This document shows positions 1 through 64,000 of a stretch of 64,000 nucleotides of DNA, one piece after another. A model generated the notes under the pieces. It saw only the letters and a program-made list of their open reading frames with translations. It was not told where the DNA came from and did not search any database. Each line of letters starts with the position of its first letter. The stretch's first letter is position 1. This DNA is from Streptomyces sp. NBC_01353 (GTDB lineage Bacteria > Actinomycetota > Actinomycetes > Streptomycetales > Streptomycetaceae). The stretch covers positions 5,642,001 to 5,706,000 of the forward strand of contig NZ_CP108352.1 in the NCBI RefSeq assembly GCF_036237275.1, read 5' to 3'. A program made the position numbers and the translations under genes.

Positions 1-496
1 CGGGAACCCGCGCCACGCCCGCGAGACCGGCGAGCTCCGTCGCGCCCTCGTGGCTGCCGGAGGCCAGCAGAACCTTCCCGGCAAGCTCGAAGACCTCCGG
101 CGGCAGCTCCTTCTCCAGCTTCGCCGCGTCGGTCAGCAGGAACGGCCGGTCCGTGCGCCGCACCAGCTCCGCGGCGGTCGCGCCGTCCAGCTTCGGCGAC
201 AGGAGCACCGGTACGGCCCCGATTCGGGCGATGGCGCAGGACAGCAGCGTGATGTCGAAGCCGTCGGACTTGTATACGACGACCCGCTCTCCGGGGCGCA
301 CCTTCGCCGCCCACAGCCGGGACGCGAAGTCGTCGATCAGGTCGGCCATCTCCGCGACCGTCGTGCGTCGCCCCAGGTCGGGCGCGATGTCGAGGTCGTG
401 GTCGAGGATCACCACGTTCGCCGGATGCCGGGACGCCGCTCGCTCGAACAGCGTGCCCAGCCGGATTCCACGGTTTCCAATGCGCTGCAGCAGCAT
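1..496 (-). CDS. acyl-CoA synthetase / AMP-dependent ligase, N-terminal part (3' end outside window)
   Basis: The first ~165 residues of an ANL-superfamily adenylating enzyme, which activates a carboxylate to an acyl-adenylate and usually then to a CoA thioester. The family is recognised from the N-terminal layout: a segment around residues 40-70 matching the opening of AMP-binding enzymes (TVAEMADLIDDFASRL, then VRPGERVVVYKSDGFDI), then AIARIGAVPVLLSPKL, the usual 'one more alternative substrate pocket' stretch. An in-frame TGA lies six codons upstream of the ATG at 496, so this is the first possible start; the GGGGA just before it is very close for a ribosome site. The catalytic P-loop and C-terminal domain are outside the window, so the substrate cannot be inferred. 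In Streptomyces such single ligases occur both in primary and in secondary metabolism. Confidence 0.8.
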   Translation of the reverse strand, partial: MLLQRIGNRGIRLGTLFERAASRHPANVVILDHDLDIAPDLGRRTTVAEMADLIDDFASRLWAAKVRPGERVVVYKSDGFDITLLSCAIARIGAVPVLLSPKLDGATAAELVRRTDRPFLLTDAAKLEKELPPEVFELAGKVLLASGSHEGATELAGLAGVARVP

Positions 497-693
497 GTCC
501 CCAGGCTTTCGTCAGTAGAAATGCCGAGTTCGGCAGAGATCAGCAGTGATCGGCAGTGGTCGGCAAGGCGAATTCGGGCCGCTCCCGCAGGAAAGCGCGG
601 GTGAAGAAGGGCGGACAGAGAATGGAAGGAGCTATTTCGCCGTTCTCGGAAGGGGATACTGCTGAGCGCCAGGGAGATGGTCAACGAAGCCAA

Positions 694-1134
694 TCAAGGT
701 ACGTCAAGTCCGGTGCCCAACTCCTGCGCGAAGTGGAGGGCCACGACGTTCATCCGCTGTGCGTGGTAGAAGCGTTGTGCGCCGTGGTTGACCGTCCCCG
801 TGTCGAGTTCCATCCGTACGCAGCCGGCCCGTCGGCCCCGCTCCCGCAGTTCGTCGAGAAGGCGCGCGCCCACCCCGGCCGAGCGGGCGGCGGGATCGGT
901 GACGAGGTCGTCGACGAAGAGCAAGCGGCCCCGGCTGGTGGCCAGTACGCGGTGCGAGGCCACGCCCAGGCAGCGGCCGGTGGTGTCGTGGGCGGCGGTG
1001 AAGACCAGGCCCTGGCGGTGGGCCGCCGTCGCGAACTCCAGGAAGCCGGCGACGTCCAGGCCGGGACGCAGAGCCCGGATCAGGGAGCCGACGTCGGTGC
1101 CGAACGAGGGGTCGTCCGGAGTGAGATCGGTCAT
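694..1134 (-). CDS. GNAT-family N-acetyltransferase
   Basis: A small (146 aa) GCN5-related acetyltransferase that would transfer acetyl from acetyl-CoA to an unidentified amine. The acetyl-CoA pyrophosphate-binding motif A is clear in the middle: VDDLVTDPAARSAGVGARLL, with R-x-x-G-x-G/A adapted to RSAGVG, followed by ELRERGRRAGC. The C-terminal half has the FYHAQRMN segment typical of motif B (tyrosine near the pantetheine thiol). I chose the ATG at 1134 (MTDLTPDD) because GGA lies 8-10 nt before it; longer starts at 1146 or 1200 are possible but the latter overlaps the divergent neighbour's promoter. It is divergent from the quinone oxidoreductase at 1247, leaving a ~110 bp shared promoter region. 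Confidence 0.85.
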   Translation of the reverse strand: MTDLTPDDPSFGTDVGSLIRALRPGLDVAGFLEFATAAHRQGLVFTAAHDTTGRCLGVASHRVLATSRGRLLFVDDLVTDPAARSAGVGARLLDELRERGRRAGCVRMELDTGTVNHGAQRFYHAQRMNVVALHFAQELGTGLDVP

Positions 1135-1246
1135 TGTCAATTCCATGAACGTCAGACTAGGACCGTAATGCCGTACGATCCGGCCGAGTTGACAGATCAT
1201 GGGGCGCGCGGGCGAAATCGCGGAACAGCCCTGTCAGTATCCGGGT

Positions 1247-2230
1247 ATGCGCGCTGCCTACATCGAAGAGCTCGGACCGCCGGAAGCGATTCATTACGGA
1301 GAGCTGGCCGAACCACGCCCCGGGCCCACGGATGTTCTGGTCGACGTCCTGGCCACCACGGTCAATCCGGTCGACACATTCGTCCGATCCGGAGTCTTCA
1401 GCACGCCGTTGCCCTTTCCCTTCGTGATCGGCCGCGATCTCGTCGGCCGGGTCCTGGAGAGCGGAGCGGGCGCCACCGGGTTCACCACCGGCGATCTGGT
1501 GTGGAGCAACAGCCTGGGCCACGAGGGACGCCAGGGCGCAGCGGCCGAGAAGGCCGTCGTCGCCGCCGACCGGCTCTACCGGCTCCCGGCCGGCGTCGAC
1601 CCGGAGACCGCCGTCGCCGTGGTCCACCCTGCGGCCACCGCGTACCTCGGACTGTTCACGCACGGCCGTGTACGGGCCGGGGAGACGGTGGTGGTCGCGG
1701 GAGCGGCCGGCAACGTCGGCAGCGCGATGGTCGCCCTCGCCGTGTGGGCGGGGGCGCGGGTGATCGCCACCGCCCGGCAGCGGGACGCGGCGTACGTCTC
1801 CTCGCTCGGCGCCTCGGAGGTCTTCGACTACACCGACCCCGGCGCGCACGAGCTGATCCGCAAGGCGGCCCCGGACGGCGTCGACGCGTACCTCGACGCC
1901 TCCGGCACCAACGACCTCGCGCACAGCGTGGACCTGCTGGCCCGCCGGGGCCGGATCGTGCTCCTCGCGGGCGCCCGCAGCCGGCCCGTCCTGCCCGCCG
2001 GGCAGCTCTACATGAAGGACGGCTCGATCGCGGGCTTCGTCATCTCGCACGCCACCACCGCCGAACTGGCCGAGGCCGCCGAGGCGATCAACCACCTGCT
2101 CGCCGCCGGGCTGCTCTGTCCGCGCGAGATCGAGGTCCGCCCGCTGAGCGAGGCCGCCGAGGTCCACCGCCGCATCGAGACGACGGGCCCGCACGGCACC
2201 CGCCTGGTGCTCCGTACGACGGTGGTCTGA
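1247..2230 (+). CDS. zinc-independent MDR-family NADPH:quinone oxidoreductase
   Basis: A 327-residue medium-chain dehydrogenase/reductase of the zeta-crystallin/quinone reductase type. The GroES-like N-terminal domain contains TTVNPVDTFVRSG and the PFVIGRDLVGRV signature of this branch; the Rossmann domain follows with VVVAGAAGNVGSAMVALA, which carries the A-A-G-x-V-G nucleotide motif seen in NADPH-preferring members. The cysteines and the structural zinc loop of alcohol dehydrogenases are absent. It probably reduces quinones or other alpha,beta-unsaturated carbonyls. The ATG at 1247 (MRAAYIEELG) was chosen because it matches the usual N-terminus; an in-frame ATG exists at 1199 but would run into the divergent acetyltransferase region. 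No Shine-Dalgarno sequence is obvious before 1247. Confidence 0.87.
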   Translation: MRAAYIEELGPPEAIHYGELAEPRPGPTDVLVDVLATTVNPVDTFVRSGVFSTPLPFPFVIGRDLVGRVLESGAGATGFTTGDLVWSNSLGHEGRQGAAAEKAVVAADRLYRLPAGVDPETAVAVVHPAATAYLGLFTHGRVRAGETVVVAGAAGNVGSAMVALAVWAGARVIATARQRDAAYVSSLGASEVFDYTDPGAHELIRKAAPDGVDAYLDASGTNDLAHSVDLLARRGRIVLLAGARSRPVLPAGQLYMKDGSIAGFVISHATTAELAEAAEAINHLLAAGLLCPREIEVRPLSEAAEVHRRIETTGPHGTRLVLRTTVV

Positions 2231-2284
2231 GGCGAGGGGGCGACGCCCGGTCCCGGACGAGGAGGAGCGGGTCCTCATGGACCA

Positions 2285-2490
2285 GGCCCGACACCCGCCC
2301 GCGCCCGGACACCTGCCCGCGGGCCAGTGCCCGGACGCCTGCCCGTGGCCCAGCGCCCCGACACACGTCGTCCGCCCCGCGCCCCGATACTTGCCCGGGC
2401 CCCGGGCCCCGCCCCGCGCATCCGCACCTCCGCGCCCGGCGCATCCGCGCCCTGCCCCCCGCGCATCCGCACCCCCGACGCCCGCCCGCG
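2285..2490. repeat. degenerate GC-rich tandem repeat in a 520-bp intergenic gap
   Basis: Between the oxidoreductase (ends 2230) and the GAF regulator (starts 2754) there is no convincing gene. The stretch holds a degenerate array of roughly 18-27 nt units built on gacacctgcccgcg plus a cgccccg tail (copies begin near 2290, 2308, 2334, 2360 and 2386), turning into a second set with gcgcatccgcacc repeated three times between about 2415 and 2475. Very strong C bias on this strand means open frames in several directions are artefacts of composition. I infer slipped-strand expansion; no function is visible. Confidence 0.6.
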
Positions 2491-2547
2491 GTCCGGCTCC
2501 TGACGGTGGGGCCTTCCGGCCCAGGCCCTGGCGTCCTACCCCCGGTC

Positions 2548-2584
2548 GACCACCTTCCGCCCACCCCCTGGACGGAAGGTGGTC
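2548..2584. terminator. 12-bp perfect inverted repeat (stem-loop)
   Basis: Positions 2548-2559 (GACCACCTTCCG) and 2573-2584 form a perfect 12-bp stem with a 13-nt loop. There is no T-run, which is common for Streptomyces terminators. It could end transcripts from the oxidoreductase, which stops 318 nt upstream, or be a protein-binding palindrome for the regulator gene that begins 170 nt downstream. Confidence 0.5.
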
Positions 2585-2753
2585 CCACGACACCGCTGCC
2601 CGTGCCCGGCGGTGATCTCCCCACCCTGCTCACGCGGCGGGAACGAAGTGGCCGAGGTCACCGTTGACCCTCTCCCAGAGCCGAATTAGTTTCGGCCAGC
2701 GGTACGGGTTCCCTCCGGGGCTCCCGGTTTCTCTCAACAACGGGGGTTGGGAC

Positions 2754-4724
2754 ATGTCCAAGCACGGCGCGGACGGCGGTGGGGGCACCGACGCGCTCGC
2801 AGTTCTGGAGCTGCTGGCCCAACAGGCCCCACCCAGCCGCTACGAGACACTGCTCCACGAGGCCCGCGACGCGGGCACCCCGGCGGACGAACTGGCCCGG
2901 CTCGAACGGGCCGTCCACCTCGCCACCGGTATCTCCTCCTCCTTCGAGCGCCGCGAACAGCGCGAGGCCGGCCTCGCCGCCCTCGTCGACACGGCCCGCG
3001 ACCTGACGCTGCCGTACGACCTCGACAGCCTGCTGCGGGTCATCACCCGCCGCGCCAAACGGCTGTTGTTCTTCGACATGGCGTACGTCAGCCTGCGCGA
3101 CCCGAACGGTTCCTCGTTCATCCACACCACCGAGGGCTCCCACACCGGACTGACCACCGGTCTGCGCGTCCTCGACGGCCACGGCCTCGGCGCCGAGGCC
3201 CATGCCCACGGCGAACCGGCCTGGACCTCCGACTATCTGGACGACGACCGTTTCCCGTACGCGCGGGCGGTCGACGAGGTCGTCCGGGCCGAGGGGCTGC
3301 ACGCCATCATGGCCATACCGATGCGCAGCGGGGACACGACCGTCGGCGCGCTCTACGGGGCGGATCGCAGGGTCCGCCACTACACCCCCGACGAGATCGG
3401 GCTGATGTCCTCGCTGGCCGACCTCGCCGCCGTCGCCATCGAGAAGGCCGGTCTCCTCGACCAGACCCGCGCCGAGGTCACCGAACTGGAGCTGGACAGC
3501 TCCCGAGCCAGGTCGAGCCTCACCCGGATGCGGCACGTCAGCGAGGCGCACAGCCGCATCATGAACCTCGTCCTGGCGGGCGGGGACCTGTGCAACGTGG
3601 CCAAGGCGGCGGGAGACGCCCTCGACGGCACCGTGATGATCCGCGATCCGGGCGGCCGCAGCCTCGCCTCGGGCGGCGAGATCTCGGGCCTCGACGAGGA
3701 GTCCGTGGCGAAGGCGTCGCTGGACGCGCACGCCGGCCGACGGCCCGTCGTGACCGGCGACAACACCTGGGTCGCGCCCGTCATCGCGGGCTCCGAGGAC
3801 CTCGGCGTCCTGGTGATGCGCGCGGCGACCGGACTGACCGGGGAGGACGAGCGACTGCTCGAACTGGCGGCGCAGTCGGTCGCGTTCCTTCTCCTCATGC
3901 AGCGCTCCACGGCGGTCGCCGAGGGCCCGGTGCGCGACGAGCTCCTCGACGACCTGATCGCCGACCCGCAGCACGCCCCACCGCAGCAGCTGGTGCAGCG
4001 CGCCGGCCGCCTCGGCATCGACCTGCGCAAGCCGCACGTCCTGGTGGTGGCCCGGCCGGAGGGCGGGGAGCAGGGGCGGGCCGTGGTGTGGGCGTCCTCG
4101 TACGCGTACCGGATGTCCGGTCTGAAGACGGTCCAGGGCGGCTGCCTCGTCCTGCTGCTGCCCGGGCTCGACGCCTCGGCCGCCGCCCGCGCGGTCTCCG
4201 GCGAGCTGTCCCCGCTCCTCGGCCACCCGGTCTCGGTCGCCGCGGCGGGCCCGGGCTGGAGCCCGGACGGGGTGGGCCGTATGTATCTGGAGGCCATGCG
4301 CTGCCTGGACGCGATGAGCGCGCTGGGCGGTTCGGGGTCCGCGGCGTCCGTTCAGGACCTGGGGTTCCTGGGGCTGCTGCTCTCCGACGACCACGACGTC
4401 GACGGCTTCATCGAGTCGGCGATCGGTCCCGTACTGGAGTACGACGCCGAACGGTTCACCGATCTGACGCGCACGCTGGAGGCGTACTTCGCATCGGGCG
4501 GCAGCCCGACGAACGCGGCGGAGGCGCTGCACGTCCATCCGAACACGGTCTCGCGGCGGCTGGAGCGGATCGGTGAACTCCTGGGCGCGGAATGGCAGAA
4601 GCCGGGCCAGGTCCTGGAGGTCCAGCTGGCCCTCCGCCTCCAGCGCACCCGCGACGTCCTGGCCCAGCAACGCGGCACGGACCCGACCCGCCCGACCCCG
4701 GACGCGCCCCGCCCGTCGTCGTGA
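2754..4724 (+). CDS. GAF-domain transcriptional regulator with PucR/CdaR-type C-terminal helix-turn-helix
   Basis: A 656-residue soluble regulator. After a short N-terminal helical stretch comes a GAF domain (about residues 65-235), recognisable by RAKRLLFFDMAYVSL, the central variable pocket and GLHAIMAIPMRSGDTTVGALYGADR. A coiled linker (LLDQTRAEVTELELDSS) leads to a second sensor-like region containing VAPVIAGSEDLGVLVM, and the C-terminus has the PucR-type DNA-binding helix-turn-helix, LEAYFASGGSPTNAAEALHVHPNTVSRRLERI. Members bind small molecules through GAF and control catabolic genes; the ligand cannot be read from sequence. The ATG at 2754 follows GGGGGTTGGGAC, a good ribosome site; an upstream in-frame start at 2664 is less likely. 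It faces the transposase gene, with a shared terminator between them. Confidence 0.85.
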   Translation: MSKHGADGGGGTDALAVLELLAQQAPPSRYETLLHEARDAGTPADELARLERAVHLATGISSSFERREQREAGLAALVDTARDLTLPYDLDSLLRVITRRAKRLLFFDMAYVSLRDPNGSSFIHTTEGSHTGLTTGLRVLDGHGLGAEAHAHGEPAWTSDYLDDDRFPYARAVDEVVRAEGLHAIMAIPMRSGDTTVGALYGADRRVRHYTPDEIGLMSSLADLAAVAIEKAGLLDQTRAEVTELELDSSRARSSLTRMRHVSEAHSRIMNLVLAGGDLCNVAKAAGDALDGTVMIRDPGGRSLASGGEISGLDEESVAKASLDAHAGRRPVVTGDNTWVAPVIAGSEDLGVLVMRAATGLTGEDERLLELAAQSVAFLLLMQRSTAVAEGPVRDELLDDLIADPQHAPPQQLVQRAGRLGIDLRKPHVLVVARPEGGEQGRAVVWASSYAYRMSGLKTVQGGCLVLLLPGLDASAAARAVSGELSPLLGHPVSVAAAGPGWSPDGVGRMYLEAMRCLDAMSALGGSGSAASVQDLGFLGLLLSDDHDVDGFIESAIGPVLEYDAERFTDLTRTLEAYFASGGSPTNAAEALHVHPNTVSRRLERIGELLGAEWQKPGQVLEVQLALRLQRTRDVLAQQRGTDPTRPTPDAPRPSS

Positions 4725-4823
4725 CGCGCGGGACCGCGCCGACTTCGTGACGCGCGGGGCGGGACTGTTCTGACGTCGTGACGCGCAGGGGCGGGAGGAG
4801 GGCCGACCTCATGACCCGCCGGG
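4721..4823. repeat. four-copy direct repeat covering the stop codon of the GAF regulator
   Basis: The 12-mer gtgacgcgcggg occurs at 4721 and 4747, with variants at 4778 (one change) and 4811 (atgacccgccgg). Spacing is 26, 31 and 33 nt. The first copy contains the TGA stop of the upstream regulator at 4722-4724, so the array starts exactly at the gene end. It lies just before the bidirectional stem-loop at 4821. No function is known to me. Confidence 0.55.
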
Positions 4824-4852
4824 GCGGGGGGCACGGTGGCCGCCCCCGCCCC
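4821..4852. terminator. bidirectional stem-loop between convergent genes
   Basis: GGGGCGGGGG at 4821-4830 pairs perfectly with 4843-4852 around a 12-nt loop. It sits 9 nt past the stop of the minus-strand transposase and about 100 nt past the plus-strand GAF regulator, so it can serve both transcripts. Confidence 0.7.
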
Positions 4853-4860
4853 GACGGGTG

Positions 4861-6105
4861 TCAGCCGGCGGAGCCGTACGCCGCGTCCCAGTCCGTCGCC
4901 AGGACCGTCGCGGCGTGCGCCGCCGAGGCCAGGGTGATGTGGCGGTGCCAGCCACGGAACGAGCGGCCCACGAAGTCCCGCAGACCGGCCCCCTCTCCGA
5001 CCTGGGTGAAGTCGCGCTCCACCCGTCCGGCCAGCTTCGTCAGCCGGAGCAGAGAGCCGACCGTCGAGCCGTTGAGGTCGGTGATCCACAGCCGGGCCGG
5101 GGGCCGCCGCGGGTCGTCCCACTCGCCGAGCAGCAGCAGCGGACGCATCCGTTCCCCCGCGGGCGCCGGCAGCGCGACCCGCACCACCGTCGCCAGCGAC
5201 GTACGCGAGGTCCGCGAGCCGGACGCGGTGTCCAGCCAGCCCACCGGGCGGCGCAGGCCCTTGAGCGACTCCAGGATCTGCTGGGCCGGCAGCGGCCCGG
5301 CGCCGAAGCCGGGCAGCGCCCGGTCCGCGACCGCGAGGCGGCACGTCGCGCCGATCCGGGCGACGACCGGAACACCCGCGCCGGCCAGCCGGTTCAGCGC
5401 CGCCCGCCCCGCGCCGCCGCGGATGTCGAGCAGCACCGGCTTGCGGGTGACGTCCTGCCAGCGCGCCGTGTCGAGCGCCGCCGCGACCGCGCACTCCTCC
5501 ATCGTCTCCTCGCCCGCGCCCTCCGGAACCTCCGCCCGGTCGCGCCGGGTCCGGTCCTTCACCCACGGATCGGGCAGGAACAGCCGCCAGTTGACCGGAA
5601 CGCTCAGTTCCTCCGCGGCGAACCACACCCCGAACGCCTGCTGGCCCCGGAAGACCTGCCCGCGCTCGGGGTCGAACCGGCGGTCCACGCCCACCGAGTG
5701 CTCGCCGGCCTTCGGTATCGGCATCGACCGCACCACCCACGCCTGCGGGCAGCTGTTCTGCTCCAGGAACCCGGCGAGCGCGGCCCGCATCGGCCGCCAG
5801 TCCCAGGTGGAGCTGGAGATGAAGTGGTGCAGGCTCTGCTCGGCGGCCGGCCCGCCGATCTGCGCGGCGATGTTACGGATGGACTTGCGGCCCTGTGCGG
5901 TCAGCAGCCCCCGAAGATACTGCTCCGCCTTCAGCCGCTGGTCCCGCCGGGGGAACCCCGAGAAGAGCGTGGCACAGAGCTCGTCGTAGACATCGTCGGC
6001 CACCGCGTTCCGGTACGCCGCGGAGCGCGGCACGTGCCCGGTGCGGTGCTGGATTCCCAGTGGATCGAAAAGGGTCCTGCTCTTGGTTGCGACGGATGTA
6101 CTCAC
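4861..6105 (-). CDS. IS701-like DDE transposase-family protein
   Basis: A 414-residue protein resembling the IS701/DDE-superfamily endonuclease group common in Streptomyces. Supporting segments are YDELCATLFSGFPRRDQRLK, the KAEQYLRGLLTAQGRKSIRNIA region and AAEQSLHHFISSSTWDW, all typical of the N-terminal part of this group; the acidic catalytic triad cannot be assigned with certainty, although VVRSMPIPKAGEHSVGVDRRFDP is where the first acidic residue is usually replaced or placed. The GTG at 6105 was chosen because GGAG lies 5 nt upstream. I see no terminal inverted repeats or target duplications, and the gene is isolated between ordinary chromosomal genes. It may be a domesticated or immobile relic, or belong to a group used as regulators rather than as a mobile element. 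Confidence 0.75.
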   Translation of the reverse strand: MSTSVATKSRTLFDPLGIQHRTGHVPRSAAYRNAVADDVYDELCATLFSGFPRRDQRLKAEQYLRGLLTAQGRKSIRNIAAQIGGPAAEQSLHHFISSSTWDWRPMRAALAGFLEQNSCPQAWVVRSMPIPKAGEHSVGVDRRFDPERGQVFRGQQAFGVWFAAEELSVPVNWRLFLPDPWVKDRTRRDRAEVPEGAGEETMEECAVAAALDTARWQDVTRKPVLLDIRGGAGRAALNRLAGAGVPVVARIGATCRLAVADRALPGFGAGPLPAQQILESLKGLRRPVGWLDTASGSRTSRTSLATVVRVALPAPAGERMRPLLLLGEWDDPRRPPARLWITDLNGSTVGSLLRLTKLAGRVERDFTQVGEGAGLRDFVGRSFRGWHRHITLASAAHAATVLATDWDAAYGSAG

Positions 6106-6211
6106 GACACTCCTGCCTACGGTTTTGCAGCTCCCTCCAGCTGCACCTCCACGGTCTCGCCCCGGCGTCCGTGGCACGAGGTGTACCCGGCACCCCACTG
6201 GGCCGCCGGAT

Positions 6212-6226
6212 GGTGGTCGGACCACC
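6212..6226. promoter_or_regulatory. 15-bp perfect palindrome upstream of the transposase-like gene
   Basis: GGTGGTC-G-GACCACC at 6212-6226 is a perfect odd palindrome about 110 nt upstream of the GTG at 6105. A half-site, ccggaccacc, recurs at 6291-6300. The rest of 6106-6500 shows no gene on either strand. It is a plausible operator for the minus-strand gene; inference only. Confidence 0.4.
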
Positions 6227-6504
6227 GTCACCGGCCCGGGGAGTGCCGCAGCAGGTGTCGGACTCAGGTCGGACGGGGGGTGGGGTGTGGCCGGACCACC
6301 AGAGGGCCGCGCGACGGGTCGCAGGGGCGGCATACCGGTAGGGGGATCTGACAGACTCCGCGTCCCGGCTTTGACCGCCATGTCGACCGGGCCGACCATC
6401 GCTGAACGAGGCGGCACGGGCCGGCCCCTGGTTAATGCCCCAGGCCAGGGACCGCGCCTGTCCGCCTCGCTCACGTCGCGGGGGCGCTCTCGGCCCGTTC
6501 CGCT

Positions 6505-6661
6505 TATGCGCGCCCTCCGGGTATGCGCCGGCCTACGCGCCGGCGCTCGTGCCGACTACGCGTCGGCCTTCACGCCACTACGCGCGAGTCTCCGCACCGG
6601 CCTACGCGCCGACCTACGTGCCGCTCTACGCGTCGGCCTTTTCGCCGCTCTTCGCGTCGCG
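6505..6661. repeat. 12-nt minisatellite (TACGCGCCGRCC)n running into the 3' end of the LLM gene
   Basis: TACGCG or TATGCG begins at 6505, 6522, 6534, 6557, 6579, 6603, 6615 (TACGTG) and 6627, with degenerate units between them that keep a period of about 12 nt. On the minus strand each intact unit contains a TAG; the unit at 6626 supplies the stop codon of the oxidoreductase, and two further degenerate units (TTTTCGCCGCTC, TTCGCGTCGCGC) encode its last residues. The array has therefore grown at, or eroded, the gene's 3' end. Confidence 0.7.
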
Positions 6662-7726
6662 CGCCGCCACCCTGGCCGCATGGGTCGGGCCCGCCGGCAC
6701 CCCGGCAGGGCGCAGGCTCTCCATCTCCTTGCGCAGCACCGGGACGACCTCCTCGCCGAGCAGATCGAGCTGCTCCAGGACCGTCTTCAGCGGCAGGCCG
6801 CCGCTGTCCACGAGGAACAACTGCCGCTGGTAGTCGCCCACGTACTCGCGGAACGACATCGTGCGGTCGATGACCTCCTGCGGAGACCCGACGGTCAGCG
6901 GGGTCTCGCGCGTGTACTCCTCCAGGGACGGACCGTGGCCGTAGACGGGCGCGTTGTCGAAGTACGGCCTGAACTCCCGTACCGCGTCCTGGGAGTTCTT
7001 GCGCATGAACACATGGCCGCCCAGACCGACGACGGCCTGCTCGGGCGTGCCGTGCCCGTAGTGCGCGAACCTCTTCCGGTAGAGGCCGACCATCCTGGCC
7101 GTGTGCTGCTTGGGCCAGAAGATGTGGTTGGCGAAGAAGCCGTCGCCGTAGTACGCGGCCTGCTCGGCGATCTCGGGGGAGCGGATGGAGCCGTGCCAGA
7201 CGAACGGCGGGACGCCGTCCAGCGGTCGCGGCGTCGAGGTGAAGCCCTGGAGAGCCGTACGGAAGCGGCCCTCCCAGTTCACCACGTCCTCCCGCCACAG
7301 CCGGTGCAGCAGCGCGTAGTTCTCGACGGCCAACGGGATGCCCTGGCGGATGTCCTGCCCGAACCACGGGTACACCGGGCCGGTGTTGCCGCGCCCCATC
7401 ATCAGATCGACGCGTCCGTCCGCGAGGTGCTGGAGCATCGCGAAGTCCTCGGCGATCTTCACCGGGTCGTTGGTGGTGATGAGCGTCGTGGACGTGGAGA
7501 GGATCAGCCGCTCCGTACGGGCAGCTATGTGCCCGAGGAGGGTCGTCGGGGAGGACGGCACGAACGGCGGGTTGTGGTGCTCGCCGGTTGCGAAGACGTC
7601 CAGCCCGACCTCCTCCGCCTTGCGGGCGATGGCGACCATCGCCTTGATCCGCTCGTACTCGCCCGGCGTGGTGCCGTCGGTGGGATCGGTGGTCCTGTCC
7701 CCGACGGTGAAGATTCCGAACTGCAT
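6626..7726 (-). CDS. LLM-class flavin-dependent oxidoreductase (luciferase-like monooxygenase)
   Basis: A 366-residue TIM-barrel flavoprotein using FMNH2 or F420. It begins MQFGIFTVGD, has FATGEHHNPPFVPSSPTTLLGHIAARTERLILSTST split across the first strands (the GEHH and substrate/flavin loops of this class), and LMMGRGNTGPVYPWFGQD, typical of the CE1758/Atu-type LLM family. The ATG at 7726 is preceded by GGAG 9 nt upstream. The last dozen residues (ARDAKSGEKADA) are encoded by the minisatellite described separately, so the tail is not conserved in function. It is divergent from the DsbA-family gene; the 156-bp gap should contain both promoters. The substrate cannot be predicted. Confidence 0.9.
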   Translation of the reverse strand: MQFGIFTVGDRTTDPTDGTTPGEYERIKAMVAIARKAEEVGLDVFATGEHHNPPFVPSSPTTLLGHIAARTERLILSTSTTLITTNDPVKIAEDFAMLQHLADGRVDLMMGRGNTGPVYPWFGQDIRQGIPLAVENYALLHRLWREDVVNWEGRFRTALQGFTSTPRPLDGVPPFVWHGSIRSPEIAEQAAYYGDGFFANHIFWPKQHTARMVGLYRKRFAHYGHGTPEQAVVGLGGHVFMRKNSQDAVREFRPYFDNAPVYGHGPSLEEYTRETPLTVGSPQEVIDRTMSFREYVGDYQRQLFLVDSGGLPLKTVLEQLDLLGEEVVPVLRKEMESLRPAGVPAGPTHAARVAARDAKSGEKADA

Positions 7727-7882
7727 GACACAACACTCCAAGCCGCCCCAGGAAAGTCTGTCCTCTCCATAGTGCACGACCCCGAGCAGAAACGGAAACT
7801 TATCCGGAAAGCCTCTCGGCATGGTGACGGAGTCGGTCGTGGCCACTGGACGAGCCGTCCGGGGACGCCCACGCTCACAGCC

Positions 7883-8611
7883 ATGACTCCCGTACGAGAC
7901 GCGCAACCGCCCGTCGTCACCGCCTGGTCGGACATCGGCTGCCCCTGGGCCTCGCTCGCCCTGCACACCCTGCGGGCCACGGCCGCCGAGCGCGGCCGGG
8001 AGGTCCTGATCGACCACCGCGCCTTCCCGCTGGAGCTGTTCAACCGCCAGCCCACGCCCAAGCACATCGTCGACGCCGAGGTCGTCATGCTCGGTGCCCA
8101 CCGTCCCGAGCTGGGCTGGCGCCTGTGGGACGCGCCCGCGTGGGAGTACCCGTCGAGCGTCCTGCCCGCCCTCGAAGCCGTCCAGGCGGCGAAGGCGCCC
8201 GAGGTCGGCGGGCTGCGCGGCTCCGACCAGCTCGACGCCGGGCTGCGGAAGGCCTTCTACGCCGAGCACCGCTGCATAGCGATCCACTCCGTGATCCTCG
8301 ACATCGCCGAGACCTGCCCCGACGTCGACGCCCGGGCCCTGGAGGCCGCCCTCGCCCGCGGCGCGGGCCGTCGCGAGGTGTACGAGCAGTGGCACGAGGC
8401 GCAGGGCCCCCAGATCCAGGGCAGCCCGCACTTCTTCGCGGACGGCGGTTACGCGGCGCACAACCCGGGCGCCACGTACGTCTTCACCGGCGACCTGTAC
8501 AACGGCGGATTCCCGCGCCTCGACCACTACGACGCGGGCTGGGCGGGGGCACTCCTGGACTCCCTGGCGGCGGAGCGGGTGTCCGACGGCTCGGGGCCGG
8601 AGACCGCCTAA
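7883..8611 (+). CDS. DsbA-family (FrnE-like) thioredoxin-fold protein with one cysteine
   Basis: A 242-residue cytoplasmic protein with the DsbA/FrnE thioredoxin fold: TAWSDIGCPWASLALHTL matches the first strand and active-site helix, and the C-terminal QGSPHFFADGGY has the cis-proline loop. The active site is CPWA rather than CxxC, so only one nucleophilic cysteine remains; such proteins act with glutathione- or mycothiol-like thiols or as isomerases rather than as classic disulfide oxidases. No signal peptide is seen. It stops 9 nt before crcB, so it may be cotranscribed with the fluoride genes. Confidence 0.8.
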   Translation: MTPVRDAQPPVVTAWSDIGCPWASLALHTLRATAAERGREVLIDHRAFPLELFNRQPTPKHIVDAEVVMLGAHRPELGWRLWDAPAWEYPSSVLPALEAVQAAKAPEVGGLRGSDQLDAGLRKAFYAEHRCIAIHSVILDIAETCPDVDARALEAALARGAGRREVYEQWHEAQGPQIQGSPHFFADGGYAAHNPGATYVFTGDLYNGGFPRLDHYDAGWAGALLDSLAAERVSDGSGPETA

Positions 8612-8620
8612 CCTGACCGC

Positions 8621-9031
8621 ATGGATGTGCGCGGGCAGCTTCCGGTCGTCGCGGCCGTGGCGGCCGGCGGCGCCCTCGGCGCCGCCGCCCGCCACGGCGC
8701 GTCGCTCGTCTGGCCCACCCCGGCCGGCGCGTTCCCCTGGACCACGTTCGTCGTGAACATGTCCGGCTGCGCGGCGATCGGCGTCCTGATGGTGCTGGTC
8801 ACCGAGGTCGCAGCCCCGCCCCACCGGCTCGTACGCCCCTTCCTCGGTACGGGCGTCCTCGGCGGCTTCACCACCTTCTCCACGTACACCCTCGACACAC
8901 AGCGGCTGCTGAGCGCGGGGGACACGGCCCGCGGCGTGGCATACATGGGAGCGACGGTGGTGGCCGCGATGGCCGCCGTGTGGGCCGCGACCTTCGCGAC
9001 CCGTGGCGCTCTGGCGAGGAGGACACGATGA
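8621..9031 (+). CDS. crcB: fluoride ion exporter CrcB/Fluc, first subunit
   Basis: A 136-residue four-helix membrane protein of the CrcB/Fluc family, which forms a dual-topology dimeric fluoride channel in the inner membrane. The family signatures are [11 protein letters not shown] at the N-terminus, [12 protein letters not shown] (asparagine of TxxxN) in helix 2 and [12 protein letters not shown], which holds the GxxTTFSTF phenylalanine box and the TM3 break with the central sodium. The neighbour DUF190 gene overlaps by 4 nt (ATGA) and a second crcB follows, a common arrangement where two singly oriented subunits make a heterodimer. It begins 9 nt after the DsbA-family gene. Confidence 0.93.
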
Positions 9032-9375
9032 CGAGACTGGCGGGCAGGGCCCTGCGCGTGACGATCCTCCTCGGCGAGAGCGATACCTGGCACCACCGGC
9101 CGCTGTACGCGGAGATCGTGCACCGCGCGCACGAGGCGGGCCTCGCAGGCGCCTCCGTCTTCCGGGGCGTCGAGGGCTTCGGTGCGTCCTCGCTCGTCCA
9201 CACCTCGCGGCTGCTCTCGCTGAGCGAGGACCTGCCCGTCGCCATCGTGATCGTGGACACCGAGGACCGGGTCCGGGACTTCCTGCCCCAGCTCGACGCG
9301 CTGGTGACGGAGGGGCTGGTGATCCTCGACGACTGCGAGGTGATCCGGTACGTGGGCCGGGAGCGGCGGGAGTGA
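9028..9375 (+). CDS. DUF190 protein (PII-like fold), CrcB-associated
   Basis: A 115-residue soluble DUF190 protein. Typical segments are [33 protein letters not shown] (split here at the strand/helix boundaries), [11 protein letters not shown] and [22 protein letters not shown]. The family has a PII-like ferredoxin fold and is regularly encoded with crcB, so a role in regulating or assisting fluoride export is likely but unproven. The start ATG is inside the crcB stop (ATGA), a sign of coupled translation. It was placed at 9028 because AGGAGG lies in the preceding codons. Confidence 0.88.
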
Positions 9376-9449
9376 AACGCGGTCTCGTGCTCACCGACCG
9401 CCGCACACACGTGAACCGGCTGCTCGTAGCGGCGGGCGAGCCCACGTGA
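9372..9449 (+). CDS. 25-codon bridging ORF between DUF190 and the second crcB
   Basis: A GTG at 9372 overlaps the DUF190 stop as GTGA, and the frame runs 25 codons to a TGA at 9447-9449 that in turn overlaps the GTG start of the second crcB (again GTGA). GGGAG lies about 8 nt before the GTG. The peptide (starts [13 protein letters not shown], ends VAAGEPT) has no recognisable motif. The double overlap suggests translation that carries ribosomes from DUF190 into crcB; a real functional peptide is less certain. Confidence 0.4.
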
Positions 9450-9799
9450 ACTGGCTTCTGGTCCTCGCGGGCGCCGCGGTCGGCGCGCCCCTGCGCTACC
9501 TCACCGACCGTGCCGTCCAGTCGCGCCACGACTCCGTCTTCCCCTGGGGCACCTTCACGGTCAACATCGTCGGATCGTTCGTCCTCGGCCTGCTGACCGG
9601 AGTCTCCTCCGTCCAGACACACCTGCTGCTCGGAGCCGGCCTGTGCGGGGCGCTGACGACGTACTCCACCTTCTCCTACGAGACGTTGAGGCTGTACGAG
9701 GGCGGGGCGAAGGGGTACGCGGCGGCGAACGTGGCCGGGAGTCTGGCCGCCGGACTCGGGGCCGTATGGCTGGGAGTGGAGGCCGCACGGGCCTGGTGA
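9446..9799 (+). CDS. crcB: fluoride ion exporter CrcB/Fluc, second subunit
   Basis: A 117-residue CrcB/Fluc homologue, four predicted membrane helices. It has GAAVGAPLRYLTDRAVQ (conserved arginine early in the family), FPWGTFTVNIVGSFVLG with the TxxxN signature, and GALTTYSTFSYE, the Fluc phenylalanine-box segment. It differs from the first copy in loop charge, which fits antiparallel heterodimer formation. The GTG start at 9446 overlaps the 25-codon ORF. Only a weak GGCGAG ribosome site precedes it, consistent with coupling to upstream translation. Confidence 0.92.
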   Translation: MNWLLVLAGAAVGAPLRYLTDRAVQSRHDSVFPWGTFTVNIVGSFVLGLLTGVSSVQTHLLLGAGLCGALTTYSTFSYETLRLYEGGAKGYAAANVAGSLAAGLGAVWLGVEAARAW

Positions 9800-9860
9800 G
9801 ACGTTCGACTCCGGTGGCAAGGTGCTCCCACGGCGATCTTCCGAAGGGCGGTACCTGCGC

Positions 9861-11027
9861 ATGAGCTGGGCGGACTTCCAGTACGAGATCTACCTCAACG
9901 GGCTGACCGGAGCCGTACCCCGGCTCCCCACCGATCTGACCCGGCTGGAGGAACTGACCGCCCAGCGGCTCGGCCCGGGGCCCGTCGGTTACGTCGCCGG
10001 CAGCGCGGGCGACGGTTCCACCGCCCGCGCCAACCGGGCGGCGCTCGAACGGCGGCGGCTGGTCCCGCGGATGCTCCGTGACGTGCGCGAACGCGACCTC
10101 TCCGTAGAGCTGTTGGGCCGTCCGCTGCCCGCCCCGATGGCCCTCGCGCCCGTCGGCGTGCTGTCGATCCTGCACCCCGACGCCGAGCCGGCGGCCGCGC
10201 GCGCGGCGGCGGCGCGCGGCATCCCGTACATCCTCTCCTCCGCGTCCAGCACGCCGATGGAGCAGGTCGCGGAGGCGATGGGGGAGGGGGAGCGGTGGTT
10301 CCAGCTGTACTGGCCGAAGGACGTCGAGGTCGCGCGCTCGTTCCTGAGCCGGGCGAAGGCGGCCGGTTACACGGCGCTCGTCGTCACGCTCGACACGCCG
10401 ATGCTCTCCTGGCGGCCGCGCGACCTCGACCAGGCGTATCTGCCGTTCCTGCACGGGGTCGGGACGGCGAACTACTTCTCCGACCCGGCCTTCCGCGCGG
10501 GCCTGGCGAAGCCGGTGGAGGAGGACCCGAACGCGGCCGTGATGCACTTCGTGTCGATGTTCTCCGACCCGGGCAAGACCTGGGCGGACCTGGAGTTCCT
10601 GCGCGAGAACTGGGACGGCCCGATCGTCCTCAAGGGCATCCTCCACCCCGACGACGCCCGCGCCGCCGCCGACGCGGGTATGGACGGCGTGGTGGTCTCC
10701 AACCACGGAGGCCGTCAGGTGGCCGGCTCGATCGCCGCCGCCGACGCCCTCCCGGCCGTGGCGGACGCGGTCGGCGACCGCCTGACGATCCTCTTCGACA
10801 GCGGCGTACGCACGGGCGACGACATCGCGAAGGCCCTCGCCCTGGGCGCGGACGGCGTTCTCGTGGGCCGCCCGTACGCCTACGGCCTGGCCCTCGACGG
10901 CCAGGCGGGCGTGGACCACGTCATCCGCTGCCTCCTCGCCGAACTCGACCTCACCCTGGCCCTGTCGGGCCACACGACCCCGACCACCCTGACCCGCGAC
11001 GACCTGACGGACGCCCCGACGGCGTGA
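9861..11027 (+). CDS. FMN-dependent alpha-hydroxyacid oxidase (lactate 2-monooxygenase-like)
   Basis: A 388-residue TIM-barrel flavoprotein of the alpha-hydroxyacid oxidase family. Visible landmarks are PMALAPVGVLSILHPDAE (FMN loop), SSASSTPMEQV, QLYWPKDVEV, VVTLDTPMLSWRPRDL, IVLKGI (FMN-contacting lysine) and VVSNHGGRQ, which carries the catalytic histidine and the substrate-carboxylate arginine; DSGVRTGDDIAKALALGADGVLVGRP binds the FMN phosphate. The substitution of the loop by HGVGTANYFSDPAF favours the lactate 2-monooxygenase branch. The product would be pyruvate or acetate plus CO2. The start at 9861 has GGGCGG upstream. A strong hairpin follows immediately. Confidence 0.88.
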   Translation: MSWADFQYEIYLNGLTGAVPRLPTDLTRLEELTAQRLGPGPVGYVAGSAGDGSTARANRAALERRRLVPRMLRDVRERDLSVELLGRPLPAPMALAPVGVLSILHPDAEPAAARAAAARGIPYILSSASSTPMEQVAEAMGEGERWFQLYWPKDVEVARSFLSRAKAAGYTALVVTLDTPMLSWRPRDLDQAYLPFLHGVGTANYFSDPAFRAGLAKPVEEDPNAAVMHFVSMFSDPGKTWADLEFLRENWDGPIVLKGILHPDDARAAADAGMDGVVVSNHGGRQVAGSIAAADALPAVADAVGDRLTILFDSGVRTGDDIAKALALGADGVLVGRPYAYGLALDGQAGVDHVIRCLLAELDLTLALSGHTTPTTLTRDDLTDAPTA

Positions 11028-11034
11028 CACCCGG

Positions 11035-11070
11035 CGGTCCCGCCGGGCCGGAACACGCCCGGCGGGACCG
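11035..11070 (+). terminator. stem-loop after the hydroxyacid oxidase gene
   Basis: A perfect 13-bp stem (11035-11047 with 11058-11070; arms CGGTCCCGCCGGG) and 10-nt loop begins 8 nt after the stop codon. There is no T-run. It most likely ends the oxidase transcript. Confidence 0.8.
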
Positions 11071-11108
11071 AGGCGCACAAAGCGAGCCGAAACCCACCGC
11101 CGACCAGC

Positions 11109-11133
11109 AAAAAGACCCTCCCGAAGGAGGGTC
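11109..11133 (-). terminator. rho-independent terminator of the tRNA-Arg gene
   Basis: Read on the minus strand, GACCCTCC-TTCG-GGAGGGTC (11133-11114) is a perfect 8-bp stem with a UUCG tetraloop followed by five T residues (11113-11109). It lies 10 nt beyond the tRNA 3' end, a textbook intrinsic terminator and unusually clear for Streptomyces. Confidence 0.9.
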
Positions 11134-11143
11134 CTGTGATATG

Positions 11144-11216
11144 CGCCCCCGGCAGGACTCGAACCTGCGGCCAAGCGCTTAGAAGGCGCCTGCTCTATCC
11201 ACTGAGCTACGGGGGC
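11144..11216 (-). tRNA. tRNA-Arg, anticodon UCU
   Basis: A 73-nt tRNA. The acceptor stem GCCCCCG/CGGGGGC closes perfectly; the D-arm contains AGCTCAGTGGATAGAGC, the anticodon stem GGCGC/GCGCT carries loop CTTCTAA with anticodon TCT, and the T-arm is CAGGTTCGAGTCCTG. The discriminator is G and CCA is not encoded (the next bases are CA). It decodes AGA, a rare codon in a high-GC genome. tRNA 3' ends are common integration sites, but no integrase or att repeat is visible here. Confidence 0.95.
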
Positions 11217-11509
11217 CGGGTGGTGGCCGTGCGGCCGGGAGCCCCTGGTGGGTGGGGCGAGGCCTGCCGGGTCAAGGATAGGGCTCCGATCCCCTTGGCC
11301 CGGTTGCTTCACCTGCGTGGCACGATGTGGAGGTTCGGTGAAGCGGAACGATAATCGCAGGCAGGTGCGATTCCCGCAGCGCTTTTCGCGCCACTTGGCC
11401 CGGGTGTTGTGCACTCGTTATGCCTGAGGCTCGTGTCATCAGCTGTTCGGTCGGCGCGTAGGACCGTTATACGCTTCAAAATGACTCCAAAATTGGGCAT
11501 TCTTCGCAT

Positions 11510-13126
11510 GTGGTGACCTTGGACGAACGGCCTCAGCTGATCGACGCACTCTCCGCCCTGCGCGACTGTGTCGCGGCCGTGCGTCTCCCACTCCCTCTCC
11601 CGGGCGCCCCACGCGCCCGGCAGAACCGCGCCGAGCTGCTCGCCCAGCTCGACGACTATCTGGTGCCCCGCCTGAGGGATCCCGACGCCCCTCTCCTCGC
11701 CGTCATCGGCGGTTCCACCGGAGCCGGCAAGTCCACTCTCGTCAACTCCCTTGTGGGGCGGCGGGTCAGCGAGGCCGGCGTGCTCCGCCCCACCACGCGT
11801 ACCCCCGTCCTCGTCTGCCACCCCGACGATCACCACTGGTTCGCCGGGCTGCGCATCCTGTCCCAGCTCACCCGCGTCTGGCTGCCCCACCAGGACGACG
11901 ACCACGCGGCCGAGGAACCCCCGGAGGACAACGCGCTGCGGGTCGAGACGTCCTCCGCCCTCGCCCGTGGGCTCGCCCTGCTCGACGCGCCCGACATCGA
12001 CTCCCTCGTCGTGGAGAACCGGCTCCTCGCCTCCGAGTTGATCTGCGCCGCCGACATCTGGGTGATGGTCACGACCGCCTCCCGGTACGCCGACGCCATC
12101 CCCTGGCATCTGCTCCGTACCGCCAAGGAGTACGACGCCACGCTGATCACCGTCCTCGACCGCGTCCCGCACCAGATCATCGGCGAGGTCTCCCGGCAGT
12201 ACGAGGCCCTCCTCCACAAGGCGGGCCTCGGGGACGTACCCCGGTTCACCATCCCCGAGCTGCCCGAGTCCGCGGGCGGCGGACGCGGGCTGCTGCCCGA
12301 CACCGCCGTCGCCCCGCTGCGCGCCTGGCTCGCCCACAGAGCCCAGGACCCCGCCGCCCGCCAGCAGGCCGTCGGCCGTACCGCCTCCGGTGTCGTCAGC
12401 TCCCTCGACTCCCGGATTCCCGGGCTCGCGGGGGCGGTCGCCGCCCAGTACGCCGCCGCCGTCCGCCTCGGCGGCGCGGTCGAGGCGGCGTACGAGGAGC
12501 AGAGCGAGCGCCTCCGGAAGCAGCTGGGCCGCGGGGCCGTCCTGGCCGGGGACGCCCGGACCCGCTGGCGCGGCTACCCCCGCGACAGCTCCGCCGACGA
12601 GCTCCTCGACGCCCTCGTCGAATCCCTCGCCGCCCTCCTCCAGTGCGCGGTCGCCGCCGCGGACGAGCGCGTACGGGACGCCTGGCGGCGCGAACCCGCG
12701 GCGGCGGGCCTCGGCGACGCCGTCGCCGCCCCCGACCGGGAGGCCAACGAGCGGATCGAGATGACCGTACGGCGCTGGCGGCGCGAACTCGAAGAGCTGG
12801 CGGAGGACGAGCTCCGCACCACGGAGCGACCCGCCACCGCCCGTACCGCCGCCCCCGACGCCGACACCGTCTCCGCGCTGCTCGCCGCCGCACTCCTCGG
12901 CGGCCGACGCACCCGCAGCGCCGGCGAGCGCCTCGCCGAACTCCTCGGCGCCCAGGCCGCCCTGCGCCTGCGCGACAAGGGCGGCGACCTGGTCATGACG
13001 TACCTCGACCGAGCCCTGCACACCGAGCGCGACCGGCGCCTCGCGCCCCTCGACGCCCTCGGCGTGACCCCCGAGCCGCAGGCGGCGCTGATCGCCGCGC
13101 TCTCCGTACTGCAGAAGGAGAAGTGA
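11510..13126 (+). CDS. dynA: dynamin-like GTPase, first gene of a dynAB-type pair
   Basis: A 538-residue P-loop GTPase of the bacterial dynamin-like group. The P-loop is [10 protein letters not shown] (residues 67-76), the switch I threonine lies in [10 protein letters not shown], and LLDAPDIDS is the G3 motif (DxxG altered to DAPDID). LDRVP stands where the G4 N/TKxD usually is. The long C-terminal half is helical and rich in Ala/Arg/Glu. From knowledge of Streptomyces, DynA and DynB stabilise FtsZ rings during sporulation septation, and the pair organisation with ssbB alongside fits. The GTG at 11510 (or 11513) was taken as the start; no strong ribosome site. The second gene follows 6 nt after the stop. 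Confidence 0.78.
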
Positions 13127-13132
13127 CGACCG

Positions 13133-14986
13133 GTGAGCAGCAGCACGGGCAGCATGGGCAATGCGGGTGGCATCACGGGTGCCACGGTGGACGACCGCTG
13201 GGACGACGGCCTGATCGCGCGCAGGGCGGCGGAGATGGCCGCGGGGACGAAGACGGGCGAGAACGCAGGGCCGGAGACAGGGCCCGCCGACGAGGACCTG
13301 CCGCCCCTGGTCGGGAACTACGGCGGCGCCCTGCGCACCCGCCTCGACGCCCTGAACGAACTCGTCGGCCTCTCCCGTACCCGTCTGGAGACCGACACCC
13401 TCGCCGAGGCCGGGCTCGCCGAGGCGGGACGCGTCCTGGACGAGGCCGCCGCCCGCCAGCGGCTCTCCGCCCGCCACACCGTCGTGGCCGTCGCCGGACC
13501 CACCGGCAGCGGCAAGTCCTCCCTCTTCAACGCCCTCGCCGGCGTCCCCGTCTCCGAGACCGGGCTGCGCCGCCCCACCACCTCCGCGCCCATCGCGCTC
13601 AGCTGGTCCGAGGGCTCGGCGGGGCTCCTGGACCGGCTCGCCGTTCCCAGCCGGCTCCGCCGTCGCCCCCTCGCGGGCGGCGCGGCCGACGAGGAGCTGC
13701 AGGGGCTCGTCCTGATCGACCTGCCCGACCACGACTCGGCCGTCACCGCCCACCGCGACCAGGTCGACCGGGTCCTCGGCCTGGTCGACGCCGTGATCTG
13801 GGTCGTGGACCCGGAGAAGTACGCCGACGCCGTCCTCCACGAGCGCTATCTGCGCCCGCTCGCGGGCCACGCCGAGGTCACCTTCGTCGTCCTCAACCAG
13901 ATCGACCGGCTGGGCGGCGAAGCGGCCGACATCGTCCTGGACGACCTGCGCCGCCTCCTCGACGAGGACGGCATGGCCCTCGGCGAGCACGGCGAGCCCG
14001 GTGCCACCGTCCTCGCGCTCTCCGCCCTCACCGGGGAAGGCGTGGGCGAACTGCGCGAACTCCTCGGCCGGTTCGTCCAGGAGCGCACCGCGCCCGCGCG
14101 GCGGCTCTCGGCCGACGTCGACGCGGCGGCAGCCCGGCTCCGGCCGGCGTACGTCTCCGACGGGCAGACCGGTCTGGGCGAGCGGGCGCGGGAGGCCTTC
14201 GCGGGCCGCCTCGCGGTCGCCGTCGGTGCCACCGCCGCCGGCGAGGCCGCCGAACGCGTCTGGCGCCGGGGAGCCATCCGCGCCTGCGGCACCCCCTGGC
14301 TGCGGCTCTACCGTTGGTACGAGCGGGTCCGCTGGCACGGCTCCACCGACCCCCGCCTCAAGACGCCGGTGGAGGACGAACTGACCGCGCGCCAGAGGGT
14401 GGAACAGGCGGTACGGACCGTCGCCGACGAGGCGTCGCGCGGGCTGCCGGCGCCCTGGGCACAGGCGGTGCGCGAGGCGGCGGCGCGCGGGGCCGAGGGG
14501 CTGCCCGAGGCGCTCGACGAACTCACCGTGACCATCGGCGATCCGGCCGCCCGGCCGCCGCGGCCCGCCTGGTGGCCGGCCGCCGTCCTCGCCCAGGTGC
14601 TCATGACGTTCCTGCAGATCTTCGGCGCGTTGTGGTTGGTCGGCCAGATCGTCGGCGTGGTCGAGCCGGGGTTGCTGCCGCCGGTCCTCATCATGATCGG
14701 CGGCATCGTCGGCGGGCCGCTGGTGGAGTGGGCGTGCGCCGCGGCCGTGAAGGGGCCGGCCCGACGGTACGGGCAGGAGGCCGAGCGGAAGCTGCGGGAG
14801 GCGGCGGCCGCGTGCGGGCGGGCGCGGGTGTTGGACCCGATCTCGGCGGAGCTGATGCGGTATCGGGAGGTGCGCGACCAGTACGTGACGGTGTCGGCGA
14901 CCCGGTCGGGCACGCGGGTGACACGGCTGGGCGGCGCGGGCGGTACGCGGTGGGGCGGTACGAGGTCGGGGGCACGGCTGAGGTGA
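13133..14986 (+). CDS. dynB: dynamin-like GTPase with two membrane helices, second gene of the pair
   Basis: A 617-residue GTPase with the P-loop GPTGSGKSS (residues 122-130), LRRPTTSAPIAL for switch I, VLIDLPDHDS for G3 and VVLNQIDRLGG for G4 (NQID), all better conserved than in its partner. Two hydrophobic segments around residues 482-505 and 512-535 form a membrane hairpin in the C-terminal third, matching DynB, the membrane-bound partner known to contact SepF/SsgB. The short gap to dynA indicates cotranscription; the pair probably assembles at sporulation septa. GTG start at 13133, with GGAG 10-14 nt upstream inside the dynA stop region. The extreme C-terminus (RLGGAGGTRWGGTRSG) is low complexity. 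Confidence 0.8.
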   Translation: MSSSTGSMGNAGGITGATVDDRWDDGLIARRAAEMAAGTKTGENAGPETGPADEDLPPLVGNYGGALRTRLDALNELVGLSRTRLETDTLAEAGLAEAGRVLDEAAARQRLSARHTVVAVAGPTGSGKSSLFNALAGVPVSETGLRRPTTSAPIALSWSEGSAGLLDRLAVPSRLRRRPLAGGAADEELQGLVLIDLPDHDSAVTAHRDQVDRVLGLVDAVIWVVDPEKYADAVLHERYLRPLAGHAEVTFVVLNQIDRLGGEAADIVLDDLRRLLDEDGMALGEHGEPGATVLALSALTGEGVGELRELLGRFVQERTAPARRLSADVDAAAARLRPAYVSDGQTGLGERAREAFAGRLAVAVGATAAGEAAERVWRRGAIRACGTPWLRLYRWYERVRWHGSTDPRLKTPVEDELTARQRVEQAVRTVADEASRGLPAPWAQAVREAAARGAEGLPEALDELTVTIGDPAARPPRPAWWPAAVLAQVLMTFLQIFGALWLVGQIVGVVEPGLLPPVLIMIGGIVGGPLVEWACAAAVKGPARRYGQEAERKLREAAAACGRARVLDPISAELMRYREVRDQYVTVSATRSGTRVTRLGGAGGTRWGGTRSGARLR

Positions 14987-15136
14987 GCCCTCTGCGACCC
15001 CCCCCCACGGGTGAAGGAGTTTTCCCCAGGAGGTGCCCTCTCCACAGGCTCGGGCAAGGGTTATTGGCCCGGTCCACCATGGAGCCGGCTTCGGTGGTGG
15101 AGCCGGTTTCGGAGAAGGCGCGGAAAGGGGAGGCGC

Positions 15137-15655
15137 ATGAACGACACGATGGTGACGCTGGTCGGGAACGTCGCGACGGCCGTGGAGTACCGGGACACGG
15201 CGACGGGTGGGGTGGCCCGGTTCCGTTTCGCGGTGACCGCGCGCCGCTGGGACCGGGAGCGCGGCACCTGGACGGACGGACGCACCAGCTTCTACACGGT
15301 GTTCGCCTGGCGAGCACTCGGCGCGAACCTGGCCGCCTCGGTCTCGGTGGGCGAACCGCTGGTGGTGCACGGCCGATTGCGGGTGCGTGAGGAGGACCTG
15401 GAGGAGGGCAGGCCGGACGGCCGCCGCAGGACCTTCGTGGACATCGACGCGCTGGCCGTGGGCCACGATCTGACGCGCGGTACGGCGGCTTTCCGCCGGG
15501 TGGCGAAAGGTGAACCACGTCTGACGGAACGCCAGGCGAACGGGGGTGCGGAGAGGGACCCGTGGGAGACGACGGGGGTGGGGGCGGAGGCGGAGGCCCA
15601 GGTGAGGGCACAAGTGGAGGGAAAGGTTCCGCAGGTTCTGGAACCCGTGCCCTGA
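15137..15655 (+). CDS. ssbB: single-stranded DNA-binding protein, short paralogue
   Basis: A 172-residue SSB with one OB fold in residues 1-110: MNDTMVTLVGNVATAVEYRD, then FRFAVTARRWDRERGTWTDG, TSFYTVFAWRALGANLAASV and GEPLVVHGRLRVREE all align with bacterial SSBs. The tail lacks the acidic DDDIPF peptide used by SSB to recruit partners, which fits SsbB, the second Streptomyces SSB implicated in chromosome segregation during sporulation, rather than the essential SsbA. GGGGAGG directly precedes the ATG at 15137. It lies 150 nt downstream of dynB in the same direction; both are linked to sporulation septation, so co-regulation is plausible. Confidence 0.85.
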   Translation: MNDTMVTLVGNVATAVEYRDTATGGVARFRFAVTARRWDRERGTWTDGRTSFYTVFAWRALGANLAASVSVGEPLVVHGRLRVREEDLEEGRPDGRRRTFVDIDALAVGHDLTRGTAAFRRVAKGEPRLTERQANGGAERDPWETTGVGAEAEAQVRAQVEGKVPQVLEPVP

Positions 15656-15718
15656 CCTCGAGTTGAGGGGATTTGTCGATACCGCGACCAGCGCTTCTTC
15701 GCGAATCGGACCCCGGTC

Positions 15719-15745
15719 ATAACGATTCCGAGTCGGAATGGTTAT
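15719..15745. promoter_or_regulatory. 27-bp imperfect palindrome upstream of the thioester surface protein
   Basis: ATAAC-n-ATTCCGA-G-TCGGAAT-n-GTTAT spans 15719-15745: arms of 5 and 7 bp match perfectly, with a single unpaired position in each arm and one central base. It is AT-rich compared with its surroundings and lies about 200 nt upstream of the start at 15943 and 64 nt after the ssbB stop. It looks like a dimeric repressor or activator site; the binder is unknown. Confidence 0.55.
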
Positions 15746-15942
15746 CAGACTGTATGAACGGGCACTCGGGTCTTCCCTCTCCCTAGGATTCGCGGGTACT
15801 CATACGGGACTTGAGTCGGCCCATGCGCCATGTGAGCCGCTTGGGTCCATTGAGTCAACTGGGTCAGTGAGTCTGCTGGCGAAGCGCTCCCCCCACGTGT
15901 CGCGACCGACGATGCGGAGCAGCTCGCCCGGAGGGGAAATTC

Positions 15943-17346
15943 ATGTTTTCTGTTCGGAGGCGCGGCGTTGCCCGCCTTGCCGCCGCGACCGTGGTCTCGG
16001 GCCTCGTCGCTGCGGGTGCCATAGCCATCGCGGGACCGGCTGCCGCTGACGAGGGCGCCGACGGCACCGGCGGCGCGACCGCCACGCTGGGCAAGCTCAC
16101 CGTCTTCGACAAGGTCGAGATCAAGGGCCAGGGCAAGTACTCGGCCGGCCTGTTCGAGATGCAGGTCACGCCCGGCGGTTCGCTTCAGACGTACTGCATC
16201 GACCTGTACACCGGTGCCAAGACGGGCCAGGAGTACAAGGAGGTCGGCTGGGACCAGTCCTCCCTCCACAACAACCAGAACGCCGGAAAGATCCGCTGGA
16301 TCCTCCAGAACTCGTACCCGCAGGTGAACGACCTCGCGGCCCTGGCCAAGAAGGTCGGCGCGAAGAACCTCACCGAGAAGACCGCCGCTGCCGCCACGCA
16401 GGCCGCGATCTGGCACTTCTCGGACAACGTCGAGGCCACGCCGGTCAACAAGAACGCCCAGAAGCTCACCGAGTACCTGGAGAAGAACGCCGAGAACCTG
16501 ACGGAGCCCAAGCCCTCCCTCAGCCTCTCCCCGGCCTCCGTCGCCGGTAAGTCGGGCGAGCGCCTCGGCCCGATCACGGTCGACACCAACGCTGCCTCGG
16601 CCGCCGTCTCCCTCGCGCCGGGCGCGCCCGCGGGCGTCAAGCTCGTGGACAAGGACGGCAAGGTCGTCTCCAACGTCTCCAACGGCAGCCAGGTCTTCTT
16701 CGACGTTCCGGCCGGCACGCCCGACGGCGCCGCCGAGCTGGCGGTCAAGGCCGACACGACGGTCCCGATCGGCCGCGCGTTCGTCTCCACCAAGGTCAAG
16801 AGCCAGACCCTGATCCTGGCGGGCACCAGCACCTCCAGCGTCACGGCGAAGGCCACCGCCACGTGGGCGAAGAAGGGTGCGATCCCGGCCGTCACGGCCG
16901 AGAAGAACTGCGCCAAGGGCGGCCTGGACGTCACGGCCTCCAACGAGGGTGACGAGGACTTCACCTTCGAGCTCAAGGGCAAGAAGGTCACCATCGGCGC
17001 CGGCAAGTCGGAGACGGTGACGATCCCGCTGGCCGAGGACGAGGCCTACGACTTCACGATCACCGGCCCGAACGGCTTCGAGAAGAACTTCAAGGGCGTT
17101 CTCGACTGCAAGACGGCCACCCCGGGCCCGCTCCCGTCGGAGACCCCGTCGACCGAGCCGTCCCCGACCACGCCGGCCACCACCACGGGCGGCTCCACCA
17201 CCGGTTCCACGACCGGCGGCGGCGACCTGGCCGAGACCGGTAGCTCCAACGCCACCCCGATGATCGCCGGCATCGCCGCGCTCCTCGTGGTCCTCGGCGG
17301 CGGCGCGGTCTTCTTCCTCCGCAAGAAGAAGACGGCCGGCCAGTAG
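15943..17346 (+). CDS. sortase-anchored surface protein with TQXA thioester domain
   Basis: A 467-residue secreted protein. A signal peptide (about 1-35, ending AGPAAA) precedes a thioester (TQXA-type) domain: YCIDLYTGA with Cys85 and a TQAAIWHF segment near residue 146, the Cys and Gln that make an internal thioester in surface adhesins. A beta-rich middle region with repeated KLVDKDGKVV-like strands follows, then a Pro/Thr/Ser/Gly spacer and a C-terminal sorting signal LAETG (429-433), a hydrophobic helix and KKK. LAXTG is the signal used by Streptomyces class E sortases, so the protein is probably cross-linked to peptidoglycan. A covalent surface-attachment role is inferred. It stands alone, followed by a strong hairpin. 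Confidence 0.88.
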   Translation: MFSVRRRGVARLAAATVVSGLVAAGAIAIAGPAAADEGADGTGGATATLGKLTVFDKVEIKGQGKYSAGLFEMQVTPGGSLQTYCIDLYTGAKTGQEYKEVGWDQSSLHNNQNAGKIRWILQNSYPQVNDLAALAKKVGAKNLTEKTAAAATQAAIWHFSDNVEATPVNKNAQKLTEYLEKNAENLTEPKPSLSLSPASVAGKSGERLGPITVDTNAASAAVSLAPGAPAGVKLVDKDGKVVSNVSNGSQVFFDVPAGTPDGAAELAVKADTTVPIGRAFVSTKVKSQTLILAGTSTSSVTAKATATWAKKGAIPAVTAEKNCAKGGLDVTASNEGDEDFTFELKGKKVTIGAGKSETVTIPLAEDEAYDFTITGPNGFEKNFKGVLDCKTATPGPLPSETPSTEPSPTTPATTTGGSTTGSTTGGGDLAETGSSNATPMIAGIAALLVVLGGGAVFFLRKKKTAGQ

Positions 17347-17378
17347 TACCCGAAGCAGTACCCGCCTCACGGCACCCA

Positions 17379-17413
17379 CCGGCCCCGGTGCGCGACTCGC
17401 GCGCCGGGGCCGG
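17379..17413 (+). terminator. stem-loop after the LAETG surface protein
   Basis: CCGGCCCCGG (17379-17388) pairs with 17404-17413, extended by an inner GCGCG/CGCGC pair around a 3-nt loop. It lies 33 nt after the stop codon and should end the transcript. Confidence 0.8.
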
Positions 17414-17665
17414 TGTCGTACCACGGCGACGGCCCTCGGGGCCGGGCCTGTGCGATCACAGGCATCGTCACGGCCTGGACCCGCGGACGAGGCGCGCAAA
17501 AGGCCCAGCGATGACCGGTGGCGACCGTCGGTGACAGCTCGGCTACGAGGGTGACCCAGGAAGCCGCAGGTCAGGGGTTCCCCCGGGTACTGGTTCGCTC
17601 CCGAGGGTGGCGGTCAGGCAAGATGGGGTGTATCTGCCCACTCACTCTTTGCCGGACGGTTTCTC
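17414..17665. other. 252-bp gap upstream of ettA, no gene identified
   Basis: No ORF with plausible coding character and a ribosome site is present on either strand. The stretch from about 17480 to 17640 is GC-rich with short self-complementary segments (ggttcccccgggtac near 17576) and probably contains the ettA promoter and leader. I looked for signatures of RNase P, tmRNA and SRP RNA and did not find them. Confidence 0.4.
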
Positions 17666-19330
17666 TTGGCTGAGTACATCTACACGATGCGCAAGACGCG
17701 CAAGGCGCACGGCGACAAGGTCATCCTCGATGACGTGACGCTGAGCTTCCTGCCCGGTGCGAAGATCGGTGTGGTCGGCCCGAACGGTGCCGGTAAGTCC
17801 ACCGTCCTCAAGATCATGGCCGGTCTTGAGCAGCCGTCCAACGGTGACGCCTTCCTGTCGCCCGGCTACACCGTCGGGATGCTCCTCCAGGAGCCGCCGC
17901 TCGACGAGTCCAAGACCGTCCTCCAGAACGTCCAGGACGGCGCCGCCGAGATCATGGGGAAGCTTCACCGCTTCAACGAGGTCGCCGAGCTCATGGCGAC
18001 CGACTACTCGGACGCGCTCATGGAGGAGATGGGCAAGCTCCAGGAGGACCTGGACCACGCCAACGCCTGGGACCTCGACGCGCAGCTCGAGCAGGCCATG
18101 GACGCGCTGGGCTGCCCGCCCGGTGACTGGGCGGTCACCAACCTCTCCGGTGGTGAGAAGCGCCGCGTCGCGCTCTGCAAGCTCCTCCTCGAGGCGCCCG
18201 ACCTGCTGCTCCTCGACGAGCCCACCAACCACCTGGACGCCGAGTCCGTGCAGTGGCTGGAGCAGCACCTCGCCAAGTACCCCGGCACCGTCGTCGCCGT
18301 CACCCACGACCGGTACTTCCTCGACAACGTCGCCGAGTGGATCCTGGAGCTCGACCGCGGTCGCGCCCACCCCTACGAGGGCAACTACTCCACCTACCTG
18401 GAGAACAAGGCGACCCGCCTCAAGGTCGAGGGCCAGAAGGACGCGAAGCGTGCGAAGCGTCTGAAGGAAGAGCTCGAGTGGGTGCGGTCGAACGCCAAGG
18501 GGCGTCAGGCCAAGTCCAAGGCCCGTCTCGCTCGCTACGAGGAGATGGCCGCCGAGGCCGACAAGATGCGGAAGCTGGACTTCGAGGAGATCCAGATCCC
18601 GCCGGGCCCGCGCCTGGGCTCCATCGTCGTCGAGGTCAACAACCTCTCCAAGGCCTTCGGCGAGAAGGTCCTGATCGACGACCTCAGCTTCACCCTGCCG
18701 CGTAACGGCATCGTCGGAATCATCGGCCCGAACGGCGCCGGCAAGACCACGCTCTTCAAGATGATCCAGGGTCTCGAGACCCCGGACTCCGGCGAGATCA
18801 AGGTCGGCGAGACCGTCAAGATCTCGTACGTCGACCAGAGCCGCGCCAACATCGACCCGAAGAAGACGCTGTGGGCCGTCGTCTCCGACGAGCTGGACTA
18901 CATCAACGTCGGCCAGGTCGAGATGCCGTCCCGGGCGTACGTGTCCGCGTTCGGCTTCAAGGGCCCGGACCAGCAGAAGCCGGCCGGTGTGCTCTCCGGC
19001 GGTGAGCGCAACCGCCTGAACCTGGCGCTCACCCTCAAGCAGGGCGGCAACCTGCTGCTCCTCGACGAGCCCACCAACGACCTCGACGTCGAGACGCTGT
19101 CGTCGCTCGAGAACGCGCTCCTGGAGTTCCCGGGTGCGGCCGTGGTCGTCTCCCACGACCGCTGGTTCCTCGACCGGGTCGCGACGCACATCCTCGCCTA
19201 CGAGGGTGAGTCGAAGTGGTACTGGTTCGAGGGCAACTTCGAGTCGTACGAGAAGAACAAGGTCGAGCGCCTTGGTGCGGACGCGGCCCGTCCGCACCGC
19301 GCCACGTACAAGAAGCTGACCCGAGGCTGA
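17666..19330 (+). CDS. ettA: energy-dependent translational throttle protein EttA (ABC-F ATPase)
   Basis: A 554-residue ABC-F protein with two nucleotide-binding domains and no membrane part. Walker A motifs GPNGAGKST (first) and GPNGAGKTT (second), signatures LSGGEKRR and LSGGERNR, and Walker [13 protein letters not shown] and [12 protein letters not shown] are all intact. An arm-like insertion and a P-site tRNA-interaction linker rich in Lys/Arg ([28 protein letters not shown], split across the helix) lie between them; the AEYIYTMRK start is diagnostic of EttA. It binds the ribosomal E site and gates entry into elongation by the ATP/ADP ratio. The start is TTG at 17666. The stop at 19330 is 2 nt before the thioesterase start. 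Confidence 0.93.
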
Positions 19331-19332
19331 GC

Positions 19333-19755
19333 GTGCGTCACATCTACAGCTGTCCCCTGCGCTGGTCGGACATGGATGCCTTCGGGCACGTCAACAACGT
19401 CGTCTTCCTGCGGTATCTGGAAGAGGCGCGGATCGACTTCATGTTCCGGCTGGCGCCGGGCGACGGTTCGCCGTCGTTCTCCGGCGGGTCCGTCGTGGCC
19501 CGGCACGAGATCGACTACGTACGGCCGTTGGTCCACCGGCACGCGCCGGTGACCATCGAGTCGTGGGTCACGAAGATAGGCGCGGCGTCCCTGACGATCG
19601 CGTACGAGATCAAGGACCCGGAAGTGACGTACGTACGGGCCTCCACGATCGTCGTCCCCTTCGACCTGGAGGCCCAGCGGCCGCGTCGTATCTCCGCCGA
19701 GGAGCGCTCGTTCCTCGAGGAGTACATGGACGACGGGATGACTGCCGCCGCATGA
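19333..19755 (+). CDS. hotdog-fold acyl-CoA thioesterase (FadM/YbgC-like)
   Basis: A 140-residue hotdog-fold protein. The active-site strand and helix RWSDMDAFGHVNNVVFLRYLEEARIDF (written here in parts: DMDAFGHVNN, then LRYLEEARIDF) match 4-hydroxybenzoyl-CoA/FadM thioesterases, with the catalytic Asp in DMDAFGH. HEIDYVRPLVHRHAPV and IAYEIKD complete the fold. It hydrolyses acyl-CoA or aryl-CoA. The GTG at 19333 starts 2 nt after the ettA stop, and the next gene overlaps by 4 nt, so the three are one operon; the biochemical connection to EttA is unclear but the linkage looks stable. Confidence 0.87.
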   Translation: MRHIYSCPLRWSDMDAFGHVNNVVFLRYLEEARIDFMFRLAPGDGSPSFSGGSVVARHEIDYVRPLVHRHAPVTIESWVTKIGAASLTIAYEIKDPEVTYVRASTIVVPFDLEAQRPRRISAEERSFLEEYMDDGMTAAA

Positions 19756-20420
19756 TCGCGCCGCTGCACTTCGCCGACGCCAGGGAGGCGGCGGACCTCG
19801 CCGCCTTCCTGGCCCGGCTGATCCACTACGACCGCGCCGCCGCCGTCCGCCTCCAGGCGGGAGGCGGGGCGCTCGCCGTGTTCGGTCGGCCGCCGTCGTT
19901 CGAGGTGCTGGCCATCCGCACGGCGCGGCTGGTCGACGAGGTGGATCTGGACGTCACGGTGTCGGCCGGTGAACTCCTCGAAGGCGTCGAGGAGTCGGCC
20001 GGCAAGGCCGTCGTCCCCGACGCCGTCACCGGACCGCCGTGGGCCGGTGTCCTGCCGCCGCGGGGCGGCTGGGAGCCGGTGACCGGAGTGCCGGGAGCCG
20101 TGGCACTGCGCGGCGCGGTGGCAGCCGCGGTCTCCGAATTCCGGGCGCGGGACGAGGAGTTGCCCGAGGAGCGCCGGACGCGGGCCGAGCGGGACCGGAT
20201 CGGCCGCGAGATCTGGTCGCGGACGGTCGCGGACACCGGGCTTCCGCTGCGGGCCGTGCACGCGGCGCAGTCCCTCGGTTTCCTGCCCCCGCACGAGGTC
20301 CCGGTGGCGCTCCTCGCCTCGGGCCCCTGGCTGCGCCTGCGGACCCCGTACGGCTCGATAGCCCTGCGTACGGTCCCGATGTCGCTGACCGTCGCCCCGA
20401 CCTCACGGCACAGGCACTGA
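19752..20420 (+). CDS. conserved actinobacterial protein of unknown function
   Basis: A 222-residue protein that I do not recognise. It begins MIAPLHFADAREAADLAAFLARLIHYDRAAAVRLQ (in two stretches) and contains LAVFGRPPSFEVLAIRTARL, which looks like a beta-rich sensor or binding region, then a helical middle (EFRARDEELPEERRTRAERDR) and a C-terminal SLGFLPPHEVPVALLASGPWLRLRTPYG region. No signal peptide or membrane segment. The ATG overlaps the thioesterase stop (ATGA), so it is translationally coupled to the thioesterase and ettA. It may modulate one of them; that is only context. Confidence 0.7.
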   Translation: MIAPLHFADAREAADLAAFLARLIHYDRAAAVRLQAGGGALAVFGRPPSFEVLAIRTARLVDEVDLDVTVSAGELLEGVEESAGKAVVPDAVTGPPWAGVLPPRGGWEPVTGVPGAVALRGAVAAAVSEFRARDEELPEERRTRAERDRIGREIWSRTVADTGLPLRAVHAAQSLGFLPPHEVPVALLASGPWLRLRTPYGSIALRTVPMSLTVAPTSRHRH

Positions 20421-20428
20421 CCTGACCT

Positions 20429-21094
20429 TCAGGCGAGCCGCGTGAGCCCCCGGGAGGGCCGGCGCCGCACGGCCGCGACACCGACGGCCAGAGCCCAGTA
20501 GACGATCAGGGCCGCGGTCAGGGCGGTGTTCCCCCAGCCGACGGCGCTGTAGAAGTCGGCCGCGTCCGTCCCGAAGAACAGGGACGGTACGAACGCCACG
20601 TTGACCGCCGCGACGGCGTAGGCGCTCCACCCGGCCCAGCGCGGCAGGACCCCACTGCGCAGGATCGCGTACCCGGCGGCCACCAGCAGGACCGCCGTCA
20701 GAAGCCTGGCCACCGATCCGTGCAGCAGCATGTTCGCGTGGGCCAGCGGCCCGTCGACGGTGGGGTCCAGCGTCCCGTCGGGACGCTGCAGAACGGTCCC
20801 CGCCTCGATCGACGCCGCGACCAGTGTGACGGTGACGTACGCCGTGCCCGCGCCGAAGACGAGGCTCGCCGGCCACTCGAACGCGGGGCCCGCGCCGCGG
20901 ATCAGATGGCGCAACCCCGTCAGGAAGACCAACAGGGCTCCGCACGTCAGGATGTTCAGCAGGATCCTGGCGAGGACGTTCGAGGCCGGTGGTGCTCCGG
21001 AGTACACGAAGTACAGCGGCACGCCGACAGCGGCGAGCAGGCCCGCGGCGATGCCGCAGGCACCCATCATCCGTCGTATCCGTAGGTCGTCCAT
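20429..21094 (-). CDS. multi-pass membrane protein, TetR-linked
   Basis: A 221-residue protein with about six predicted membrane helices, beginning RRMMGACGIAAGLLAAVGVPLYFVY and including ILLNILTCGALLVFLTGL, LVFGAGTAYVTVTLVAASIEAG, LLTAVLLVAAGYAIL and NTALTAALIVYWALAVGV. It resembles DUF4386-like or generic integral membrane proteins; I assign no function. The ATG has AGGAAGGAACCACC before it. It lies 35 nt downstream of the TetR regulator on the same strand and is very probably its regulatory target. Confidence 0.75.
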   Translation of the reverse strand: MDDLRIRRMMGACGIAAGLLAAVGVPLYFVYSGAPPASNVLARILLNILTCGALLVFLTGLRHLIRGAGPAFEWPASLVFGAGTAYVTVTLVAASIEAGTVLQRPDGTLDPTVDGPLAHANMLLHGSVARLLTAVLLVAAGYAILRSGVLPRWAGWSAYAVAAVNVAFVPSLFFGTDAADFYSAVGWGNTALTAALIVYWALAVGVAAVRRRPSRGLTRLA

Positions 21095-21129
21095 GGTGGT
21101 TCCTTCCTCGGTCGATCAGGGGTCGGAGG

Positions 21130-21873
21130 TCAGCGGGGTGCGGCCGCGGCCTCGATGCCGTCGAGCAGCCGCGTGATCCCGTGGCGGACGATCGGGGTGA
21201 CGTCGCCGTCCTCGTCCTCGTCGAGCCCCTCCTCGCCCGCGAGCGAGCAGAGGAGGGGGAAGCGCTCCGGGTCGAGCCGCCGGGCCAGCACCTCGCCGTA
21301 CGCGGCGGCGCTCTCGGGATCGAGCTCGGTGGCCACCCGCGCCAGGTCGCGAACGGCGCTGGAGACGAAGGTGGCGAGCGGGATCAGTTCCTCGCGCGGC
21401 AGGCCCGCGCGGTGGAGGGGCCTCAGGAGCGCCTCGAACCAGGCCAGTTCGTTCGGGCCGACCGGTGCGCTCGACGTCGGGACCCGCAGCATCCACGGGT
21501 GTCGCAGATAGAGGTCCCACAGCGACGCCACCCACGCCTCGACCTCGGCGCGCCACCCGGCCGGGGGAGACGGGGGCGTCGGCGGACGGCCGGTCGCGAA
21601 GTCGGTCATCGCCGCGATCAGTTGATCCTTGCCGGGGATGTGCCGGTAGAGGGCCATGGCCGTGCAGCCGAGCTCCGCGGCGACGCGCTGCATCGAGAGC
21701 GCGGCCAGTCCCTCGGCGTCGGCGGCGGCCACGGCGGCGTTCACGATCCGCCGGACGCTGAGCCGGGGACGGTCCTCGGGCTGTTCCTCCGTGTCGGTGC
21801 GCCACAGGAGGTCCGCGACCGCGCTCAGGTCGTGGGGCGTTGCGGCACGGCCGCTCCGGTCTCCGCGCGTCAT
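21130..21873 (-). CDS. TetR/AcrR-family transcriptional repressor
   Basis: A 247-residue regulator. The N-terminal TetR helix-turn-helix is clear: LSVRRIVNAAVAAADAEGL, then LSMQRVAAELGCTAMALYRHIPGKDQLI. The C-terminal domain (WRAEVEAWVASLWDLYLRHPWML) resembles the TetR_C type that binds tetracycline-like or other small ligands. The ATG at 21873 has GGAG 5 nt upstream; the GTG at 21879 is an alternative. It is the first gene of a two-gene unit with the membrane protein, and two half-related palindromic sites lie immediately upstream, indicating autorepression. Confidence 0.88.
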   Translation of the reverse strand: MTRGDRSGRAATPHDLSAVADLLWRTDTEEQPEDRPRLSVRRIVNAAVAAADAEGLAALSMQRVAAELGCTAMALYRHIPGKDQLIAAMTDFATGRPPTPPSPPAGWRAEVEAWVASLWDLYLRHPWMLRVPTSSAPVGPNELAWFEALLRPLHRAGLPREELIPLATFVSSAVRDLARVATELDPESAAAYGEVLARRLDPERFPLLCSLAGEEGLDEDEDGDVTPIVRHGITRLLDGIEAAAAPR

Positions 21874-21892
21874 GGGCACTCCAGCGGGGTGT

Positions 21893-21925
21893 GTTTATGC
21901 GATAAACTCAGCGTACGCCATAAAC
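21893..21925. promoter_or_regulatory. TetR operator region
   Basis: GTTTAT-GCG-ATAAAC at 21893-21907 is a palindrome with 6-bp arms; a related half-site, CCATAAAC, follows at 21918-21925. It lies 20 nt upstream of the TetR start, is AT-rich in a GC-rich region, and GTTTATNNNATAAAC fits a TetR dimer site. Binding by the adjacent regulator is inferred. Confidence 0.7.
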
Positions 21926-21960
21926 AGAACCGCATGCCAGTCCCTGTGTGCGTGGCATAC

Positions 21961-21990
21961 TCCGGCGGGGCGAGGGCCGCCCCCGCCGGA
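21961..21990 (-). terminator. stem-loop ending the FtsX-type ABC operon
   Basis: TCCGGCGGGG (21961-21970) pairs perfectly with 21981-21990 around a 10-nt loop, 5 nt beyond the stop of the minus-strand ATPase gene. Confidence 0.8.
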
Positions 21991-21995
21991 CCCCG

Positions 21996-22955
21996 TCAGC
22001 CCTCCGCGCCGTCCGGACCCTTGTCGTCCGGCCACACCCCGATGTGGTCCTGTTCCAGCTCCAGCATCACGCGGTGCTCCATGCCCAGCGCCTCCGTGTA
22101 CTCCGCCGGCAGCTGCAGCCGCCCCGCGCGGTCGAGCATCGCGTACTCGCGCGCCACCAGGGACTCCTGGCCCTCCGCGTCGACCTCCGTGCGGCGCAGG
22201 ACCTCCGAGGAGGTGCGGCCGTCGCGGATGGCGACCGTGCGGCGCACCTCGGAGGCGACCGTCTGATCGTGGGTGACGATCACGATCGTCGTGCCCAGCT
22301 CCTCGTTGGCGCGACGGAAGGCCGCGAAGACCTGCTCGCCCGTCGCCGAGTCCAGCTCGCCGGTCGGCTCGTCCGCCAGCAACACCGAAGGGGAGTTGGC
22401 CAGCGCGACCGCGATCGCGACCCGCTGCTGCTGGCCGCCGGACATCTGGTGCGGGCGCCGGTCCCGGCAGTCCGCGACGTCCAGCATCGCGAGCAACTCC
22501 TCCGCCCGCTCGCCCTTCCGCCTCGCCCGGCCGCCGCCGCGCAGCTGCATCGGCAGGGCCACGTTCTGCGCTGCCGTCAGATACGGGAGGAGGTTGCGCG
22601 CCGTCTGCTGCCAGACGAAGCCCACCACGTCCCGCCGGTACCGCAGCCGCGCCTTCGCGTCCATGGCCAGCAGATCGCAGCCCGCGACCTTCGCCGCGCC
22701 GGCCGTCGGCACGTCCAGGCCCGCCAGGATGTTCATCAGGGTCGACTTGCCGCTGCCGGACGCGCCGACCAGGGCCATCAACTCTCCCTCCTTCACCAGG
22801 AGATCGAGTCCCTGGAGCGCCTGCACCTCCACCCCGTCCGTGGTGAAGATCCGTACGAGCCGGTCGCAGGCGATCAGGGCGTCGTGCCCGTACGAGGGCC
22901 GGTCGCGGTGCGCGGTCGCTCGCTGTTCCAGCTCCGCAAGGCTGATGTCGGTCAT
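21996..22955 (-). CDS. ABC transporter ATP-binding protein, MacB/LolD type
   Basis: A 319-residue ATPase of the FtsE/LolD/MacB group. Walker A is GASGSGKST, the signature MSGGQQQR, Walker B VLLADEPTGEL, and the H-loop VTHD. EVQALQGLDLLVKEGELMALV is the typical opening. A C-terminal extension of about 70 residues (RTEVDAEGQESLVAREYAMLDRAGRLQLP...) carries a SpoVT/AbrB-like 'AGRLQLPAEYTEAL' segment, which is unusual. It overlaps the FtsX-type permease gene by 4 nt (ATGA). It powers extracytoplasmic substrate handling, such as lipoprotein or lipid removal or peptide sensing, with the two upstream permeases. Confidence 0.9.
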   Translation of the reverse strand: MTDISLAELEQRATAHRDRPSYGHDALIACDRLVRIFTTDGVEVQALQGLDLLVKEGELMALVGASGSGKSTLMNILAGLDVPTAGAAKVAGCDLLAMDAKARLRYRRDVVGFVWQQTARNLLPYLTAAQNVALPMQLRGGGRARRKGERAEELLAMLDVADCRDRRPHQMSGGQQQRVAIAVALANSPSVLLADEPTGELDSATGEQVFAAFRRANEELGTTIVIVTHDQTVASEVRRTVAIRDGRTSSEVLRRTEVDAEGQESLVAREYAMLDRAGRLQLPAEYTEALGMEHRVMLELEQDHIGVWPDDKGPDGAEG

Positions 22956-25744
22956 CGTGCGTCTCCTGCCCTGAGTTCCTTGATCGAGCCTGTGCGCGCC
23001 GACCACCACGCCTGAAGGACGGCCGCCACCCCTGTCAGGACCACCACGCCCAGCGCGGGCAGCCCCAGCGACCACGGGTCCGCCCGCAGGGTCGCGCCGT
23101 CGAGGACGGCGAACCCCGGCGCCGCCGCCAAGGAGAGCCGGACCAGATCCACGCCCGGCCCGAGCAGCAGGATCGTCGCCCAGCCGACGAGGGTGCCGCC
23201 GACCGCGGCGAGCAGCGCCTGCGGCAGCGCCTCGAGCCCGAGGAGCCGCCGGCCCTGCCGCCGGGTCAGGCCCATGGTCCGCAGCCGGGCCAGGAGCGTG
23301 GCCCGCTCCGGCGCCGACTGCATCAGCGACAGCAGAACGGCGAGCACCGCGTAGCCCGCGCCCGCACCGATCGCCGCCAGATAGATCCGCTCGGCGCCCG
23401 ACTGCATCGGCGAGTCCACATAGGTGGCCCGCCGTTCGGTCCGCAGCACCACCGAGAAGTTCGGGGACTTCGCCGCGACCGCGGCCCGCAGCGCCTTCCC
23501 GTCGACCGAAGGGCCGGACGCCAGCAGCGCGGTGTCCGCCCGGTTCGTCAGGTCGGCGGCGTTGACCAGCAGGAAGTCCCCGCCGGGCAGGGCCGGGGTG
23601 GCGGCCCGTACCGCCACGATCCGCACCTTGAACTCGCCGGCGGCCGCCGTCACGCTCTGCGGCTCGCCACCGAGCCGCGCCGCCACCGCCGGGGAGGCGA
23701 TCGCCGGCAGGACCCGGTCGTGGTCGATCCGGCCACCTCTCCCGGTGGACTTCAGCAGACCGGCGGGGAAGGGCCCGAAGCCGGTCTGCCGGGCCAGCCG
23801 GGTGTACGACTCCGGTTCCACCCCCACCAGGGGCGCGGACCGCGCCTCCTGCGTGCGGCCTGTCCCGGCCGGCAGCAGCAGGCCGTACTCGATCTGGACC
23901 GCGGCCACGTCCCGCACCCCCGCCGACCCACGCACCGCCGTCGCCAGACCGGCCGGCAACGGCACCCCGTCGGTGTTCCCCGCGACCCGTGCGTCCGCGC
24001 CGGTCTCCAGGAGCGCGGCCCGGTCGCGGGCGTCGGCGACCCCGGCGAGCACCGAGCCGCCGAACGCGGCCGTCGTCAGCGCCACGAGGAGCGCGAGCAG
24101 CGGCAGCGCACCGGTCGCCGAGGACCGCCCGGCCCGGGCGAGCGACAGATATCCCACCGCGCCGCGCAGTCTGCGCGCCGGGCGGGCCGCCCACCGCAGC
24201 GGCAGCGGATACAGCCGTACGAGCACCAGCGCGGCGATCAGCGCGACCAGCACCGGCGCCGAGCTGACGAGATAGTCCCCGGAATCGTCCGTACCGCGTC
24301 GGCGCAGCGCCACGACAGCGCCGACGGCCAGGACGAGCACGGTGAGTTCGGCGACCGTACGGCCCCGGGAGGGGCGGGCGTCGACCAGGTCCTGGCGCCC
24401 GCCGTGCGTGAGCGGCCTGCGGTGCAGGAACAGCGCGCGCAGCGGCAGCGCCTGCGTGGCCAGGAGCGCGACCGCGCCGGCCGCGGCCAGGGCCGGCAGG
24501 AAGCGGGCATCGGGGAAGACGACCGTCGCGAGCAGCAGACCGAGCCCGGCGGCGGGCAGGGCGAGGACGGCCGTCTCGCCGAGCAGCCGGACTCCGATGC
24601 CCGCGAGCGAGCCGCCGCGCGAGCGCAGCAACGCCAGCTCCGCGGCGCGCCGGGCCGCGAACAGACCGCCGGTCATGGCGAGGACGACCGCCGCGACCGC
24701 GCCGATGCCGAACGCGGCGACGGCGACGACCGGAGCGATCGCCGTACGCATCCCGCGGTAGCCGCCCACGACCTCGTCGAGGTCGGTGTCGACCGCGCCG
24801 TTCCGGCCGATCGCCTCCCGGACCTGCACCAGGCCGGGGCCGCCGGACATGGAGGCGACGGCCTCGCCGAGCCGGGGCGTGTCCTGCGCGGTGAGATGGC
24901 CGGAGGCGGGCGCGAGGCGCCAGTAGAGCTCCGGCTCGCCGCTGCCCGACAGGAGCACGGGGCCGGCGGCGGGCGGGAGCAGCAGCGCGGCCTGCCAGTA
25001 GAACTGCGTGCCGGCGCCGCGCGGGACGACGGCGTACACGGGGGACCGCAGCAGTGGTTCGACGGACCAGTAGGCGCCCCCGGGCCGCATCGGGTCCACG
25101 ATGCCGGTGATGGTGACGGCGAGCGGGGTCGAGGAGAACTTGGCCGGCACGTGCACCACCGAACCGACCTTCAGCCGCAGCGACTTCGCCGTCGCCGTGG
25201 TGACGGCCGCCTCGCTCGTGCCCTTGGTCGCGTCGGCCTTCGCGGGCAGCCGGCCCTCCCGTACCGTCGCGTGCTCGGCGAGCCCGGACGGTGTGGCCAT
25301 CGTGAACTCGGGTGCTATCCCGAACGGCCGGGGAAGCCAGGGGTCGAGCCCGGTGACCCGCTTCGTGGTCCGTACCCCGTGCACCGACTCCCGGGGATCG
25401 GCGCGCAGCGGCTGCGGCAGCAGCTCCTCCAGCGCGGCGCGGTCCTTGGCCAGCCGCTCGGGCTCGATGCCGCCCTCCGCGAGCACCCGCGGAAGGAGGG
25501 TCGTGATGCCGAGGACCGCCTTGGCGGGCGCGGCGGTGGCGATGTGGTTCCGCAGGCCCTCGGTCTCGTACCCGTCGACGGTCCGGGGGAGGGCGGCGGC
25601 GAGGAAGGCGGTGACCAGGACGAGGAGCGCGAAGGCCCACGCCGTCCCCGGCGCGGTCCGCAGCCGGGTCCGCACCCAGGGAGCAACGGCGCGGGCGGGC
25701 TTGCGGGGCATGTCGGACGCCTTCCTGCCGGGTGCGGTACGCAT
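22952..25744 (-). CDS. FtsX-like ABC transporter permease (second of two)
   Basis: A 930-residue FtsX-family permease: an N-terminal helix (TAWAFALLVLVTAFLAAALP), a large extracellular domain, and helices grouped around APVVAVAAFGIGAVAAVVLAM and near the C-terminus (PALGVVVLTGVAAVLQAWWSA). LRSRGGSLAGIGVRLLGETAVLALP is the cytoplasmic coupling segment that meets the ATPase. Start: the ATG at 25744 overlaps the upstream permease stop by one base (TGATG), after a GGGGG site; a GTG at 25747 is equivalent. With the first permease and the ATPase it forms one MacB-like exporter; the substrate is unknown. Confidence 0.85.
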   Translation of the reverse strand: MRTAPGRKASDMPRKPARAVAPWVRTRLRTAPGTAWAFALLVLVTAFLAAALPRTVDGYETEGLRNHIATAAPAKAVLGITTLLPRVLAEGGIEPERLAKDRAALEELLPQPLRADPRESVHGVRTTKRVTGLDPWLPRPFGIAPEFTMATPSGLAEHATVREGRLPAKADATKGTSEAAVTTATAKSLRLKVGSVVHVPAKFSSTPLAVTITGIVDPMRPGGAYWSVEPLLRSPVYAVVPRGAGTQFYWQAALLLPPAAGPVLLSGSGEPELYWRLAPASGHLTAQDTPRLGEAVASMSGGPGLVQVREAIGRNGAVDTDLDEVVGGYRGMRTAIAPVVAVAAFGIGAVAAVVLAMTGGLFAARRAAELALLRSRGGSLAGIGVRLLGETAVLALPAAGLGLLLATVVFPDARFLPALAAAGAVALLATQALPLRALFLHRRPLTHGGRQDLVDARPSRGRTVAELTVLVLAVGAVVALRRRGTDDSGDYLVSSAPVLVALIAALVLVRLYPLPLRWAARPARRLRGAVGYLSLARAGRSSATGALPLLALLVALTTAAFGGSVLAGVADARDRAALLETGADARVAGNTDGVPLPAGLATAVRGSAGVRDVAAVQIEYGLLLPAGTGRTQEARSAPLVGVEPESYTRLARQTGFGPFPAGLLKSTGRGGRIDHDRVLPAIASPAVAARLGGEPQSVTAAAGEFKVRIVAVRAATPALPGGDFLLVNAADLTNRADTALLASGPSVDGKALRAAVAAKSPNFSVVLRTERRATYVDSPMQSGAERIYLAAIGAGAGYAVLAVLLSLMQSAPERATLLARLRTMGLTRRQGRRLLGLEALPQALLAAVGGTLVGWATILLLGPGVDLVRLSLAAAPGFAVLDGATLRADPWSLGLPALGVVVLTGVAAVLQAWWSARTGSIKELRAGDAR

Positions 25745-28700
25745 CACTGGTCCCCCTGGTGGCGCAGGGTCACGGCCGGGTCGGTTCGGCGCAGCGCGAT
25801 CGTGGCGACGATCAGCAGCGGCACCGCGGCGACCCCGGCGAGCAGCAGGGCCACGTGTCCGGGCGGGAGTTCGACCAGGACGCGGGGGACGGGCCGGGTC
25901 GCCTGTCCGGTCAGGACGACCAGCGGGACGACGGCCCTGGTCAGCACGGCGCCGAGGGCGACGCCCACCAGCAGGCCGATGCCGACCAGCAGGCCCTGTT
26001 CGGCGGCGATCAGCCGGGCCAGCTGGCGACGCGGGGCGCCGAGCGCCCGCAACACCCCGAACTCGGCCGACCGTTCACGGGTCGAGCCGGCCGCGCTGAC
26101 CGCGAAGCCGACGGCCGCGAGCGCGGCGGCGGCCGCCGCCACCGCCATCAGCGCGGCGTTGGGGCCCGCGCCGAGCGGGTCGCCGAGCAGCTCGGCGGCG
26201 GCCTCGTCCCGCACGAGCACCTTGCCGGGATCGGCGTCGGGGCGGGCCCGCAGCGCCCGGGCGACCTCGTCGGTCCGACCGGGCGCGGCGGTCAGCCACC
26301 ACTCGGTGGGCGGCAGGGTCGCGGTGCGGTCGGCGGCGAGGTACTGGTTGGCCGCGTGCAGGTCGAGGAGGAGGGCGCCCCCGTCGTCGGGCGTGGCGGA
26401 CGGCGCGGTCGCGGACACGGCCAGGGCCCCGCTGCCGGTGGTGGGCAGCTCCCGGACACTGTCGACGATCGTCACCCGCAGACGCAGGCCGGCGAGCGAC
26501 ACCTCCACCTCGTCGCCCTTCTTCGCCCCAGCAGCCGCGAGGAAGGCGTCGCTCGCCACCCCGCGCAGCGTCTTCGGAGGGGCGGGCCGCGGTGCGGCGA
26601 TCCGCACGTTGAAGTCCTCCGGACCGTCGAAGAGGTCCGTCCGGGACACGCCGTCGACGTCGTATCCGGTCGAGAACGGCGCGCTGCCGCCCGAGCTCCC
26701 GGTGAGCGGAAGCGGATCCTGCCACTCGCCGTTCGACGTCGTCCGGTACCCGGCGGTCCAGGAGGCGAAGGGGCGCGCGATGTCGAGCGGGCGCTCTGCG
26801 TCGCGTTCGTGCAGGGAGACGAGCTGTTCGACGGCGAGGGTCTGCCGCCCGCCCGGCCCCTCGGCGCTCTGCCCGTCCAGCTCCACGCCGGTCAGGTTCA
26901 GCACGCCGCCGGCCGCCGGGCCGGTCGCGTCGGGGCCGAGGCCGAGGGCGAGCCGGTGCGGCTTCCCGTCGGCAGGCAGCGGCCCGAGGAGCTGACGGTA
27001 CGGAACGCCGTGGCGGTCCTCCAGGACCACCGTCACCTGGACCGTCGCCGTGCCCGGCGGCGCCGTGCGCCGCAGGTCGAGGGCGAGGCCGCGGCTGCCG
27101 GCGGGCAGGGCGAGCCCCGGACGCGGGGCGTCCTTCGGGGCCAGGGACGTCAGCAGGTCGGAGGCGGGAAGGTCGGCGAGGTCGTCGCGGAGCAGGAAGC
27201 CGTCGGCGGCGTGCCGTGTGTCCAGGGCGAGGACGGTCGCGGTCCGGTTCTCCGCGAGGTCCGTGGTGGCGCGGTGCGCGGGGGCGGCCGAGCCGAGCCC
27301 GGGCAGCGCGGCGTACCGGCCGGCCTGGCTCGGGTCGGGGGCGCTGCCGGTGAGGACCCGTAGCGCCGTTCCCGTACGGAAGTCGGCCCGGTCCTCCTGC
27401 GAGCGGTCCCACGAGGCGCTCTGCCCGATGGCGAGCATCCCCATCGCGACGGCGAGGACGAGCAGCAGCACCGGGCCCGCGCCGCGCAGCGGCCGGCGGC
27501 TGAACTGCCAGCCCGCGAGCGCGGCCGGCAGTCCGCGCCCGCCCGCGGCGCGCCGCTCGGCGAGCCGGGCCGCGGGCGGCAGCAGCCGCAGGGTCAGGAC
27601 GGTGCCGGCGAGCAGCGCGAGCGCGGGGGCGGCCACGAGGAGGGGGTCGATGCCGAGGGAGCCGCCGCGGTCGCCGCTGAGCGCACCGGCGCCTCCGTCC
27701 CCGGACGCTCCGGTCTGCCGGTCGAGCTGCCAGTAGGCGACGGCCGCGACGAGGAGGAGGGCGATGTCGGCCCCCGCCCGTACGGGTCCGGGCAGCGCGG
27801 CCGTCCGCCCGTTGCGGAGCTTCACCACCGCGCCGTCCCCGGTGCTCAGCGCGGGCGCCACGACGGCGGCGGCGCAGCACACGGCGACCAGCGCCGCGAC
27901 CAGGGACACCTGGCCGAGAGGGGCGTCGTCGAGCCGTAGGCCCAGCGCGCCGAGCGAGGACCGGTCGGCCAGCAGCCGGGTCAGCGGACCGGCGAGGAGC
28001 GGGGCGATCACGGCGGCGGGCAGGGCGAGCAGCAGCGCCTCGACGGCGGCGAGCGAGGCGATCCGGCGCCGCGAACCGCCACGGGCCCGCAGCAGTGCGG
28101 TCTCGCCCGACCGCTCGGAGCTGAGCAGCCGGGCGACGAGCAGCAGGGCGTACGCGGCGAGCAGCACCAGCTGCACGGCCACGATCATCAGGGTGGACCG
28201 GGAGACGAGCAGCGCCCGCTCGGTCTGTTCGAGGACGGTCGGCAGCGAGGTGTGTGCGGTGACGGTGGAGCCGAACCGGGAGGCGTCGGCGGCGAGCGCC
28301 TTCGGCTCCGCCGTGGCGGAGGCGCGCAGCGCGTCCATCCGGCCGGTGGTGACCCCGGTGAAGTCGGCGCCGGCCAGCCAGGACGTCTCGCCCGCGGTGA
28401 CCCGGCCGGAGCCGAGGACGGCGGGATCGGCGACCAGCGGGCCGTACGTCGTGAACACGACGGTCTGCACCCCGCGCCCGCCCGCCGGGTCCAGCTGCCA
28501 GTAGAGATCGGTGAGGTCGGCAGGCCGGTAGAGGCCGGTGATCCGGGCCTTGACCGGCTTGCCGCCGAGCCGGTCGGTGAGATCGAGTACGGTCCCCGGC
28601 CCGATCCGCAGCCGCTTGGCGGCCTCCTCGGGAACCACGACGTCGATCGTTCCCCCGGCCGCGCCGTCTTGGGGCCAGGCGCCCTTCACGAGCGTGAGGC

Positions 28701-29085
28701 GCGAACGGTCGAGCGCGGCGATGTGCGTGAGATCGGGTTCGCCCAGGCGCGCGCCCGGATCCTGAAGGCTCCGGGGCAGTGCGTACGGCCCCGAGCGCTC
28801 CAGCTTCCGTACGTCGACCGGCAGCCCGTCGAAGGTCCGGCCGGCCGCCTCACGCGTCGCCGCGTCGGCGCCGTCCCGCTTGCCCGTCGGCACCTGCGCG
28901 GAGACGACCAGCGCGGCGGCGGGCGCGGCCCGGCCCTGCAGGGTGCCCTGGAGGGCGGCGTCGCCGATGGAGCCGGAGAAGGCCGCGAGCGCGGCGAGCA
29001 CGGAGGTGGTCAGCAGGACGGCGAGAAGCGCCGCGGCGAGCAGCAACCGGTGTGCCCTGACACGCAGAAGTACGAACCCGGTCAC
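25744..29085 (-). CDS. FtsX-like ABC transporter permease (first of two)
   Basis: A 1113-residue FtsX-family permease, longer than usual. It starts VTGFVLLRVRAHRLLLAAALLAVLLTTSVLAALAAFSGS (in sections), with an N-terminal transmembrane helix and a very large periplasmic-equivalent domain. Helices follow around STLMIVAVQLVLLAAYALLLVARLL, and the last region ends with LVGIGLLVGVALGAVLTRAVVPLVV and HVALLLAGVAAVPLLIVATIAL. RARGGSRRRIASLAAVEALLLALP and FGVLRALGAPRRQLARLI are coupling motifs; two such units in one protein indicate a duplicated FtsX module. GTG at 29085 preferred because GGGGGA lies 5 nt upstream; ATG 29115 has none. Confidence 0.83.
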   Translation of the reverse strand: MTGFVLLRVRAHRLLLAAALLAVLLTTSVLAALAAFSGSIGDAALQGTLQGRAAPAAALVVSAQVPTGKRDGADAATREAAGRTFDGLPVDVRKLERSGPYALPRSLQDPGARLGEPDLTHIAALDRSRLTLVKGAWPQDGAAGGTIDVVVPEEAAKRLRIGPGTVLDLTDRLGGKPVKARITGLYRPADLTDLYWQLDPAGGRGVQTVVFTTYGPLVADPAVLGSGRVTAGETSWLAGADFTGVTTGRMDALRASATAEPKALAADASRFGSTVTAHTSLPTVLEQTERALLVSRSTLMIVAVQLVLLAAYALLLVARLLSSERSGETALLRARGGSRRRIASLAAVEALLLALPAAVIAPLLAGPLTRLLADRSSLGALGLRLDDAPLGQVSLVAALVAVCCAAAVVAPALSTGDGAVVKLRNGRTAALPGPVRAGADIALLLVAAVAYWQLDRQTGASGDGGAGALSGDRGGSLGIDPLLVAAPALALLAGTVLTLRLLPPAARLAERRAAGGRGLPAALAGWQFSRRPLRGAGPVLLLVLAVAMGMLAIGQSASWDRSQEDRADFRTGTALRVLTGSAPDPSQAGRYAALPGLGSAAPAHRATTDLAENRTATVLALDTRHAADGFLLRDDLADLPASDLLTSLAPKDAPRPGLALPAGSRGLALDLRRTAPPGTATVQVTVVLEDRHGVPYRQLLGPLPADGKPHRLALGLGPDATGPAAGGVLNLTGVELDGQSAEGPGGRQTLAVEQLVSLHERDAERPLDIARPFASWTAGYRTTSNGEWQDPLPLTGSSGGSAPFSTGYDVDGVSRTDLFDGPEDFNVRIAAPRPAPPKTLRGVASDAFLAAAGAKKGDEVEVSLAGLRLRVTIVDSVRELPTTGSGALAVSATAPSATPDDGGALLLDLHAANQYLAADRTATLPPTEWWLTAAPGRTDEVARALRARPDADPGKVLVRDEAAAELLGDPLGAGPNAALMAVAAAAAALAAVGFAVSAAGSTRERSAEFGVLRALGAPRRQLARLIAAEQGLLVGIGLLVGVALGAVLTRAVVPLVVLTGQATRPVPRVLVELPPGHVALLLAGVAAVPLLIVATIALRRTDPAVTLRHQGDQ

Positions 29086-29211
29086 CCATCCCCCTGAACC
29101 CCACCGAACGTTCATCCGATGCTTTCAGAGGGCACGTGCCCCTGGAAACCGCTTGCACGGGGTCCTTGACTCGATCGTGACCGTTATTCGGGGCCACGAC
29201 ACCGGAATGCG

Positions 29212-29613
29212 TCAGTCCGCGGTGTTCACCATCGACGCGGCCGCGTACGTGAGGTACTTCCACAGCTGGCTCTCGTGCTCGGGCGCCAGACCCAGCTCGT
29301 CGACCGCGTCCCGCATGTGCCTCAGCCAGGCGTCGTGCGCCGCCTTGTCGACCGTGAACGGGGCGTGGCGCATCCGCAGCCGGGGGTGGCCGCGGTGGTC
29401 GCTGTAGGTACGGGGGCCGCCCCAGTACTGGATCAGGAAGAGCACGAGGCGCTCCTCCGCGGGCCCGAGGTCCTCCTCGGGGTACATCGGGCGCAGCAGA
29501 GGGTCCTCCGCGACTCCCTGGTAGAAGCGGCGCACGAGACGCCGGAAGGTCTCCTCGCCACCCACCTGCTCGTAGAAGGTCTGCTCCTGAAGTGTGCCGC
29601 GCGGAATCTCCAT
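29212..29613 (-). CDS. glbO: group II truncated hemoglobin (GlbO type)
   Basis: A 133-residue globin of the trHbO group, binding heme and O2/NO in the cytoplasm. The motifs are FYEQVGGEETFRRLVRRFYQGV, DPLLRPMYPEEDL (end of helix C, with Pro-Met-Tyr), LFLIQYWGGPRTYSD (the group II tryptophan motif) and HPRLRMRHAPFTV, containing the proximal histidine. GlbO proteins support respiration or NO detoxification. ATG 29613 was chosen over the GTG just upstream. It stands divergent from the methyltransferase gene at 29717, with ~100 bp between. Confidence 0.92.
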   Translation of the reverse strand: MEIPRGTLQEQTFYEQVGGEETFRRLVRRFYQGVAEDPLLRPMYPEEDLGPAEERLVLFLIQYWGGPRTYSDHRGHPRLRMRHAPFTVDKAAHDAWLRHMRDAVDELGLAPEHESQLWKYLTYAAASMVNTAD

Positions 29614-29716
29614 CACCGTTCCATCGTCTCAGATGCCCCGACGGAGGACCGGAGGTCTAGGACCACCGGCCTCCGGACCGCTCGCCTCCCCACCGCCCGC
29701 GCAGGACAGTGGAGGC

Positions 29717-30691
29717 ATGGGCGCTCAGCCGGACGGCTTCGCCGAGGACGGTGCGCGGGCGCGACAGGTTCTCGTACGGGAGATCGAGGCGTACGGCGCT
29801 CTGCGCGACCCCGCCTTGCACACGGCCTTCTCCGAGGTGCCCCGCCATCTCTTCGTCCCCTACTACTACGTCTCCGGGACCGGCGGCTACGAGCGGCTCT
29901 GGTCCGGCGACCCCGACCCCGGCCGGCGCGCACGCTGGCTGCGGGGTGCCTACCAGGACGAGCCGCTGGCCACCCGGGTACGGGACGGGGAGCTGGTCAG
30001 CTCCTCCAGCCAGCCCTCCCTGATGGCGCAGATGCTGGATGCCCTGGAGGTGCGGGACGGGCAGGACGTCCTGGAGATCGGCGCCGGCACCGGCTACAAC
30101 GCCGCCCTGCTCAGCCACCGGCTCGGCGCCGAGCACGTCACCACCGTCGATCTTGACGAGGACATCACCGAGTCCGCCCGCACCCATCTCGCCGCCGCCG
30201 GGTACCGGCCCGCCGTGATCACCGGCGACGGCGCCCGCGGCTGCCCCGAACGCGCCCCGTTCGACCGGATCGTCGCGACCTGCACCGTGCCGTCGATCCC
30301 GTACGCCTGGCTCGCCCAGTGCCGCCCCGAGGCGCTCGTCCTCGCGCCGCTCTCCACCGGGCTGATCCTGCTGCGGGTGCGCGACGCGTCCCATGCGGAG
30401 GGCCGCTTCCTGCCCACCTCCGCGTACTTCGTCGCGCTGCGCGGCGGCAACGCCCGCTTCCCCCGGCGGCGGCCGATGGGCCTGCCGCGGCAGGTGTACG
30501 ACGACGAGCGCTTCCGATTCCTGCGCACCCTGGCGGAGGACACCCTCGACGCGCGCGAAGCGCTCTCGCTCTGGCAGCGCGAGCGGCGGCCTGAGCGGGA
30601 GCGCTTCGGGGTGACGGTGCTCGGGGGTCGGCAGTGGGCCTGGCTGGACGACCCCGAGGGGCCGTACGCCTGGCCACTGCCGAGCGGCTGA
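29717..30691 (+). CDS. protein-L-isoaspartate O-methyltransferase-like SAM methyltransferase
   Basis: A 324-residue methyltransferase. The SAM-binding motif I is DVLEIGAGTGYNAALLSHR, followed by VTTVDLDEDIT (motif II) and ERAPFDRIVATCTVPSIPYAW (post-I), in the arrangement of PCMT/Pcm enzymes; SSSSQPSLMAQMLDALEV is the characteristic upstream substrate strand region. Length exceeds the ~210 aa of Pcm, with a C-terminal domain (ARFPRRRPMGLPRQ..., WLDDPEGPYAWPLPSG) typical of actinobacterial homologues. Repair of isoaspartate is therefore probable but a different acceptor is possible. GGAGGC precedes the ATG at 29717, 1-nt spacing; alternatives upstream lack support. Confidence 0.82.
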   Translation: MGAQPDGFAEDGARARQVLVREIEAYGALRDPALHTAFSEVPRHLFVPYYYVSGTGGYERLWSGDPDPGRRARWLRGAYQDEPLATRVRDGELVSSSSQPSLMAQMLDALEVRDGQDVLEIGAGTGYNAALLSHRLGAEHVTTVDLDEDITESARTHLAAAGYRPAVITGDGARGCPERAPFDRIVATCTVPSIPYAWLAQCRPEALVLAPLSTGLILLRVRDASHAEGRFLPTSAYFVALRGGNARFPRRRPMGLPRQVYDDERFRFLRTLAEDTLDAREALSLWQRERRPERERFGVTVLGGRQWAWLDDPEGPYAWPLPSG

Positions 30692-30721
30692 TCCCGGGGT
30701 CGTCGCCGGGACCCCGGCCGC

Positions 30722-31990
30722 TTATCCCCGGCGGACCGTGATCGTCGTCCAGGCGCCGACGTGCACCCGGTCGCCGTCCTGGAGCGGGACGGGCACGTAC
30801 GGCTGGATCGGTTCTTCGCCACCGTTGATCGTCGTGCCGTTGGTGGAGTTCTGGTCCACCACCGCCCATGAGCCGTCCGGCTGCTGCACCAGCACGGCGT
30901 GCTGGTGCGAGACGCCCGGGTCCTCCGGCGGCACGGAGAGGTCGATGTCGGGGGACTCGCCGGTGGAGTGCCGGCGGCGACCGATGCTGACCTGGTTGCC
31001 CTGGAGCGGCAGATGCTGCTCGGGGGAGTAGGCGGGCAGGTTCAGGCCCGTGGCCTCCGGACCGCTGCGATGCATCATCGCCATGAAGTAGTCGCGGTCC
31101 GGCCCGATGTACGCCGACCAGCCCGCGGCGGGCCGCTGCGGCTGGTACTGCTGCTGTGGCGGCTGCGGGGCGTGCTGCTGCGGCGGAGGCTGCGGGGCGT
31201 GCTGCTGCGGCGCGTGCTGCTGCATCGGGGGCGCCTGCGGCGGAGCCTGGGGCTGCGAGGGCGGCGGCAGCATCCAGTCGTCACCGCCTGCGCCACCACC
31301 GTGCTGCGGCGGGGCCTGCGGAGCGGGCTGCTGAGGCGCCTGCTGCCCGGGCGGTGGGCTCTGGAAGAAGGACGGCGGGGGCTGCGGCGGCCCCTGCTGG
31401 AACCCCTGCGGTGGCTGCGGCTGGGGAATCTGCCCCTGGGGCGGCTGCTGCTGCATCGGCGGACGCTGCGGCGGCGCCTGGTGGTGCGTGGGGTCGGCGG
31501 ACAGCGGCTCCGCCGGCCGGTTCATCTGCGACGGCCGCGAGCTCTGGTACTCGTACGGGTCCGGCTGCTGCGGAGCCTGCGGCTGCGGCGGACGCGGCGG
31601 CGACTGGAAGCCCGGCGGCAGATTGAGGCCCGGCGGCGGGCTCTGCTGCGGGGAGGGCGGCGCCACCGGCGTGTACGAGGTCGCCGTGTTGGTCAGGAAG
31701 TTCCAGCGGCACTCCTCGCAGAACGGGGCCATGGCCTCGCGCGGGGTGCGGCACTGGGGGCAGAACTCCGCCTGGGCGGTCGCGTTCGGGTCGTAGCCCC
31801 CGGGGCCGGGGCCAGGGCCACCGGGACCCTGTCCGGGTCCACCCGGACCCGGGTATCCGTAGGCCGGCGGCGGGGGCGGGGGAGGCGGCGGTACGGCACC
31901 CGCCGGCGCACCCGCCCCGGCCATGCGGTGGCCGCAGACCTCGCACCAGTCGTCGGAAACCGACTGGTGTCCGTTCGGGCAGGTCGGCAT
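30722..31990 (-). CDS. FHA-domain protein with N-terminal zinc ribbons and Pro/Gln-rich linker
   Basis: A 422-residue protein ending the kinase operon. The N-terminus has a zinc ribbon (C4, H8, C16, C19 in CPNGH...CEVCG), then a second ribbon at residues ~76-93 (CPQCRTPREAMAPFCEEC). A 200-residue Pro/Gln-rich disordered linker (repeats of PPQQHAPQ and QAPPQAPP) follows, then a C-terminal FHA domain of about 90 residues: QVSIGRRRHSTGESPDIDLS, with GR and SxxH (PGVSHQHAVL) for phosphothreonine binding, and NSTNGTTING. It should bind a phosphothreonine peptide, most likely a target of the adjacent PknG-like kinase. ATG with GGGGGAAG before it. Confidence 0.9.
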   Translation of the reverse strand: MPTCPNGHQSVSDDWCEVCGHRMAGAGAPAGAVPPPPPPPPPAYGYPGPGGPGQGPGGPGPGPGGYDPNATAQAEFCPQCRTPREAMAPFCEECRWNFLTNTATSYTPVAPPSPQQSPPPGLNLPPGFQSPPRPPQPQAPQQPDPYEYQSSRPSQMNRPAEPLSADPTHHQAPPQRPPMQQQPPQGQIPQPQPPQGFQQGPPQPPPSFFQSPPPGQQAPQQPAPQAPPQHGGGAGGDDWMLPPPSQPQAPPQAPPMQQHAPQQHAPQPPPQQHAPQPPQQQYQPQRPAAGWSAYIGPDRDYFMAMMHRSGPEATGLNLPAYSPEQHLPLQGNQVSIGRRRHSTGESPDIDLSVPPEDPGVSHQHAVLVQQPDGSWAVVDQNSTNGTTINGGEEPIQPYVPVPLQDGDRVHVGAWTTITVRRG

Positions 31991-32031
31991 GTCGGTGCTT
32001 CCCCCTCTCGTCGTCCGGCCCCCTGGCCGGG

Positions 32032-33360
32032 CTACTTCTTGACGCGAACCGTCTTGGTGGAGCGGGTCTCGAGTGTCATCTCGTCCGCTTCCGCGACCTT
32101 CGCCTTCAAACGCACAGTACCTGTCGCCGCGTCGACGACGTCCACCACCTTCGAAAGCAGTTTCGCAGTGTCCTCGTTGCCCGAGGCGGCCGCCAACTGC
32201 ACCGCGCGCCCCAGCTTGGCCGTCGCCCCGTCGTGGTCACCGGACTTCCGCGCGTCCAGGCCCTGCTGGATGACCTGCGCCAATTCGGCCTGGCCCGTGT
32301 AGTGCGCGACCTGTGGATTGATGGACGTGGACATCACCATGTCGTCCGTCCACACCGCCCGGACCAGGCCCTGACCCAGCGTCTGCGGAGTGCCGCCCGC
32401 CGGGTCGGGGACGATCAGCGCGACGCGGGCGGCGAGCATCTCCTGGCCGATTTGGGCCTGTGGCACGCGGACGCAGACGTGGTAGTCCCGGGACTCGTCG
32501 CCCCAGGAACCGGTCGGGTAGTCACCGGATCGCGGGGGCGCCTCCGTACGGCGCGAGGTCAGGTCCTCGACCGTCGGCGCGACCTGCTTGACGAAGGAGA
32601 TCTCCACCCCGACCGGGGTCCACAGGCGCAGCGCGACATCCGCGACCTCCTTGCCCATGGCGTTCTCCATCATGATGGTGAAGTCCGCGGAGAGGCCCGT
32701 CGGGTCGGCCACGATGTCGGCCGTACCGAGCAGGGCGGAGGCGATGCCGGTGACCTCCTTGACCTCCCAGTCCGTACCGACGCCACGCGCGTCACAGGTG
32801 AACCGGCCGGCGCAGGCGTCCAGCGCGGCCCGCAGGTCCTCCGGCGTCTCGTGTTCGTTGCGCCCGTCGGTGAGCAGGATGCCGTGCCGGATCGGCACCT
32901 CGGCGGAGGCCAGCAGCCGGTCCGCGAGGCTCAGCCAGGTGCCGATCGCCGTACCGCCGCCCGCGCTCAGCCGGCGCAGTGCGTCCTTGGCCTGGCCACG
33001 GGTGGCCGGTCCTGCGACGGCGAGGCGGCCGTTGCCGGGGAAGACCTCATTCGCCACATGCGTACCGGCGATCACGGCGAAGGAGGTGCCGTCGCGAAGG
33101 GCGTCGATCGCGGCGGCCGTGGCGTCCCGCGCGCCGCGCATCTTCGTCGGCGGGTAGTCCATCGAACCGGAGCAGTCGACCATGATCACCACGGCGGCGT
33201 CGGCGCCCGTGCCGCTCAGCGCCGCACCGCCACTGGTGCCGCCGCCCGTCGAGGTGACCGTGACGATGGCGCTGACCTCACGGCCGCCCTCCGGCAGGAA
33301 CTCGTTCTGGTACACGTCCACCGAGAACTGAGGCACGTTCGACTTGGAGAAGTTCGCCAT
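32032..33360 (-). CDS. von Willebrand factor A-domain protein of the kinase operon
   Basis: A 442-residue cytoplasmic protein. A vWA domain covers about residues 55-240, with the MIDAS metal site DCSGS in VVIMVDCSGSMDYPP, threonine in SAGGGTAIGTWL and aspartate in LLTDGRNEHE. The C-terminal part (about 240-442) is beta-rich, followed by two helices (QVAHYTGQAELAQVIQQGLDARKSGDHDGATAKLGRA region, TPR-like). vWA proteins usually mediate metal-dependent protein contacts. GAGGAGCC lies before the ATG. Its position between the PP2C phosphatase and the FHA protein suggests a scaffold in the same pathway. No transmembrane segment. Confidence 0.88.
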   Translation of the reverse strand: MANFSKSNVPQFSVDVYQNEFLPEGGREVSAIVTVTSTGGGTSGGAALSGTGADAAVVIMVDCSGSMDYPPTKMRGARDATAAAIDALRDGTSFAVIAGTHVANEVFPGNGRLAVAGPATRGQAKDALRRLSAGGGTAIGTWLSLADRLLASAEVPIRHGILLTDGRNEHETPEDLRAALDACAGRFTCDARGVGTDWEVKEVTGIASALLGTADIVADPTGLSADFTIMMENAMGKEVADVALRLWTPVGVEISFVKQVAPTVEDLTSRRTEAPPRSGDYPTGSWGDESRDYHVCVRVPQAQIGQEMLAARVALIVPDPAGGTPQTLGQGLVRAVWTDDMVMSTSINPQVAHYTGQAELAQVIQQGLDARKSGDHDGATAKLGRAVQLAAASGNEDTAKLLSKVVDVVDAATGTVRLKAKVAEADEMTLETRSTKTVRVKK

Positions 33361-33456
33361 GAGTTGAGGCTCCTCGACAACAAGCGTGAGACAAGCGTTG
33401 AGACAGGCGTGGGACAGGCGTGGTTCAGAGGCGAGAGGGACAGGGCCGGCGACCGC

Positions 33457-34914
33457 TCAGGCCGATCCTGCCCCTTGCGGGGAGAGGGCGAACGGCAGCA
33501 GCGCCACTGTTACGTTGTCGTGGCCCCCGCCGTCCAGGGCGTGGCCGACCAGCACCTGGGCGCCGTGCAGCAGCCGTCCGGCCGCGTCCGTCGGTACGAC
33601 CCGGGCCATGTCCTCGGCGGCCTCCGCGTAGTTCCAGAGCCCGTCCGTGCAGACCACGACCACGCCGGGCCGGTCCGGCTTGAACGCGGCCGTGTGCGGC
33701 TCCAGTTCGTACGCGTCGGCGCCCAGCCAGCCGGTGATGGCGTGGGCGCGCTCGTCCGCGTACGCCTCCGCCTCGTTCATCAGACCGGCGGCGACCATCT
33801 GGGCCGCCCAGGAGTCGTCCTGGGTCAGCCGGGCGGGCGGGGAGGTGCGGTCGTCCGGCACCCAGTAGGCCCGGCTGTCGCCGACCCAGCCGACGATCAG
33901 GAGTCCGTCGGCGACGATCGCGCCGACGATGGTGCAGGCGGGGGCGTTCTGGTGGCGGTGCGGATCGTGCTCCAAGCCGCCCTGGCCGGGCTCCTCGGCC
34001 AGCGCGTTGACCGCCTCGGCGGCGGCGACGATCGCCTCGTGCATGGCCTGCTGCGGGTGGGTGCCGCGAGGCAGGGCGGTGAGCAGCGACCGACCGGCGG
34101 CGCTCGCGGCGGCGGCGGACGCCTCGTCGGGACGGGTCGCCGAGGAGACGCCGTCGCAGACGATCGCCAGGGTGGCGGGGGAGCCGTCGGGGAGCGCGGT
34201 GGCGGAGACGGTGAACGCGTCCTCGTTGCGGTGGTGACGCAGGCCGCGGTCGCTGACGGCGGCGACCGCGGAGAGCTCCTGCTCCATGTGGTCGCGCTCA
34301 CGGGGCTGGGCGTGCCCGCAGTTCTCGCAGTACCCGTCGGGGTCCACATGTCCGGCCCGGCAGGCGACGCACAGCTTGGTCCCGGCGGGCGGGGTCGGCG
34401 TCGGCGGGGCCGTACGGGGGTCGGGCGCGGCGAGCGTGAAGTCGCCGTCGGGGCCGGGGGAGGCGGGCGCCTCCGCGGCGCCCGCAGCGCCCGCCGTCTT
34501 CGCAGCGCCCGCCGTCTCCGCGGCGAGCGCTGCGAGGCCGCTGCCGGACGTCGCGGCGGCGTGCGGTCCGTCCGTACGGACGGGGACGGTCGGCAGGTCC
34601 CGTGCGGGCCGCGCCGCCGAGGCCTCCGCGCCCTCCGGCGCCTCCGTGGTCGGGAGGTCGTGCCCGCCCGAGTCCGTGCCCGGCAGGTCGCCCGGGTGCT
34701 GGGTCACCGTCGAGAGGGAGCCGGGCTCGCGGGCCGGAGCGTCGGGCCAGCTCACGGGCGTACCGATCGCCACCGTCGGACGGTCCGGCGCCGACGCCGG
34801 TACGGCCGACAGGTCGTATCCGCACGCCCCGCAGAACCGGTCACCCGTGTCCAACGGCTCCGCGCAGCCGGGGCAGGCCGAGAGATCGTGCTGGGGCTTC
34901 TGGGACATACTCAC
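33457..34914 (-). CDS. PP2C-family Ser/Thr phosphatase with zinc-ribbon N-terminus
   Basis: A 485-residue phosphatase. Zinc ribbons occur at residues 14-31 (C14, C17, C28, C31) and again just before the catalytic domain (CVACRAGHVDPDGYCENCG). Between lies a Pro/Ala-rich disordered region. The PP2C domain begins VAAVSDRGLRHHRNEDAF (metal-binding Asp) and has AIVCDGVSSATRPDEAS (DG), VGWVGDSRAYWV, LTQDDS and HDNVTVALLPF, all metal- or phosphate-site motifs intact. It would remove phosphate from PknG substrates. The GTG at 34914 was preferred (AGGA 7 nt upstream, GTGA overlap with the kinase stop); the ATG at 34908 is an alternative. Confidence 0.9.
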   Translation of the reverse strand: MSMSQKPQHDLSACPGCAEPLDTGDRFCGACGYDLSAVPASAPDRPTVAIGTPVSWPDAPAREPGSLSTVTQHPGDLPGTDSGGHDLPTTEAPEGAEASAARPARDLPTVPVRTDGPHAAATSGSGLAALAAETAGAAKTAGAAGAAEAPASPGPDGDFTLAAPDPRTAPPTPTPPAGTKLCVACRAGHVDPDGYCENCGHAQPRERDHMEQELSAVAAVSDRGLRHHRNEDAFTVSATALPDGSPATLAIVCDGVSSATRPDEASAAAASAAGRSLLTALPRGTHPQQAMHEAIVAAAEAVNALAEEPGQGGLEHDPHRHQNAPACTIVGAIVADGLLIVGWVGDSRAYWVPDDRTSPPARLTQDDSWAAQMVAAGLMNEAEAYADERAHAITGWLGADAYELEPHTAAFKPDRPGVVVVCTDGLWNYAEAAEDMARVVPTDAAGRLLHGAQVLVGHALDGGGHDNVTVALLPFALSPQGAGSA

Positions 34915-37421
34915 ACCCACGTCCTGGGGCGGAAACGGTTGGCCCGCTCCACCAGTTCGATCCTCTCCTCGCCCCGCTGAGCGAGCCGGGCGAGCACCCG
35001 GTACGAGCGTTCGAGGCCGAAGCGCAGTCCGCGCTCGTCCAGTTCGCTGCCGAGCAGCAGTGCGCCGCCGGGTCCCGCTCCGGGACTTCCGGAGAGTACC
35101 CAGTCGAGCGCCGTGCCGAGGACCTCCGTCGACAACTGCTCCCGGCGTACCGCGTCCAGACCGAAGCCCTGGAGCGCGGAGACCTGCGCCGCCGCCGCCG
35201 TCAGATCCGCGCCGAGCGGCTCGTTCGGCGGCCGTCGCCGCAGCCGGGCCCGTACGGCCGCGACCCGGGCCGCGGTGTAGTGGATCGACGCCTCCGGTAC
35301 GGACTCCAGTGTGCGTACGGCTCCTGTGCGGTCACCGGCCGCCAACTGCACCCGGGCGAGCCCGAACGCGGCGCTGACGAAACTCGGATCGGTCGCCCAC
35401 ACCAGGCGGTAGTACTCCGCCGCGTTGTCCAGCTGCCCGAGGACCTCGGCGCAGATGCCGAGGGCCAGCTTGGGCGCGGGCTCTCCGGGGAACGCGTCGT
35501 AGATCGCGTCGAAGGACAGCGCCGCGTTCTCGTGGTCGCCGGTCACCAGGGAGGTGAGGCCGCGGTACCAGACCACCCGCCAGTCGTCCGGGACCTGCTC
35601 CTCCAGCGTGGCCAGCGCCCGCCCGGCGGAGCCGAGGTCGCTCATCTCCAGGCGGGCCCGCAGTTCGCGCAGCCGCAGCTCCAGGGAGGGCGCGGGCGCG
35701 TGGTGCAGGGCGCTGATCAGCTCGGCGGGCGCGGAGGCCATCAGTCCGGCGAGGAAGCCGGCGTTCGGGTCCGCCGGGTCCACCCGAGGGACGGGCAGCG
35801 CGAGCGACGTGGCCCGCCCGTCCAGAAGCGTGAGGAAGGGCCCGGCGCCGAACGCCCCGCCCGCCGCCCCGCCCGCTGTTCCGGCCGCCGCCCCGGTGCC
35901 CGTGCCCGGCGGCAGGGCCTTGCGGCCGCGCCGGGTCTCCCGTGCGCCCAGGGCCGACACGTCCTCGGTCAGCTCCGCGAACAACTGTGTGTCCGTGACC
36001 CGCAGTTCCGTGCCGAACAGCGTCGAGACCGCGGGGCGCGGCCGGCCGGACTGGAGGGCGACGACCTCCCGCAGCACTCCGGTCAGCTGCTCCGCCATCT
36101 CCTGCGCGGAGGAGAACCGGCGGGCCGGGTCGGGGTCCGTCGCCCGCACCAGGAGCCGGTAGAACGACTCGTACGTCCGGAAGACCTCGATGTGGTCCGG
36201 CTCGGGCAGCGAGTCGACGAAGACGTTAGTGTAGCCCTGGAAGTCGAAGGTCAGCACGGCCAGCGTGCGCGCCACCGTGTAGAGATCGCTGGCCACCGAC
36301 GGGCCGACCTCGGCCACCTCCGGGGCCTGGTAGCCGACCGTGCCGTAGATCGCGGACTCGTCGTCGTCCATCCTGCGGACCGCGCCCATGTCGATCAGCT
36401 TGAGCTGGTCCTCGGACTGGATCGCGTTGTCGACCTTGAAGTCGCAGTACAGCAGGTTCCGGCTGTGCAGGTGTCCGAGCGCCTCCAGCGCCTCGATCCC
36501 GTACGCGCAGGCCTGCTCCACCGGCAGCGGATCGCGCCGGCCGTCCGCCGTCCTGCGGTCGTTGGCGATCTCCTTGAGCGACTTGCCGCCGACGTACTCC
36601 ATGACGATGTAGCCGTCCATGGAGCCGGTGCGCTGGTCGAGGTGCTCGACGAAGTTGTAGATCCGGACGATGTTGGAGTGTTCGATCTCGGCGAGGAAGC
36701 GGCGCTCGGAGATCGCCGCGGCCATCGCGTCCTGGTCGCCGGTGTCGAGCAGGCCCTTGAGCACCACCCAGCGGTCGGAGACCGCCCGGTCGACGGCGAG
36801 GTAGATCCAGCCGAGCCCGCCGTGCGCGAGACAGCCCGCGACCTCGTACTGCCCGTGCACGATGTCGCCGCCGCGCAGCTTCGGCACGAAGGAGTACGGG
36901 TGGCCGCACTTGGTGCAGAAGCCCTCGGTGCGGCCCGGCCGGTCACCGCGCGAACGGCCCACCGGCGCCCCGCAGTCCGAGCGCGAGCAGAATCGCTTCC
37001 GCTCCGGAACCTCGGGGTTCTCCATCACCGCGGCGCGCGGGTCCGGACGCGGTACCTCCGGAATCGAGACCAGGCCGGCGCCCAGCCGGTTCCGCCCGGA
37101 CTGCGCCGCGGACGCGCCCGAGCTGCGCACCGAGACCGACCGGCTGCTGCTCCCGCCCGACAGCGAGCGCGAGAGCCGCCCGGAGACCGAGCGGCGGGAC
37201 GTGGACGAGCGGGAGGAGCGCGAGGAGGTGCGGGAGGACGCGCGCGAGCTCGACCGGGACGAGATCGACCCCTTGCCCGGCACGGCCATCCCGGTCGGGT
37301 TGGCCTGGAGCATTCCGCCCGCGGCGACGACCGGCGCGAGCCCGCAGGTGTCGCAGTACAGCTCGCCGCCGCCCATGTCCTCGTACGATCCCTCGCACGA
37401 GGGACGCTGACAGGTGCTCAC
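34911..37421 (-). CDS. pknG: PknG-like serine/threonine protein kinase with zinc ribbons and TPR-like C-terminus
   Basis: An 836-residue soluble kinase of the PknG family. The N-terminus has zinc ribbon pairs at C4/C9/C23/C26 and C145/C150/C169/C172, corresponding to the rubredoxin-like domain of mycobacterial PknG. A Ser/Arg-repeat stretch fills residues 52-101. The kinase domain runs from about 190 to 440: glycine loop AHGGLGWIYLA, Lys222 in WVVLKG, catalytic Asp327 in YCDFKVDN (HRD replaced by YCD, as in PknG) and Asp344 in IDMGAV (DFG to DMG). The C-terminal half is TPR-like helices. It is encoded with GlnH/GlnX homologues, as in mycobacteria, where GlnX-GlnH-PknG control glutamate metabolism. 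GTG start at 37421 overlaps the upstream stop. Confidence 0.9.
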   Translation of the reverse strand: MSTCQRPSCEGSYEDMGGGELYCDTCGLAPVVAAGGMLQANPTGMAVPGKGSISSRSSSRASSRTSSRSSRSSTSRRSVSGRLSRSLSGGSSSRSVSVRSSGASAAQSGRNRLGAGLVSIPEVPRPDPRAAVMENPEVPERKRFCSRSDCGAPVGRSRGDRPGRTEGFCTKCGHPYSFVPKLRGGDIVHGQYEVAGCLAHGGLGWIYLAVDRAVSDRWVVLKGLLDTGDQDAMAAAISERRFLAEIEHSNIVRIYNFVEHLDQRTGSMDGYIVMEYVGGKSLKEIANDRRTADGRRDPLPVEQACAYGIEALEALGHLHSRNLLYCDFKVDNAIQSEDQLKLIDMGAVRRMDDDESAIYGTVGYQAPEVAEVGPSVASDLYTVARTLAVLTFDFQGYTNVFVDSLPEPDHIEVFRTYESFYRLLVRATDPDPARRFSSAQEMAEQLTGVLREVVALQSGRPRPAVSTLFGTELRVTDTQLFAELTEDVSALGARETRRGRKALPPGTGTGAAAGTAGGAAGGAFGAGPFLTLLDGRATSLALPVPRVDPADPNAGFLAGLMASAPAELISALHHAPAPSLELRLRELRARLEMSDLGSAGRALATLEEQVPDDWRVVWYRGLTSLVTGDHENAALSFDAIYDAFPGEPAPKLALGICAEVLGQLDNAAEYYRLVWATDPSFVSAAFGLARVQLAAGDRTGAVRTLESVPEASIHYTAARVAAVRARLRRRPPNEPLGADLTAAAAQVSALQGFGLDAVRREQLSTEVLGTALDWVLSGSPGAGPGGALLLGSELDERGLRFGLERSYRVLARLAQRGEERIELVERANRFRPRTWV

Positions 37422-38695
37422 CACTGACTCCCTCTGGCATCTCTGGGTCCGGACAGGACCTCCGCCGCGGCCTGCTGGTACCGCAGCACCGCCTGCTCGG
37501 CGACCCGCAGGTCGCACGGCGCGCTCCACAGCATCCGGCGGGCCGCGTCGTACCGCTCGATCAGCAGCGGATCCTCGGCCGCGCCGAGGCGGGCGACCTT
37601 CGCCTTGTACGCGTCGAGCCGGCCGCGCAGCTCGGCTCGGACCGCGAGCGGCGCGGTGACCGCGGTCAAGGACTCGCGGGCACGCAGCAGTTCGTCCTCG
37701 GCCTCCCGCTCCAGGGACTCCAGGAGCGGGGAGAGCCGGTGCCACTGGGCGTGCCTGCGGTACTCGGCGGCCGTGGAGAGCCGCTCCTGGAGGACCGTCG
37801 GCGGGCCGCTGACGGCCGGCACCTCGGAGGCCGCGATCTTGGCGAGGACCTCACCGCGGGCCGCCCGGGCCTCGGCCAGCGTCCGGTCGGCCCGCGAGAG
37901 CACGTCCCGCAGCCGCAGCAGCCGCTCCTCGGAGTCCTGCCGGACCGCGAGGACCGCCTCGATCTCCCGCCGGATGTCCTCCAGGGCCCGCGCCGCCCGG
38001 TCGTACCGCTCGGTGTCGGGCCGTCCGCCGCCGGGCGCCGAACTGCCCGCCGCGGGGCGCCAGAAGGACAGCGGATCGGTGACGACCTGGGTGCGCAGCG
38101 CGGTCAGCTCGGCCGTGATCGACTCCAGCTCGTCGCCGGCCGGGTGCTCCCCGGGCCGCACCCCGACCGAGTGCGCCAGCGAGCGCGTACGCCTCAGTTC
38201 CGCGGCGAGGAGATCTATCCGGGCGGGCAGCGCGGACCAGACGGCGTCGGCGGTCACCACCATGTCGAGCGAGGAGGCGTACAGCTCGTTCATCCGCCGT
38301 ACGAGCCCCTCCAGCGTGAACCGCTCGGAGAGCAGGGCCTGCTGCTGCGCCCCGCCCGCGACGACGACACTCTCGCCGCGCAGCCGCTCGGTCAGCTCCT
38401 CCAGGTCCTCGCGACTGGACCAGCGCCGTCGCGCCCGCAGCTCACGGGCTTCGCTCAGCGCGCCGGTGTAGGCGTCGAAGTACGTCCAGAGCAGGGTGAT
38501 CGTCCGCTCGGTGGACTGCCAGCGGTCCCGGGTCCTGCCGGTCAGCTCGGCGCCTTCCAGCAGCCTGCGGCCCGCGTGGTCCTGGAGAGCGAGGAGCGAG
38601 TCCTCGACCGCCTTGTGCTCCGCGCCGAGCCGCGCCAGCGCACGGTCCACCTCGTCCCGGTCCATCACCGGCCCGGGGGTGCCCGCGACGCCCAT
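37418..38695 (-). CDS. coiled-coil protein of the PknG operon, unknown function
   Basis: A 425-residue acidic-and-basic helical protein without signal peptide or membrane segment. Heptad-rich stretches (RDEVDRALARLGAEHKAVEDSLLALQDHAGRR, ERYDRAARALEDIRREIEAVLAVRQDSEERLLRLRDVL, in parts) predict coiled coils over much of its length, so it is likely a scaffold or adaptor. It is placed between glnH and pknG, overlapping the kinase gene by 4 nt (GTGA), with GAGAGGTGATC before its ATG. I recognise no catalytic motif. Mycobacterial operons lack an obvious equivalent here, so it is one of the parts specific to this version. Confidence 0.7.
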   Translation of the reverse strand: MGVAGTPGPVMDRDEVDRALARLGAEHKAVEDSLLALQDHAGRRLLEGAELTGRTRDRWQSTERTITLLWTYFDAYTGALSEARELRARRRWSSREDLEELTERLRGESVVVAGGAQQQALLSERFTLEGLVRRMNELYASSLDMVVTADAVWSALPARIDLLAAELRRTRSLAHSVGVRPGEHPAGDELESITAELTALRTQVVTDPLSFWRPAAGSSAPGGGRPDTERYDRAARALEDIRREIEAVLAVRQDSEERLLRLRDVLSRADRTLAEARAARGEVLAKIAASEVPAVSGPPTVLQERLSTAAEYRRHAQWHRLSPLLESLEREAEDELLRARESLTAVTAPLAVRAELRGRLDAYKAKVARLGAAEDPLLIERYDAARRMLWSAPCDLRVAEQAVLRYQQAAAEVLSGPRDARGSQW

Positions 38696-38710
38696 CGATC
38701 ACCTCTCGCT

Positions 38711-39778
38711 CTACTTGTACTTCGGTGCGGGTGGCCCGGGTATCCCGGGCAGGTCCGCCTTCAGCCACTTGTCGTACGCCGCCTTCCAGGGGCCCTGGCG
38801 GTACTGCACAAGGACCTGGTTGACCCGGCGGACCAGGTCGTCGTTGCCCAGCTTGGCGGCGACTCCGTAGTACTCGGTGGTGAACGGCTTGCCCTTGAGC
38901 TCGACCGCCGGATCCTGGGCGGCCTGGCCGGCCGCCAGCGCGTTGTCCGTGAGGACGGCGTCGACCTCGCCCAGTTGGAGCCGTGCCAGGCAGTCCAGCT
39001 GGTTGGGGACGGTCAGCAGGTCCTTGTCGGCCTTGGTGTCGTCCGCCTCGTCCTTGAACGTCGCCCCGAAGGAGTTCTCCTCCAGGGCCTCGTAGGCCGT
39101 GGAGCCCTCGGCCGTGCAGACCCGCTTGCCGCTGAGCGAGGAGTCGTACCCCGTGATCGTGGAGCCCTTGGGCGCCAGGATCTGCTGGCCGACCTGGAAG
39201 TAGGCGGTGGAGAAGGCGACCTGCTCGATCCGCTTGCAGTTGATCGTCATCGTCCGCACGACGAGGTCGACCTTGCCGCTCTCCAGGGCCGCGATCCGCT
39301 GATTGGTGGGAATGGTCCGGAAGATGATGTCGTTCTCGCTGCCGAGGACGTCCTTCGCGATCGCCTTCGCCAGGTCGATGTCGAAGCCCTCGAGCGTGCG
39401 CTCCTCCGCGTTGCGGTAGCCCCAGCGGAAGCTGTTCTGGTCGACGCCGACGACGAGCTTCCCCCGGGCCTTGATCGCCGCGATCGAGGGGCCGTCGGCG
39501 CTCGACGGGGTGAGGGAGGCCTCCGGGTTCTCGCAGGTGTCCGCCTTCACGGGCACACCGACGCCCACGCCCGGCCCGGTCACCTCGGTCGCCGCCGAGT
39601 CGCCGCGGGCGCTGTGGGTGAGGGGCAGCAGGGTCAGCGAGGCTGTCAGACCGCACGCCACGGCCATGGCCGCCACCCCGCCCCAGCCGCGCAGCCGCCC
39701 GAGGGGGCGGCTGCCGAGGAGGCGCCCGCGGAGCCCGGCCGGGCCGCGCATCCTCGCGCCGTCGACGCCGTTCCGCAT
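38711..39778 (-). CDS. glnH: GlnH-like amino-acid-binding protein, membrane-anchored or secreted
   Basis: A 355-residue periplasmic-type solute-binding protein. An N-terminal helix (GGVAAMAVACGLTASLTLLPL) acts as signal or anchor; the cysteine in AVACGL could be a lipid attachment site. The SBP_bac_3 fold is clear: GKLVVGVDQNSFRWGYRN, TLEGFDIDLAKAIAK, IPTNQRIAALESGKVDLVV, GKRVCTAEGSTAYEAL and LDCLARLQLGEVDAVLTDN. It resembles glutamate/glutamine-binding proteins and mycobacterial GlnH. No permease or ATPase gene is nearby, so it is a sensor subunit rather than part of a transporter. SD GGGGGCGGG before the ATG at 39778. Confidence 0.87.
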   Translation of the reverse strand: MRNGVDGARMRGPAGLRGRLLGSRPLGRLRGWGGVAAMAVACGLTASLTLLPLTHSARGDSAATEVTGPGVGVGVPVKADTCENPEASLTPSSADGPSIAAIKARGKLVVGVDQNSFRWGYRNAEERTLEGFDIDLAKAIAKDVLGSENDIIFRTIPTNQRIAALESGKVDLVVRTMTINCKRIEQVAFSTAYFQVGQQILAPKGSTITGYDSSLSGKRVCTAEGSTAYEALEENSFGATFKDEADDTKADKDLLTVPNQLDCLARLQLGEVDAVLTDNALAAGQAAQDPAVELKGKPFTTEYYGVAAKLGNDDLVRRVNQVLVQYRQGPWKAAYDKWLKADLPGIPGPPAPKYK

Positions 39779-39789
39779 CCCGCCCCCTC

Positions 39790-41211
39790 TCACCGGTACT
39801 CCGACAGCCTGCGGTTGATGCCCACGATCGCACCGGCCGCGCCGAGCACGCCGAGCACGGCGGCGCCCAGCGGAAGGCCGGTCAGTGCTCCCCGGCCGCC
39901 CTCGGCGGCGCCGGTGAACTCGGACTGCTCGTGGGCCAGCGCCTTCTTCAGGGCGGCGTCGACCTGGTCGAACGACTGCCCGGTGGTCTGGTCGGTACCG
40001 ACGACCCGGAGCCGCGCACCCTCGAAGTCGCCCGCGTCGTCCTTCGCGCGCGCGTCCTTGTGCCGGTCCCTCCACTCGGCGGTGTGCTCCGCCACTTTGG
40101 CCAGCGGGTCGCGCCCGGCGTCGTCGTCGGCCAGCTCCCGGGCCTGGGCGAGCGCGCCGGTCAGCGCGGCCATGCTGCTCGTGTAGTCCGTCTCGTACTT
40201 GTCGTTCTTGCCGTCCTCGGTGAGGACGGCGCCGCGCGCGACCAGGGTCAGGTTCTCGTTGGCCCGCGCCTTCAGGGAGCTGATCCGCGCGGCGTTGAGG
40301 ACCTGGAGCGAGCTCTGCCCGTGCTCGCGGGCGTCGTCGAGACCGGCGCGGGCGACGGTGTGCGCCGCCGCCATCCAGAGCAGCACGACCACAGAGGCGG
40401 CGGTGGCGGCGAGCAGCCCGTGGTTGAACACCCGGTTCGTCAAGGCGTAGTTGCGCCGCTGGGCCAGGACCAGGACGGCGAGGGCGAGGATCCCGAGCGC
40501 GAGGGAGAGGTACGGCCAGTCACGGGCGTCCTCGTCGTCCTGATGGAGGCGCGCGGTCTCTGCCTCGTACAGGCGCTCGGCGGCGGGCAGCAGCTCGCTG
40601 GTCATCTGCTTGTTGGCGTACCGCAGATAGGCGCCGCCGAGCGGCAGGCCCTGCCGGTTGGCGGCGCGGGCCCGCTCGATCAGGCCGGTGTAGCGGGGAA
40701 GCTGCTCGTTGAGGGCGGCGATCTCGCGGGCCGACTCGGTCGAACCCTCGGTGCTCGCCGCAGCCTTGACCAGGAGCCGGGAGGCGGTCCTGATGTCGTC
40801 GGCGTACCGCTTCTGGACGTCCGCGGGCTCCTGCGCGCCGGCCAGGAAGGCGCTGGCGGCGGCCGTGTCGGCGTCGGCGAGCGAGCGGTAGATGTCGGCG
40901 GCGTCGGCGCTCAGCGGCTGGCTGCGGCTCACCACGTCGTCGGCGGAGGAGGCCCGGTCGGCGACCTCGAAGGAGGTGACGCCCCCGAACGCGACGACCA
41001 GCAGGGCCAGTACGGCTCCCAGGATCTGGAGCCGCCCGGGCTCGGTCGTGGCGGCGCGGCGCAGTCGCTCCTTGACCTCGCCCCAGGCACTCGGGCCGGC
41101 GGGCGGCGGAGTGACGGGCGGCACGGACGGCTGCGCGGGCACACCCGGGCCCGGCTTCGCGGGCGCGATGCCCGGTGCCGAGGCGGCGGGCGCATTCGGC
41201 GGGTATGTCAA
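39790..41211 (-). CDS. glnX: GlnX-like four-helix membrane sensor
   Basis: A 473-residue integral membrane protein, first in the operon. A proline-rich cytoplasmic tail precedes TM1 (about 61-80); an extracytoplasmic helical domain containing SRSQPLSADAADIYRSLADADTAAA follows, then a TM pair near 229-250 and 258-285, a second extracytoplasmic helical domain with STEGSTESAREIAALNEQL-like and EHGQSSLQVLNAARISSLKARANENLTL segments, and TM4 (443-468). This duplicated helical-domain layout matches GlnX, which links extracellular GlnH to cytoplasmic PknG in mycobacteria. TTG start at 41211 with GGGGGAGG 5-12 nt upstream. It is the top of a seven-gene unit. Confidence 0.82.
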   Translation of the reverse strand: MTYPPNAPAASAPGIAPAKPGPGVPAQPSVPPVTPPPAGPSAWGEVKERLRRAATTEPGRLQILGAVLALLVVAFGGVTSFEVADRASSADDVVSRSQPLSADAADIYRSLADADTAAASAFLAGAQEPADVQKRYADDIRTASRLLVKAAASTEGSTESAREIAALNEQLPRYTGLIERARAANRQGLPLGGAYLRYANKQMTSELLPAAERLYEAETARLHQDDEDARDWPYLSLALGILALAVLVLAQRRNYALTNRVFNHGLLAATAASVVVLLWMAAAHTVARAGLDDAREHGQSSLQVLNAARISSLKARANENLTLVARGAVLTEDGKNDKYETDYTSSMAALTGALAQARELADDDAGRDPLAKVAEHTAEWRDRHKDARAKDDAGDFEGARLRVVGTDQTTGQSFDQVDAALKKALAHEQSEFTGAAEGGRGALTGLPLGAAVLGVLGAAGAIVGINRRLSEYR

Positions 41212-41401
41212 CGTGGCCTCCCCCTCGGTCGATGACGACTCCCCGGAGGGCAGTATGGCCTCAGGGGCCCCACCCGCACACCAGGAATGACGCGATCTTG
41301 TTCCTATCGTGCCTCATGTCCGCGCCACCCCCGCAGGCGAACCCCCTGCTATGAATACGCCTCCCGGCCGAAATCGGTTCCACCACGTAGGAGTGAACAC
41401 G

Positions 41402-41437
41402 ACCGGCGGGGGCGCCCCGAAGGACGCCCCCGCCGGT
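41402..41437 (-). terminator. stem-loop ending the csn operon
   Basis: ACCGGCGGGGGCG (41402-41414) pairs perfectly with 41425-41437 (13 bp, 10-nt loop), 8 nt beyond the csnK stop on the minus strand. It separates the csn operon from the pknG-operon promoter. Confidence 0.85.
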
Positions 41438-41445
41438 GTGCGGCA

Positions 41446-42435
41446 TCACGCGCCGTAGTGCTCCCGCAGCCGCGCGGCCGCCCGGAGACCGTCCCCCCAC
41501 TCGTCGAGCGCGAACAGCGCCGCTCCCAGCACCGGTGGCGCGGTCACGACCCCGATCACGGCCTTCGGCGCCTTCAGGGCCAGCAGTTCGGTGATCCGGG
41601 CGTCCAACTCCGGGTGCCGCGCTGCCAGCACGCTGCCCCCCAGCATCACCGGCACCTCCTCGGCGAGCAGCCCGAGGCGCCCGAGGGCGACCGTCGACAG
41701 CGCGACGACCTCCTCCGCGAGCCGGTGCACCAGCGACCGGGCGATCGCGTCGCCCTCCGCGCTCGTACGGAACAGCACGGGCGTCAGCTCGTGCCGCCGT
41801 TCGAACGCGATACGGCCCAGGTGCAGTGCCTCGATCAGCGCGTACATGGACGGCAGCCCGAAGTGCGCGGGCAGCTCCCGTGCCAGGGCGGTCGGTTCAC
41901 CTCGCCCGTCCTCCGCGCGGGCCGCGAACCAGAGCGCCTCCTCGGCGAGCCCGCTGCCGCCGCCCCAGTCGCCGGAGATCTTCCCGATGGCGGGGAAGCG
42001 GGCGGTGCGGCCGTCCGGCACCATGCCGACACAGTTGATGCCCGCCCCGCACACGACGGCGACGCCCCGCGGCTCGTCGATCCCGGCGCGCAGGATCGCG
42101 AAGGTGTCGTTGCGGACCCGGATCGAACGGCTCCACCGCCGCGCGGACAGGGCCTTCTCCAGCTCCTGCTCCTCCACCGCCAGATCGGCGTTGGCGAGGC
42201 AGGCGGAGACGTGCGAGAACGTGGGCGGAGAGTCGGCGCCGCCGGCCTCCAACCAGGCCCGTCCGACCGCCTCCGCCAGGCCGTCCACGGCCGCCTCGAC
42301 CCCGACGACGGGGGGCTGGAAGCCGCCGCCGCGCGCCGAGCCGAGCACCCTCCCGTCCGTCCCGACCACGGCGACGTCCGTCTTGCTGTTCCCGGCGTCG
42401 ATCGCGAGGAGCGGCCCGTTCAGGTTCACGCCCAC
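41446..42435 (-). CDS. csnK: BadF/BadG-type amino-sugar kinase of the csn operon
   Basis: A 329-residue ASKHA-fold kinase like eukaryotic N-acetylglucosamine kinase. The phosphate-1 motif is LLAIDAGNSKTDVAVV; the connect and adenosine parts are RVRNDTFAILRAG, VAVVCGAGINCVGM (phosphate 2) and EVPVMLGGSVL. It phosphorylates the glucosamine released inside the cell by CsnH. It overlaps csnH by 10 nt if the GTG at 42435 is used (GGGAG 8 nt upstream); a GTG at 42429 gives the common 4-nt overlap. Last gene before the terminator. Assignment as CsnK rests on operon context and family. Confidence 0.85.
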   Translation of the reverse strand: MGVNLNGPLLAIDAGNSKTDVAVVGTDGRVLGSARGGGFQPPVVGVEAAVDGLAEAVGRAWLEAGGADSPPTFSHVSACLANADLAVEEQELEKALSARRWSRSIRVRNDTFAILRAGIDEPRGVAVVCGAGINCVGMVPDGRTARFPAIGKISGDWGGGSGLAEEALWFAARAEDGRGEPTALARELPAHFGLPSMYALIEALHLGRIAFERRHELTPVLFRTSAEGDAIARSLVHRLAEEVVALSTVALGRLGLLAEEVPVMLGGSVLAARHPELDARITELLALKAPKAVIGVVTAPPVLGAALFALDEWGDGLRAAARLREHYGA

Positions 42436-43787
42436 GCGAGGTGCTCCCGGTTGTGCGCGATCAGCCGGTCGGTGAGCGCGTCGGCGTACGCGTACTGCCC
42501 CACCAGGGGGTGCGCCAGCAGTGCCCTGAACACCCGCTCGCGGCCGCCGCGCAGCGCCGCCTCCAGGGCCAGGTCCTCGTACGCGGTCACGTTCGCGATC
42601 AGCCCGGCGTACAGCGGGTCCAGCGGGCCGACCGGCAGCGGCGAGACACCCTGCGGCCCCACCGCCGCCTGCACCTCGATGACGGCGTCGTCCGGCAGGA
42701 ACGGCAGCGTGCCGCCGTTGTACGTGTTCACCACCTGGTACGGCGAACCACCGCCCGCCCGTCGCCCACCGCCACCCTCAACGGATGGCCCTTCGGGCCC
42801 GCTGCTGCTTCCCAGGAGAGACGCCGCCAGGTCCACGGCGGCCTCCGAGTAGAACGCGCCGCCACGCTTGCCGAGCAGCGCCGGCTTCTCGTCGAGCGCC
42901 GGGTCCCCGTACATCTCCAGGAGTTCCTTCTCCATCGCGGCGACCTCGGCGGCCCGCGAGGGCTTGGAGCCGAGCTCCCGTACGACCTCGTCATGCGCGT
43001 AGAAGTACCGCAGGTAGTAGGAGGGGACGACGCCGAGGCGGTCCACGATCGCGTGCGGCAGACGGAGGTCGTCGGCGATGGCCTCGCCGTGCTCGGCGAG
43101 CAGCCGGGGCAGGACGTTCTCGCCCTCGGGCCCGCCGAGGCGGACGGCCGTCTCCCAGGTCAGGTGGTTGAGCCCGACATGGTCGAGATGGACGTCGGCC
43201 GGTGCCACGTCGAGCATCCCGGCGAACTTCCGCTGGAAGCCGATGGCCACGTTGCACAGCCCGACGGCCTTGTGGCCGGCCTGGAGCAGCGCACGCGTGA
43301 CGATGCCGACGGGGTTGGTGAAGTCGATGATCCAGGCGTCCGGGTTGGTCCGCCGGACCCGCTCGGCGATGTCCAGAACCACCGGCACGGTCCGCAGCGC
43401 CTTGGCGAGCCCACCGGCACCGGTGGTCTCCTGCCCGACACAGCCGCACTCCAGCGGCCAGGTCTCGTCCTGGTTCCGCGCGGCCTGCCCGCCGACCCGC
43501 AGCTGGAGCAGGACGGCGTCCGCGCCCTCCACTCCGGCGTCGATGTCGGAGGTGGTGACGATCTTCCCCTCGTGGCCCTGCTTGGCGAAGATCCGCCGGG
43601 CGAGCCCGCCGACCAGCTCCAGTCGGTCGGCGGCCGGGTCGACGAGGACGAGTTCGGTGATGGGCAGGGTGTCGCGCAACCGCGCGAATCCGTCGATCAG
43701 TTCGGGGGTGTAGGTGGAGCCGCCCCCCACGACAGCAATCTTTGACGCCCGGGGGTGCGGGGGTTGTCCCCCGATTGACTGCAGCAT
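42426..43787 (-). CDS. csnH: GH4-family glycosidase, 6-phospho-beta-glucosidase-like, of the csn operon
   Basis: A 453-residue NAD- and metal-dependent glycoside hydrolase of family 4. VVGGGSTYTPEL (NAD loop, near residue 20), LLQLRVGGQAARNQDE, DFTNPVGIVT (catalytic Asp region), GLCNVAIGFQRKF (metal-binding Cys) and VGLNHLTWETAV (metal-binding His) are all present, so the enzyme should be active. It hydrolyses imported chitosan oligosaccharides or glucosaminides. An unusual Gly/Ser/Pro/Arg-rich insert (GPEGPSVEGGGGRRAGGG) near residues 320-340 looks like an added flexible loop. The next gene starts within its end. csn assignment from gene order and operator. Confidence 0.86.
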   Translation of the reverse strand: MLQSIGGQPPHPRASKIAVVGGGSTYTPELIDGFARLRDTLPITELVLVDPAADRLELVGGLARRIFAKQGHEGKIVTTSDIDAGVEGADAVLLQLRVGGQAARNQDETWPLECGCVGQETTGAGGLAKALRTVPVVLDIAERVRRTNPDAWIIDFTNPVGIVTRALLQAGHKAVGLCNVAIGFQRKFAGMLDVAPADVHLDHVGLNHLTWETAVRLGGPEGENVLPRLLAEHGEAIADDLRLPHAIVDRLGVVPSYYLRYFYAHDEVVRELGSKPSRAAEVAAMEKELLEMYGDPALDEKPALLGKRGGAFYSEAAVDLAASLLGSSSGPEGPSVEGGGGRRAGGGSPYQVVNTYNGGTLPFLPDDAVIEVQAAVGPQGVSPLPVGPLDPLYAGLIANVTAYEDLALEAALRGGRERVFRALLAHPLVGQYAYADALTDRLIAHNREHLAWA

Positions 43788-43793
43788 GGCGTA

Positions 43794-44678
43794 TCAGCCC
43801 TTCACTCCGGTCAGTGTGACTCCCTCGACGAACGCCTTCTGGGCGAAGAAGAAGACGAGGATCACAGGGGCCATGACCAGTACGGTCGCGGCCATGGTCA
43901 GGTTCCAGTCGGTGTGGTGCGCGCCCTTGAAGGACTCCAGGCCGTAACTCAGCGTCCAGGCCCCGGGGTTCTCGGACGCGTAGATCTGGGGTCCGAAGTA
44001 GTCGTTCCAGCAGTAGAAGAACTGGAACAGCGCGACGGCGGCGATGCCGGGCCTGGCCATCGGGAGCACGATCTTGAGGAGCGTACGGAACTCGCCGCAC
44101 CCGTCGATCCTTGCGGCCTCGATGTACTCGTTCGGGATCGTCAGCAGGAACTGGCGCAGCAGGAAGATCGCGAACGCGTCGCCGAACGCCATCGGGATGA
44201 TCAGCGGCCACAGCGTTCCCGAGAGATCCATCTGCTTGGCCCAGAACAGATACATCGGGATGATGATCACCTGCGGCGGCAGCATCATCATCGAGATGAC
44301 GAGCAGCAGCGACAGATGCCGGCCGCGGAAGCGGAACTTGGCGAGGGCGTACGCCACCGGGATCGAGGACACCACCACGAGCACGGTGCCGAGCCCCGCG
44401 TACAGCAGGGAGTTCCGCCACCAGGTGAGGAAGCCGGGGGTGTCCAGGACCCGGACGTAGTTGTCCCAGTGCCAGGAGTTCGGCGTGAGGTCCCGGGTCA
44501 GCGCCTGCTGGTCGCTCATCAGGGACGTCAGGAAGACGAAGACGAAGGGCAGCACGAAGAACAGGGCCGTCGCGATCCCGAGGGAGTGCACGGCGATCCA
44601 GTGCAGCGCCGCCTTGCGGCGGGCGCGCCTCTCGGCGGGGCCCACCACGGGACGGTCGAACGCGGATGCGGTGGTCAT
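43794..44678 (-). CDS. csnG: carbohydrate ABC transporter permease, inner-membrane subunit 2
   Basis: A 294-residue MalG-type permease with six helices: start TALFFVLPFVFVFLTSLM, then LLYAGLGTVLVVVSSIPVAYALAKFRF and LLLVISMMMLPPQVIIIPMYLFW. The EAA coupling loop is EYIEAARIDGCGEFRTLLKIVLP. Forms the membrane channel with CsnF and takes sugar from CsnE; the ATPase is not encoded here, so a general MsiK-type ATPase likely powers it, as in other Streptomyces sugar importers. It follows csnF after 3 nt and precedes csnH by 6 nt. Confidence 0.92.
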   Translation of the reverse strand: MTTASAFDRPVVGPAERRARRKAALHWIAVHSLGIATALFFVLPFVFVFLTSLMSDQQALTRDLTPNSWHWDNYVRVLDTPGFLTWWRNSLLYAGLGTVLVVVSSIPVAYALAKFRFRGRHLSLLLVISMMMLPPQVIIIPMYLFWAKQMDLSGTLWPLIIPMAFGDAFAIFLLRQFLLTIPNEYIEAARIDGCGEFRTLLKIVLPMARPGIAAVALFQFFYCWNDYFGPQIYASENPGAWTLSYGLESFKGAHHTDWNLTMAATVLVMAPVILVFFFAQKAFVEGVTLTGVKG

Positions 44679-44681
44679 GGA

Positions 44682-45677
44682 TCAGTCACCCGAGCCGATC
44701 AGGCCGCCGCGCCTGCGCATCAGCAGCGCGGTGCAGGCCATGGAGAGGGCGAACAGGACGAGCGCCACGACGCACGCGGCGCCGTAGTCGAAGCGGCCGA
44801 AGCCGAGGTTGTAGACCAGCTGCGGCAGGGTCAGCGTGGAGTCGTCCGGGTAGCCCGGCTCGAAGGTCTCGCCCGAGCCGCCCATCTTTCCGGAGGCGAC
44901 CTTCGCCGCCACGATCGGCTGGGTGTAGTACTGCATCGCGCCGATGACCCCGGTGACGACCGCGAAGAGCACGATCGGCGAGATGTTCGGCAGCGTCACG
45001 TACCGGAACCGCTGCCAGGCCGAGGCCCCGTCCAGCTCCGCCGCCTCGTACTGCTCCTTCGGTACGTCGAGCAGCGCCGCCATGAAGATGACCATGAGGT
45101 CGCCGACGCCCCAGACCGCGAGGACGGTCAGCGCGGGCTTGGCCCAGGCCGCGTCGTTGAACCAGGACGGCGCCGGGATACCGACCGCCTCCAGGAGCGA
45201 GTTGACCGGCCCGGTGCCGGGGTTGAGCAGGAAGACGAAGGCCAGCGTCGCGGCCACCGGCGGGGCCAGGTACGGCAGGTAGAACAGGGTGCGGAAGACG
45301 CCGGTGCCCGTCTTGATCTTGGTGATCAGCAGACCGACGCCGAGGCCGAAGACGACCCGGCAGGCGACCATGACGACGGCCAGCCAGAGGGTGTTCTGCA
45401 TCGCCGGCCAGAACTTCGGCAGATCCGAGAAGACGTAGGACCAGTTGTCCAGGCCCCGCCAGGTCGGCGGGTTGAGCCCGTCGTACTTCATGAACGAGAA
45501 GTACAGGGTCGAGACGAGGGGATAGGCGAAGAAGACGCCGAATCCGACCAGCCAGGGCGACATGAACGCCACGGTCCGAAGCGCGCTTCGTACGCGCTTC
45601 GACCGCAGCGTGTGACGCCCGTCCTGGGAGGCGGCCGGTCCGGCCGGCCGCTTCGTGGGCAGGGTGTCGGTGCTCAT
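44682..45677 (-). CDS. csnF: carbohydrate ABC transporter permease, inner-membrane subunit 1
   Basis: A 331-residue MalF-type permease. Helices include FMSPWLVGFGVFFAYPLVSTLYFSFM, AVVMVACRVVFGLGVGLLI and the C-terminal ACVVALVLFALSMACTALLM; the EAA loop is EQYEAAELDGASAWQRFRYVTLP. It lies between csnE and csnG in the chitosan-oligosaccharide uptake operon, 19 nt from csnE. Six transmembrane segments, standard size. Confidence 0.92.
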   Translation of the reverse strand: MSTDTLPTKRPAGPAASQDGRHTLRSKRVRSALRTVAFMSPWLVGFGVFFAYPLVSTLYFSFMKYDGLNPPTWRGLDNWSYVFSDLPKFWPAMQNTLWLAVVMVACRVVFGLGVGLLITKIKTGTGVFRTLFYLPYLAPPVAATLAFVFLLNPGTGPVNSLLEAVGIPAPSWFNDAAWAKPALTVLAVWGVGDLMVIFMAALLDVPKEQYEAAELDGASAWQRFRYVTLPNISPIVLFAVVTGVIGAMQYYTQPIVAAKVASGKMGGSGETFEPGYPDDSTLTLPQLVYNLGFGRFDYGAACVVALVLFALSMACTALLMRRRGGLIGSGD

Positions 45678-45696
45678 GAGGAGTGCGCCCCCACCG

Positions 45697-47034
45697 TCAC
45701 TTCGCCTGGGCGATGTCGCGGTCGATCTGGGCCGCGGTGTCCTCGAGGCCCTTCTTCAGGTCCGGGACCTGGCCCTTCTCGTACTTCTGGGCGAAGTCCT
45801 GGAAGGTGTCCTGGTACGTGGAGCCGTTCACCGCGCCGTCGGAGGTGGAGGACTCGGGGTGCCGGGCGATCTCCAGGAAAGTCTTGAAGCGCTCGTCGAC
45901 CTTGAGGTTCGGGGACTTCAGTGCCTCCAGGGTGGAGGGGACGTTCCCGATGCCGTTGGCGAAGTTCACCACGGCCTCGGTGTCCATGGTCATGTACTTG
46001 ACCAGCTCCCAGGCCGCGTTCTGCTTCCTGCTCTGCGGCGCGATGCCGATGATCGTGCCGGAGAGGTAGCCCTTGCCGTACTCGGCCACCTCGTCGTCCG
46101 CGACCGGCAGGGGCGCGACGCCGACTTCGAAGCCGACCTTGGCCTCCTTGATGAAGTTCAGCCGCCACTCGCCGTCGAGCTGCATGGCGACCTGGCCGGT
46201 GTGGAACGGGTGCGTGGCGCCCCACTCGTCACCGAAGGTGGTGCGGTACTTGTCCAGCTTCGCGAACCCGCCCAGGCCGTCGACCAGCGACTTCTGGTAG
46301 GTCAGCATCTCGGCGAAGGCCGGGTCCTTGGCGAGGTTCGACTTGCCGTTCGCGTCGAAGTACGTGTGGTCCCACTGCGACATGTAGTGGCTCGGGACGG
46401 TCTCGTAGCCGAGGTAGTTCGGCATGAAGCCGAGCCGCTCGTAGCTGTCGCCCTTCTCCTTGGTCAGCTTCTTGGCGACCTCCCTGAACTCCGACCAGGT
46501 CTTCGGCGGGGAGGTGATGCCGGCCGCCTTGAAGGCGTCCTTGTTGTAGTAGAGCCCGTACGCGTCGGAGAGCAGCGGCAGGGAACAGCGCTTGCCCTCG
46601 AACTGGGTGTAGCCCTGGAGGACCTTGGAGAACGTCCTGTCCAGGTCCACCTTGTCCTTCTCCAGGAAGGGCTTCAGGTCCGCGAGCGCGCCGGACGCGC
46701 AGAACTTGCCGACGTTGGACGTGGTGAAGGAGGCGGCCACGTCCGGGCCGTTCGAACCGCCCGCGCGCAGCGCCTGGTTGAGCTTGTCGTCGTTGATGTT
46801 GCCGACGACCTTCACCTCGATGTTCGGGTGGGCCTTCTCGAAGCGGGCGACGTTGTCCTCGATCGCCTTGACCTCGGCGGGCGCCGACCATCCGTGCCAG
46901 AAGGTGATCGTGGTCTGCGCGTTCGGGTCGTCGCTCGCCTTGTTCTCGGCGGAGCCGGTACAGGCCGAGGCGAGGAGGGCGACCGAGGCGGTGGCGGCGA
47001 GCGCGACGGCGGCTCTGCGCGGGCGTACGGGCAT
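45697..47034 (-). CDS. csnE: carbohydrate ABC transporter substrate-binding lipoprotein
   Basis: A 445-residue family-1 solute-binding protein. A signal with lipobox LLASAC (Cys25) anchors it outside the membrane. Typical motifs: TTITFWHGWSAPAEVKAI, FEKAHPNIEVKVV, DAYGLYYNKDAFKAAGI and QVAMQLDGEWRLNFI. Binds chitosan-derived oligosaccharides or GlcN dimers and delivers them to CsnFG. It follows csnR after 113 nt, so it may have its own ribosome site (GGGAGATTTC-like sequence upstream) while sharing the csnR promoter. Assignment based on operon and operator. Confidence 0.91.
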   Translation of the reverse strand: MPVRPRRAAVALAATASVALLASACTGSAENKASDDPNAQTTITFWHGWSAPAEVKAIEDNVARFEKAHPNIEVKVVGNINDDKLNQALRAGGSNGPDVAASFTTSNVGKFCASGALADLKPFLEKDKVDLDRTFSKVLQGYTQFEGKRCSLPLLSDAYGLYYNKDAFKAAGITSPPKTWSEFREVAKKLTKEKGDSYERLGFMPNYLGYETVPSHYMSQWDHTYFDANGKSNLAKDPAFAEMLTYQKSLVDGLGGFAKLDKYRTTFGDEWGATHPFHTGQVAMQLDGEWRLNFIKEAKVGFEVGVAPLPVADDEVAEYGKGYLSGTIIGIAPQSRKQNAAWELVKYMTMDTEAVVNFANGIGNVPSTLEALKSPNLKVDERFKTFLEIARHPESSTSDGAVNGSTYQDTFQDFAQKYEKGQVPDLKKGLEDTAAQIDRDIAQAK

Positions 47035-47147
47035 GGCGAAATCTCCCTGTGGCGGAGGGGGTTACGGGGGGAAGGGGTACGACGAAGAGACGGCCGTGAG
47101 CCGAGTGGTGGGCCGGTGGTGAGTCGGGTGGTGGGAGGTCCGCGGTC

Positions 47148-48362
47148 CTATCGGGACGTGTCGAAGACCTCGTCGCGGGTGGTGGCGAGGGCGCCTTCCA
47201 GGGCCCCGCGCAGGACGGGGTACCGGTCCACGTCCCCGAGGACGAGCCGGGGCCGGGAGGCGGCGAGTTCGGCCAGCTCGGACTGGATGCGCTCGCGCAG
47301 GGGTTCCCCGCCGGCGACGGTCACCTCGCCGGACAGGACGAGCAGTTCGGGGTCGAGTACGGCGACGAGGGAGGCCAGACCGGTGGCGAGGCGCTCGGCG
47401 TACCGGTCGAGGAGCGCCGCGTACCGGGGGTCGTCGTCGTGGTGGGCGGCGGCGTGGGTGAGCAGCCGGGTCGCGGTGGGCACATAGGGCTGTTCGGGGG
47501 TGTCGATGCCGAGCTCCCGGGCGATCCGGGGTACGGACTGGACTCCGGCGAGCTCCTGGAAGCCGCCGGAGTTGGCCTTGGTGACCTGCCGCACGAGCGG
47601 GGTGCCGGGCACGGGCAGGAAGCCGACCTCGCCGGCGCCGCCGGTGAAGCCGCGGTGGAGCCGGCCGCCGAGGACAAGGGCGGCGCCGAGGCCCTCCTGG
47701 TTCCACAGCAGCACGAAGTCCTCGTGGCCCCGGGCGGCGCCCAGGCGCTGCTCGGCGACGGCGGCGAGGTTGACGTCGTTCTCGTACTCGAACGGCATCG
47801 GGAGCACCGTCGCCAGCTCCTCCAGGAGCGTGGGGGAGTGCCAGCCGGGCAGATGGGAGGCGTACCGCAGCCGCCCGGTGGCCGGGTCGAAGGCACCGGG
47901 GGTGCCGATGACGAGGCGGTGCACCTCGCCTCGGGTGATCCCGGCGTCCTTGGCGGCGCCGTCGAGGGCGGTGGTGACCTGCCGTACGACTCCCTCCGAG
48001 GCGCGCCCCGGGGTCCTGAGCTCGAACTCGCCGACGACCTCGCCGGTGATGTCGGCGACGGCGGCGCGGATCCGGTGCGGGTTCACATCGAGTCCGGCGG
48101 CGAAGGCGGCCCGGGGGTTGAGCTCGTACAGCTGAGCGCTGGGTCCCGGCCGGCCCGCCGTGGTGCCGGTGGCGAGGACGAGCCCGGCGGCTTCGAGTCG
48201 GGCGAGGAGTTGGGAGGCGGTCGGCTTGGAGAGGCCGGTGAGCTTGCCGATCCGGGTGCGGGACAGGGTCCCGTGCTCCAGGAGCAGATCGAGGGCGGCA
48301 CGGTCGTTCATGGCCCGCAGGACGCGCGGGGTGCCGGGGATTCCCGGGGTCGTACCGGCCAT
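47148..48362 (-). CDS. csnR: ROK-family repressor of the csn operon
   Basis: A 404-residue ROK regulator: an N-terminal winged helix-turn-helix (LLLEHGTLSRTRIGKLTGLSKPTASQLLARLEAAGLV, in parts) and a C-terminal sugar-kinase-like domain with AAGLDVNPHRIRAAVADI, GTPGAFDPATG and LLWNQEGLGAALVLGG. The ROK zinc-finger cysteines are mostly missing (GGFQELAGVQSV where CxCG..C usually is), as known for many actinobacterial ROK repressors. CsnR represses the csnR-K operon and is relieved by chitosan oligosaccharides. ATG 48362 chosen; the frame could start at 48398. The palindromic operator lies 74 nt upstream. Confidence 0.88.
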   Translation of the reverse strand: MAGTTPGIPGTPRVLRAMNDRAALDLLLEHGTLSRTRIGKLTGLSKPTASQLLARLEAAGLVLATGTTAGRPGPSAQLYELNPRAAFAAGLDVNPHRIRAAVADITGEVVGEFELRTPGRASEGVVRQVTTALDGAAKDAGITRGEVHRLVIGTPGAFDPATGRLRYASHLPGWHSPTLLEELATVLPMPFEYENDVNLAAVAEQRLGAARGHEDFVLLWNQEGLGAALVLGGRLHRGFTGGAGEVGFLPVPGTPLVRQVTKANSGGFQELAGVQSVPRIARELGIDTPEQPYVPTATRLLTHAAAHHDDDPRYAALLDRYAERLATGLASLVAVLDPELLVLSGEVTVAGGEPLRERIQSELAELAASRPRLVLGDVDRYPVLRGALEGALATTRDEVFDTSR

Positions 48363-48435
48363 GACGATGCACCTGCCCTTCGGCTCTGGAGGGGCCATTC
48401 TGCTGCCCCGCCGCCTGCTCCCCCAACCGCACTGT

Positions 48436-48450
48436 TAGGAAAGTTTCCTA
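48436..48450. promoter_or_regulatory. CsnR operator upstream of csnR
   Basis: TAGGAAA-G-TTTCCTA at 48436-48450 is a perfect 15-bp palindrome, and it matches what I remember of the CsnR-box (AGGAAAGTTTCCT). The pyrimidine/purine arms with TTTCC contrast with the GC-rich surroundings. It overlaps the presumed csnR promoter and would allow autorepression of the whole operon. Confidence 0.9.
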
Positions 48451-48571
48451 TTCGGTGGAAGGACCGTAGGACGGGCGTCACCGAGGCGTCAATACCCTGG
48501 GCGTCGCTGTTTGGCCCCTGATAGGGCTTCAGGTCGCTCACGCGGCGGAGACCGACCACCCAGGGGGATGT

Positions 48572-48960
48572 GTGTCGTTCGAAGATGAATGCGCCCAGCT
48601 GAAGGATGAGGCGTCAGCACGTACGCCGGTCGCCACGAGACTCGACCAACTGCCGGCGGAGCCGGGCGGCGCTCCCGCGAACGGCACGCTCGACTACAAC
48701 CAGGTCCCCGTCCGGCCTTCCTGCACCTGATCGCGACCTGGTTCCTGTACATGGCGCTCACCATCCGGCCCTCGGGCAGTTGGGACGACGACGCGCGTGC
48801 CGGAATCGTCCTGTCGTGCGTACTCGCCATCGCGGCGAGCGCCGTCGCGCTCGCGATCACGGCCGTGCCATCGGTCCGGCGCGTCATGGGCTCGTGGTGG
48901 TTGGCCCCTCCACTGGTCCTGGGCGGGGTTGCGGCGATCCGGTGGGCTGCGATGGTGTGA
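48572..48960 (+). pseudogene. frameshifted small membrane protein gene
   Basis: The GTG at 48572 has CAGGGGGAT as ribosome site. Frame one codes VSFEDECAQLKDEASA..., through ANGTLDYNQVPV, then stops at 48730. From about 48700 a second frame continues without a stop (…FLHLIATWFLYMALTIRPSG) and ends at 48960, containing two membrane helices (FLHLIATWFLYMALTI and VLSCVLAIAASAVALAI). Frame one lacks hydrophobic helices and frame two lacks a start with ribosome site, so together they look like one ~130-residue gene broken by a single-base shift. Could be a sequencing error; function unknown. Confidence 0.6.
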
Positions 48961-48964
48961 GTGA

Positions 48965-49119
48965 GCTGGCCAGTACGCCGACTTCCCGCCCGGGGCCGTT
49001 GATGCCTCTGTGATCGCTGTTGCCGAGCGTGATGAGACGGATCGCATCGCCACGCTGGACCACCGCGACCATCGGCCCCCAGGCCGAAGCACATCGACGG
49101 GCTGACGGTACTGCCGTAG
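48965..49119 (+). pseudogene. 3' remnant of a PIN-domain (VapC-like) toxin gene, frameshifted
   Basis: From 48965 the frame after an in-frame TGA reads AGQYADFPPGAVDASVIAVAERDETDR... (in parts), then IATLDHRDH: this is the C-terminal core of VapC-type PIN ribonucleases (TxDASVIALAER and ATLDRRDF with catalytic acidic residues). After about 49065 the family ending appears in another frame, KHIDGLTVLP followed by TAG at 49117-49119. So the C-terminal half is present with one frameshift; the N-terminal half, including the first catalytic Asp, is missing. No antitoxin is visible next to it. Confidence 0.65.
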
Positions 49120-49129
49120 GTACACGAAG

Positions 49130-49165
49130 AAGGGCGCCCCGCGGTTCAAGGCCGGGCGCCCTTTT
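49130..49165. terminator. bidirectional terminator between the toxin remnant and mscS
   Basis: AAGGGCGCCC (49130-49139) pairs with 49154-49163, 10 bp, loop 14 nt; TTTT follows on the plus strand (49162-49165). It also works for the minus-strand mscS that stops at 49196. Confidence 0.85.
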
Positions 49166-49195
49166 CTGTCCATTACGCCATACGTGCGAAATCCG

Positions 49196-50257
49196 CTACT
49201 TCGAGAGGTCCGGCCTCGGCAGCGGGCTCGCCGCCGCGCCCTGCGGGGACGTCGGCGAGGCGAAGGCCGAGGGGGCCGCCATGCCCGCCGTCGGATCCGC
49301 CGAGGACTCCTCCGCCTGCGTCGGAATGCCGCCGACGATACGGATGCCGGCCGCGTCCAGCGCCCGCTTGATCCGCCACCGCAGCTCGCGCTCGACGCCC
49401 AGCGCCTTGCCCGGCATCGTCTTCGCCGAGACCCGGATCGTCATGGACTCCAGGAGCACCTCGTTGAGGCCGAGGACCTCCACCGGGCCCCACAGCCGCT
49501 CGTTCCAGGGCTCGTCCTTCGCCATGGACGCCGTGGCCTCGTTGATCACCGACTGCACCCGGTCCAGGTCCTCCGTGGGACGCACCGTGACGTCCACCGC
49601 GGCCGTCGCCCAGCCCTGGCTGAGGTTGCCGATCCGCTTGATCTCGCCGTTGCGGACGTACCAGATCTCGCCGTTGTCGCCGCGCAGCTTCGTCACCCGT
49701 AGACCGACCTCTATGACCTCGCCGGAGGCCACCCCGGCGTCGACCGAGTCGCCGACCCCGTACTGGTCCTCCAGGATCATGAAGACACCGGAGAGGAAGT
49801 CCGTGACCAGGTTCCGGGCGCCGAAACCGATCGCCACACCCGCGACACCCGCGGAGGCCAGCAGCGGCGCCAGGTCGATCTTGAAGGCGCCCAGGATCAT
49901 CAGGCCCGCCGTCCCGAGGATCACGAACGACGCCACCGAGCGCAGCACCGAGCCGATCGCCTCCGAGCGCTGTCTGCGCCGCTCGGCGTTGACCAGCAGA
50001 CCGCCGAGCGCCGTGCCCTCCACGGCCTGCGCGGAGCGGTTCATCCGCTCTATCAGCTTCGTCAGGGCGCGGCGGATCGCCATCCGCAGCAGCAGGGCGA
50101 CGACCAGGATGAGGAGGATGCGAAGACCGGTGTTCAGCCAGGTGGACCAGTTCTCCTCCACCCAGCCCGCGGCGTTCGTCGCCCTCTCCGCGGCCTCGTC
50201 GAGGGTGACGGGGACCTTTTGCGGATCGTCGGCGGTCAGCAGGGCGGACCAGGGCAC
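49196..50257 (-). CDS. MscS-family mechanosensitive channel
   Basis: A 353-residue small-conductance mechanosensitive channel homologue. It has helices NTGLRILLILVVALLLRM and SVASFVILGTAGLMIL, then the pore-lining TM3 and beta-domain signature SAGVAGVAIGFGARNLVTDFLSG and FMILEDQYGVGDSVDAG. The cytoplasmic cage follows. It releases ions on hypo-osmotic shock. GTG 50257 (VPWSALLTADD) was selected because GGAGG lies 6 nt upstream; the ATG at 50290 has no ribosome site. C-terminal tail (SPTSPQGAAASPLPRP) is disordered. Confidence 0.9.
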   Translation of the reverse strand: MPWSALLTADDPQKVPVTLDEAAERATNAAGWVEENWSTWLNTGLRILLILVVALLLRMAIRRALTKLIERMNRSAQAVEGTALGGLLVNAERRRQRSEAIGSVLRSVASFVILGTAGLMILGAFKIDLAPLLASAGVAGVAIGFGARNLVTDFLSGVFMILEDQYGVGDSVDAGVASGEVIEVGLRVTKLRGDNGEIWYVRNGEIKRIGNLSQGWATAAVDVTVRPTEDLDRVQSVINEATASMAKDEPWNERLWGPVEVLGLNEVLLESMTIRVSAKTMPGKALGVERELRWRIKRALDAAGIRIVGGIPTQAEESSADPTAGMAAPSAFASPTSPQGAAASPLPRPDLSK

Positions 50258-50505
50258 GTAGAACCTCCAGGCGTGGCGTACGCGGAACATCCACACTAAC
50301 GGGGCATCGGATGTGCTCCCGTTGCCCTGTTCGAGGGAGAGACGGACCTCACGCGGGGATGATCCGGGTGACGATGCCGATGTGGTCGAGAACACCTCAA
50401 GCCCGTTACCGGTACGTGGTGGCGCTCCGACCAGGCATGAGGAGAGACTGAGAAGCAGTTCGTCCCGGCGCGAGCCACGCGCCGCCGGCGTATTAGGAGG
50501 CATCC

Positions 50506-51069
50506 GTGCCGCATGTCCTGGTCCTCAACGCGTCGTACGAGCCGCTCGGCGTCGTACCGCTCCGCCGCGCGCTCGTCCTCGTCCTCGAGAACAAGGCACT
50601 CTGCCTCGAGGAGTCCGGCGCCTTCCTGCACAGCGAGACCCGCGTCATCCCCGCACCCAGTGTGGTCCGGCTGAAGCGGTTCGTGCGGGTCCCCTACCGG
50701 GGGCCCGTTCCTCTGACCCGCAGAGCGCTCTTCGCCCGTGACGGCGGACGCTGTATGTACTGCGGTGGCGTCGCAACCAGCGTCGACCACGTCATTCCGC
50801 GCAGCCGCGGGGGTACGCACGCCTGGGAGAACGTCGTGGCGGCCTGCCGCCGTTGCAATCATGTCAAGGCCGACCGGCACCTGCGCGAGCTGGGCTGGCG
50901 GCTGCGGCACCAACCCGCCCCGCCCACCGGGCTGGCCTGGCGGATCATCGGGACCGGACACCGGGACCCACGCTGGCTGCCCTATCTGCAGCCGTACGGC
51001 GCGGACGATGTGATGGCCCGGATCGACGCCGTCTCCACCACCCCCGTGGGGGCCGTGAAGACGGGTTGA
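50506..51069 (+). CDS. HNH endonuclease family protein
   Basis: A 187-residue protein with the HNH fold: FARDGGRCMYCGG (zinc Cys pair), VATSVDHVIPRSRGG (first His), THAWENVVAACRRCNHVKADR (Asn, Cys pair and second His). The N-terminus MPHVLVLNASYEPLGVVPL RR is the typical start of a widely conserved actinobacterial HNH protein that resembles cyanobacterial/phage McrA-like nucleases. GTG at 50506 with AGGAGGCATCC ahead. Cellular role unproven. It stands alone between divergent mscS and convergent GH84. Confidence 0.92.
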   Translation: MPHVLVLNASYEPLGVVPLRRALVLVLENKALCLEESGAFLHSETRVIPAPSVVRLKRFVRVPYRGPVPLTRRALFARDGGRCMYCGGVATSVDHVIPRSRGGTHAWENVVAACRRCNHVKADRHLRELGWRLRHQPAPPTGLAWRIIGTGHRDPRWLPYLQPYGADDVMARIDAVSTTPVGAVKTG

Positions 51070-51088
51070 GCCGGGCCTTCGTCGTACG

Positions 51089-51112
51089 GGGGCGCCTCCG
51101 GGGAGGCGCCCC
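51089..51112. terminator. stem-loop between convergent HNH and GH84 genes
   Basis: GGGGCGCCTCC (51089-51099) pairs perfectly with 51102-51112 (2-nt turn). It overlaps the GH84 stop at 51112 and is 20 nt past the HNH stop, so it acts in both directions. Confidence 0.8.
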
Positions 51113-54102
51113 TACTCCGGCTGCTCGGGCTGTCCGGGCTCCTCGGGCTCGACCGGCGGGGCCACCGCGTACGTCTCCACCGACCACAGCGAGTATCCGT
51201 ACTCCGTCGCCCGCGCGTCGCCCTGGACCCGCAGGAAGCGGGTGTCCGCCGCGTCCATGCGGACGCTCTCCCGGCCGCCACGCCCGTCGGCGACCGTCGC
51301 GGCCGTGCGCCAGGTGCGGCCGTCGGCGGAGACCTGGATGCGGTAGCGGGAGGGGTGGGCGTCCTGCCAGTGGAGGACCACCTGCCCTATCCGGGCCGGC
51401 TGCGGGAGTTCCAGCTGCCACCAGGCACTGCCGTCGACGGGTGAGGACCAGCGGGTGGCGGGATCGCCGTCCAGCGCCGAGGCGGCCGGGAAGTCGGGCG
51501 TCTCGTCGCCGGAGGAGGAGGCCCTCGCGGCACGCGCCAGGTCGGGGCCCGCCGTGCGGGGGAAGGCCCGGACTGTCAGGACCCGCTCCTCGCCCGCGAA
51601 GGACACCGGTACCCGGTACGAGCCCGCCGGCACGTCCGGTGCCACCGACACCTCCAGCGGGACGGTCGTGTGCGTGCCGCGCGGCACGCGGGTCTCCTTC
51701 GGCAGCCGCACCGTGATCCCCTTCGGTGCCCGCGCCGCCAGCTCCCCGCGCACCTCGTCGGCGCGCCGGCCCGCAAGACGGACGTCCACCCGCTGCAGGG
51801 GGCCGCCGATCTCGGCGTCCGTCTCCTGCCGGGCCAGCTCCAGCTCGGCGCGCGGCTCGTCGCCGAACCACGGCACCAGGGAGCGCACCTGAGGATCCGC
51901 GCCGTCCCACACGACACGGACCGCGTCCGCGCGCAGCCCCTTCACGTCCGCCTGCGTCCAGCCGGACGGGGACACCGGGCCCAGCGACCGCCAGCCCTCG
52001 CCGGGGACGTACGCCTCCACGCGTGCCGACTCGGCCGCGCCCGGCTCCGTCATCACCGTCACCGTCTCGACCGGCCGCGAACGCTCCAGCCGCACGGTGT
52101 ACGCCGCCGGCTCGCGGTCCGCCCGCCGCCCGGTGCCCCGCTCGCGATCCGCGCCGGTCCAGGCCGCCGACTCCGTCGCGGCCCGCGCGAGGAAGGGATC
52201 CAGGACGCCGCTGCCGACGGTCACCTCGCTCGCCTTCAGCGCCTCCCGCAGCGGCTCCAGCCGCAACTGGGCCTGCCAGGCCGCCGCGCCGTCGCCGCGG
52301 GCCTGCGCGAGCAGCATGTCGACCGCCGTCTCCCCGGCGAGCCCGTGGCGGGACAGCTGCTCCAGCCAGGGCCGTACCTCGTCGTTCAGGGTGCCGTCGG
52401 CGGTCGCCGTCAGCCGCTCGGGCGCCTCGCGCATCACGGTGAACGCGGCCCGCAGCTCGCGTGCCGCCTTCTCCCGCGCCACCGGGTCCGGGCTCGTACG
52501 GCTCCGCCAGAACGCGGCCATCAGCGGCTTCAGGTATGCCGACTCGCCCGACGGGTCGAGGAGCGAGGAGGCGTCGTTGCCGGCCAGGGCCCGCAGCGCC
52601 TCGCGGGCCGCCGGGTTCGGCCCGGCCAGCTCGTCGACGGCCGCCTGCCAGGACTCCTGCGGCCGGTAACCCTTCGGGTTCCAGGCGTAGTCCGCGGCGG
52701 TGAAGAGCGGGAGGCGGGAGATCGCCGCCTGCTCCATGGCGTTGGCGAGGAACGCGGCCGAACCGGCCGCCACGGCCGGCTCGCGGCCCATGGAGGGGCC
52801 GAGGAAGAGCCGGTCCCGGGCGTAGTCGTTGACCGGGTAGTTGTCCATGGTGACCAGTGGGTGGCGCAGCGCGTCGCGGGCGCCCGCCAGCTCCCGACCG
52901 GTGATCGTGCGGGGGACGGCCCCGACGCCCGTCCAGGCGACCCGCACCCGGTCGTCGAGCGCGGCGGCGAGCGCCGTGCGGTACTTCGTCGCGCCGTCCT
53001 GGTAGTACTCCGTCGGCATCAGGGTGAGCGGTTCCGCGTCCGGGTACCGGGTGGCCAGATGGCGGGCCACCACGCTCGCCACGCGCGCGTGGGCGGCGGC
53101 GGCCGCCTCGGGCCCCCGGCCGAAGGTGTCCGCGTCCCTGGAGCAGTGCCACTCGCTGTAGCTGACGTCCTGGAACTGGAGCTGGAACGAGCGCACCCCC
53201 AGCGCCCACATGGCGTCGAGCTTGCGGGTGAGCGCCTTCACGTCGTCGTCCGAGGCCAGACACATGGACTGGGCCGGCGCCACGGCCCAGGCGAGGGTCA
53301 CATGGTTGGCGCGCGCCCGCGCGGCCAGCGCGCGGAAGTCGGCACGCTGGTCCGCCGGGTAGGGCTCGCGCCACTGGGTCTGGCGGTACGGGTCGGCGCC
53401 GGGCGCGTAGAGGTAGCGGTTCTGCTTGGTGCGGCCCATGAAGTCGAGCTGGGCGAGGCGCTGTTCCTGGCTCCAGGGGCGGCCGTAGAACCCTTCGGTG
53501 AGGCCGCGTACCGCGGTTCCCGGCCAGTCGCGGACGACGACACCGGGGACGGTCCGCCCGCCGTCGGTGCCGTCGATCAGCTGACGCAGGGTCTGTACGG
53601 CGTGGAACAGGCCGTCCTCGCCGACGCCGTCCAGGGCGACCGTGTCCCGGCCCTGCACCTGGCCGGTGGCCAGCCGGTATCCGCCGCGCGGCAGGTCGGC
53701 ACGCTCGGGCACACGCAGCGCCCGCAGGGCGTCCGAGGAGGCGGCGGAGCCCGCGCGGAGCACGGTCCCGCCACCCGGCAGCGACGTGTGGACGGTCCGT
53801 ACCCCCGCCGCCCGCAGCACCTCGCGCAGTGCGGCGACGGCGTACGGATCGGCGTCGGCGTCCGTGAGCAGTGTCACCTCGTCGCCGAGCGGAACGGACG
53901 GACCCGTGGCCCGCTCGGACTGCGGGCGCGGCCAGACCGCCGTCCCGGGCGACAGCTGCGTGTCGGCGTCGGGGGTGGTGACGGGGGAGCCCGGGGGTGT
54001 CGGCGCCGCCTGGGCGAGGCTCGGGACGCTGCCGCCGAGGAATCCGCCGATCACCGCGGCGGCGACGGCCGACGCGGTCCGCCGTCTGTGCCCGAGGCGC
54101 AT
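51112..54102 (-). CDS. secreted GH84 beta-N-acetylglucosaminidase / hyaluronidase-like
   Basis: A 996-residue extracellular enzyme. Signal peptide 1-33 (AVIGGFLGG... AQAA), then a GH20b-like N-domain, catalytic GH84 barrel from about 185 to 480 (GLTEGFYGRPWSQEQRL, MPTEYYQDG, VTMDNYPVNDYAR) and C-terminal helical and beta domains ending with a F5/8-type carbohydrate-binding domain (ASALDGDPATRWSSPVDGSAWWQLELPQPA region). The usual catalytic Asp-Asp pair appears as QFQDVSY: Gln311-Asp312, so the first Asp (acetamido-orienting) is Gln. It probably trims GlcNAc residues from glycans or chitin/hyaluronan; no lipid anchor. It is divergent from the malQ unit. Confidence 0.87.
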   Translation of the reverse strand: MRLGHRRRTASAVAAAVIGGFLGGSVPSLAQAAPTPPGSPVTTPDADTQLSPGTAVWPRPQSERATGPSVPLGDEVTLLTDADADPYAVAALREVLRAAGVRTVHTSLPGGGTVLRAGSAASSDALRALRVPERADLPRGGYRLATGQVQGRDTVALDGVGEDGLFHAVQTLRQLIDGTDGGRTVPGVVVRDWPGTAVRGLTEGFYGRPWSQEQRLAQLDFMGRTKQNRYLYAPGADPYRQTQWREPYPADQRADFRALAARARANHVTLAWAVAPAQSMCLASDDDVKALTRKLDAMWALGVRSFQLQFQDVSYSEWHCSRDADTFGRGPEAAAAAHARVASVVARHLATRYPDAEPLTLMPTEYYQDGATKYRTALAAALDDRVRVAWTGVGAVPRTITGRELAGARDALRHPLVTMDNYPVNDYARDRLFLGPSMGREPAVAAGSAAFLANAMEQAAISRLPLFTAADYAWNPKGYRPQESWQAAVDELAGPNPAAREALRALAGNDASSLLDPSGESAYLKPLMAAFWRSRTSPDPVAREKAARELRAAFTVMREAPERLTATADGTLNDEVRPWLEQLSRHGLAGETAVDMLLAQARGDGAAAWQAQLRLEPLREALKASEVTVGSGVLDPFLARAATESAAWTGADRERGTGRRADREPAAYTVRLERSRPVETVTVMTEPGAAESARVEAYVPGEGWRSLGPVSPSGWTQADVKGLRADAVRVVWDGADPQVRSLVPWFGDEPRAELELARQETDAEIGGPLQRVDVRLAGRRADEVRGELAARAPKGITVRLPKETRVPRGTHTTVPLEVSVAPDVPAGSYRVPVSFAGEERVLTVRAFPRTAGPDLARAARASSSGDETPDFPAASALDGDPATRWSSPVDGSAWWQLELPQPARIGQVVLHWQDAHPSRYRIQVSADGRTWRTAATVADGRGGRESVRMDAADTRFLRVQGDARATEYGYSLWSVETYAVAPPVEPEEPGQPEQPE

Positions 54103-54228
54103 GGGGGACTCCTCTTCTCCCGCGGGGCTCCCGTGGTCACGAGAGGGTTACGAGCCCACCACCCGCCCGGCTGGGGTGTCAATGCAGGTGGTCGATGTGT
54201 CGGGTTTGCCGGGCGGTCTTTCGGCGAG

Positions 54229-54241
54229 GTGGCGCCGCCAC
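54229..54241. promoter_or_regulatory. 13-bp perfect palindrome in the GH84/malQ divergent region
   Basis: GTGGCG-C-CGCCAC at 54229-54241 is a perfect palindrome in the 219-bp region between GH84 (starts 54102, minus) and the mini-protein plus malQ (from 54322). It may bind a sugar-responsive regulator; the binder is unknown. Confidence 0.35.
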
Positions 54242-54321
54242 GACAAGTTCCGCCGGTAAAACGGGATGCGATGGGTAGGGCTCTCGGAGCCCCACCTGTC
54301 GAGACGAACCGGGAGACCCCC

Positions 54322-54507
54322 GTGACCGCGACCGCCCCCCTCTCCACCCCCATACGCGTACCGAAACAGGGCCCGCTCACGAGCGAACCGCCCCTCGCCG
54401 ACGCTGCGCCCCTCACCAGCGAGCCGCCCATGACCGAGGCGGCGCCCCTCACCAGCGAACCCACCGCCCGCGCCACCGCGGGCGGCACGGAGTCCCCCGG
54501 AGTGTGA
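54322..54507 (+). CDS. 61-residue PLTSEP-repeat protein upstream of malQ
   Basis: A GTG at 54322 preceded by GGGAGA starts a 61-residue ORF whose stop is 1 nt before the malQ start. The sequence is proline/threonine/alanine-rich with three copies of PLTSEP (PLTSEPPLADAA, PLTSEPPMTEAA, PLTSEPTARATA), so it is probably disordered. It has normal Streptomyces codon use and could be a real small protein or a leader that couples translation to malQ. No similarity recognised. Confidence 0.5.
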   Translation: MTATAPLSTPIRVPKQGPLTSEPPLADAAPLTSEPPMTEAAPLTSEPTARATAGGTESPGV

Positions 54508-54508
54508 A

Positions 54509-56593
54509 GTGACCCTGGCCCGTCTCGCCGAACTTCATGGCGTCGCCACCGCGTACGAGCCGTCCGAGGGCGTCACCGTCCAGGTGCCCGACGCCACGGT
54601 CGTGGCCGTCCTCGGCGCCCTCGACGTGGACGCCACCACGCCGGAGGCGGTCGCCGCCGCGCTCCGGACGGCACAGCGGGCCGACGAGGACCGGTTGTTG
54701 CCGGCCACACTGGTGCGCTGGCAGGACGGCCCGTTGCGTCCGCCGCAGGACCTTCCGCCGGGCACCCGGCTGCGCGTCACGACCGAGTCCGGCGAGGTGA
54801 TGGAGGGTGCGGGCTGGGACGCGCTGCCGCTCGGCGTCCACCGGGTCGAGGCCCTCGCCCCCGAGGGGCGCACCGACACGAGCACGCTGATCGTCGCCCC
54901 CGCGCGCGTGCCCCGGCCCGAGGGGCGGGTGTTCGGGCTGCTCGCCCAGGTGTACTCGGTGCTCTCCACCCGCTCCTGGGGCATGGGAGACCTCGGCGAT
55001 CTGCGCGAGCTCGCGGCCTGGGCCGGCCGGACGCACGGCGCCGGGTTCGTCCAGGTCAACCCGCTGCACGCGGCGGTGCCCGGGGCGCCGACGGACCCCT
55101 CTCCGTACCGCCCCTCCTCACGTCTCTTCCCCGACCCCGTCCATCTGCGGATCGAGGACGTCCCGGAGTTCGGCTTCGTGGGCCCCGAGTACGGCGCCGA
55201 GATGGACGCGGTCCGCGCCGACGCCGCCGAGCTGCGCGAACGGGTCCTGCGCAAGGGTGCCTTGATCGACCGGGACGCGGTGTGGGACGTCAAGCGGCGT
55301 GCCCTGGAGCTCGTACGGACGGTGGAACTCGGCCCCGGCAGACGGGCGGAGTACCTCGACTTCCTCGCCGAGCGCGGCTCCGCGCTGGAGGACCACGCCA
55401 CCTATCAGGCGCTCGCCGAGCGGCACGGCCACCACTGGCGCAGCTGGCCCGAGGAGCTGCGCGACCCCCGCTCCGCCGCCGTGGCCGTTCGCGCCGACGA
55501 CGAGCTGACCGCACGGATCGATTTCCACTGCCGGCTGGCCTGGCTGACGGACCGGCAGCTCGCTGCCGCCGCCGAGGCCGCCCGGGAGGCCGGCATGGGC
55601 GTCGGGATCGTCCACGACCTCGCCGTCGGTGTCCATCCCGACGGCTCCGACGCCTGGGCCCAGCAGGACGCCTTCGCCGCCGGCATGTCGGTCGGCGCCC
55701 CGCCCGACGCGTTCAACGCCCGCGGCCAGGACTGGGGTCTGCCGCCCTGGCGCCCCGACGCGCTCGCCGCCTCGGGCTACGGCCCGTACCGCGGCCTCCT
55801 GAGGGAGCTGCTGCGGCACGCGGGTGCGTTGCGCATCGACCATGTGATGGGGCTGTTCCGGCTCTGGTGGGTCCCCGAGGGGCGCGAACCCACGGAGGGG
55901 ACGTATGTCCGCCACGACGCCGAGGCGATGCTCGCGGTCCTCGCCCTGGAGGCCCACCGGGCGGGCGCGGTCGTCATCGGCGAGGACCTCGGCACCGTCG
56001 AGCCGGGCGTCCGCGAGCGGCTCGCGCACCGCGGGGTGCTCGGCACCTCCGTGCTCTGGTTCGAGCGGGACTGGTCCGGCACGGGCCGCCCGCTGGCCCC
56101 CGAGGAGTGGCGCACCGACTGCGTGGCCACCGCCACCACGCACGACCTCCCGTCCACCGCGGCCAAGCTCTCCGGCGACCATGTCGCCCTGCGCCACCGG
56201 CTCGGGCTGCTCACCGGCGATCTCGGGCGTGAGCGCGCCCGGGACGCGGCCGAGGTCGCCGAGTGGCTGACGGACCTGGAGCTGCTCGGGCTGCTCCCGG
56301 AGGGCCCGGGCGACGAGGAGGCCGAGGTCCGGGCCGTCCACCGGTTCCTGTTGCGCACCCCGGCGACGATGGTCGGGGTGTGGCTGCCGGACGCGGTGGG
56401 GGACCGGCGGCCGCAGAACCTGCCCGGCACCTGGGACCAGTACCCCAACTGGCGGCTCCCGGTGGCAGGCCCGGAAGGCCAGCCGCTCACCCTGGAAGAA
56501 CTGGCCGCCTCTCCCCGCCTCCACCGCCTCCTCGCGGTCTTCGGTCCACTCGGGGGTTCCCGTACGGCACCCCCGGACGCGCGGCTCGTTTAG
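54509..56593 (+). CDS. malQ: 4-alpha-glucanotransferase (amylomaltase)
   Basis: A 694-residue GH77 amylomaltase: disproportionates maltodextrins by transferring 4-alpha-glucan chains. The family core is clear: VFGLLAQVYSVLSTRSWGMGDLGDL (start of the barrel), QVNPLHA and RPSSRLFPDP, IVHDLAVGVHPDGSD, RIDHVMGLFRLWWVPEG (catalytic Asp nucleophile), VVIGEDLGTVEPGV (acid/base Glu) and TATTHDLPSTAA (stabilising Asp). An extra N-terminal domain (~160 residues) is typical of actinobacterial MalQ. GTG at 54509, with GGAG 8 nt upstream inside the previous ORF, so coupling is likely. In Streptomyces it supports maltose/glycogen metabolism. Confidence 0.93.
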   Translation: MTLARLAELHGVATAYEPSEGVTVQVPDATVVAVLGALDVDATTPEAVAAALRTAQRADEDRLLPATLVRWQDGPLRPPQDLPPGTRLRVTTESGEVMEGAGWDALPLGVHRVEALAPEGRTDTSTLIVAPARVPRPEGRVFGLLAQVYSVLSTRSWGMGDLGDLRELAAWAGRTHGAGFVQVNPLHAAVPGAPTDPSPYRPSSRLFPDPVHLRIEDVPEFGFVGPEYGAEMDAVRADAAELRERVLRKGALIDRDAVWDVKRRALELVRTVELGPGRRAEYLDFLAERGSALEDHATYQALAERHGHHWRSWPEELRDPRSAAVAVRADDELTARIDFHCRLAWLTDRQLAAAAEAAREAGMGVGIVHDLAVGVHPDGSDAWAQQDAFAAGMSVGAPPDAFNARGQDWGLPPWRPDALAASGYGPYRGLLRELLRHAGALRIDHVMGLFRLWWVPEGREPTEGTYVRHDAEAMLAVLALEAHRAGAVVIGEDLGTVEPGVRERLAHRGVLGTSVLWFERDWSGTGRPLAPEEWRTDCVATATTHDLPSTAAKLSGDHVALRHRLGLLTGDLGRERARDAAEVAEWLTDLELLGLLPEGPGDEEAEVRAVHRFLLRTPATMVGVWLPDAVGDRRPQNLPGTWDQYPNWRLPVAGPEGQPLTLEELAASPRLHRLLAVFGPLGGSRTAPPDARLV

Positions 56594-56613
56594 GTGTTCG
56601 CTACGTTTGCACC

Positions 56614-56850
56614 GTGGACAAGAAGAACGCCCTGCGCGCCGGTGCTGTCGCGGCCGGTACGACGCTGATGATGCTGCTCATGTCGTCCCCCGCGCTCGCG
56701 CTCACCCGCGACGACGGTGACGACCCGGCCCCCAAGCTGAGTGTCGTCGAGACCCTCGGCCTGTTCGTGGCCGCGCCGATCGTGCTGTTCCTGGTGATCG
56801 CCGGTCTTGTGATGGTGCTCGACAAGTCCGACAGGCCCAAGAAGGCCTAG
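56614..56850 (+). CDS. small two-helix membrane protein
   Basis: A 78-residue protein: a signal-like first helix (LRAGAVAAGTTLMMLLMSSPALAL), then a polar loop (TRDDGDDPAPK) and a second helix (TLGLFVAAPIVLFLVIAGLVMVL) ending KSDRPKKA. This layout is found in many small Streptomyces membrane proteins of unknown function. GTG start 21 nt after malQ; no ribosome site is evident. A TACGTT at 56602-56607 is placed suitably for a leaderless transcript, or it may be read through from malQ. Followed by a strong terminator. Confidence 0.65.
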   Translation: MDKKNALRAGAVAAGTTLMMLLMSSPALALTRDDGDDPAPKLSVVETLGLFVAAPIVLFLVIAGLVMVLDKSDRPKKA

Positions 56851-56867
56851 GGCCCAGCCTCTTCCGA

Positions 56868-56905
56868 GGGCGCTGCAGCGGTACACACGTACCGCCGCAG
56901 CGCCC
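56868..56905. terminator. bidirectional terminator between small membrane protein and marR
   Basis: GGGCGCTGC-A-GCGGTAC, loop ACAC, then GTACCGC-C-GCAGCGCCC spans 56868-56905: 16 paired bases with one symmetric mismatch. It lies 17 nt after the plus-strand stop and 10 nt after the minus-strand marR stop. Confidence 0.87.
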
Positions 56906-56915
56906 TTGTGTGCGT

Positions 56916-57428
56916 TCACACGACCGTGGTCGCCAGGAGCTTGCGCAGCAGGCCCGCCAGTTGCTCCGACTCCTCGGGCGTGAGGGCGGCCTCCAGGGCC
57001 TCCCGCTGCTGGGCGAGCCCGGCGCCCACCGCCTGGTCCACCAGCTCGCGGCCCCGCTCGCTGAGCGTCACCCGCAGCCCGCGCCGGTCGTTGGGGTCGG
57101 GGCTGCGGCTGAGCAGCCCGGCCTTCTCCAGCTTGTCGAGCCGGCCCGTCATCCCGCCGGTGGTGATCATCAGCGTTGCGGTGAGCTCGCGGGGCGAGAG
57201 CGTGTAGGGCTCGCCCGAGCGGCGCAGGGTCGCCAGCACGTCGAACTCCCCGAGCGCCATCCCATAGGGCGAGTACGCCTTGTCGACGCGGCCGCGCATC
57301 GCGGCGGCCAGCCGATAGATCCGCCCGAAGACGGCCATCGGCACCGTGTCCAGGTCGGGGCGGACGGCCGCCCACTGGTCGGTGATGGCGTCGACGGCGT
57401 CGTGGGCGGGGGATTCGGTGCTGTCCAT
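56916..57428 (-). CDS. MarR-family transcriptional regulator
   Basis: A 170-residue winged-helix protein. The DNA-binding domain is residues ~55-120: LGEFDVLATLRRSGEPYTLSPRELTATLMITTGGMTGRLDKLEKAGLL (in parts), with the wing RSPDPNDRRGLRVTLSERG, both typical of MarR. The flanking helices dimerise. Divergent from an EamA transporter at 57595; the intergenic palindrome at 57513-57564 is its likely operator, so it probably represses the transporter and itself. ATG 57428, AGGAGA about 10 nt upstream. Ligand unknown. Confidence 0.92.
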   Translation of the reverse strand: MDSTESPAHDAVDAITDQWAAVRPDLDTVPMAVFGRIYRLAAAMRGRVDKAYSPYGMALGEFDVLATLRRSGEPYTLSPRELTATLMITTGGMTGRLDKLEKAGLLSRSPDPNDRRGLRVTLSERGRELVDQAVGAGLAQQREALEAALTPEESEQLAGLLRKLLATTVV

Positions 57429-57512
57429 GGCGGCAGTCTCCTGATCGATCGACTCGACGGCAAGTAAGTCACTGGGCGGTAAGCCACTCACGAGAGAGAA
57501 GCTTATTCCGAA

Positions 57513-57564
57513 GTGGCTTGCAAATAAGTAGCTTAGAGCTAAGCTGCTTATCGCCAAGCCACTC
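57513..57564. promoter_or_regulatory. 52-bp concentric palindrome, MarR operator
   Basis: Three nested inverted repeats share one centre at 57538.5: outer AGTGGCTTG (57513-57521) with 57556-57564; middle ATAAG/CTTAT; inner AGCTTAG (57531-57537)/CTAAGCT (57540-57546). The surrounding AAGYCACT elements repeat near 57463-57490. AT-rich compared with neighbours. It overlaps the EamA promoter region and lies 85 nt upstream of marR. Strong candidate operator, possibly for two MarR dimers. Confidence 0.75.
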
Positions 57565-57594
57565 GGACCCACTCCGAACCAGGGGGGACCTGCC

Positions 57595-58542
57595 ATGTCC
57601 CGCAAGGCCGCCGTCATCGCCCTCACCGCGCTCGCCCCGATCTCCTGGGGCTCCACCTACTTCGTCACCACGGAGTTCCTGCCGCCCGACCGGCCGCTCT
57701 TCACCGGTCTGATGCGCGCGCTCCCCGCGGGGCTGCTGCTGCTCGCCGTCACCCGCAAGCTGCCGCAGGGCGCCTGGTGGTGGAAGTCCGCGGTCCTGGG
57801 GGCCCTCAACATCGGCGCCTTCTTCCCGCTGCTCTTCCTCGCCGCGTACCGGCTGCCCGGCGGCGTCGCGGCCGTCGTCGGCTCGGTCGGCCCGCTCTTC
57901 GTCGTCGGTCTGGCCGCCCTCTTCCTGGGCGACCGGCCCACCGTGCGGTCCCTGCTCACCGCGATCGCCGCCGCCTTCGGTGTCAGCCTCGTCGTTCTGA
58001 AGGCGGGTGCGGCCCTGGATCTCGTCGGCGTGGTCGCCGGTCTGCTCTCCGCCCTGTCGATGTCGGCCGGCACCGTCTTCACCAAGCGCTGGGGGAGGCC
58101 TGAGGGGGTGGGCGCGCTCGCCCTGACCGGCTGGCAGCTCACCGCCGGCGGCCTGATCATCCTGCCGATCGCCTTCCTGATCGAGGGTGCCCCGCCGGCC
58201 CTCGACTCCGCCAACCTGCTCGGCTACGCCTACCTCGCCTTCGGCAACACCGCGATCTCGTACTTCCTCTGGTTCCGCGGGATCGGGCAGCTGAGCGCCT
58301 CCTCCGTGACCCTCCTCGGCCCGCTCTCGCCGATCAGTGCTGCTGTCATCGGCTGGGCGGCGCTCGGGCAGGCGCTGGGCCCGGTCCAGCTCGCCGGAAT
58401 GGCGATCGCCTTCGGCGCCACCCTGGTCGCCCAGCTGAACCCGCGCACCCTCGTCGCGAAGAAGACCGGATCGTTCAGTTCAGCTGAAAGGAACGGTCAG
58501 GAACTTTCGATGGACCTGGAGGTTTCTTCGGTGCGACGGTAG
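57595..58542 (+). CDS. EamA-family drug/metabolite transporter (MarR-linked)
   Basis: A 315-residue transporter with ten membrane helices in two EamA repeats: SWGSTYFVTTEFLPPDRPLFTGLMRALPAGLLLL, LNIGAFFPLLFLAAYRLPGGVAAVVGSVGPL and FGNTAISYFLWFRGIGQLSASSVTLLGPLSP (in parts). Exports an amino-acid-like or other small solute; substrate unknown. GGGGGGAC ribosome site before the ATG. Divergent from marR. Its last ~27 codons (KKTGSFSSAERNGQELS...) run through a regulatory module of the next gene, so the tail is probably incidental and not conserved. Confidence 0.9.
   Translation: MSRKAAVIALTALAPISWGSTYFVTTEFLPPDRPLFTGLMRALPAGLLLLAVTRKLPQGAWWWKSAVLGALNIGAFFPLLFLAAYRLPGGVAAVVGSVGPLFVVGLAALFLGDRPTVRSLLTAIAAAFGVSLVVLKAGAALDLVGVVAGLLSALSMSAGTVFTKRWGRPEGVGALALTGWQLTAGGLIILPIAFLIEGAPPALDSANLLGYAYLAFGNTAISYFLWFRGIGQLSASSVTLLGPLSPISAAVIGWAALGQALGPVQLAGMAIAFGATLVAQLNPRTLVAKKTGSFSSAERNGQELSMDLEVSSVRR
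58474..58516. promoter_or_regulatory. LysR-type promoter module, copy 1 (inside the end of the first EamA gene)
   Basis: TTCAG-TTCAG-CTGAA at 58474-58488 (a T-N11-A palindrome as favoured by LysR regulators; its core TTCAGCTGAA is itself perfectly palindromic) is followed after 13 nt by AACTTTCGATGGACC (58502-58516). The same module occurs at 60480-60522 with identical spacing, ahead of the allantoicase gene. Controls the EamA gene at 58568. Confidence 0.7.
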
Positions 58543-58567
58543 AGCCTCACCGAACGAAAGGATCACC

Positions 58568-59512
58568 GTGACGCTTCTGGACCATGACCGCACCGAACCG
58601 AGAACGACGGACGAGCCGGCACCCGCGAAGAACCTCGCGCGGGGGGCCGGGCTCGGCGTTCTCCTCGCACTCGTCGCCACGGTCGTCTGGTCCGGCAGCT
58701 TCGTCGCCACCCGGGACATGGCCGACTCCGTCCCGCCGGTCCAGGCCGTCTTCTGGCGCTGGGTCATCGCCCTCGTCGCCGTCGCCCCCCTCGCGGCCCG
58801 GCAGGCATGGCGGCAACGGCACCTGATCCGCCGCCACTTCGGCTACGTCGCCCTGGCCTCGCTGTTCGGCGTCGCTCTCTACAACACCCTCGTGCACCAG
58901 GCCGGACTGACCACCTCTGCCTCCAACATGGGCATGATCATGACCGCCTCCCCGGTGATCATGGCGCTCTACTCTCGCCTGGGCGGCGAACGCCTCGGCG
59001 CCCGCCGCACCTTCGGGATGCTCCTCGCCGCGCTCGGTGTGCTGCTCCTCGTCGGCAAGGGCTCCCTCGCCGTCGACTTCGCCGCGGGCGACCTGTGGAT
59101 GTTCGCGGCCGCCCTGTCCTTCGCCTCGTACAGTGCCCTGCTCAAGCGCAAGCCCACCGAGATCGGAGCCCTGGCCTTCCTCTTCACGACCTTCGTGCTC
59201 GGTGCCCTGATGCTGCTCCCCGCCTACGGCGTCAGCCTCGCCGTCCAGGGCGGCTTCGACCCCGCCTTCGGCGCTGTCGGACCGCTGCTCTACGTCGGTG
59301 TCTTCTCCTCCGCCGTCGCCTTCTTCGCCTGGAACAAGGCCATCGCCCTCATCGGTGCGGCCCGTGCCGGAGTCGTCTACTACCTCCAGCCCGTCTGCGT
59401 GGCTCTGCTCTCGTACGCCCTGCTCGGCGAGGAACTGGGGCTCGTGGGCGGCGCGTGCATGGCACTCATCCTGGGCGGCGTGGCGCTGGCCAGCGCGCGG
59501 CCCCGTGCGTGA
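58568..59512 (+). CDS. EamA-family transporter, second (LysR-linked)
   Basis: A 314-residue ten-helix EamA transporter: GVLLALVATVVWSGSFVATRDMADSVPPVQAVFWRW, LASLFGVALYNTLVHQAG and FSSAVAFFAWNKAIALIGAARAGVVYYLQPV (in parts). Longer N-terminal tail (HDRTEPRTTDEPAPAK) is polar. GTG at 58568, AAAGGATCACC before. Same strand as the first EamA gene but with its own LysR-type module in front. Upstream of lysR and allantoicase and probably co-controlled, so a purine-derivative or nitrogen compound is a possible substrate (inference). Confidence 0.9.
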   Translation: MTLLDHDRTEPRTTDEPAPAKNLARGAGLGVLLALVATVVWSGSFVATRDMADSVPPVQAVFWRWVIALVAVAPLAARQAWRQRHLIRRHFGYVALASLFGVALYNTLVHQAGLTTSASNMGMIMTASPVIMALYSRLGGERLGARRTFGMLLAALGVLLLVGKGSLAVDFAAGDLWMFAAALSFASYSALLKRKPTEIGALAFLFTTFVLGALMLLPAYGVSLAVQGGFDPAFGAVGPLLYVGVFSSAVAFFAWNKAIALIGAARAGVVYYLQPVCVALLSYALLGEELGLVGGACMALILGGVALASARPRA

Positions 59513-59534
59513 GCGGTCCGCCCGTGGCCCCCGG

Positions 59535-59540
59535 TAGGTT
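59535..59540 (+). promoter_or_regulatory. -10 element for a leaderless lysR transcript
   Basis: TAGGTT at 59535-59540 ends 7 nt before the ATG at 59548, with no ribosome site in between. This is the standard -10 position for leaderless mRNAs in Streptomyces. Confidence 0.5.
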
Positions 59541-59547
59541 GCGCCCC

Positions 59548-60468
59548 ATGACCGAGTGGGACATCAAGAAGCTGCAGATCCTTCGCACCCTCCGCGATCG
59601 CGGCACCGTCACCGCGACCGCGGAGACGCTGCTCATGACCCCCTCGGCCGTCTCCCAACAACTCACCAACCTCGCCAAACAGCTCGGTGTCCCGCTCCTC
59701 GAGGCGCAGGGGCGGCGGGTCCGGCTCACCGACGCCGCGCATCTCGTGCTCCGTCATGCCGAGGTGGTCTTCGCCCAACTGGAGCGCGCCGACGCCGAGC
59801 TGGACGGCTATCTGCGGGGCGAGGTCGGGCAGGTGCGGGTGGCGGCGTTCTCGACGGCCGTACCCGCGCTCGTGGTCCCCGCCGTGCAGCAGCTGCGCAC
59901 CGCGCACCCCGGACTCGACGTCCGCATCCGCGAGGCCGAGGCCTCCGAGGCGTACGAACTGCTCGGCGCCGGCGAGGTCGACCTGGCGCTCTCGCTCGCC
60001 GCGCACGCCCCCTCCGTCCGCGACCCCAAGTTCAGCCGCGTCCCGTTCCTCGCCGACCCGCTCGACGTCGCCCTGCCCGCCGGGCACCCGCTCGCGGACG
60101 CGCCCGGGCTGCGGCTCGCCGACCTCTCCGCCGAGCCCTGGATCTTCGGCGGCTCTGGCCCCTGGTCCGAGATCACCACCGCCGCCTGCGAGGCCGCCGG
60201 ATTCGTGCCCGAACAGGCCCACAGTGCCGCCGGCTGGACCGCGATCCTCGCCATGGTCGAAGCGGGCATGGGCGTCGCCCTGGTGCCCCGGATGGCCTCC
60301 GCGGAGCGTCGCGCCGGAGTCGTCATGCGGGTCCTCTCCGCCGACCAGCCGCGCCGCCATGTCGTCGCGGCCGTACGGCGCGGGGCCGAGGAGGGCATCG
60401 CGGTGGCGCGGGTGCTCGGCGCGCTCCGCCAGGCGGCCGCCCAGCGCGAGACCGTTCAGCAGAACTGA
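59548..60468 (+). CDS. LysR-family transcriptional regulator
   Basis: A 306-residue LysR regulator: N-terminal helix-turn-helix WDIKKLQILRTLRDRGTVTATAETLLMTPSAVSQQLTNLAKQLGVPLLEAQGRRV (in parts) and C-terminal periplasmic-binding-type effector domain with VRVAAFSTAVPALVVPAVQ, EVDLALSLA, DVALPAGHPLAD and GMGVALVPRMA. Same direction between the second EamA and allantoicase genes. Two modules with TTCAG-N5-CTGAA precede those genes, and a third related site overlaps this gene's stop, so it is the natural candidate to bind them. Start ATG 59548, probably leaderless. Confidence 0.92.
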   Translation: MTEWDIKKLQILRTLRDRGTVTATAETLLMTPSAVSQQLTNLAKQLGVPLLEAQGRRVRLTDAAHLVLRHAEVVFAQLERADAELDGYLRGEVGQVRVAAFSTAVPALVVPAVQQLRTAHPGLDVRIREAEASEAYELLGAGEVDLALSLAAHAPSVRDPKFSRVPFLADPLDVALPAGHPLADAPGLRLADLSAEPWIFGGSGPWSEITTAACEAAGFVPEQAHSAAGWTAILAMVEAGMGVALVPRMASAERRAGVVMRVLSADQPRRHVVAAVRRGAEEGIAVARVLGALRQAAAQRETVQQN

Positions 60469-60522
60469 CTGCGACATTGTTCAGCAGAGCTGAAAATACC
60501 TGTCGAAAACATTCGATGGACC
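60455..60522. promoter_or_regulatory. LysR-type promoter module, copy 2 (before allantoicase)
   Basis: TTCAG-CAGAG-CTGAA at 60480-60494 and, after 13 nt, AACATTCGATGGACC at 60508-60522 repeat the layout seen at 58474-58516. A third related palindrome, TTCAG-CAGAA-CTGAC, lies at 60455-60469, across the lysR stop. Similarity without gaps continues for about 70 nt downstream of 60480. Controls the gene at 60553. Confidence 0.7.
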
Positions 60523-60552
60523 CACCAGGTCCTCGGGGCGCACAGTCGACGC

Positions 60553-61686
60553 ATGACCTTCGAGACGAGCCAGGACCAGGACCCGCACGCCAACGACGCC
60601 GCCCCCTACGGAGGAGGCGACCCGTACGCCGACTACCGCACCGGTGACTTCCCGTTCACCGAGCTCGTCGACCTGGCCGACCGCCGTCTCGGCGCCGGCG
60701 TCGTCGCCGCCAACGACGAGTTCTTCGCCGAGCGCGAGAACCTCCTCGTCCGCGAGCGCGCCGTCTTCGACCCGGAGCACTTCGGCCACAAGGGCAAGAT
60801 CATGGACGGCTGGGAGACCCGCCGCCGCCGTGGTGCCGACGCCGAGAACGTCTTCCCCGCGCCCGAGGACCACGACTGGGCCATCGTCCGCCTCGGCGCC
60901 CCCGGCGTCATCCGCGGCATCATCGTCGACACCGCCCACTTCCGCGGCAACTACCCGCAGCGGGTGTCCATCCAGGCCACCGCCGTGGAGGGCACGCCCA
61001 GCCCCGAGCAGCTCCTCGCCGACGACGTGAAGTGGGAGGAGATCGTCCCGCCCACCCCCGTCCGCGGCCACGCCGCCAACGGCTTCCAGATCGACGTCGA
61101 GCGCCGCTTCACCCATCTGCGTCTGTGCCAGCACCCCGACGGCGGCATCGCCCGGCTGCGCGTCCACGGCGAGGTCGTGCCCGACCCCGAGTGGCTGGAG
61201 CTCCTCGGCACCCTCGACCTGATCTCCGTACTCAACGGAGGCGTGTACGAGGACGCTTCGGACAAGTTCTACTCCTCGCCGACCCAGATCATCCTGCCCG
61301 GCACCTCCCGCAAGATGGACGACGGCTGGGAGAACCGCCGCCGCCGGGTCCGCGGCACCAACGACTGGGTCCGCTTCCGGCTCGCCGCCCAGGGCGTCGT
61401 ACGCGCCGTCGAGATCGACACCGCCTACCTCAAGGGCAACTCCGCCGGCTGGATCGCGCTCCAGGGCCGCAACGGCGAGACGGGCGAATGGTTCGAGATC
61501 ATCCCCCGGACCAAGCTGCAGCCCGACACCCTGCACCGCTTCAAGCTCCCCGCGCAGGCCGTCGTCACCCACGTCCGCCTCGACGCCTTCCCCGACGGCG
61601 GCGTCGCCCGGATGCGGCTGCACGGGGCGCTCACCGAGCAGGGCGCGGCCGACCTGCGCACCCGTTACGCGGCGCTCGGAGGCTGA
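60553..61686 (+). CDS. alc: allantoicase
   Basis: A 377-residue allantoicase with the two tandem allantoicase domains (about 30-195 and 215-370). The repeats align: KIMDGWETRRRR/KMDDGWENRRRR, DWAIVRLGAPGVIRGIIVDTAHFRGN/DWVRFRLAAQGVVRAVEIDTAYLKGN (in parts) and HLRLCQHPDGGIARLRVHG/HVRLDAFPDGGVARMRLHG. The enzyme hydrolyses allantoate to ureidoglycolate and urea in purine breakdown. No other allantoin genes are adjacent, so it is an isolated allantoicase. Controlled by the LysR-type module at 60455-60522. ATG 60553 has no clear ribosome site. Confidence 0.94.
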   Translation: MTFETSQDQDPHANDAAPYGGGDPYADYRTGDFPFTELVDLADRRLGAGVVAANDEFFAERENLLVRERAVFDPEHFGHKGKIMDGWETRRRRGADAENVFPAPEDHDWAIVRLGAPGVIRGIIVDTAHFRGNYPQRVSIQATAVEGTPSPEQLLADDVKWEEIVPPTPVRGHAANGFQIDVERRFTHLRLCQHPDGGIARLRVHGEVVPDPEWLELLGTLDLISVLNGGVYEDASDKFYSSPTQIILPGTSRKMDDGWENRRRRVRGTNDWVRFRLAAQGVVRAVEIDTAYLKGNSAGWIALQGRNGETGEWFEIIPRTKLQPDTLHRFKLPAQAVVTHVRLDAFPDGGVARMRLHGALTEQGAADLRTRYAALGG

Positions 61687-61746
61687 CACGCTTCCGCCCG
61701 GCGGGCGGCCGCGCGCCGACGCCCGCCCGCCGAGCGGACTCAAACA

Positions 61747-61786
61747 GACGAAGGGGCACCTCCGTGGGGGAGGGTGCCCCTTCGTC
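61747..61786. terminator. bidirectional terminator between allantoicase and pepN
   Basis: GACGAAGGGGCACC (61747-61760) pairs perfectly with 61773-61786, 14 bp, 12-nt loop. It lies 60 nt past the allantoicase stop and 16 nt past the minus-strand pepN stop. Confidence 0.9.
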
Positions 61787-61802
61787 GTTCACTCCGTGAC
61801 CG

Positions 61803-64000
61803 TTACGCGGCGGCCGCGTCCGCGGCCTGCGCCTTCAGGGCGCGCTCCACGCCCGCACGGCACTCCGTCACCAGACGCCGCAGCGCCGGAGCCGGGTCGT
61901 TCGCCGCGATCCAGGCGTCCGTGGCGTCCAGGGTCTCCTGCGAGACCTGGATCGTCGGGTAGAGCCCGACCACGATCTGCTGGATGATCTCGTGGCTGCG
62001 GGTCTCGGAGATGCCCTTGATCGAGGCGAAGTACTTCGCCGTGTACGGAGCGAGCAGCTCACGCTGGTCGGTCTGCACGAAGCCCCCGATCACCGCCTCC
62101 TGCACGGCGTTCGCCAGCTTGTCGGACTCCACGACCGACGCCCAGGCCTCCGCCTTCGCCGCCTCCGTCGGACGCGCCGACCGCGCGGTCGCCGCATGGC
62201 GCTCGCCCGCCGCGGTCTTGTCCCGCGCCAGCTCGGCCGCGATCTCCGGCTCGTCGAAACGCCCCGTCGCGGCGAGCCGCTGCACGAACGCCCAGCGCAG
62301 CTCGGTGTCCACGGCCAGACCCTCGATGACCACGCTGCCGTCGAGGAGACCGGCGAGCACGTCCAGCTCCGCGTCCGTGCGGGCGGTCGCGGCGAACGCC
62401 CGCGCCCACGCCAGCTGGTGGTCGCTCGCCGGCTCCGCCGCCCGCAGCTGCTCCTGCGCCGCCTGCGTCCATCGCGCCAGACCCGTCGCCCGCCACTCCG
62501 GCGCCGCGTACAGGTCGAGGGCGGCCTTCACCTGGCCCTGCAGCGACTGCACCATGCCGATGTCGCTCTCCTTGGTGATACCGGAGAGGACGAGGTCCAG
62601 ATAGTCGCGGGTGGCCAGCTCGCCGTCCCGCGTCATGTCCCAGGCCGAGGCCCAGCACAGCGCGCGCGGCAGCGACTCGGCGAAGTCCCCGAGGTGCGCG
62701 GTCACGTTCTTCAGCGACACCTCGTCGAGGCGGACCTTGGCGTACGACAGGTCGTCGTCGTTGAGCAGCACGACCGCCGGACGCGCCTTGCCCGCCAGCT
62801 GCGGTACGGCGGTCAGTTCGGCCGCCTCGACGTCCAGCTCGACCCGGTCGGTGCGGACCAGCTTGCCCGCCGCGTCCAGGTCGTAGAAGCCGATCGCGAT
62901 CCGGTGCGGACGCAGCGTCGACTCGCCCTTGGCGCCGGCGGGCAGCGCCGGGGCCTCCTGCTTGACGGCGAAGGAGGTGATGACACCGTTCTCGTCGGTC
63001 TCGATCTCCGGACGCAGGATGTTGATGCCGGCCGTCTCCAGCCACAGCTTCGACCAGGCCTTCAGATCACGCCCGGAGGTCTCCTCCAGCGCGCCGAGCA
63101 GGTCCGACAGACGTGTGTTCCCGAAGGCGTGCGCCTTGAAGTACGCCTGCACGCCCTTGAAGAACTCGTCCTGGCCGACGTACGCCACCAGCTGCTTCAG
63201 GACCGAGGCGCCCTTGGCGTAGGTGATGCCGTCGAAGTTGACCAGCACGTCCTCGAGATCGTTGATCTCGGCCATGATCGGGTGCGTGGACGGCAGCTGG
63301 TCCTGGCGGTACGCCCAGGTCTTCTCCGCGTTGGCGAAGGTCGTCCAGGCGTTCGGCCAGCGGGTGCCCTCCACGGAGGCCTGGCAGGCGACCGAGGTGA
63401 AGGTCGCGAACGACTCGTTCAGCCACAGGTCGTTCCACCACTCCATGGTGACCAGGTCGCCGAACCACATGTGCGCGAGCTCGTGCAGGATCGTCTCGGC
63501 CCGGCGCTCGTACGCCGCGTCCGTCACCTTCGAGCGGAAGACGTACTGGTCGCGGATGGTCACCGCGCCCGCGTTCTCCATCGCGCCCGCGTTGAACTCC
63601 GGGACGAAGAGCTGGTCGTACTTGGCGAAGGGGTAGTCGTACGCGAACTTCTCCTGGAACCAGTCGAAGCCCTGGCGCGTGACGTCGAAGATGTGGTCCG
63701 AGTCGAGGAACTCGGCCAGCGACGGACGGCAGTAGATGCCGAGCGGGACGGTCTGCCCGTCCTTCTCGTAGGAGGAGTGCACCGAGTGGTACGGGCCCAC
63801 GATCAGCGCGGTGATGTACGTCGAGATCCGCGGGGTGGGGTCGAAGACCCACACGTCGTCCTTGGGCTCCGGCGTCGGCGAGTTGGAGATCACCGTCCAG
63901 CCGCTCGGTGCCTTCACGGTGAACTGGAAGGTCGCCTTCAGATCCGGCTGCTCGAAGGAGGCGAAGACGCGGCGGGCGTCCGGCACCTCGAACTGGGTGT
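61803..64000 (-). CDS. pepN: aminopeptidase N (M1 family), N-terminus outside window
   Basis: The C-terminal ~730 residues of an M1 zinc aminopeptidase, which removes N-terminal residues from peptides in the cytoplasm. The exopeptidase motif is GAMENAGAVTIRD; the zinc site is HELAHMWFGDLVTMEWWNDLWLNE (HExxH plus distal Glu in NESFA; in parts). The start of the protein lies beyond 64000; full Streptomyces PepN is about 850 residues. The last part is the helical C-terminal domain (ERAP1-like). The stop follows a strong hairpin on the minus strand. Confidence 0.95.
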   Translation of the reverse strand, partial: TQFEVPDARRVFASFEQPDLKATFQFTVKAPSGWTVISNSPTPEPKDDVWVFDPTPRISTYITALIVGPYHSVHSSYEKDGQTVPLGIYCRPSLAEFLDSDHIFDVTRQGFDWFQEKFAYDYPFAKYDQLFVPEFNAGAMENAGAVTIRDQYVFRSKVTDAAYERRAETILHELAHMWFGDLVTMEWWNDLWLNESFATFTSVACQASVEGTRWPNAWTTFANAEKTWAYRQDQLPSTHPIMAEINDLEDVLVNFDGITYAKGASVLKQLVAYVGQDEFFKGVQAYFKAHAFGNTRLSDLLGALEETSGRDLKAWSKLWLETAGINILRPEIETDENGVITSFAVKQEAPALPAGAKGESTLRPHRIAIGFYDLDAAGKLVRTDRVELDVEAAELTAVPQLAGKARPAVVLLNDDDLSYAKVRLDEVSLKNVTAHLGDFAESLPRALCWASAWDMTRDGELATRDYLDLVLSGITKESDIGMVQSLQGQVKAALDLYAAPEWRATGLARWTQAAQEQLRAAEPASDHQLAWARAFAATARTDAELDVLAGLLDGSVVIEGLAVDTELRWAFVQRLAATGRFDEPEIAAELARDKTAAGERHAATARSARPTEAAKAEAWASVVESDKLANAVQEAVIGGFVQTDQRELLAPYTAKYFASIKGISETRSHEIIQQIVVGLYPTIQVSQETLDATDAWIAANDPAPALRRLVTECRAGVERALKAQAADAAAA

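Follow-up and report, generated by a model that had tools for sequence, protein, structure and literature searches.

The kinase PknG of Streptomyces sp. NBC_01353 is encoded in a seven-gene operon together with a GlnX-like sensor, a GlnH-like binding protein, an all-helical protein (CC), a PP2C phosphatase, a vWA protein and an FHA protein. PknG is a heavily studied kinase that is known from a three-gene operon. The glnX-glnH-pknG core and its partner GarA are already known, and the seven-gene operon is a variant of that system; what is new here, we infer, is the likeness of the vWA and FHA proteins to the archaeal proteins ArnB and ArnA, and the C-terminal tail of the vWA protein as a target of PknG. 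On balance, we lean towards a model in which the operon represents a full form of PknG nutrient signalling built from separable parts, with GarA and the vWA protein as outputs, the FHA protein as reader and PP2C as eraser. Should the original system have been the seven-gene one, the mycobacterial models represent a reduced system, and a phosphatase, a reader and an adaptor present elsewhere have been overlooked. The operon also offers named partners for studying how PknG signalling is shut off, gives the known structure 4FX5 a place in a pathway and, through the vWA-FHA resemblance, connects a bacterial nutrient kinase with an archaeal starvation switch. For Streptomyces, the system is relevant because it touches the 2-oxoglutarate node, a source of antibiotic precursors.

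Organization of the operon and its surroundings

The seven genes lie on the minus strand at positions 30722-41211 of the window (the whole 64,000-nucleotide stretch of DNA that was analysed), in the order GlnX, GlnH, CC, PknG, PP2C, vWA, FHA. This order had been claimed in an earlier note on this DNA, and the gene identities, the single unit and the link to PknG that it proposed were all borne out by the open reading frames, Pfam and NCBIfam matches and gene junctions. The genes and the protein segments discussed below are as follows.

39790..41211, minus: GlnX-family membrane sensor, 473 aa (NCBIfam NF058618)
38711..39778, minus: GlnH-like solute-binding protein, 355 aa (SBP_bac_3; GlnH 6h1u)
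37418..38695, minus: CC, all-helical protein, 425 aa (without a Pfam or NCBIfam family)
34911..37421, minus: PknG-type kinase (Pfam PknG_rubred, Pkinase and PknG_TPR; 2pzi)
37344..37412, minus: N-terminal zinc ribbon of PknG (comparison across PknG proteins)
37119..37268, minus: Ser/Arg-rich linker of PknG (composition)
33457..34914, minus: PP2C phosphatase (PP2C_2)
32032..33360, minus: vWA protein, 442 aa (VWA_3 and VWA_3_C; 4fx5)
32050..32085, minus: vWA residues 426-437, the conserved C-terminal tail (candidate for phosphorylation and for binding by FHA)
30722..31990, minus: FHA protein, 422 aa (Pfam FHA domain)
31709..31762, minus: second of the two FHA-protein zinc ribbons, C77-C94 (aligns with that of ArnA)

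The description of the junctions as short gaps or 4-nt overlaps holds for the small gaps (11 nt between GlnX and GlnH, 15 nt between GlnH and CC, 41 nt between vWA and FHA) and for the GTGA overlaps at CC/PknG and PknG/PP2C, where both downstream genes start with GTG, but not for the PP2C/vWA gap, which at 96 nt is not short. Across 72 loci, this gap measures 45-262 nt, with slight conservation besides a purine-rich stretch before the start codon, and its comparison gave no evidence for an internal promoter. A scan of positions 29500-42500 found no sigma-70-like promoters (mean of 0.2 in shuffled sequence), although such a scan is weakly informative for Streptomyces. An inverted repeat is present in the PP2C/vWA gap of some of the 72 loci.

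The statement that there is no permease near glnH proved incorrect: upstream of glnX, at a distance of 2.6-4.5 kb and in the same orientation, are two ABC permease genes, accompanied by genes for their own sugar-type binding protein and for GH4 and ROK proteins, and downstream of the operon, at 25744-29115, is a gene for an FtsX-type permease. No ABC ATPase or amino-acid-type importer was found among the nine neighbours scanned, and GlnH is not adjoined by the amino-acid permease and ATPase that mark an amino-acid ABC importer.

Putative input proteins

GlnX has no Pfam match above cut-off. It passes the NCBIfam GlnX-family model NF058618 (480.5 bits against a cut-off of 250) but fails the narrower mycobacterial-type equivalog NF041460 (183.2 bits against 780), which sets it apart from its mycobacterial counterpart. 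GlnH matches SBP_bac_3 with an E-value of 1.2e-26, and its top PDB match is GlnH 6h1u (E 3.5e-50). In the residue numbering of PMC6069109, with the alignment mapped by hand, the Asp/Glu-binding positions R147, T162, R169 and D250 are kept and three are substituted (K161R, S164T, W232Q); W232, which touches the ligand in the M. tuberculosis protein, is Gln here, a point against the favoured model. By extension from published mycobacterial and corynebacterial work, GlnH would bind an acidic amino acid outside the cell, GlnX would relay the signal and the TPR domain of PknG would receive it.

PknG and GarA

PknG combines rubredoxin, kinase and TPR domains in one protein and matches PDB 2pzi with an E-value of 7.9e-174; these domains are preceded by a zinc ribbon and the Ser/Arg-rich linker. 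Its catalytic residues are intact, and the three catalytic motifs are present in 114-116 of 119 seven-gene loci. The N-terminal zinc ribbon is found in all 108 Streptomyces-type PknG proteins with an identified glycine-loop anchor but in none of 13 PknG proteins (L210 excluded) from the family taken as mycobacterial in the present analysis (f3). In the same 108 proteins, the linker has a mean S+R fraction of 0.455, and 102 of them contain at least five RS/SR pairs. Conversely, the TQ-rich PknG N-terminus is an f3 feature absent from the PknG described here.

A GarA orthologue with the ETTS switch is encoded 1.5 Mb from the operon in the same genome; its score of 190.2 bits falls slightly under the OdhI cut-off of 200. 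The same gene order and an ETTS-bearing GarA are shared with the mycobacterial and corynebacterial glnX-glnH-pknG and GarA/OdhI systems, as described in PMC6069109, PMC8546545 and PMC9769921, whereas the four additional conserved genes and the zinc ribbons on PknG and GarA distinguish the Streptomyces operon from the mycobacterial one. The GarA zinc ribbon occurs in 39 of 41 genomes with the operon FHA gene versus 4 of 24 without it, and in 36 of 49 genomes with PknG versus 7 of 16 without; the first contrast is suggestive of an association with the operon, resting on about four evolutionary changes, for which an independent-pairs test has no power. By homology, PknG would phosphorylate GarA at ETTS, releasing 2-oxoglutarate dehydrogenase.

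Distribution and evolution of the operon

Gene order, FHA ribbons, motifs and the vWA tail were counted with each ORF assigned to its best profile. Of 62 named relatives whose flanks are uncut, 61 have the seven-gene block in order, and it also occurs in several other actinobacterial families. Gene-order comparison had been named beforehand as a test of the operon, and the lack of co-occurrence that would have spoken against it was not observed. PknG_TPR and VWA_3_C occur together in 71 of 296 genomes of the class (Fisher p 8e-35, not corrected for relatedness), and CC is found in 76 of the 296.

It is rather doubtful that the operon is a generic kinase-PP2C-vWA-FHA triad that recruited PknG and is unconnected to GarA or nitrogen metabolism. 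Such triads have been reported as PpkA/PppA/Fha of type VI secretion systems (T6SS) and in actinobacterial GAP1-N2 systems (PMC7159879), the former combining a kinase, PP2C, FHA and vWA as the Streptomyces operon does, and PP2C-vWA-FHA loci without a kinase do occur (L188, L225, L226, L228 and, with a shortened vWA gene, L229). However, VWA_3_C and CC are almost restricted to genomes with PknG (71 of 76 and 73 of 76, respectively), and the block retains GlnX and GlnH in most families sampled. Furthermore, the T6SS vWA domain is described as fused to the kinase (PMC1262709), whereas here it is encoded by a separate gene and the kinase is of the PknG type; no T6SS structural genes were found among the nine flanking proteins scanned.

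In f3, 12 of 15 loci consist of GlnX, GlnH and PknG only; one f3 genome also has a seven-gene copy. The seven-gene copy that G595 carries next to its three-gene one, together with the uncertain root and the lack of resolution in the deep backbone of the PknG tree, would fit a three-gene ancestor that later gained CC, PP2C, vWA and FHA, with spread by transfer, a scenario that we consider unlikely. Against it, seven-gene loci occupy several deep PknG branches, one of them outside the class (L054); the seven-gene locus L210 is sister to 12 other f3 rows in a joint clade with support of 100/99; and a PP2C+vWA+FHA tree recovers largely the same family clades, with L210 as a separate deep line. Parsimony favours the three-gene f3 form as a reduction of the seven-gene form. 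Judging from gene order and trees, and short of proof, the accessory genes, which the earlier note took as additions, seem to go back to the ancestor and to have disappeared from the mycobacterial family; that family would have kept the input proteins and the kinase and lost the remainder.

Nor do the data support a self-contained circuit, as had been proposed. Six Streptomyces loci on several lineages have lost GlnX and PknG, five of them also vWA, while CC, PP2C and FHA are kept under purifying selection (dN/dS 0.27-0.51). Because selection maintains these three proteins even in the absence of PknG, they would serve other kinases too, and the retention of FHA in the five loci without vWA means that vWA is not its sole partner. 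Two loci with a TPR-less PknG (L192, L224) lack GlnX and GlnH and keep CC, PP2C, vWA and FHA.

The vWA and FHA proteins

The vWA protein (VWA_3_C, E 4.8e-24) has a full-length orthologue of known structure in 4FX5 from Catenulispora acidiphila (E 3.2e-139). Its structure model (m693214c29003) consists of a split beta-sandwich, a vWA domain and a C-terminal helical domain, and Foldseek against PDB ranks 4fx5 first, followed by 8s05 (ArnB). The alignment to 8s05_A (E 2.2e-20) has TM-scores of 0.64/0.73 over 441 columns, with an rmsd of 5.6 A and 14% identity; the tripartite fold is also seen in Sec23/24 and other proteins. At the sequence level, no full-length relationship to ArnB was found: the match extends no further than the vWA domain, and higher scores go to other vWA proteins, for which reason we infer that the vWA protein works like ArnB, not that it is ArnB. 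In PMC6509490 and PMC12852372, 4FX5 is treated, where it is discussed, as a structural relative only, and a literature search in which 4FX5 itself was not a search term found no link between it and the PknG operon.

The FHA protein carries an FHA domain (E 2e-16) with phosphothreonine-binding residues (G337, R338, S361 and N384, invariant in 19 of 19 aligned proteins) and two N-terminal zinc ribbons, of which the second has C77, C91 and C94 invariant in the same set. A profile of the operon FHA proteins ranks ArnA (8s05_C and 5a8i) at the top of PDB, with the plant FHA domain 1uht close behind (E 2.9e-10); the window's FHA sequence alone retrieves no ArnA at E<=0.01. It is quite improbable that this protein, which the earlier note had put forward, with a partner as the alternative, as the kinase substrate, is itself targeted by PknG as a second GarA-like regulator: it adjoins PknG and has an FHA domain in common with GarA (profile E 1.1e-8 to 6i2q), but ETTS does not form a conserved column in the 19 aligned members, it scores 20.3 bits on the OdhI model that places the genome's own ETTS-bearing GarA just below cut-off, and FHA is retained in loci without PknG. 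Lacking the ETTS motif, the operon FHA protein is probably a reader and not a GarA-type switch.

The vWA protein is the better operon-encoded candidate for a PknG substrate, as it was lost together with PknG in five of the six kinase-loss loci. In its tail, D426, L430, S434 and T437 are invariant in 21 of 21 aligned proteins, and the full tail is found in none of nine PknG-vWA paralogues without FHA, seven of which have a C-terminal zinc ribbon of their own. In the model that we favour, PknG would phosphorylate this tail in addition to GarA; the FHA protein would dock on the vWA protein via a zinc ribbon and, after phosphorylation, also via its FHA domain, in the manner of ArnA and ArnB; and PP2C would remove the phosphates, resetting the system.

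The Sulfolobus ArnA-ArnB system of motility repression, compared here through structures 8S05 (the complex), 5A8I and 5A8J, resembles the operon in combining a zinc-ribbon FHA protein with a tripartite vWA protein and in having a phosphatase, a nutrient cue and a kinase that carries TPR-like repeats (PMC6509490, PMC12852372). It differs, as far as those accounts describe it, in being archaeal, in using PP2A and not PP2C, in having the archaellum as output and in the absence of any reported GlnX or GlnH, both of which the Streptomyces operon has. A more far-reaching version, possible but tentative, is that the seven-gene operon is ancestral and its vWA-FHA pair is a bacterial counterpart of ArnA-ArnB: the zinc-ribbon FHA protein would close on the vWA tail phosphorylated by PknG, the vWA protein would serve as the hub to which proteins with zinc ribbons (PknG, PP2C, FHA and GarA) come as clients, and mycobacteria would have lost hub, reader and eraser along with the ribbons that PknG and GarA carry elsewhere.

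PP2C and CC

PP2C (PP2C_2, E 1e-11) has at least one N-terminal zinc ribbon in 144 of 145 proteins and two in 131, including that of the window; the PP2C motif is present in 127 of 141. AlphaFold2 predicts CC to be helical almost throughout (pLDDT 93.1). Its fold has no PDB match at E<=0.001, with TM-scores of at most 0.25 among the 50 of 139 matches listed. As a guess from its co-retention with PP2C and FHA, CC would be a scaffold for these two proteins. In one locus (L150), vWA and FHA are encoded together in a single ORF of 1671 aa, possibly owing to a frame error.

Organization of the operon

The seven minus-strand genes that the earlier note had assigned to one operon were confirmed in the claimed order, and matches to Pfam and NCBIfam identify GlnX, GlnH, PknG, PP2C, vWA and FHA individually. 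The third gene, encoding an all-helical protein of 425 aa (hereafter CC), had no family match in either collection. At two junctions, CC/PknG and PknG/PP2C, the genes share 4-nt GTGA overlaps. Judging from the sequence comparisons, this operon of an 8.57-Mb genome appears to encode a PknG system that is conserved and modular. Its reader (the FHA protein) and eraser (the PP2C phosphatase) persist even in loci that lack PknG, and its vWA-FHA pair resembles the zinc-ribbon FHA protein ArnA and vWA protein ArnB of Sulfolobus. The finding is real and its reach is wider than had been claimed, but the proposed mechanism, a self-contained circuit with the FHA protein or a partner as kinase substrate, needs revision.

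29212-29616, minus strand: bacterial globin, downstream of the operon
29594-30691, plus strand: PCMT-type methyltransferase, downstream of the operon
30722-41211, minus strand: operon of GlnX, GlnH, CC, PknG, PP2C, vWA and FHA, in that order
41446-48398, minus strand: ROK, sugar-type binding protein, two ABC permeases, GH4 and BadF-type genes, upstream of glnX

In some Streptomyces, the gap between the PP2C and vWA genes carries an inverted repeat, CGGACCG...CGGTCCG, a possible attenuator or operator; it was not seen in this gap of the window (33361-33456).

Conservation of the gene order

Profiles were built for the seven proteins, and ORFs were scored in 180 fetched stretches and the window. 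The named records whose PknG is closest to that of the window belong to Streptomyces. Among these 80 loci, with one labelled Microtetraspora glauca (L150) counted in, 62 have uncut flanks, and 61 of these contain the seven genes in order. The single exception is L150, where vWA and FHA share one open frame:

L150, 12234-17246: single vWA and FHA open frame, a fusion or a frame error

Despite its label, this locus groups with Streptomyces. Of 18 named loci cut by a contig edge, seven have all the genes in order and 11 end after vWA, PP2C or PknG. Beyond the named set, the genus is represented by 26 complete and ordered loci (the window counted), one cut at a contig edge, one decayed and nine paralogous; the complete ones include L070, with PknG split over two frames, and L065, with CC in two pieces. 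The upstream neighbourhood is stable across the genus, as GH4 and BadF genes lie near the operon in 59/62 named loci; the globin is present in 61/62 and the methyltransferase in 55/62.

The same order was found in four other families (f7, 5/5 loci; f88, 1/1; f108, 1/1; f93, 9/18). In family f92, 11 of 20 loci have the order CC-PknG-PP2C-vWA-FHA-GlnX-GlnH, and one (L175) is reduced. In L054, a locus from outside the class, GlnH and GlnX lie on the strand opposite to the five-gene core. In the family taken as mycobacterial (f3), 12 of 15 loci consist of GlnX-GlnH-PknG only, two of PknG alone and one (L210) of all seven genes, the last being an extra copy. Its genome, G595, has three PknG loci: a three-gene locus (L209), L210, and a third with GlnX-GlnH-PknG (L211). 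A locus of family f10 (L052) likewise has these three genes only. The three-gene arrangement is described as widely conserved (PMC6069109); no description of the wider operon was found in the part of the open-licence full-text literature that was searched, and other papers, notably subscription ones, may contain it.

Among 296 genomes of the class, PknG_TPR was matched in 107 and VWA_3_C in 76, with 71 having both and five having vWA without PknG_TPR. Of the genomes with PknG, vWA is present in 70/80 outside f3 versus 1/27 within it, and 63 of 92 vWA matches have a PknG match no more than 8 kb away. CC is present in 76/296 genomes; by comparison of genome lists, 73 of them also have PknG, and the remaining three are kinase-loss Streptomyces.

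Evolution of the three-gene form

A quick tree of 66 PknG rows nested the three-gene forms within the seven-gene forms; its outgroup, divergent PknG-vWA paralogues, did not fall on one side of any branch. A more careful tree retained 45 of these rows after removal of long and near-duplicate ones. Its deep backbone was unresolved, and it placed the seven-gene L210 as sister to the other 12 f3 rows (joint clade support 100/99). A tree of PP2C, vWA and FHA from 24 loci recovered family clades largely as in the PknG tree, with L210 as a separate deep, long branch. Gene loss in f3 is the simplest reading of the three-gene forms, but with an unsure root and L210 possibly a transfer, it falls short of proof.

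Zinc ribbons and the PknG N-terminus

A C..C-C..C ribbon is present in 129/132 operon FHA proteins; among 145 PP2C proteins, 144 have at least one and 131 have two. The background rate in other coding-like ORFs of the same stretches is 6/748. All 108 Streptomyces-type PknG proteins in which the anchor was found have an N-terminal ribbon, which is one cysteine short in some f93 PknG and missing from all 13 f3 PknG (L210 excluded). At least nine of these 13 have threonine-glutamine motifs in the N-terminal stretch instead; in M. tuberculosis, GarA is recruited by N-terminal phosphothreonines (PMC8546545). Streptomyces PknG also has a long linker:

37119-37268, minus strand: Ser/Arg-rich linker of PknG

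At least five RS/SR pairs occur in 102/108 Streptomyces PknG versus 1/44 from other families.

The vWA-FHA pair

Across its full length, the operon vWA protein is matched by PDB 4FX5 (E 3.2e-139). Its AlphaFold2 model (pLDDT 89.7) has a vWA domain together with a split beta-sandwich and a helical C-terminal part. Foldseek against the PDB ranked 4FX5 first; next came the two ArnB chains of 8S05 (E 2.2e-20 and 1.2e-18), then the ArnB paralogue 5A8J (3.8e-18), followed by a fall to 2e-14. With a profile of 19 operon FHA proteins, the top two PDB matches were ArnA chains (8S05, E 6.2e-12; 5A8I, 1.8e-11), covering zinc ribbon and FHA, ahead of a plant FHA domain (2.9e-10) and GarA (1.1e-8); the window's FHA protein as a single query did not find ArnA.

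ArnA of Sulfolobus binds unphosphorylated ArnB loosely through its zinc ribbon and phosphorylated ArnB tightly through its FHA domain, under nutrient control through the kinase ArnC, which has a TPR-like stretch, and the phosphatase PP2A (PMC12852372). The same authors name the 4FX5 protein a structural orthologue and regard that blueprint as mostly not part of multi-phosphorylation-dependent processes; here, the 4FX5 orthologue is encoded between PP2C and a zinc-ribbon FHA protein in a kinase operon.

Invariant in 21 aligned operon vWA proteins are the MIDAS residues D62, S64, S66, T137 and D165 and, in the C-terminal tail (residues 426-437), D426, L430, S434 and T437. With two ORFs running off their stretches excluded, the tail pattern is present in 133/136 vWA proteins from loci with a visible FHA; it is missing in L081, whose vWA is broken, and in L189 and L203, both paralogous loci of f93. 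Another 17 have no separate visible FHA: seven lie at contig edges and carry the tail, and the others are the fused frame of L150 and nine PknG-vWA paralogues, none with the full tail (L079 and L080 retain part). Seven of these nine have their own C-terminal zinc ribbon, recognised by pattern in six and by eye in L222, as would be expected if a zinc ribbon docks on this vWA. The ribbon-bearing members present in the quick PknG tree form one clade, so this is possibly a single event. One paralogue pair (L078, 8029-13418) adjoins an apparent trypsin-type protease gene, judged from its N-terminus.

Loci lacking the kinase or its TPR

Two f93 loci (L192, L224) encode CC, a TPR-less rubredoxin-kinase, PP2C, vWA and FHA, and neither GlnX nor GlnH. 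This joint absence agrees with the published proposal that PknG receives the GlnX signal through its TPR (PMC8546545). L233 keeps CC, PP2C, vWA and FHA, with GlnX, GlnH and PknG as remnants.

A PknG-rubredoxin match is present in 228/236 Streptomyces genomes. CC was sought in 11 genomes: the eight without one, G829, whose only match is weak and comes from a paralogue elsewhere, and the class-sample genomes G590 and G622. Six kinase-loss loci were read, all with CC by design, as it served as search bait; PP2C and FHA are whole in all six. G590, G622 and G829 have CC, PP2C and FHA at the native site with no recognisable GlnX, GlnH or vWA, G590 keeping an 18-bit PknG scrap. In G295, CC, PP2C and FHA are whole and the other four genes fragmented; in G707, GlnX is missing, GlnH is divergent and lacks a stretch, and PknG and vWA are reduced to their ends; G843 has lost GlnX, GlnH and PknG and kept vWA. 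The loci of G657, G724 and G733 break off at contig ends. Two drafts searched at genome level speak against general retention: G734 has FHA and no CC match, and G638 has neither.

The six loci lie on several branches, implying four changes, at least three of them forced by well-supported branches. All five PP2C motifs are kept in 5/6, the three FHA motifs in 6/6 and the FHA ribbon pattern in 5/6. The sister pair G590/G829 has dN/dS values of 0.27 for CC, 0.42 for PP2C and 0.51 for FHA (0.14-0.27, 0.20-0.47 and 0.27-0.40 in six full-operon pairs); selection is somewhat relaxed and still purifying. Reader and eraser thus seem to have a PknG-independent job.

GarA

The kinase sites of GarA, the canonical PknG substrate, lie in its ETTS switch, which is phosphorylated in Saccharopolyspora as well, and GarA is controlled by PknB besides PknG (PMC12321487); in Corynebacterium, OdhI is reset by the phosphatase Ppp (PMC9769921). 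GarA was found in all 65 genomes searched, and in the window's genome it lies about 1.5 Mb from the operon:

G000:C1:7224749-7225276: GarA, with ETTS and an N-terminal zinc ribbon
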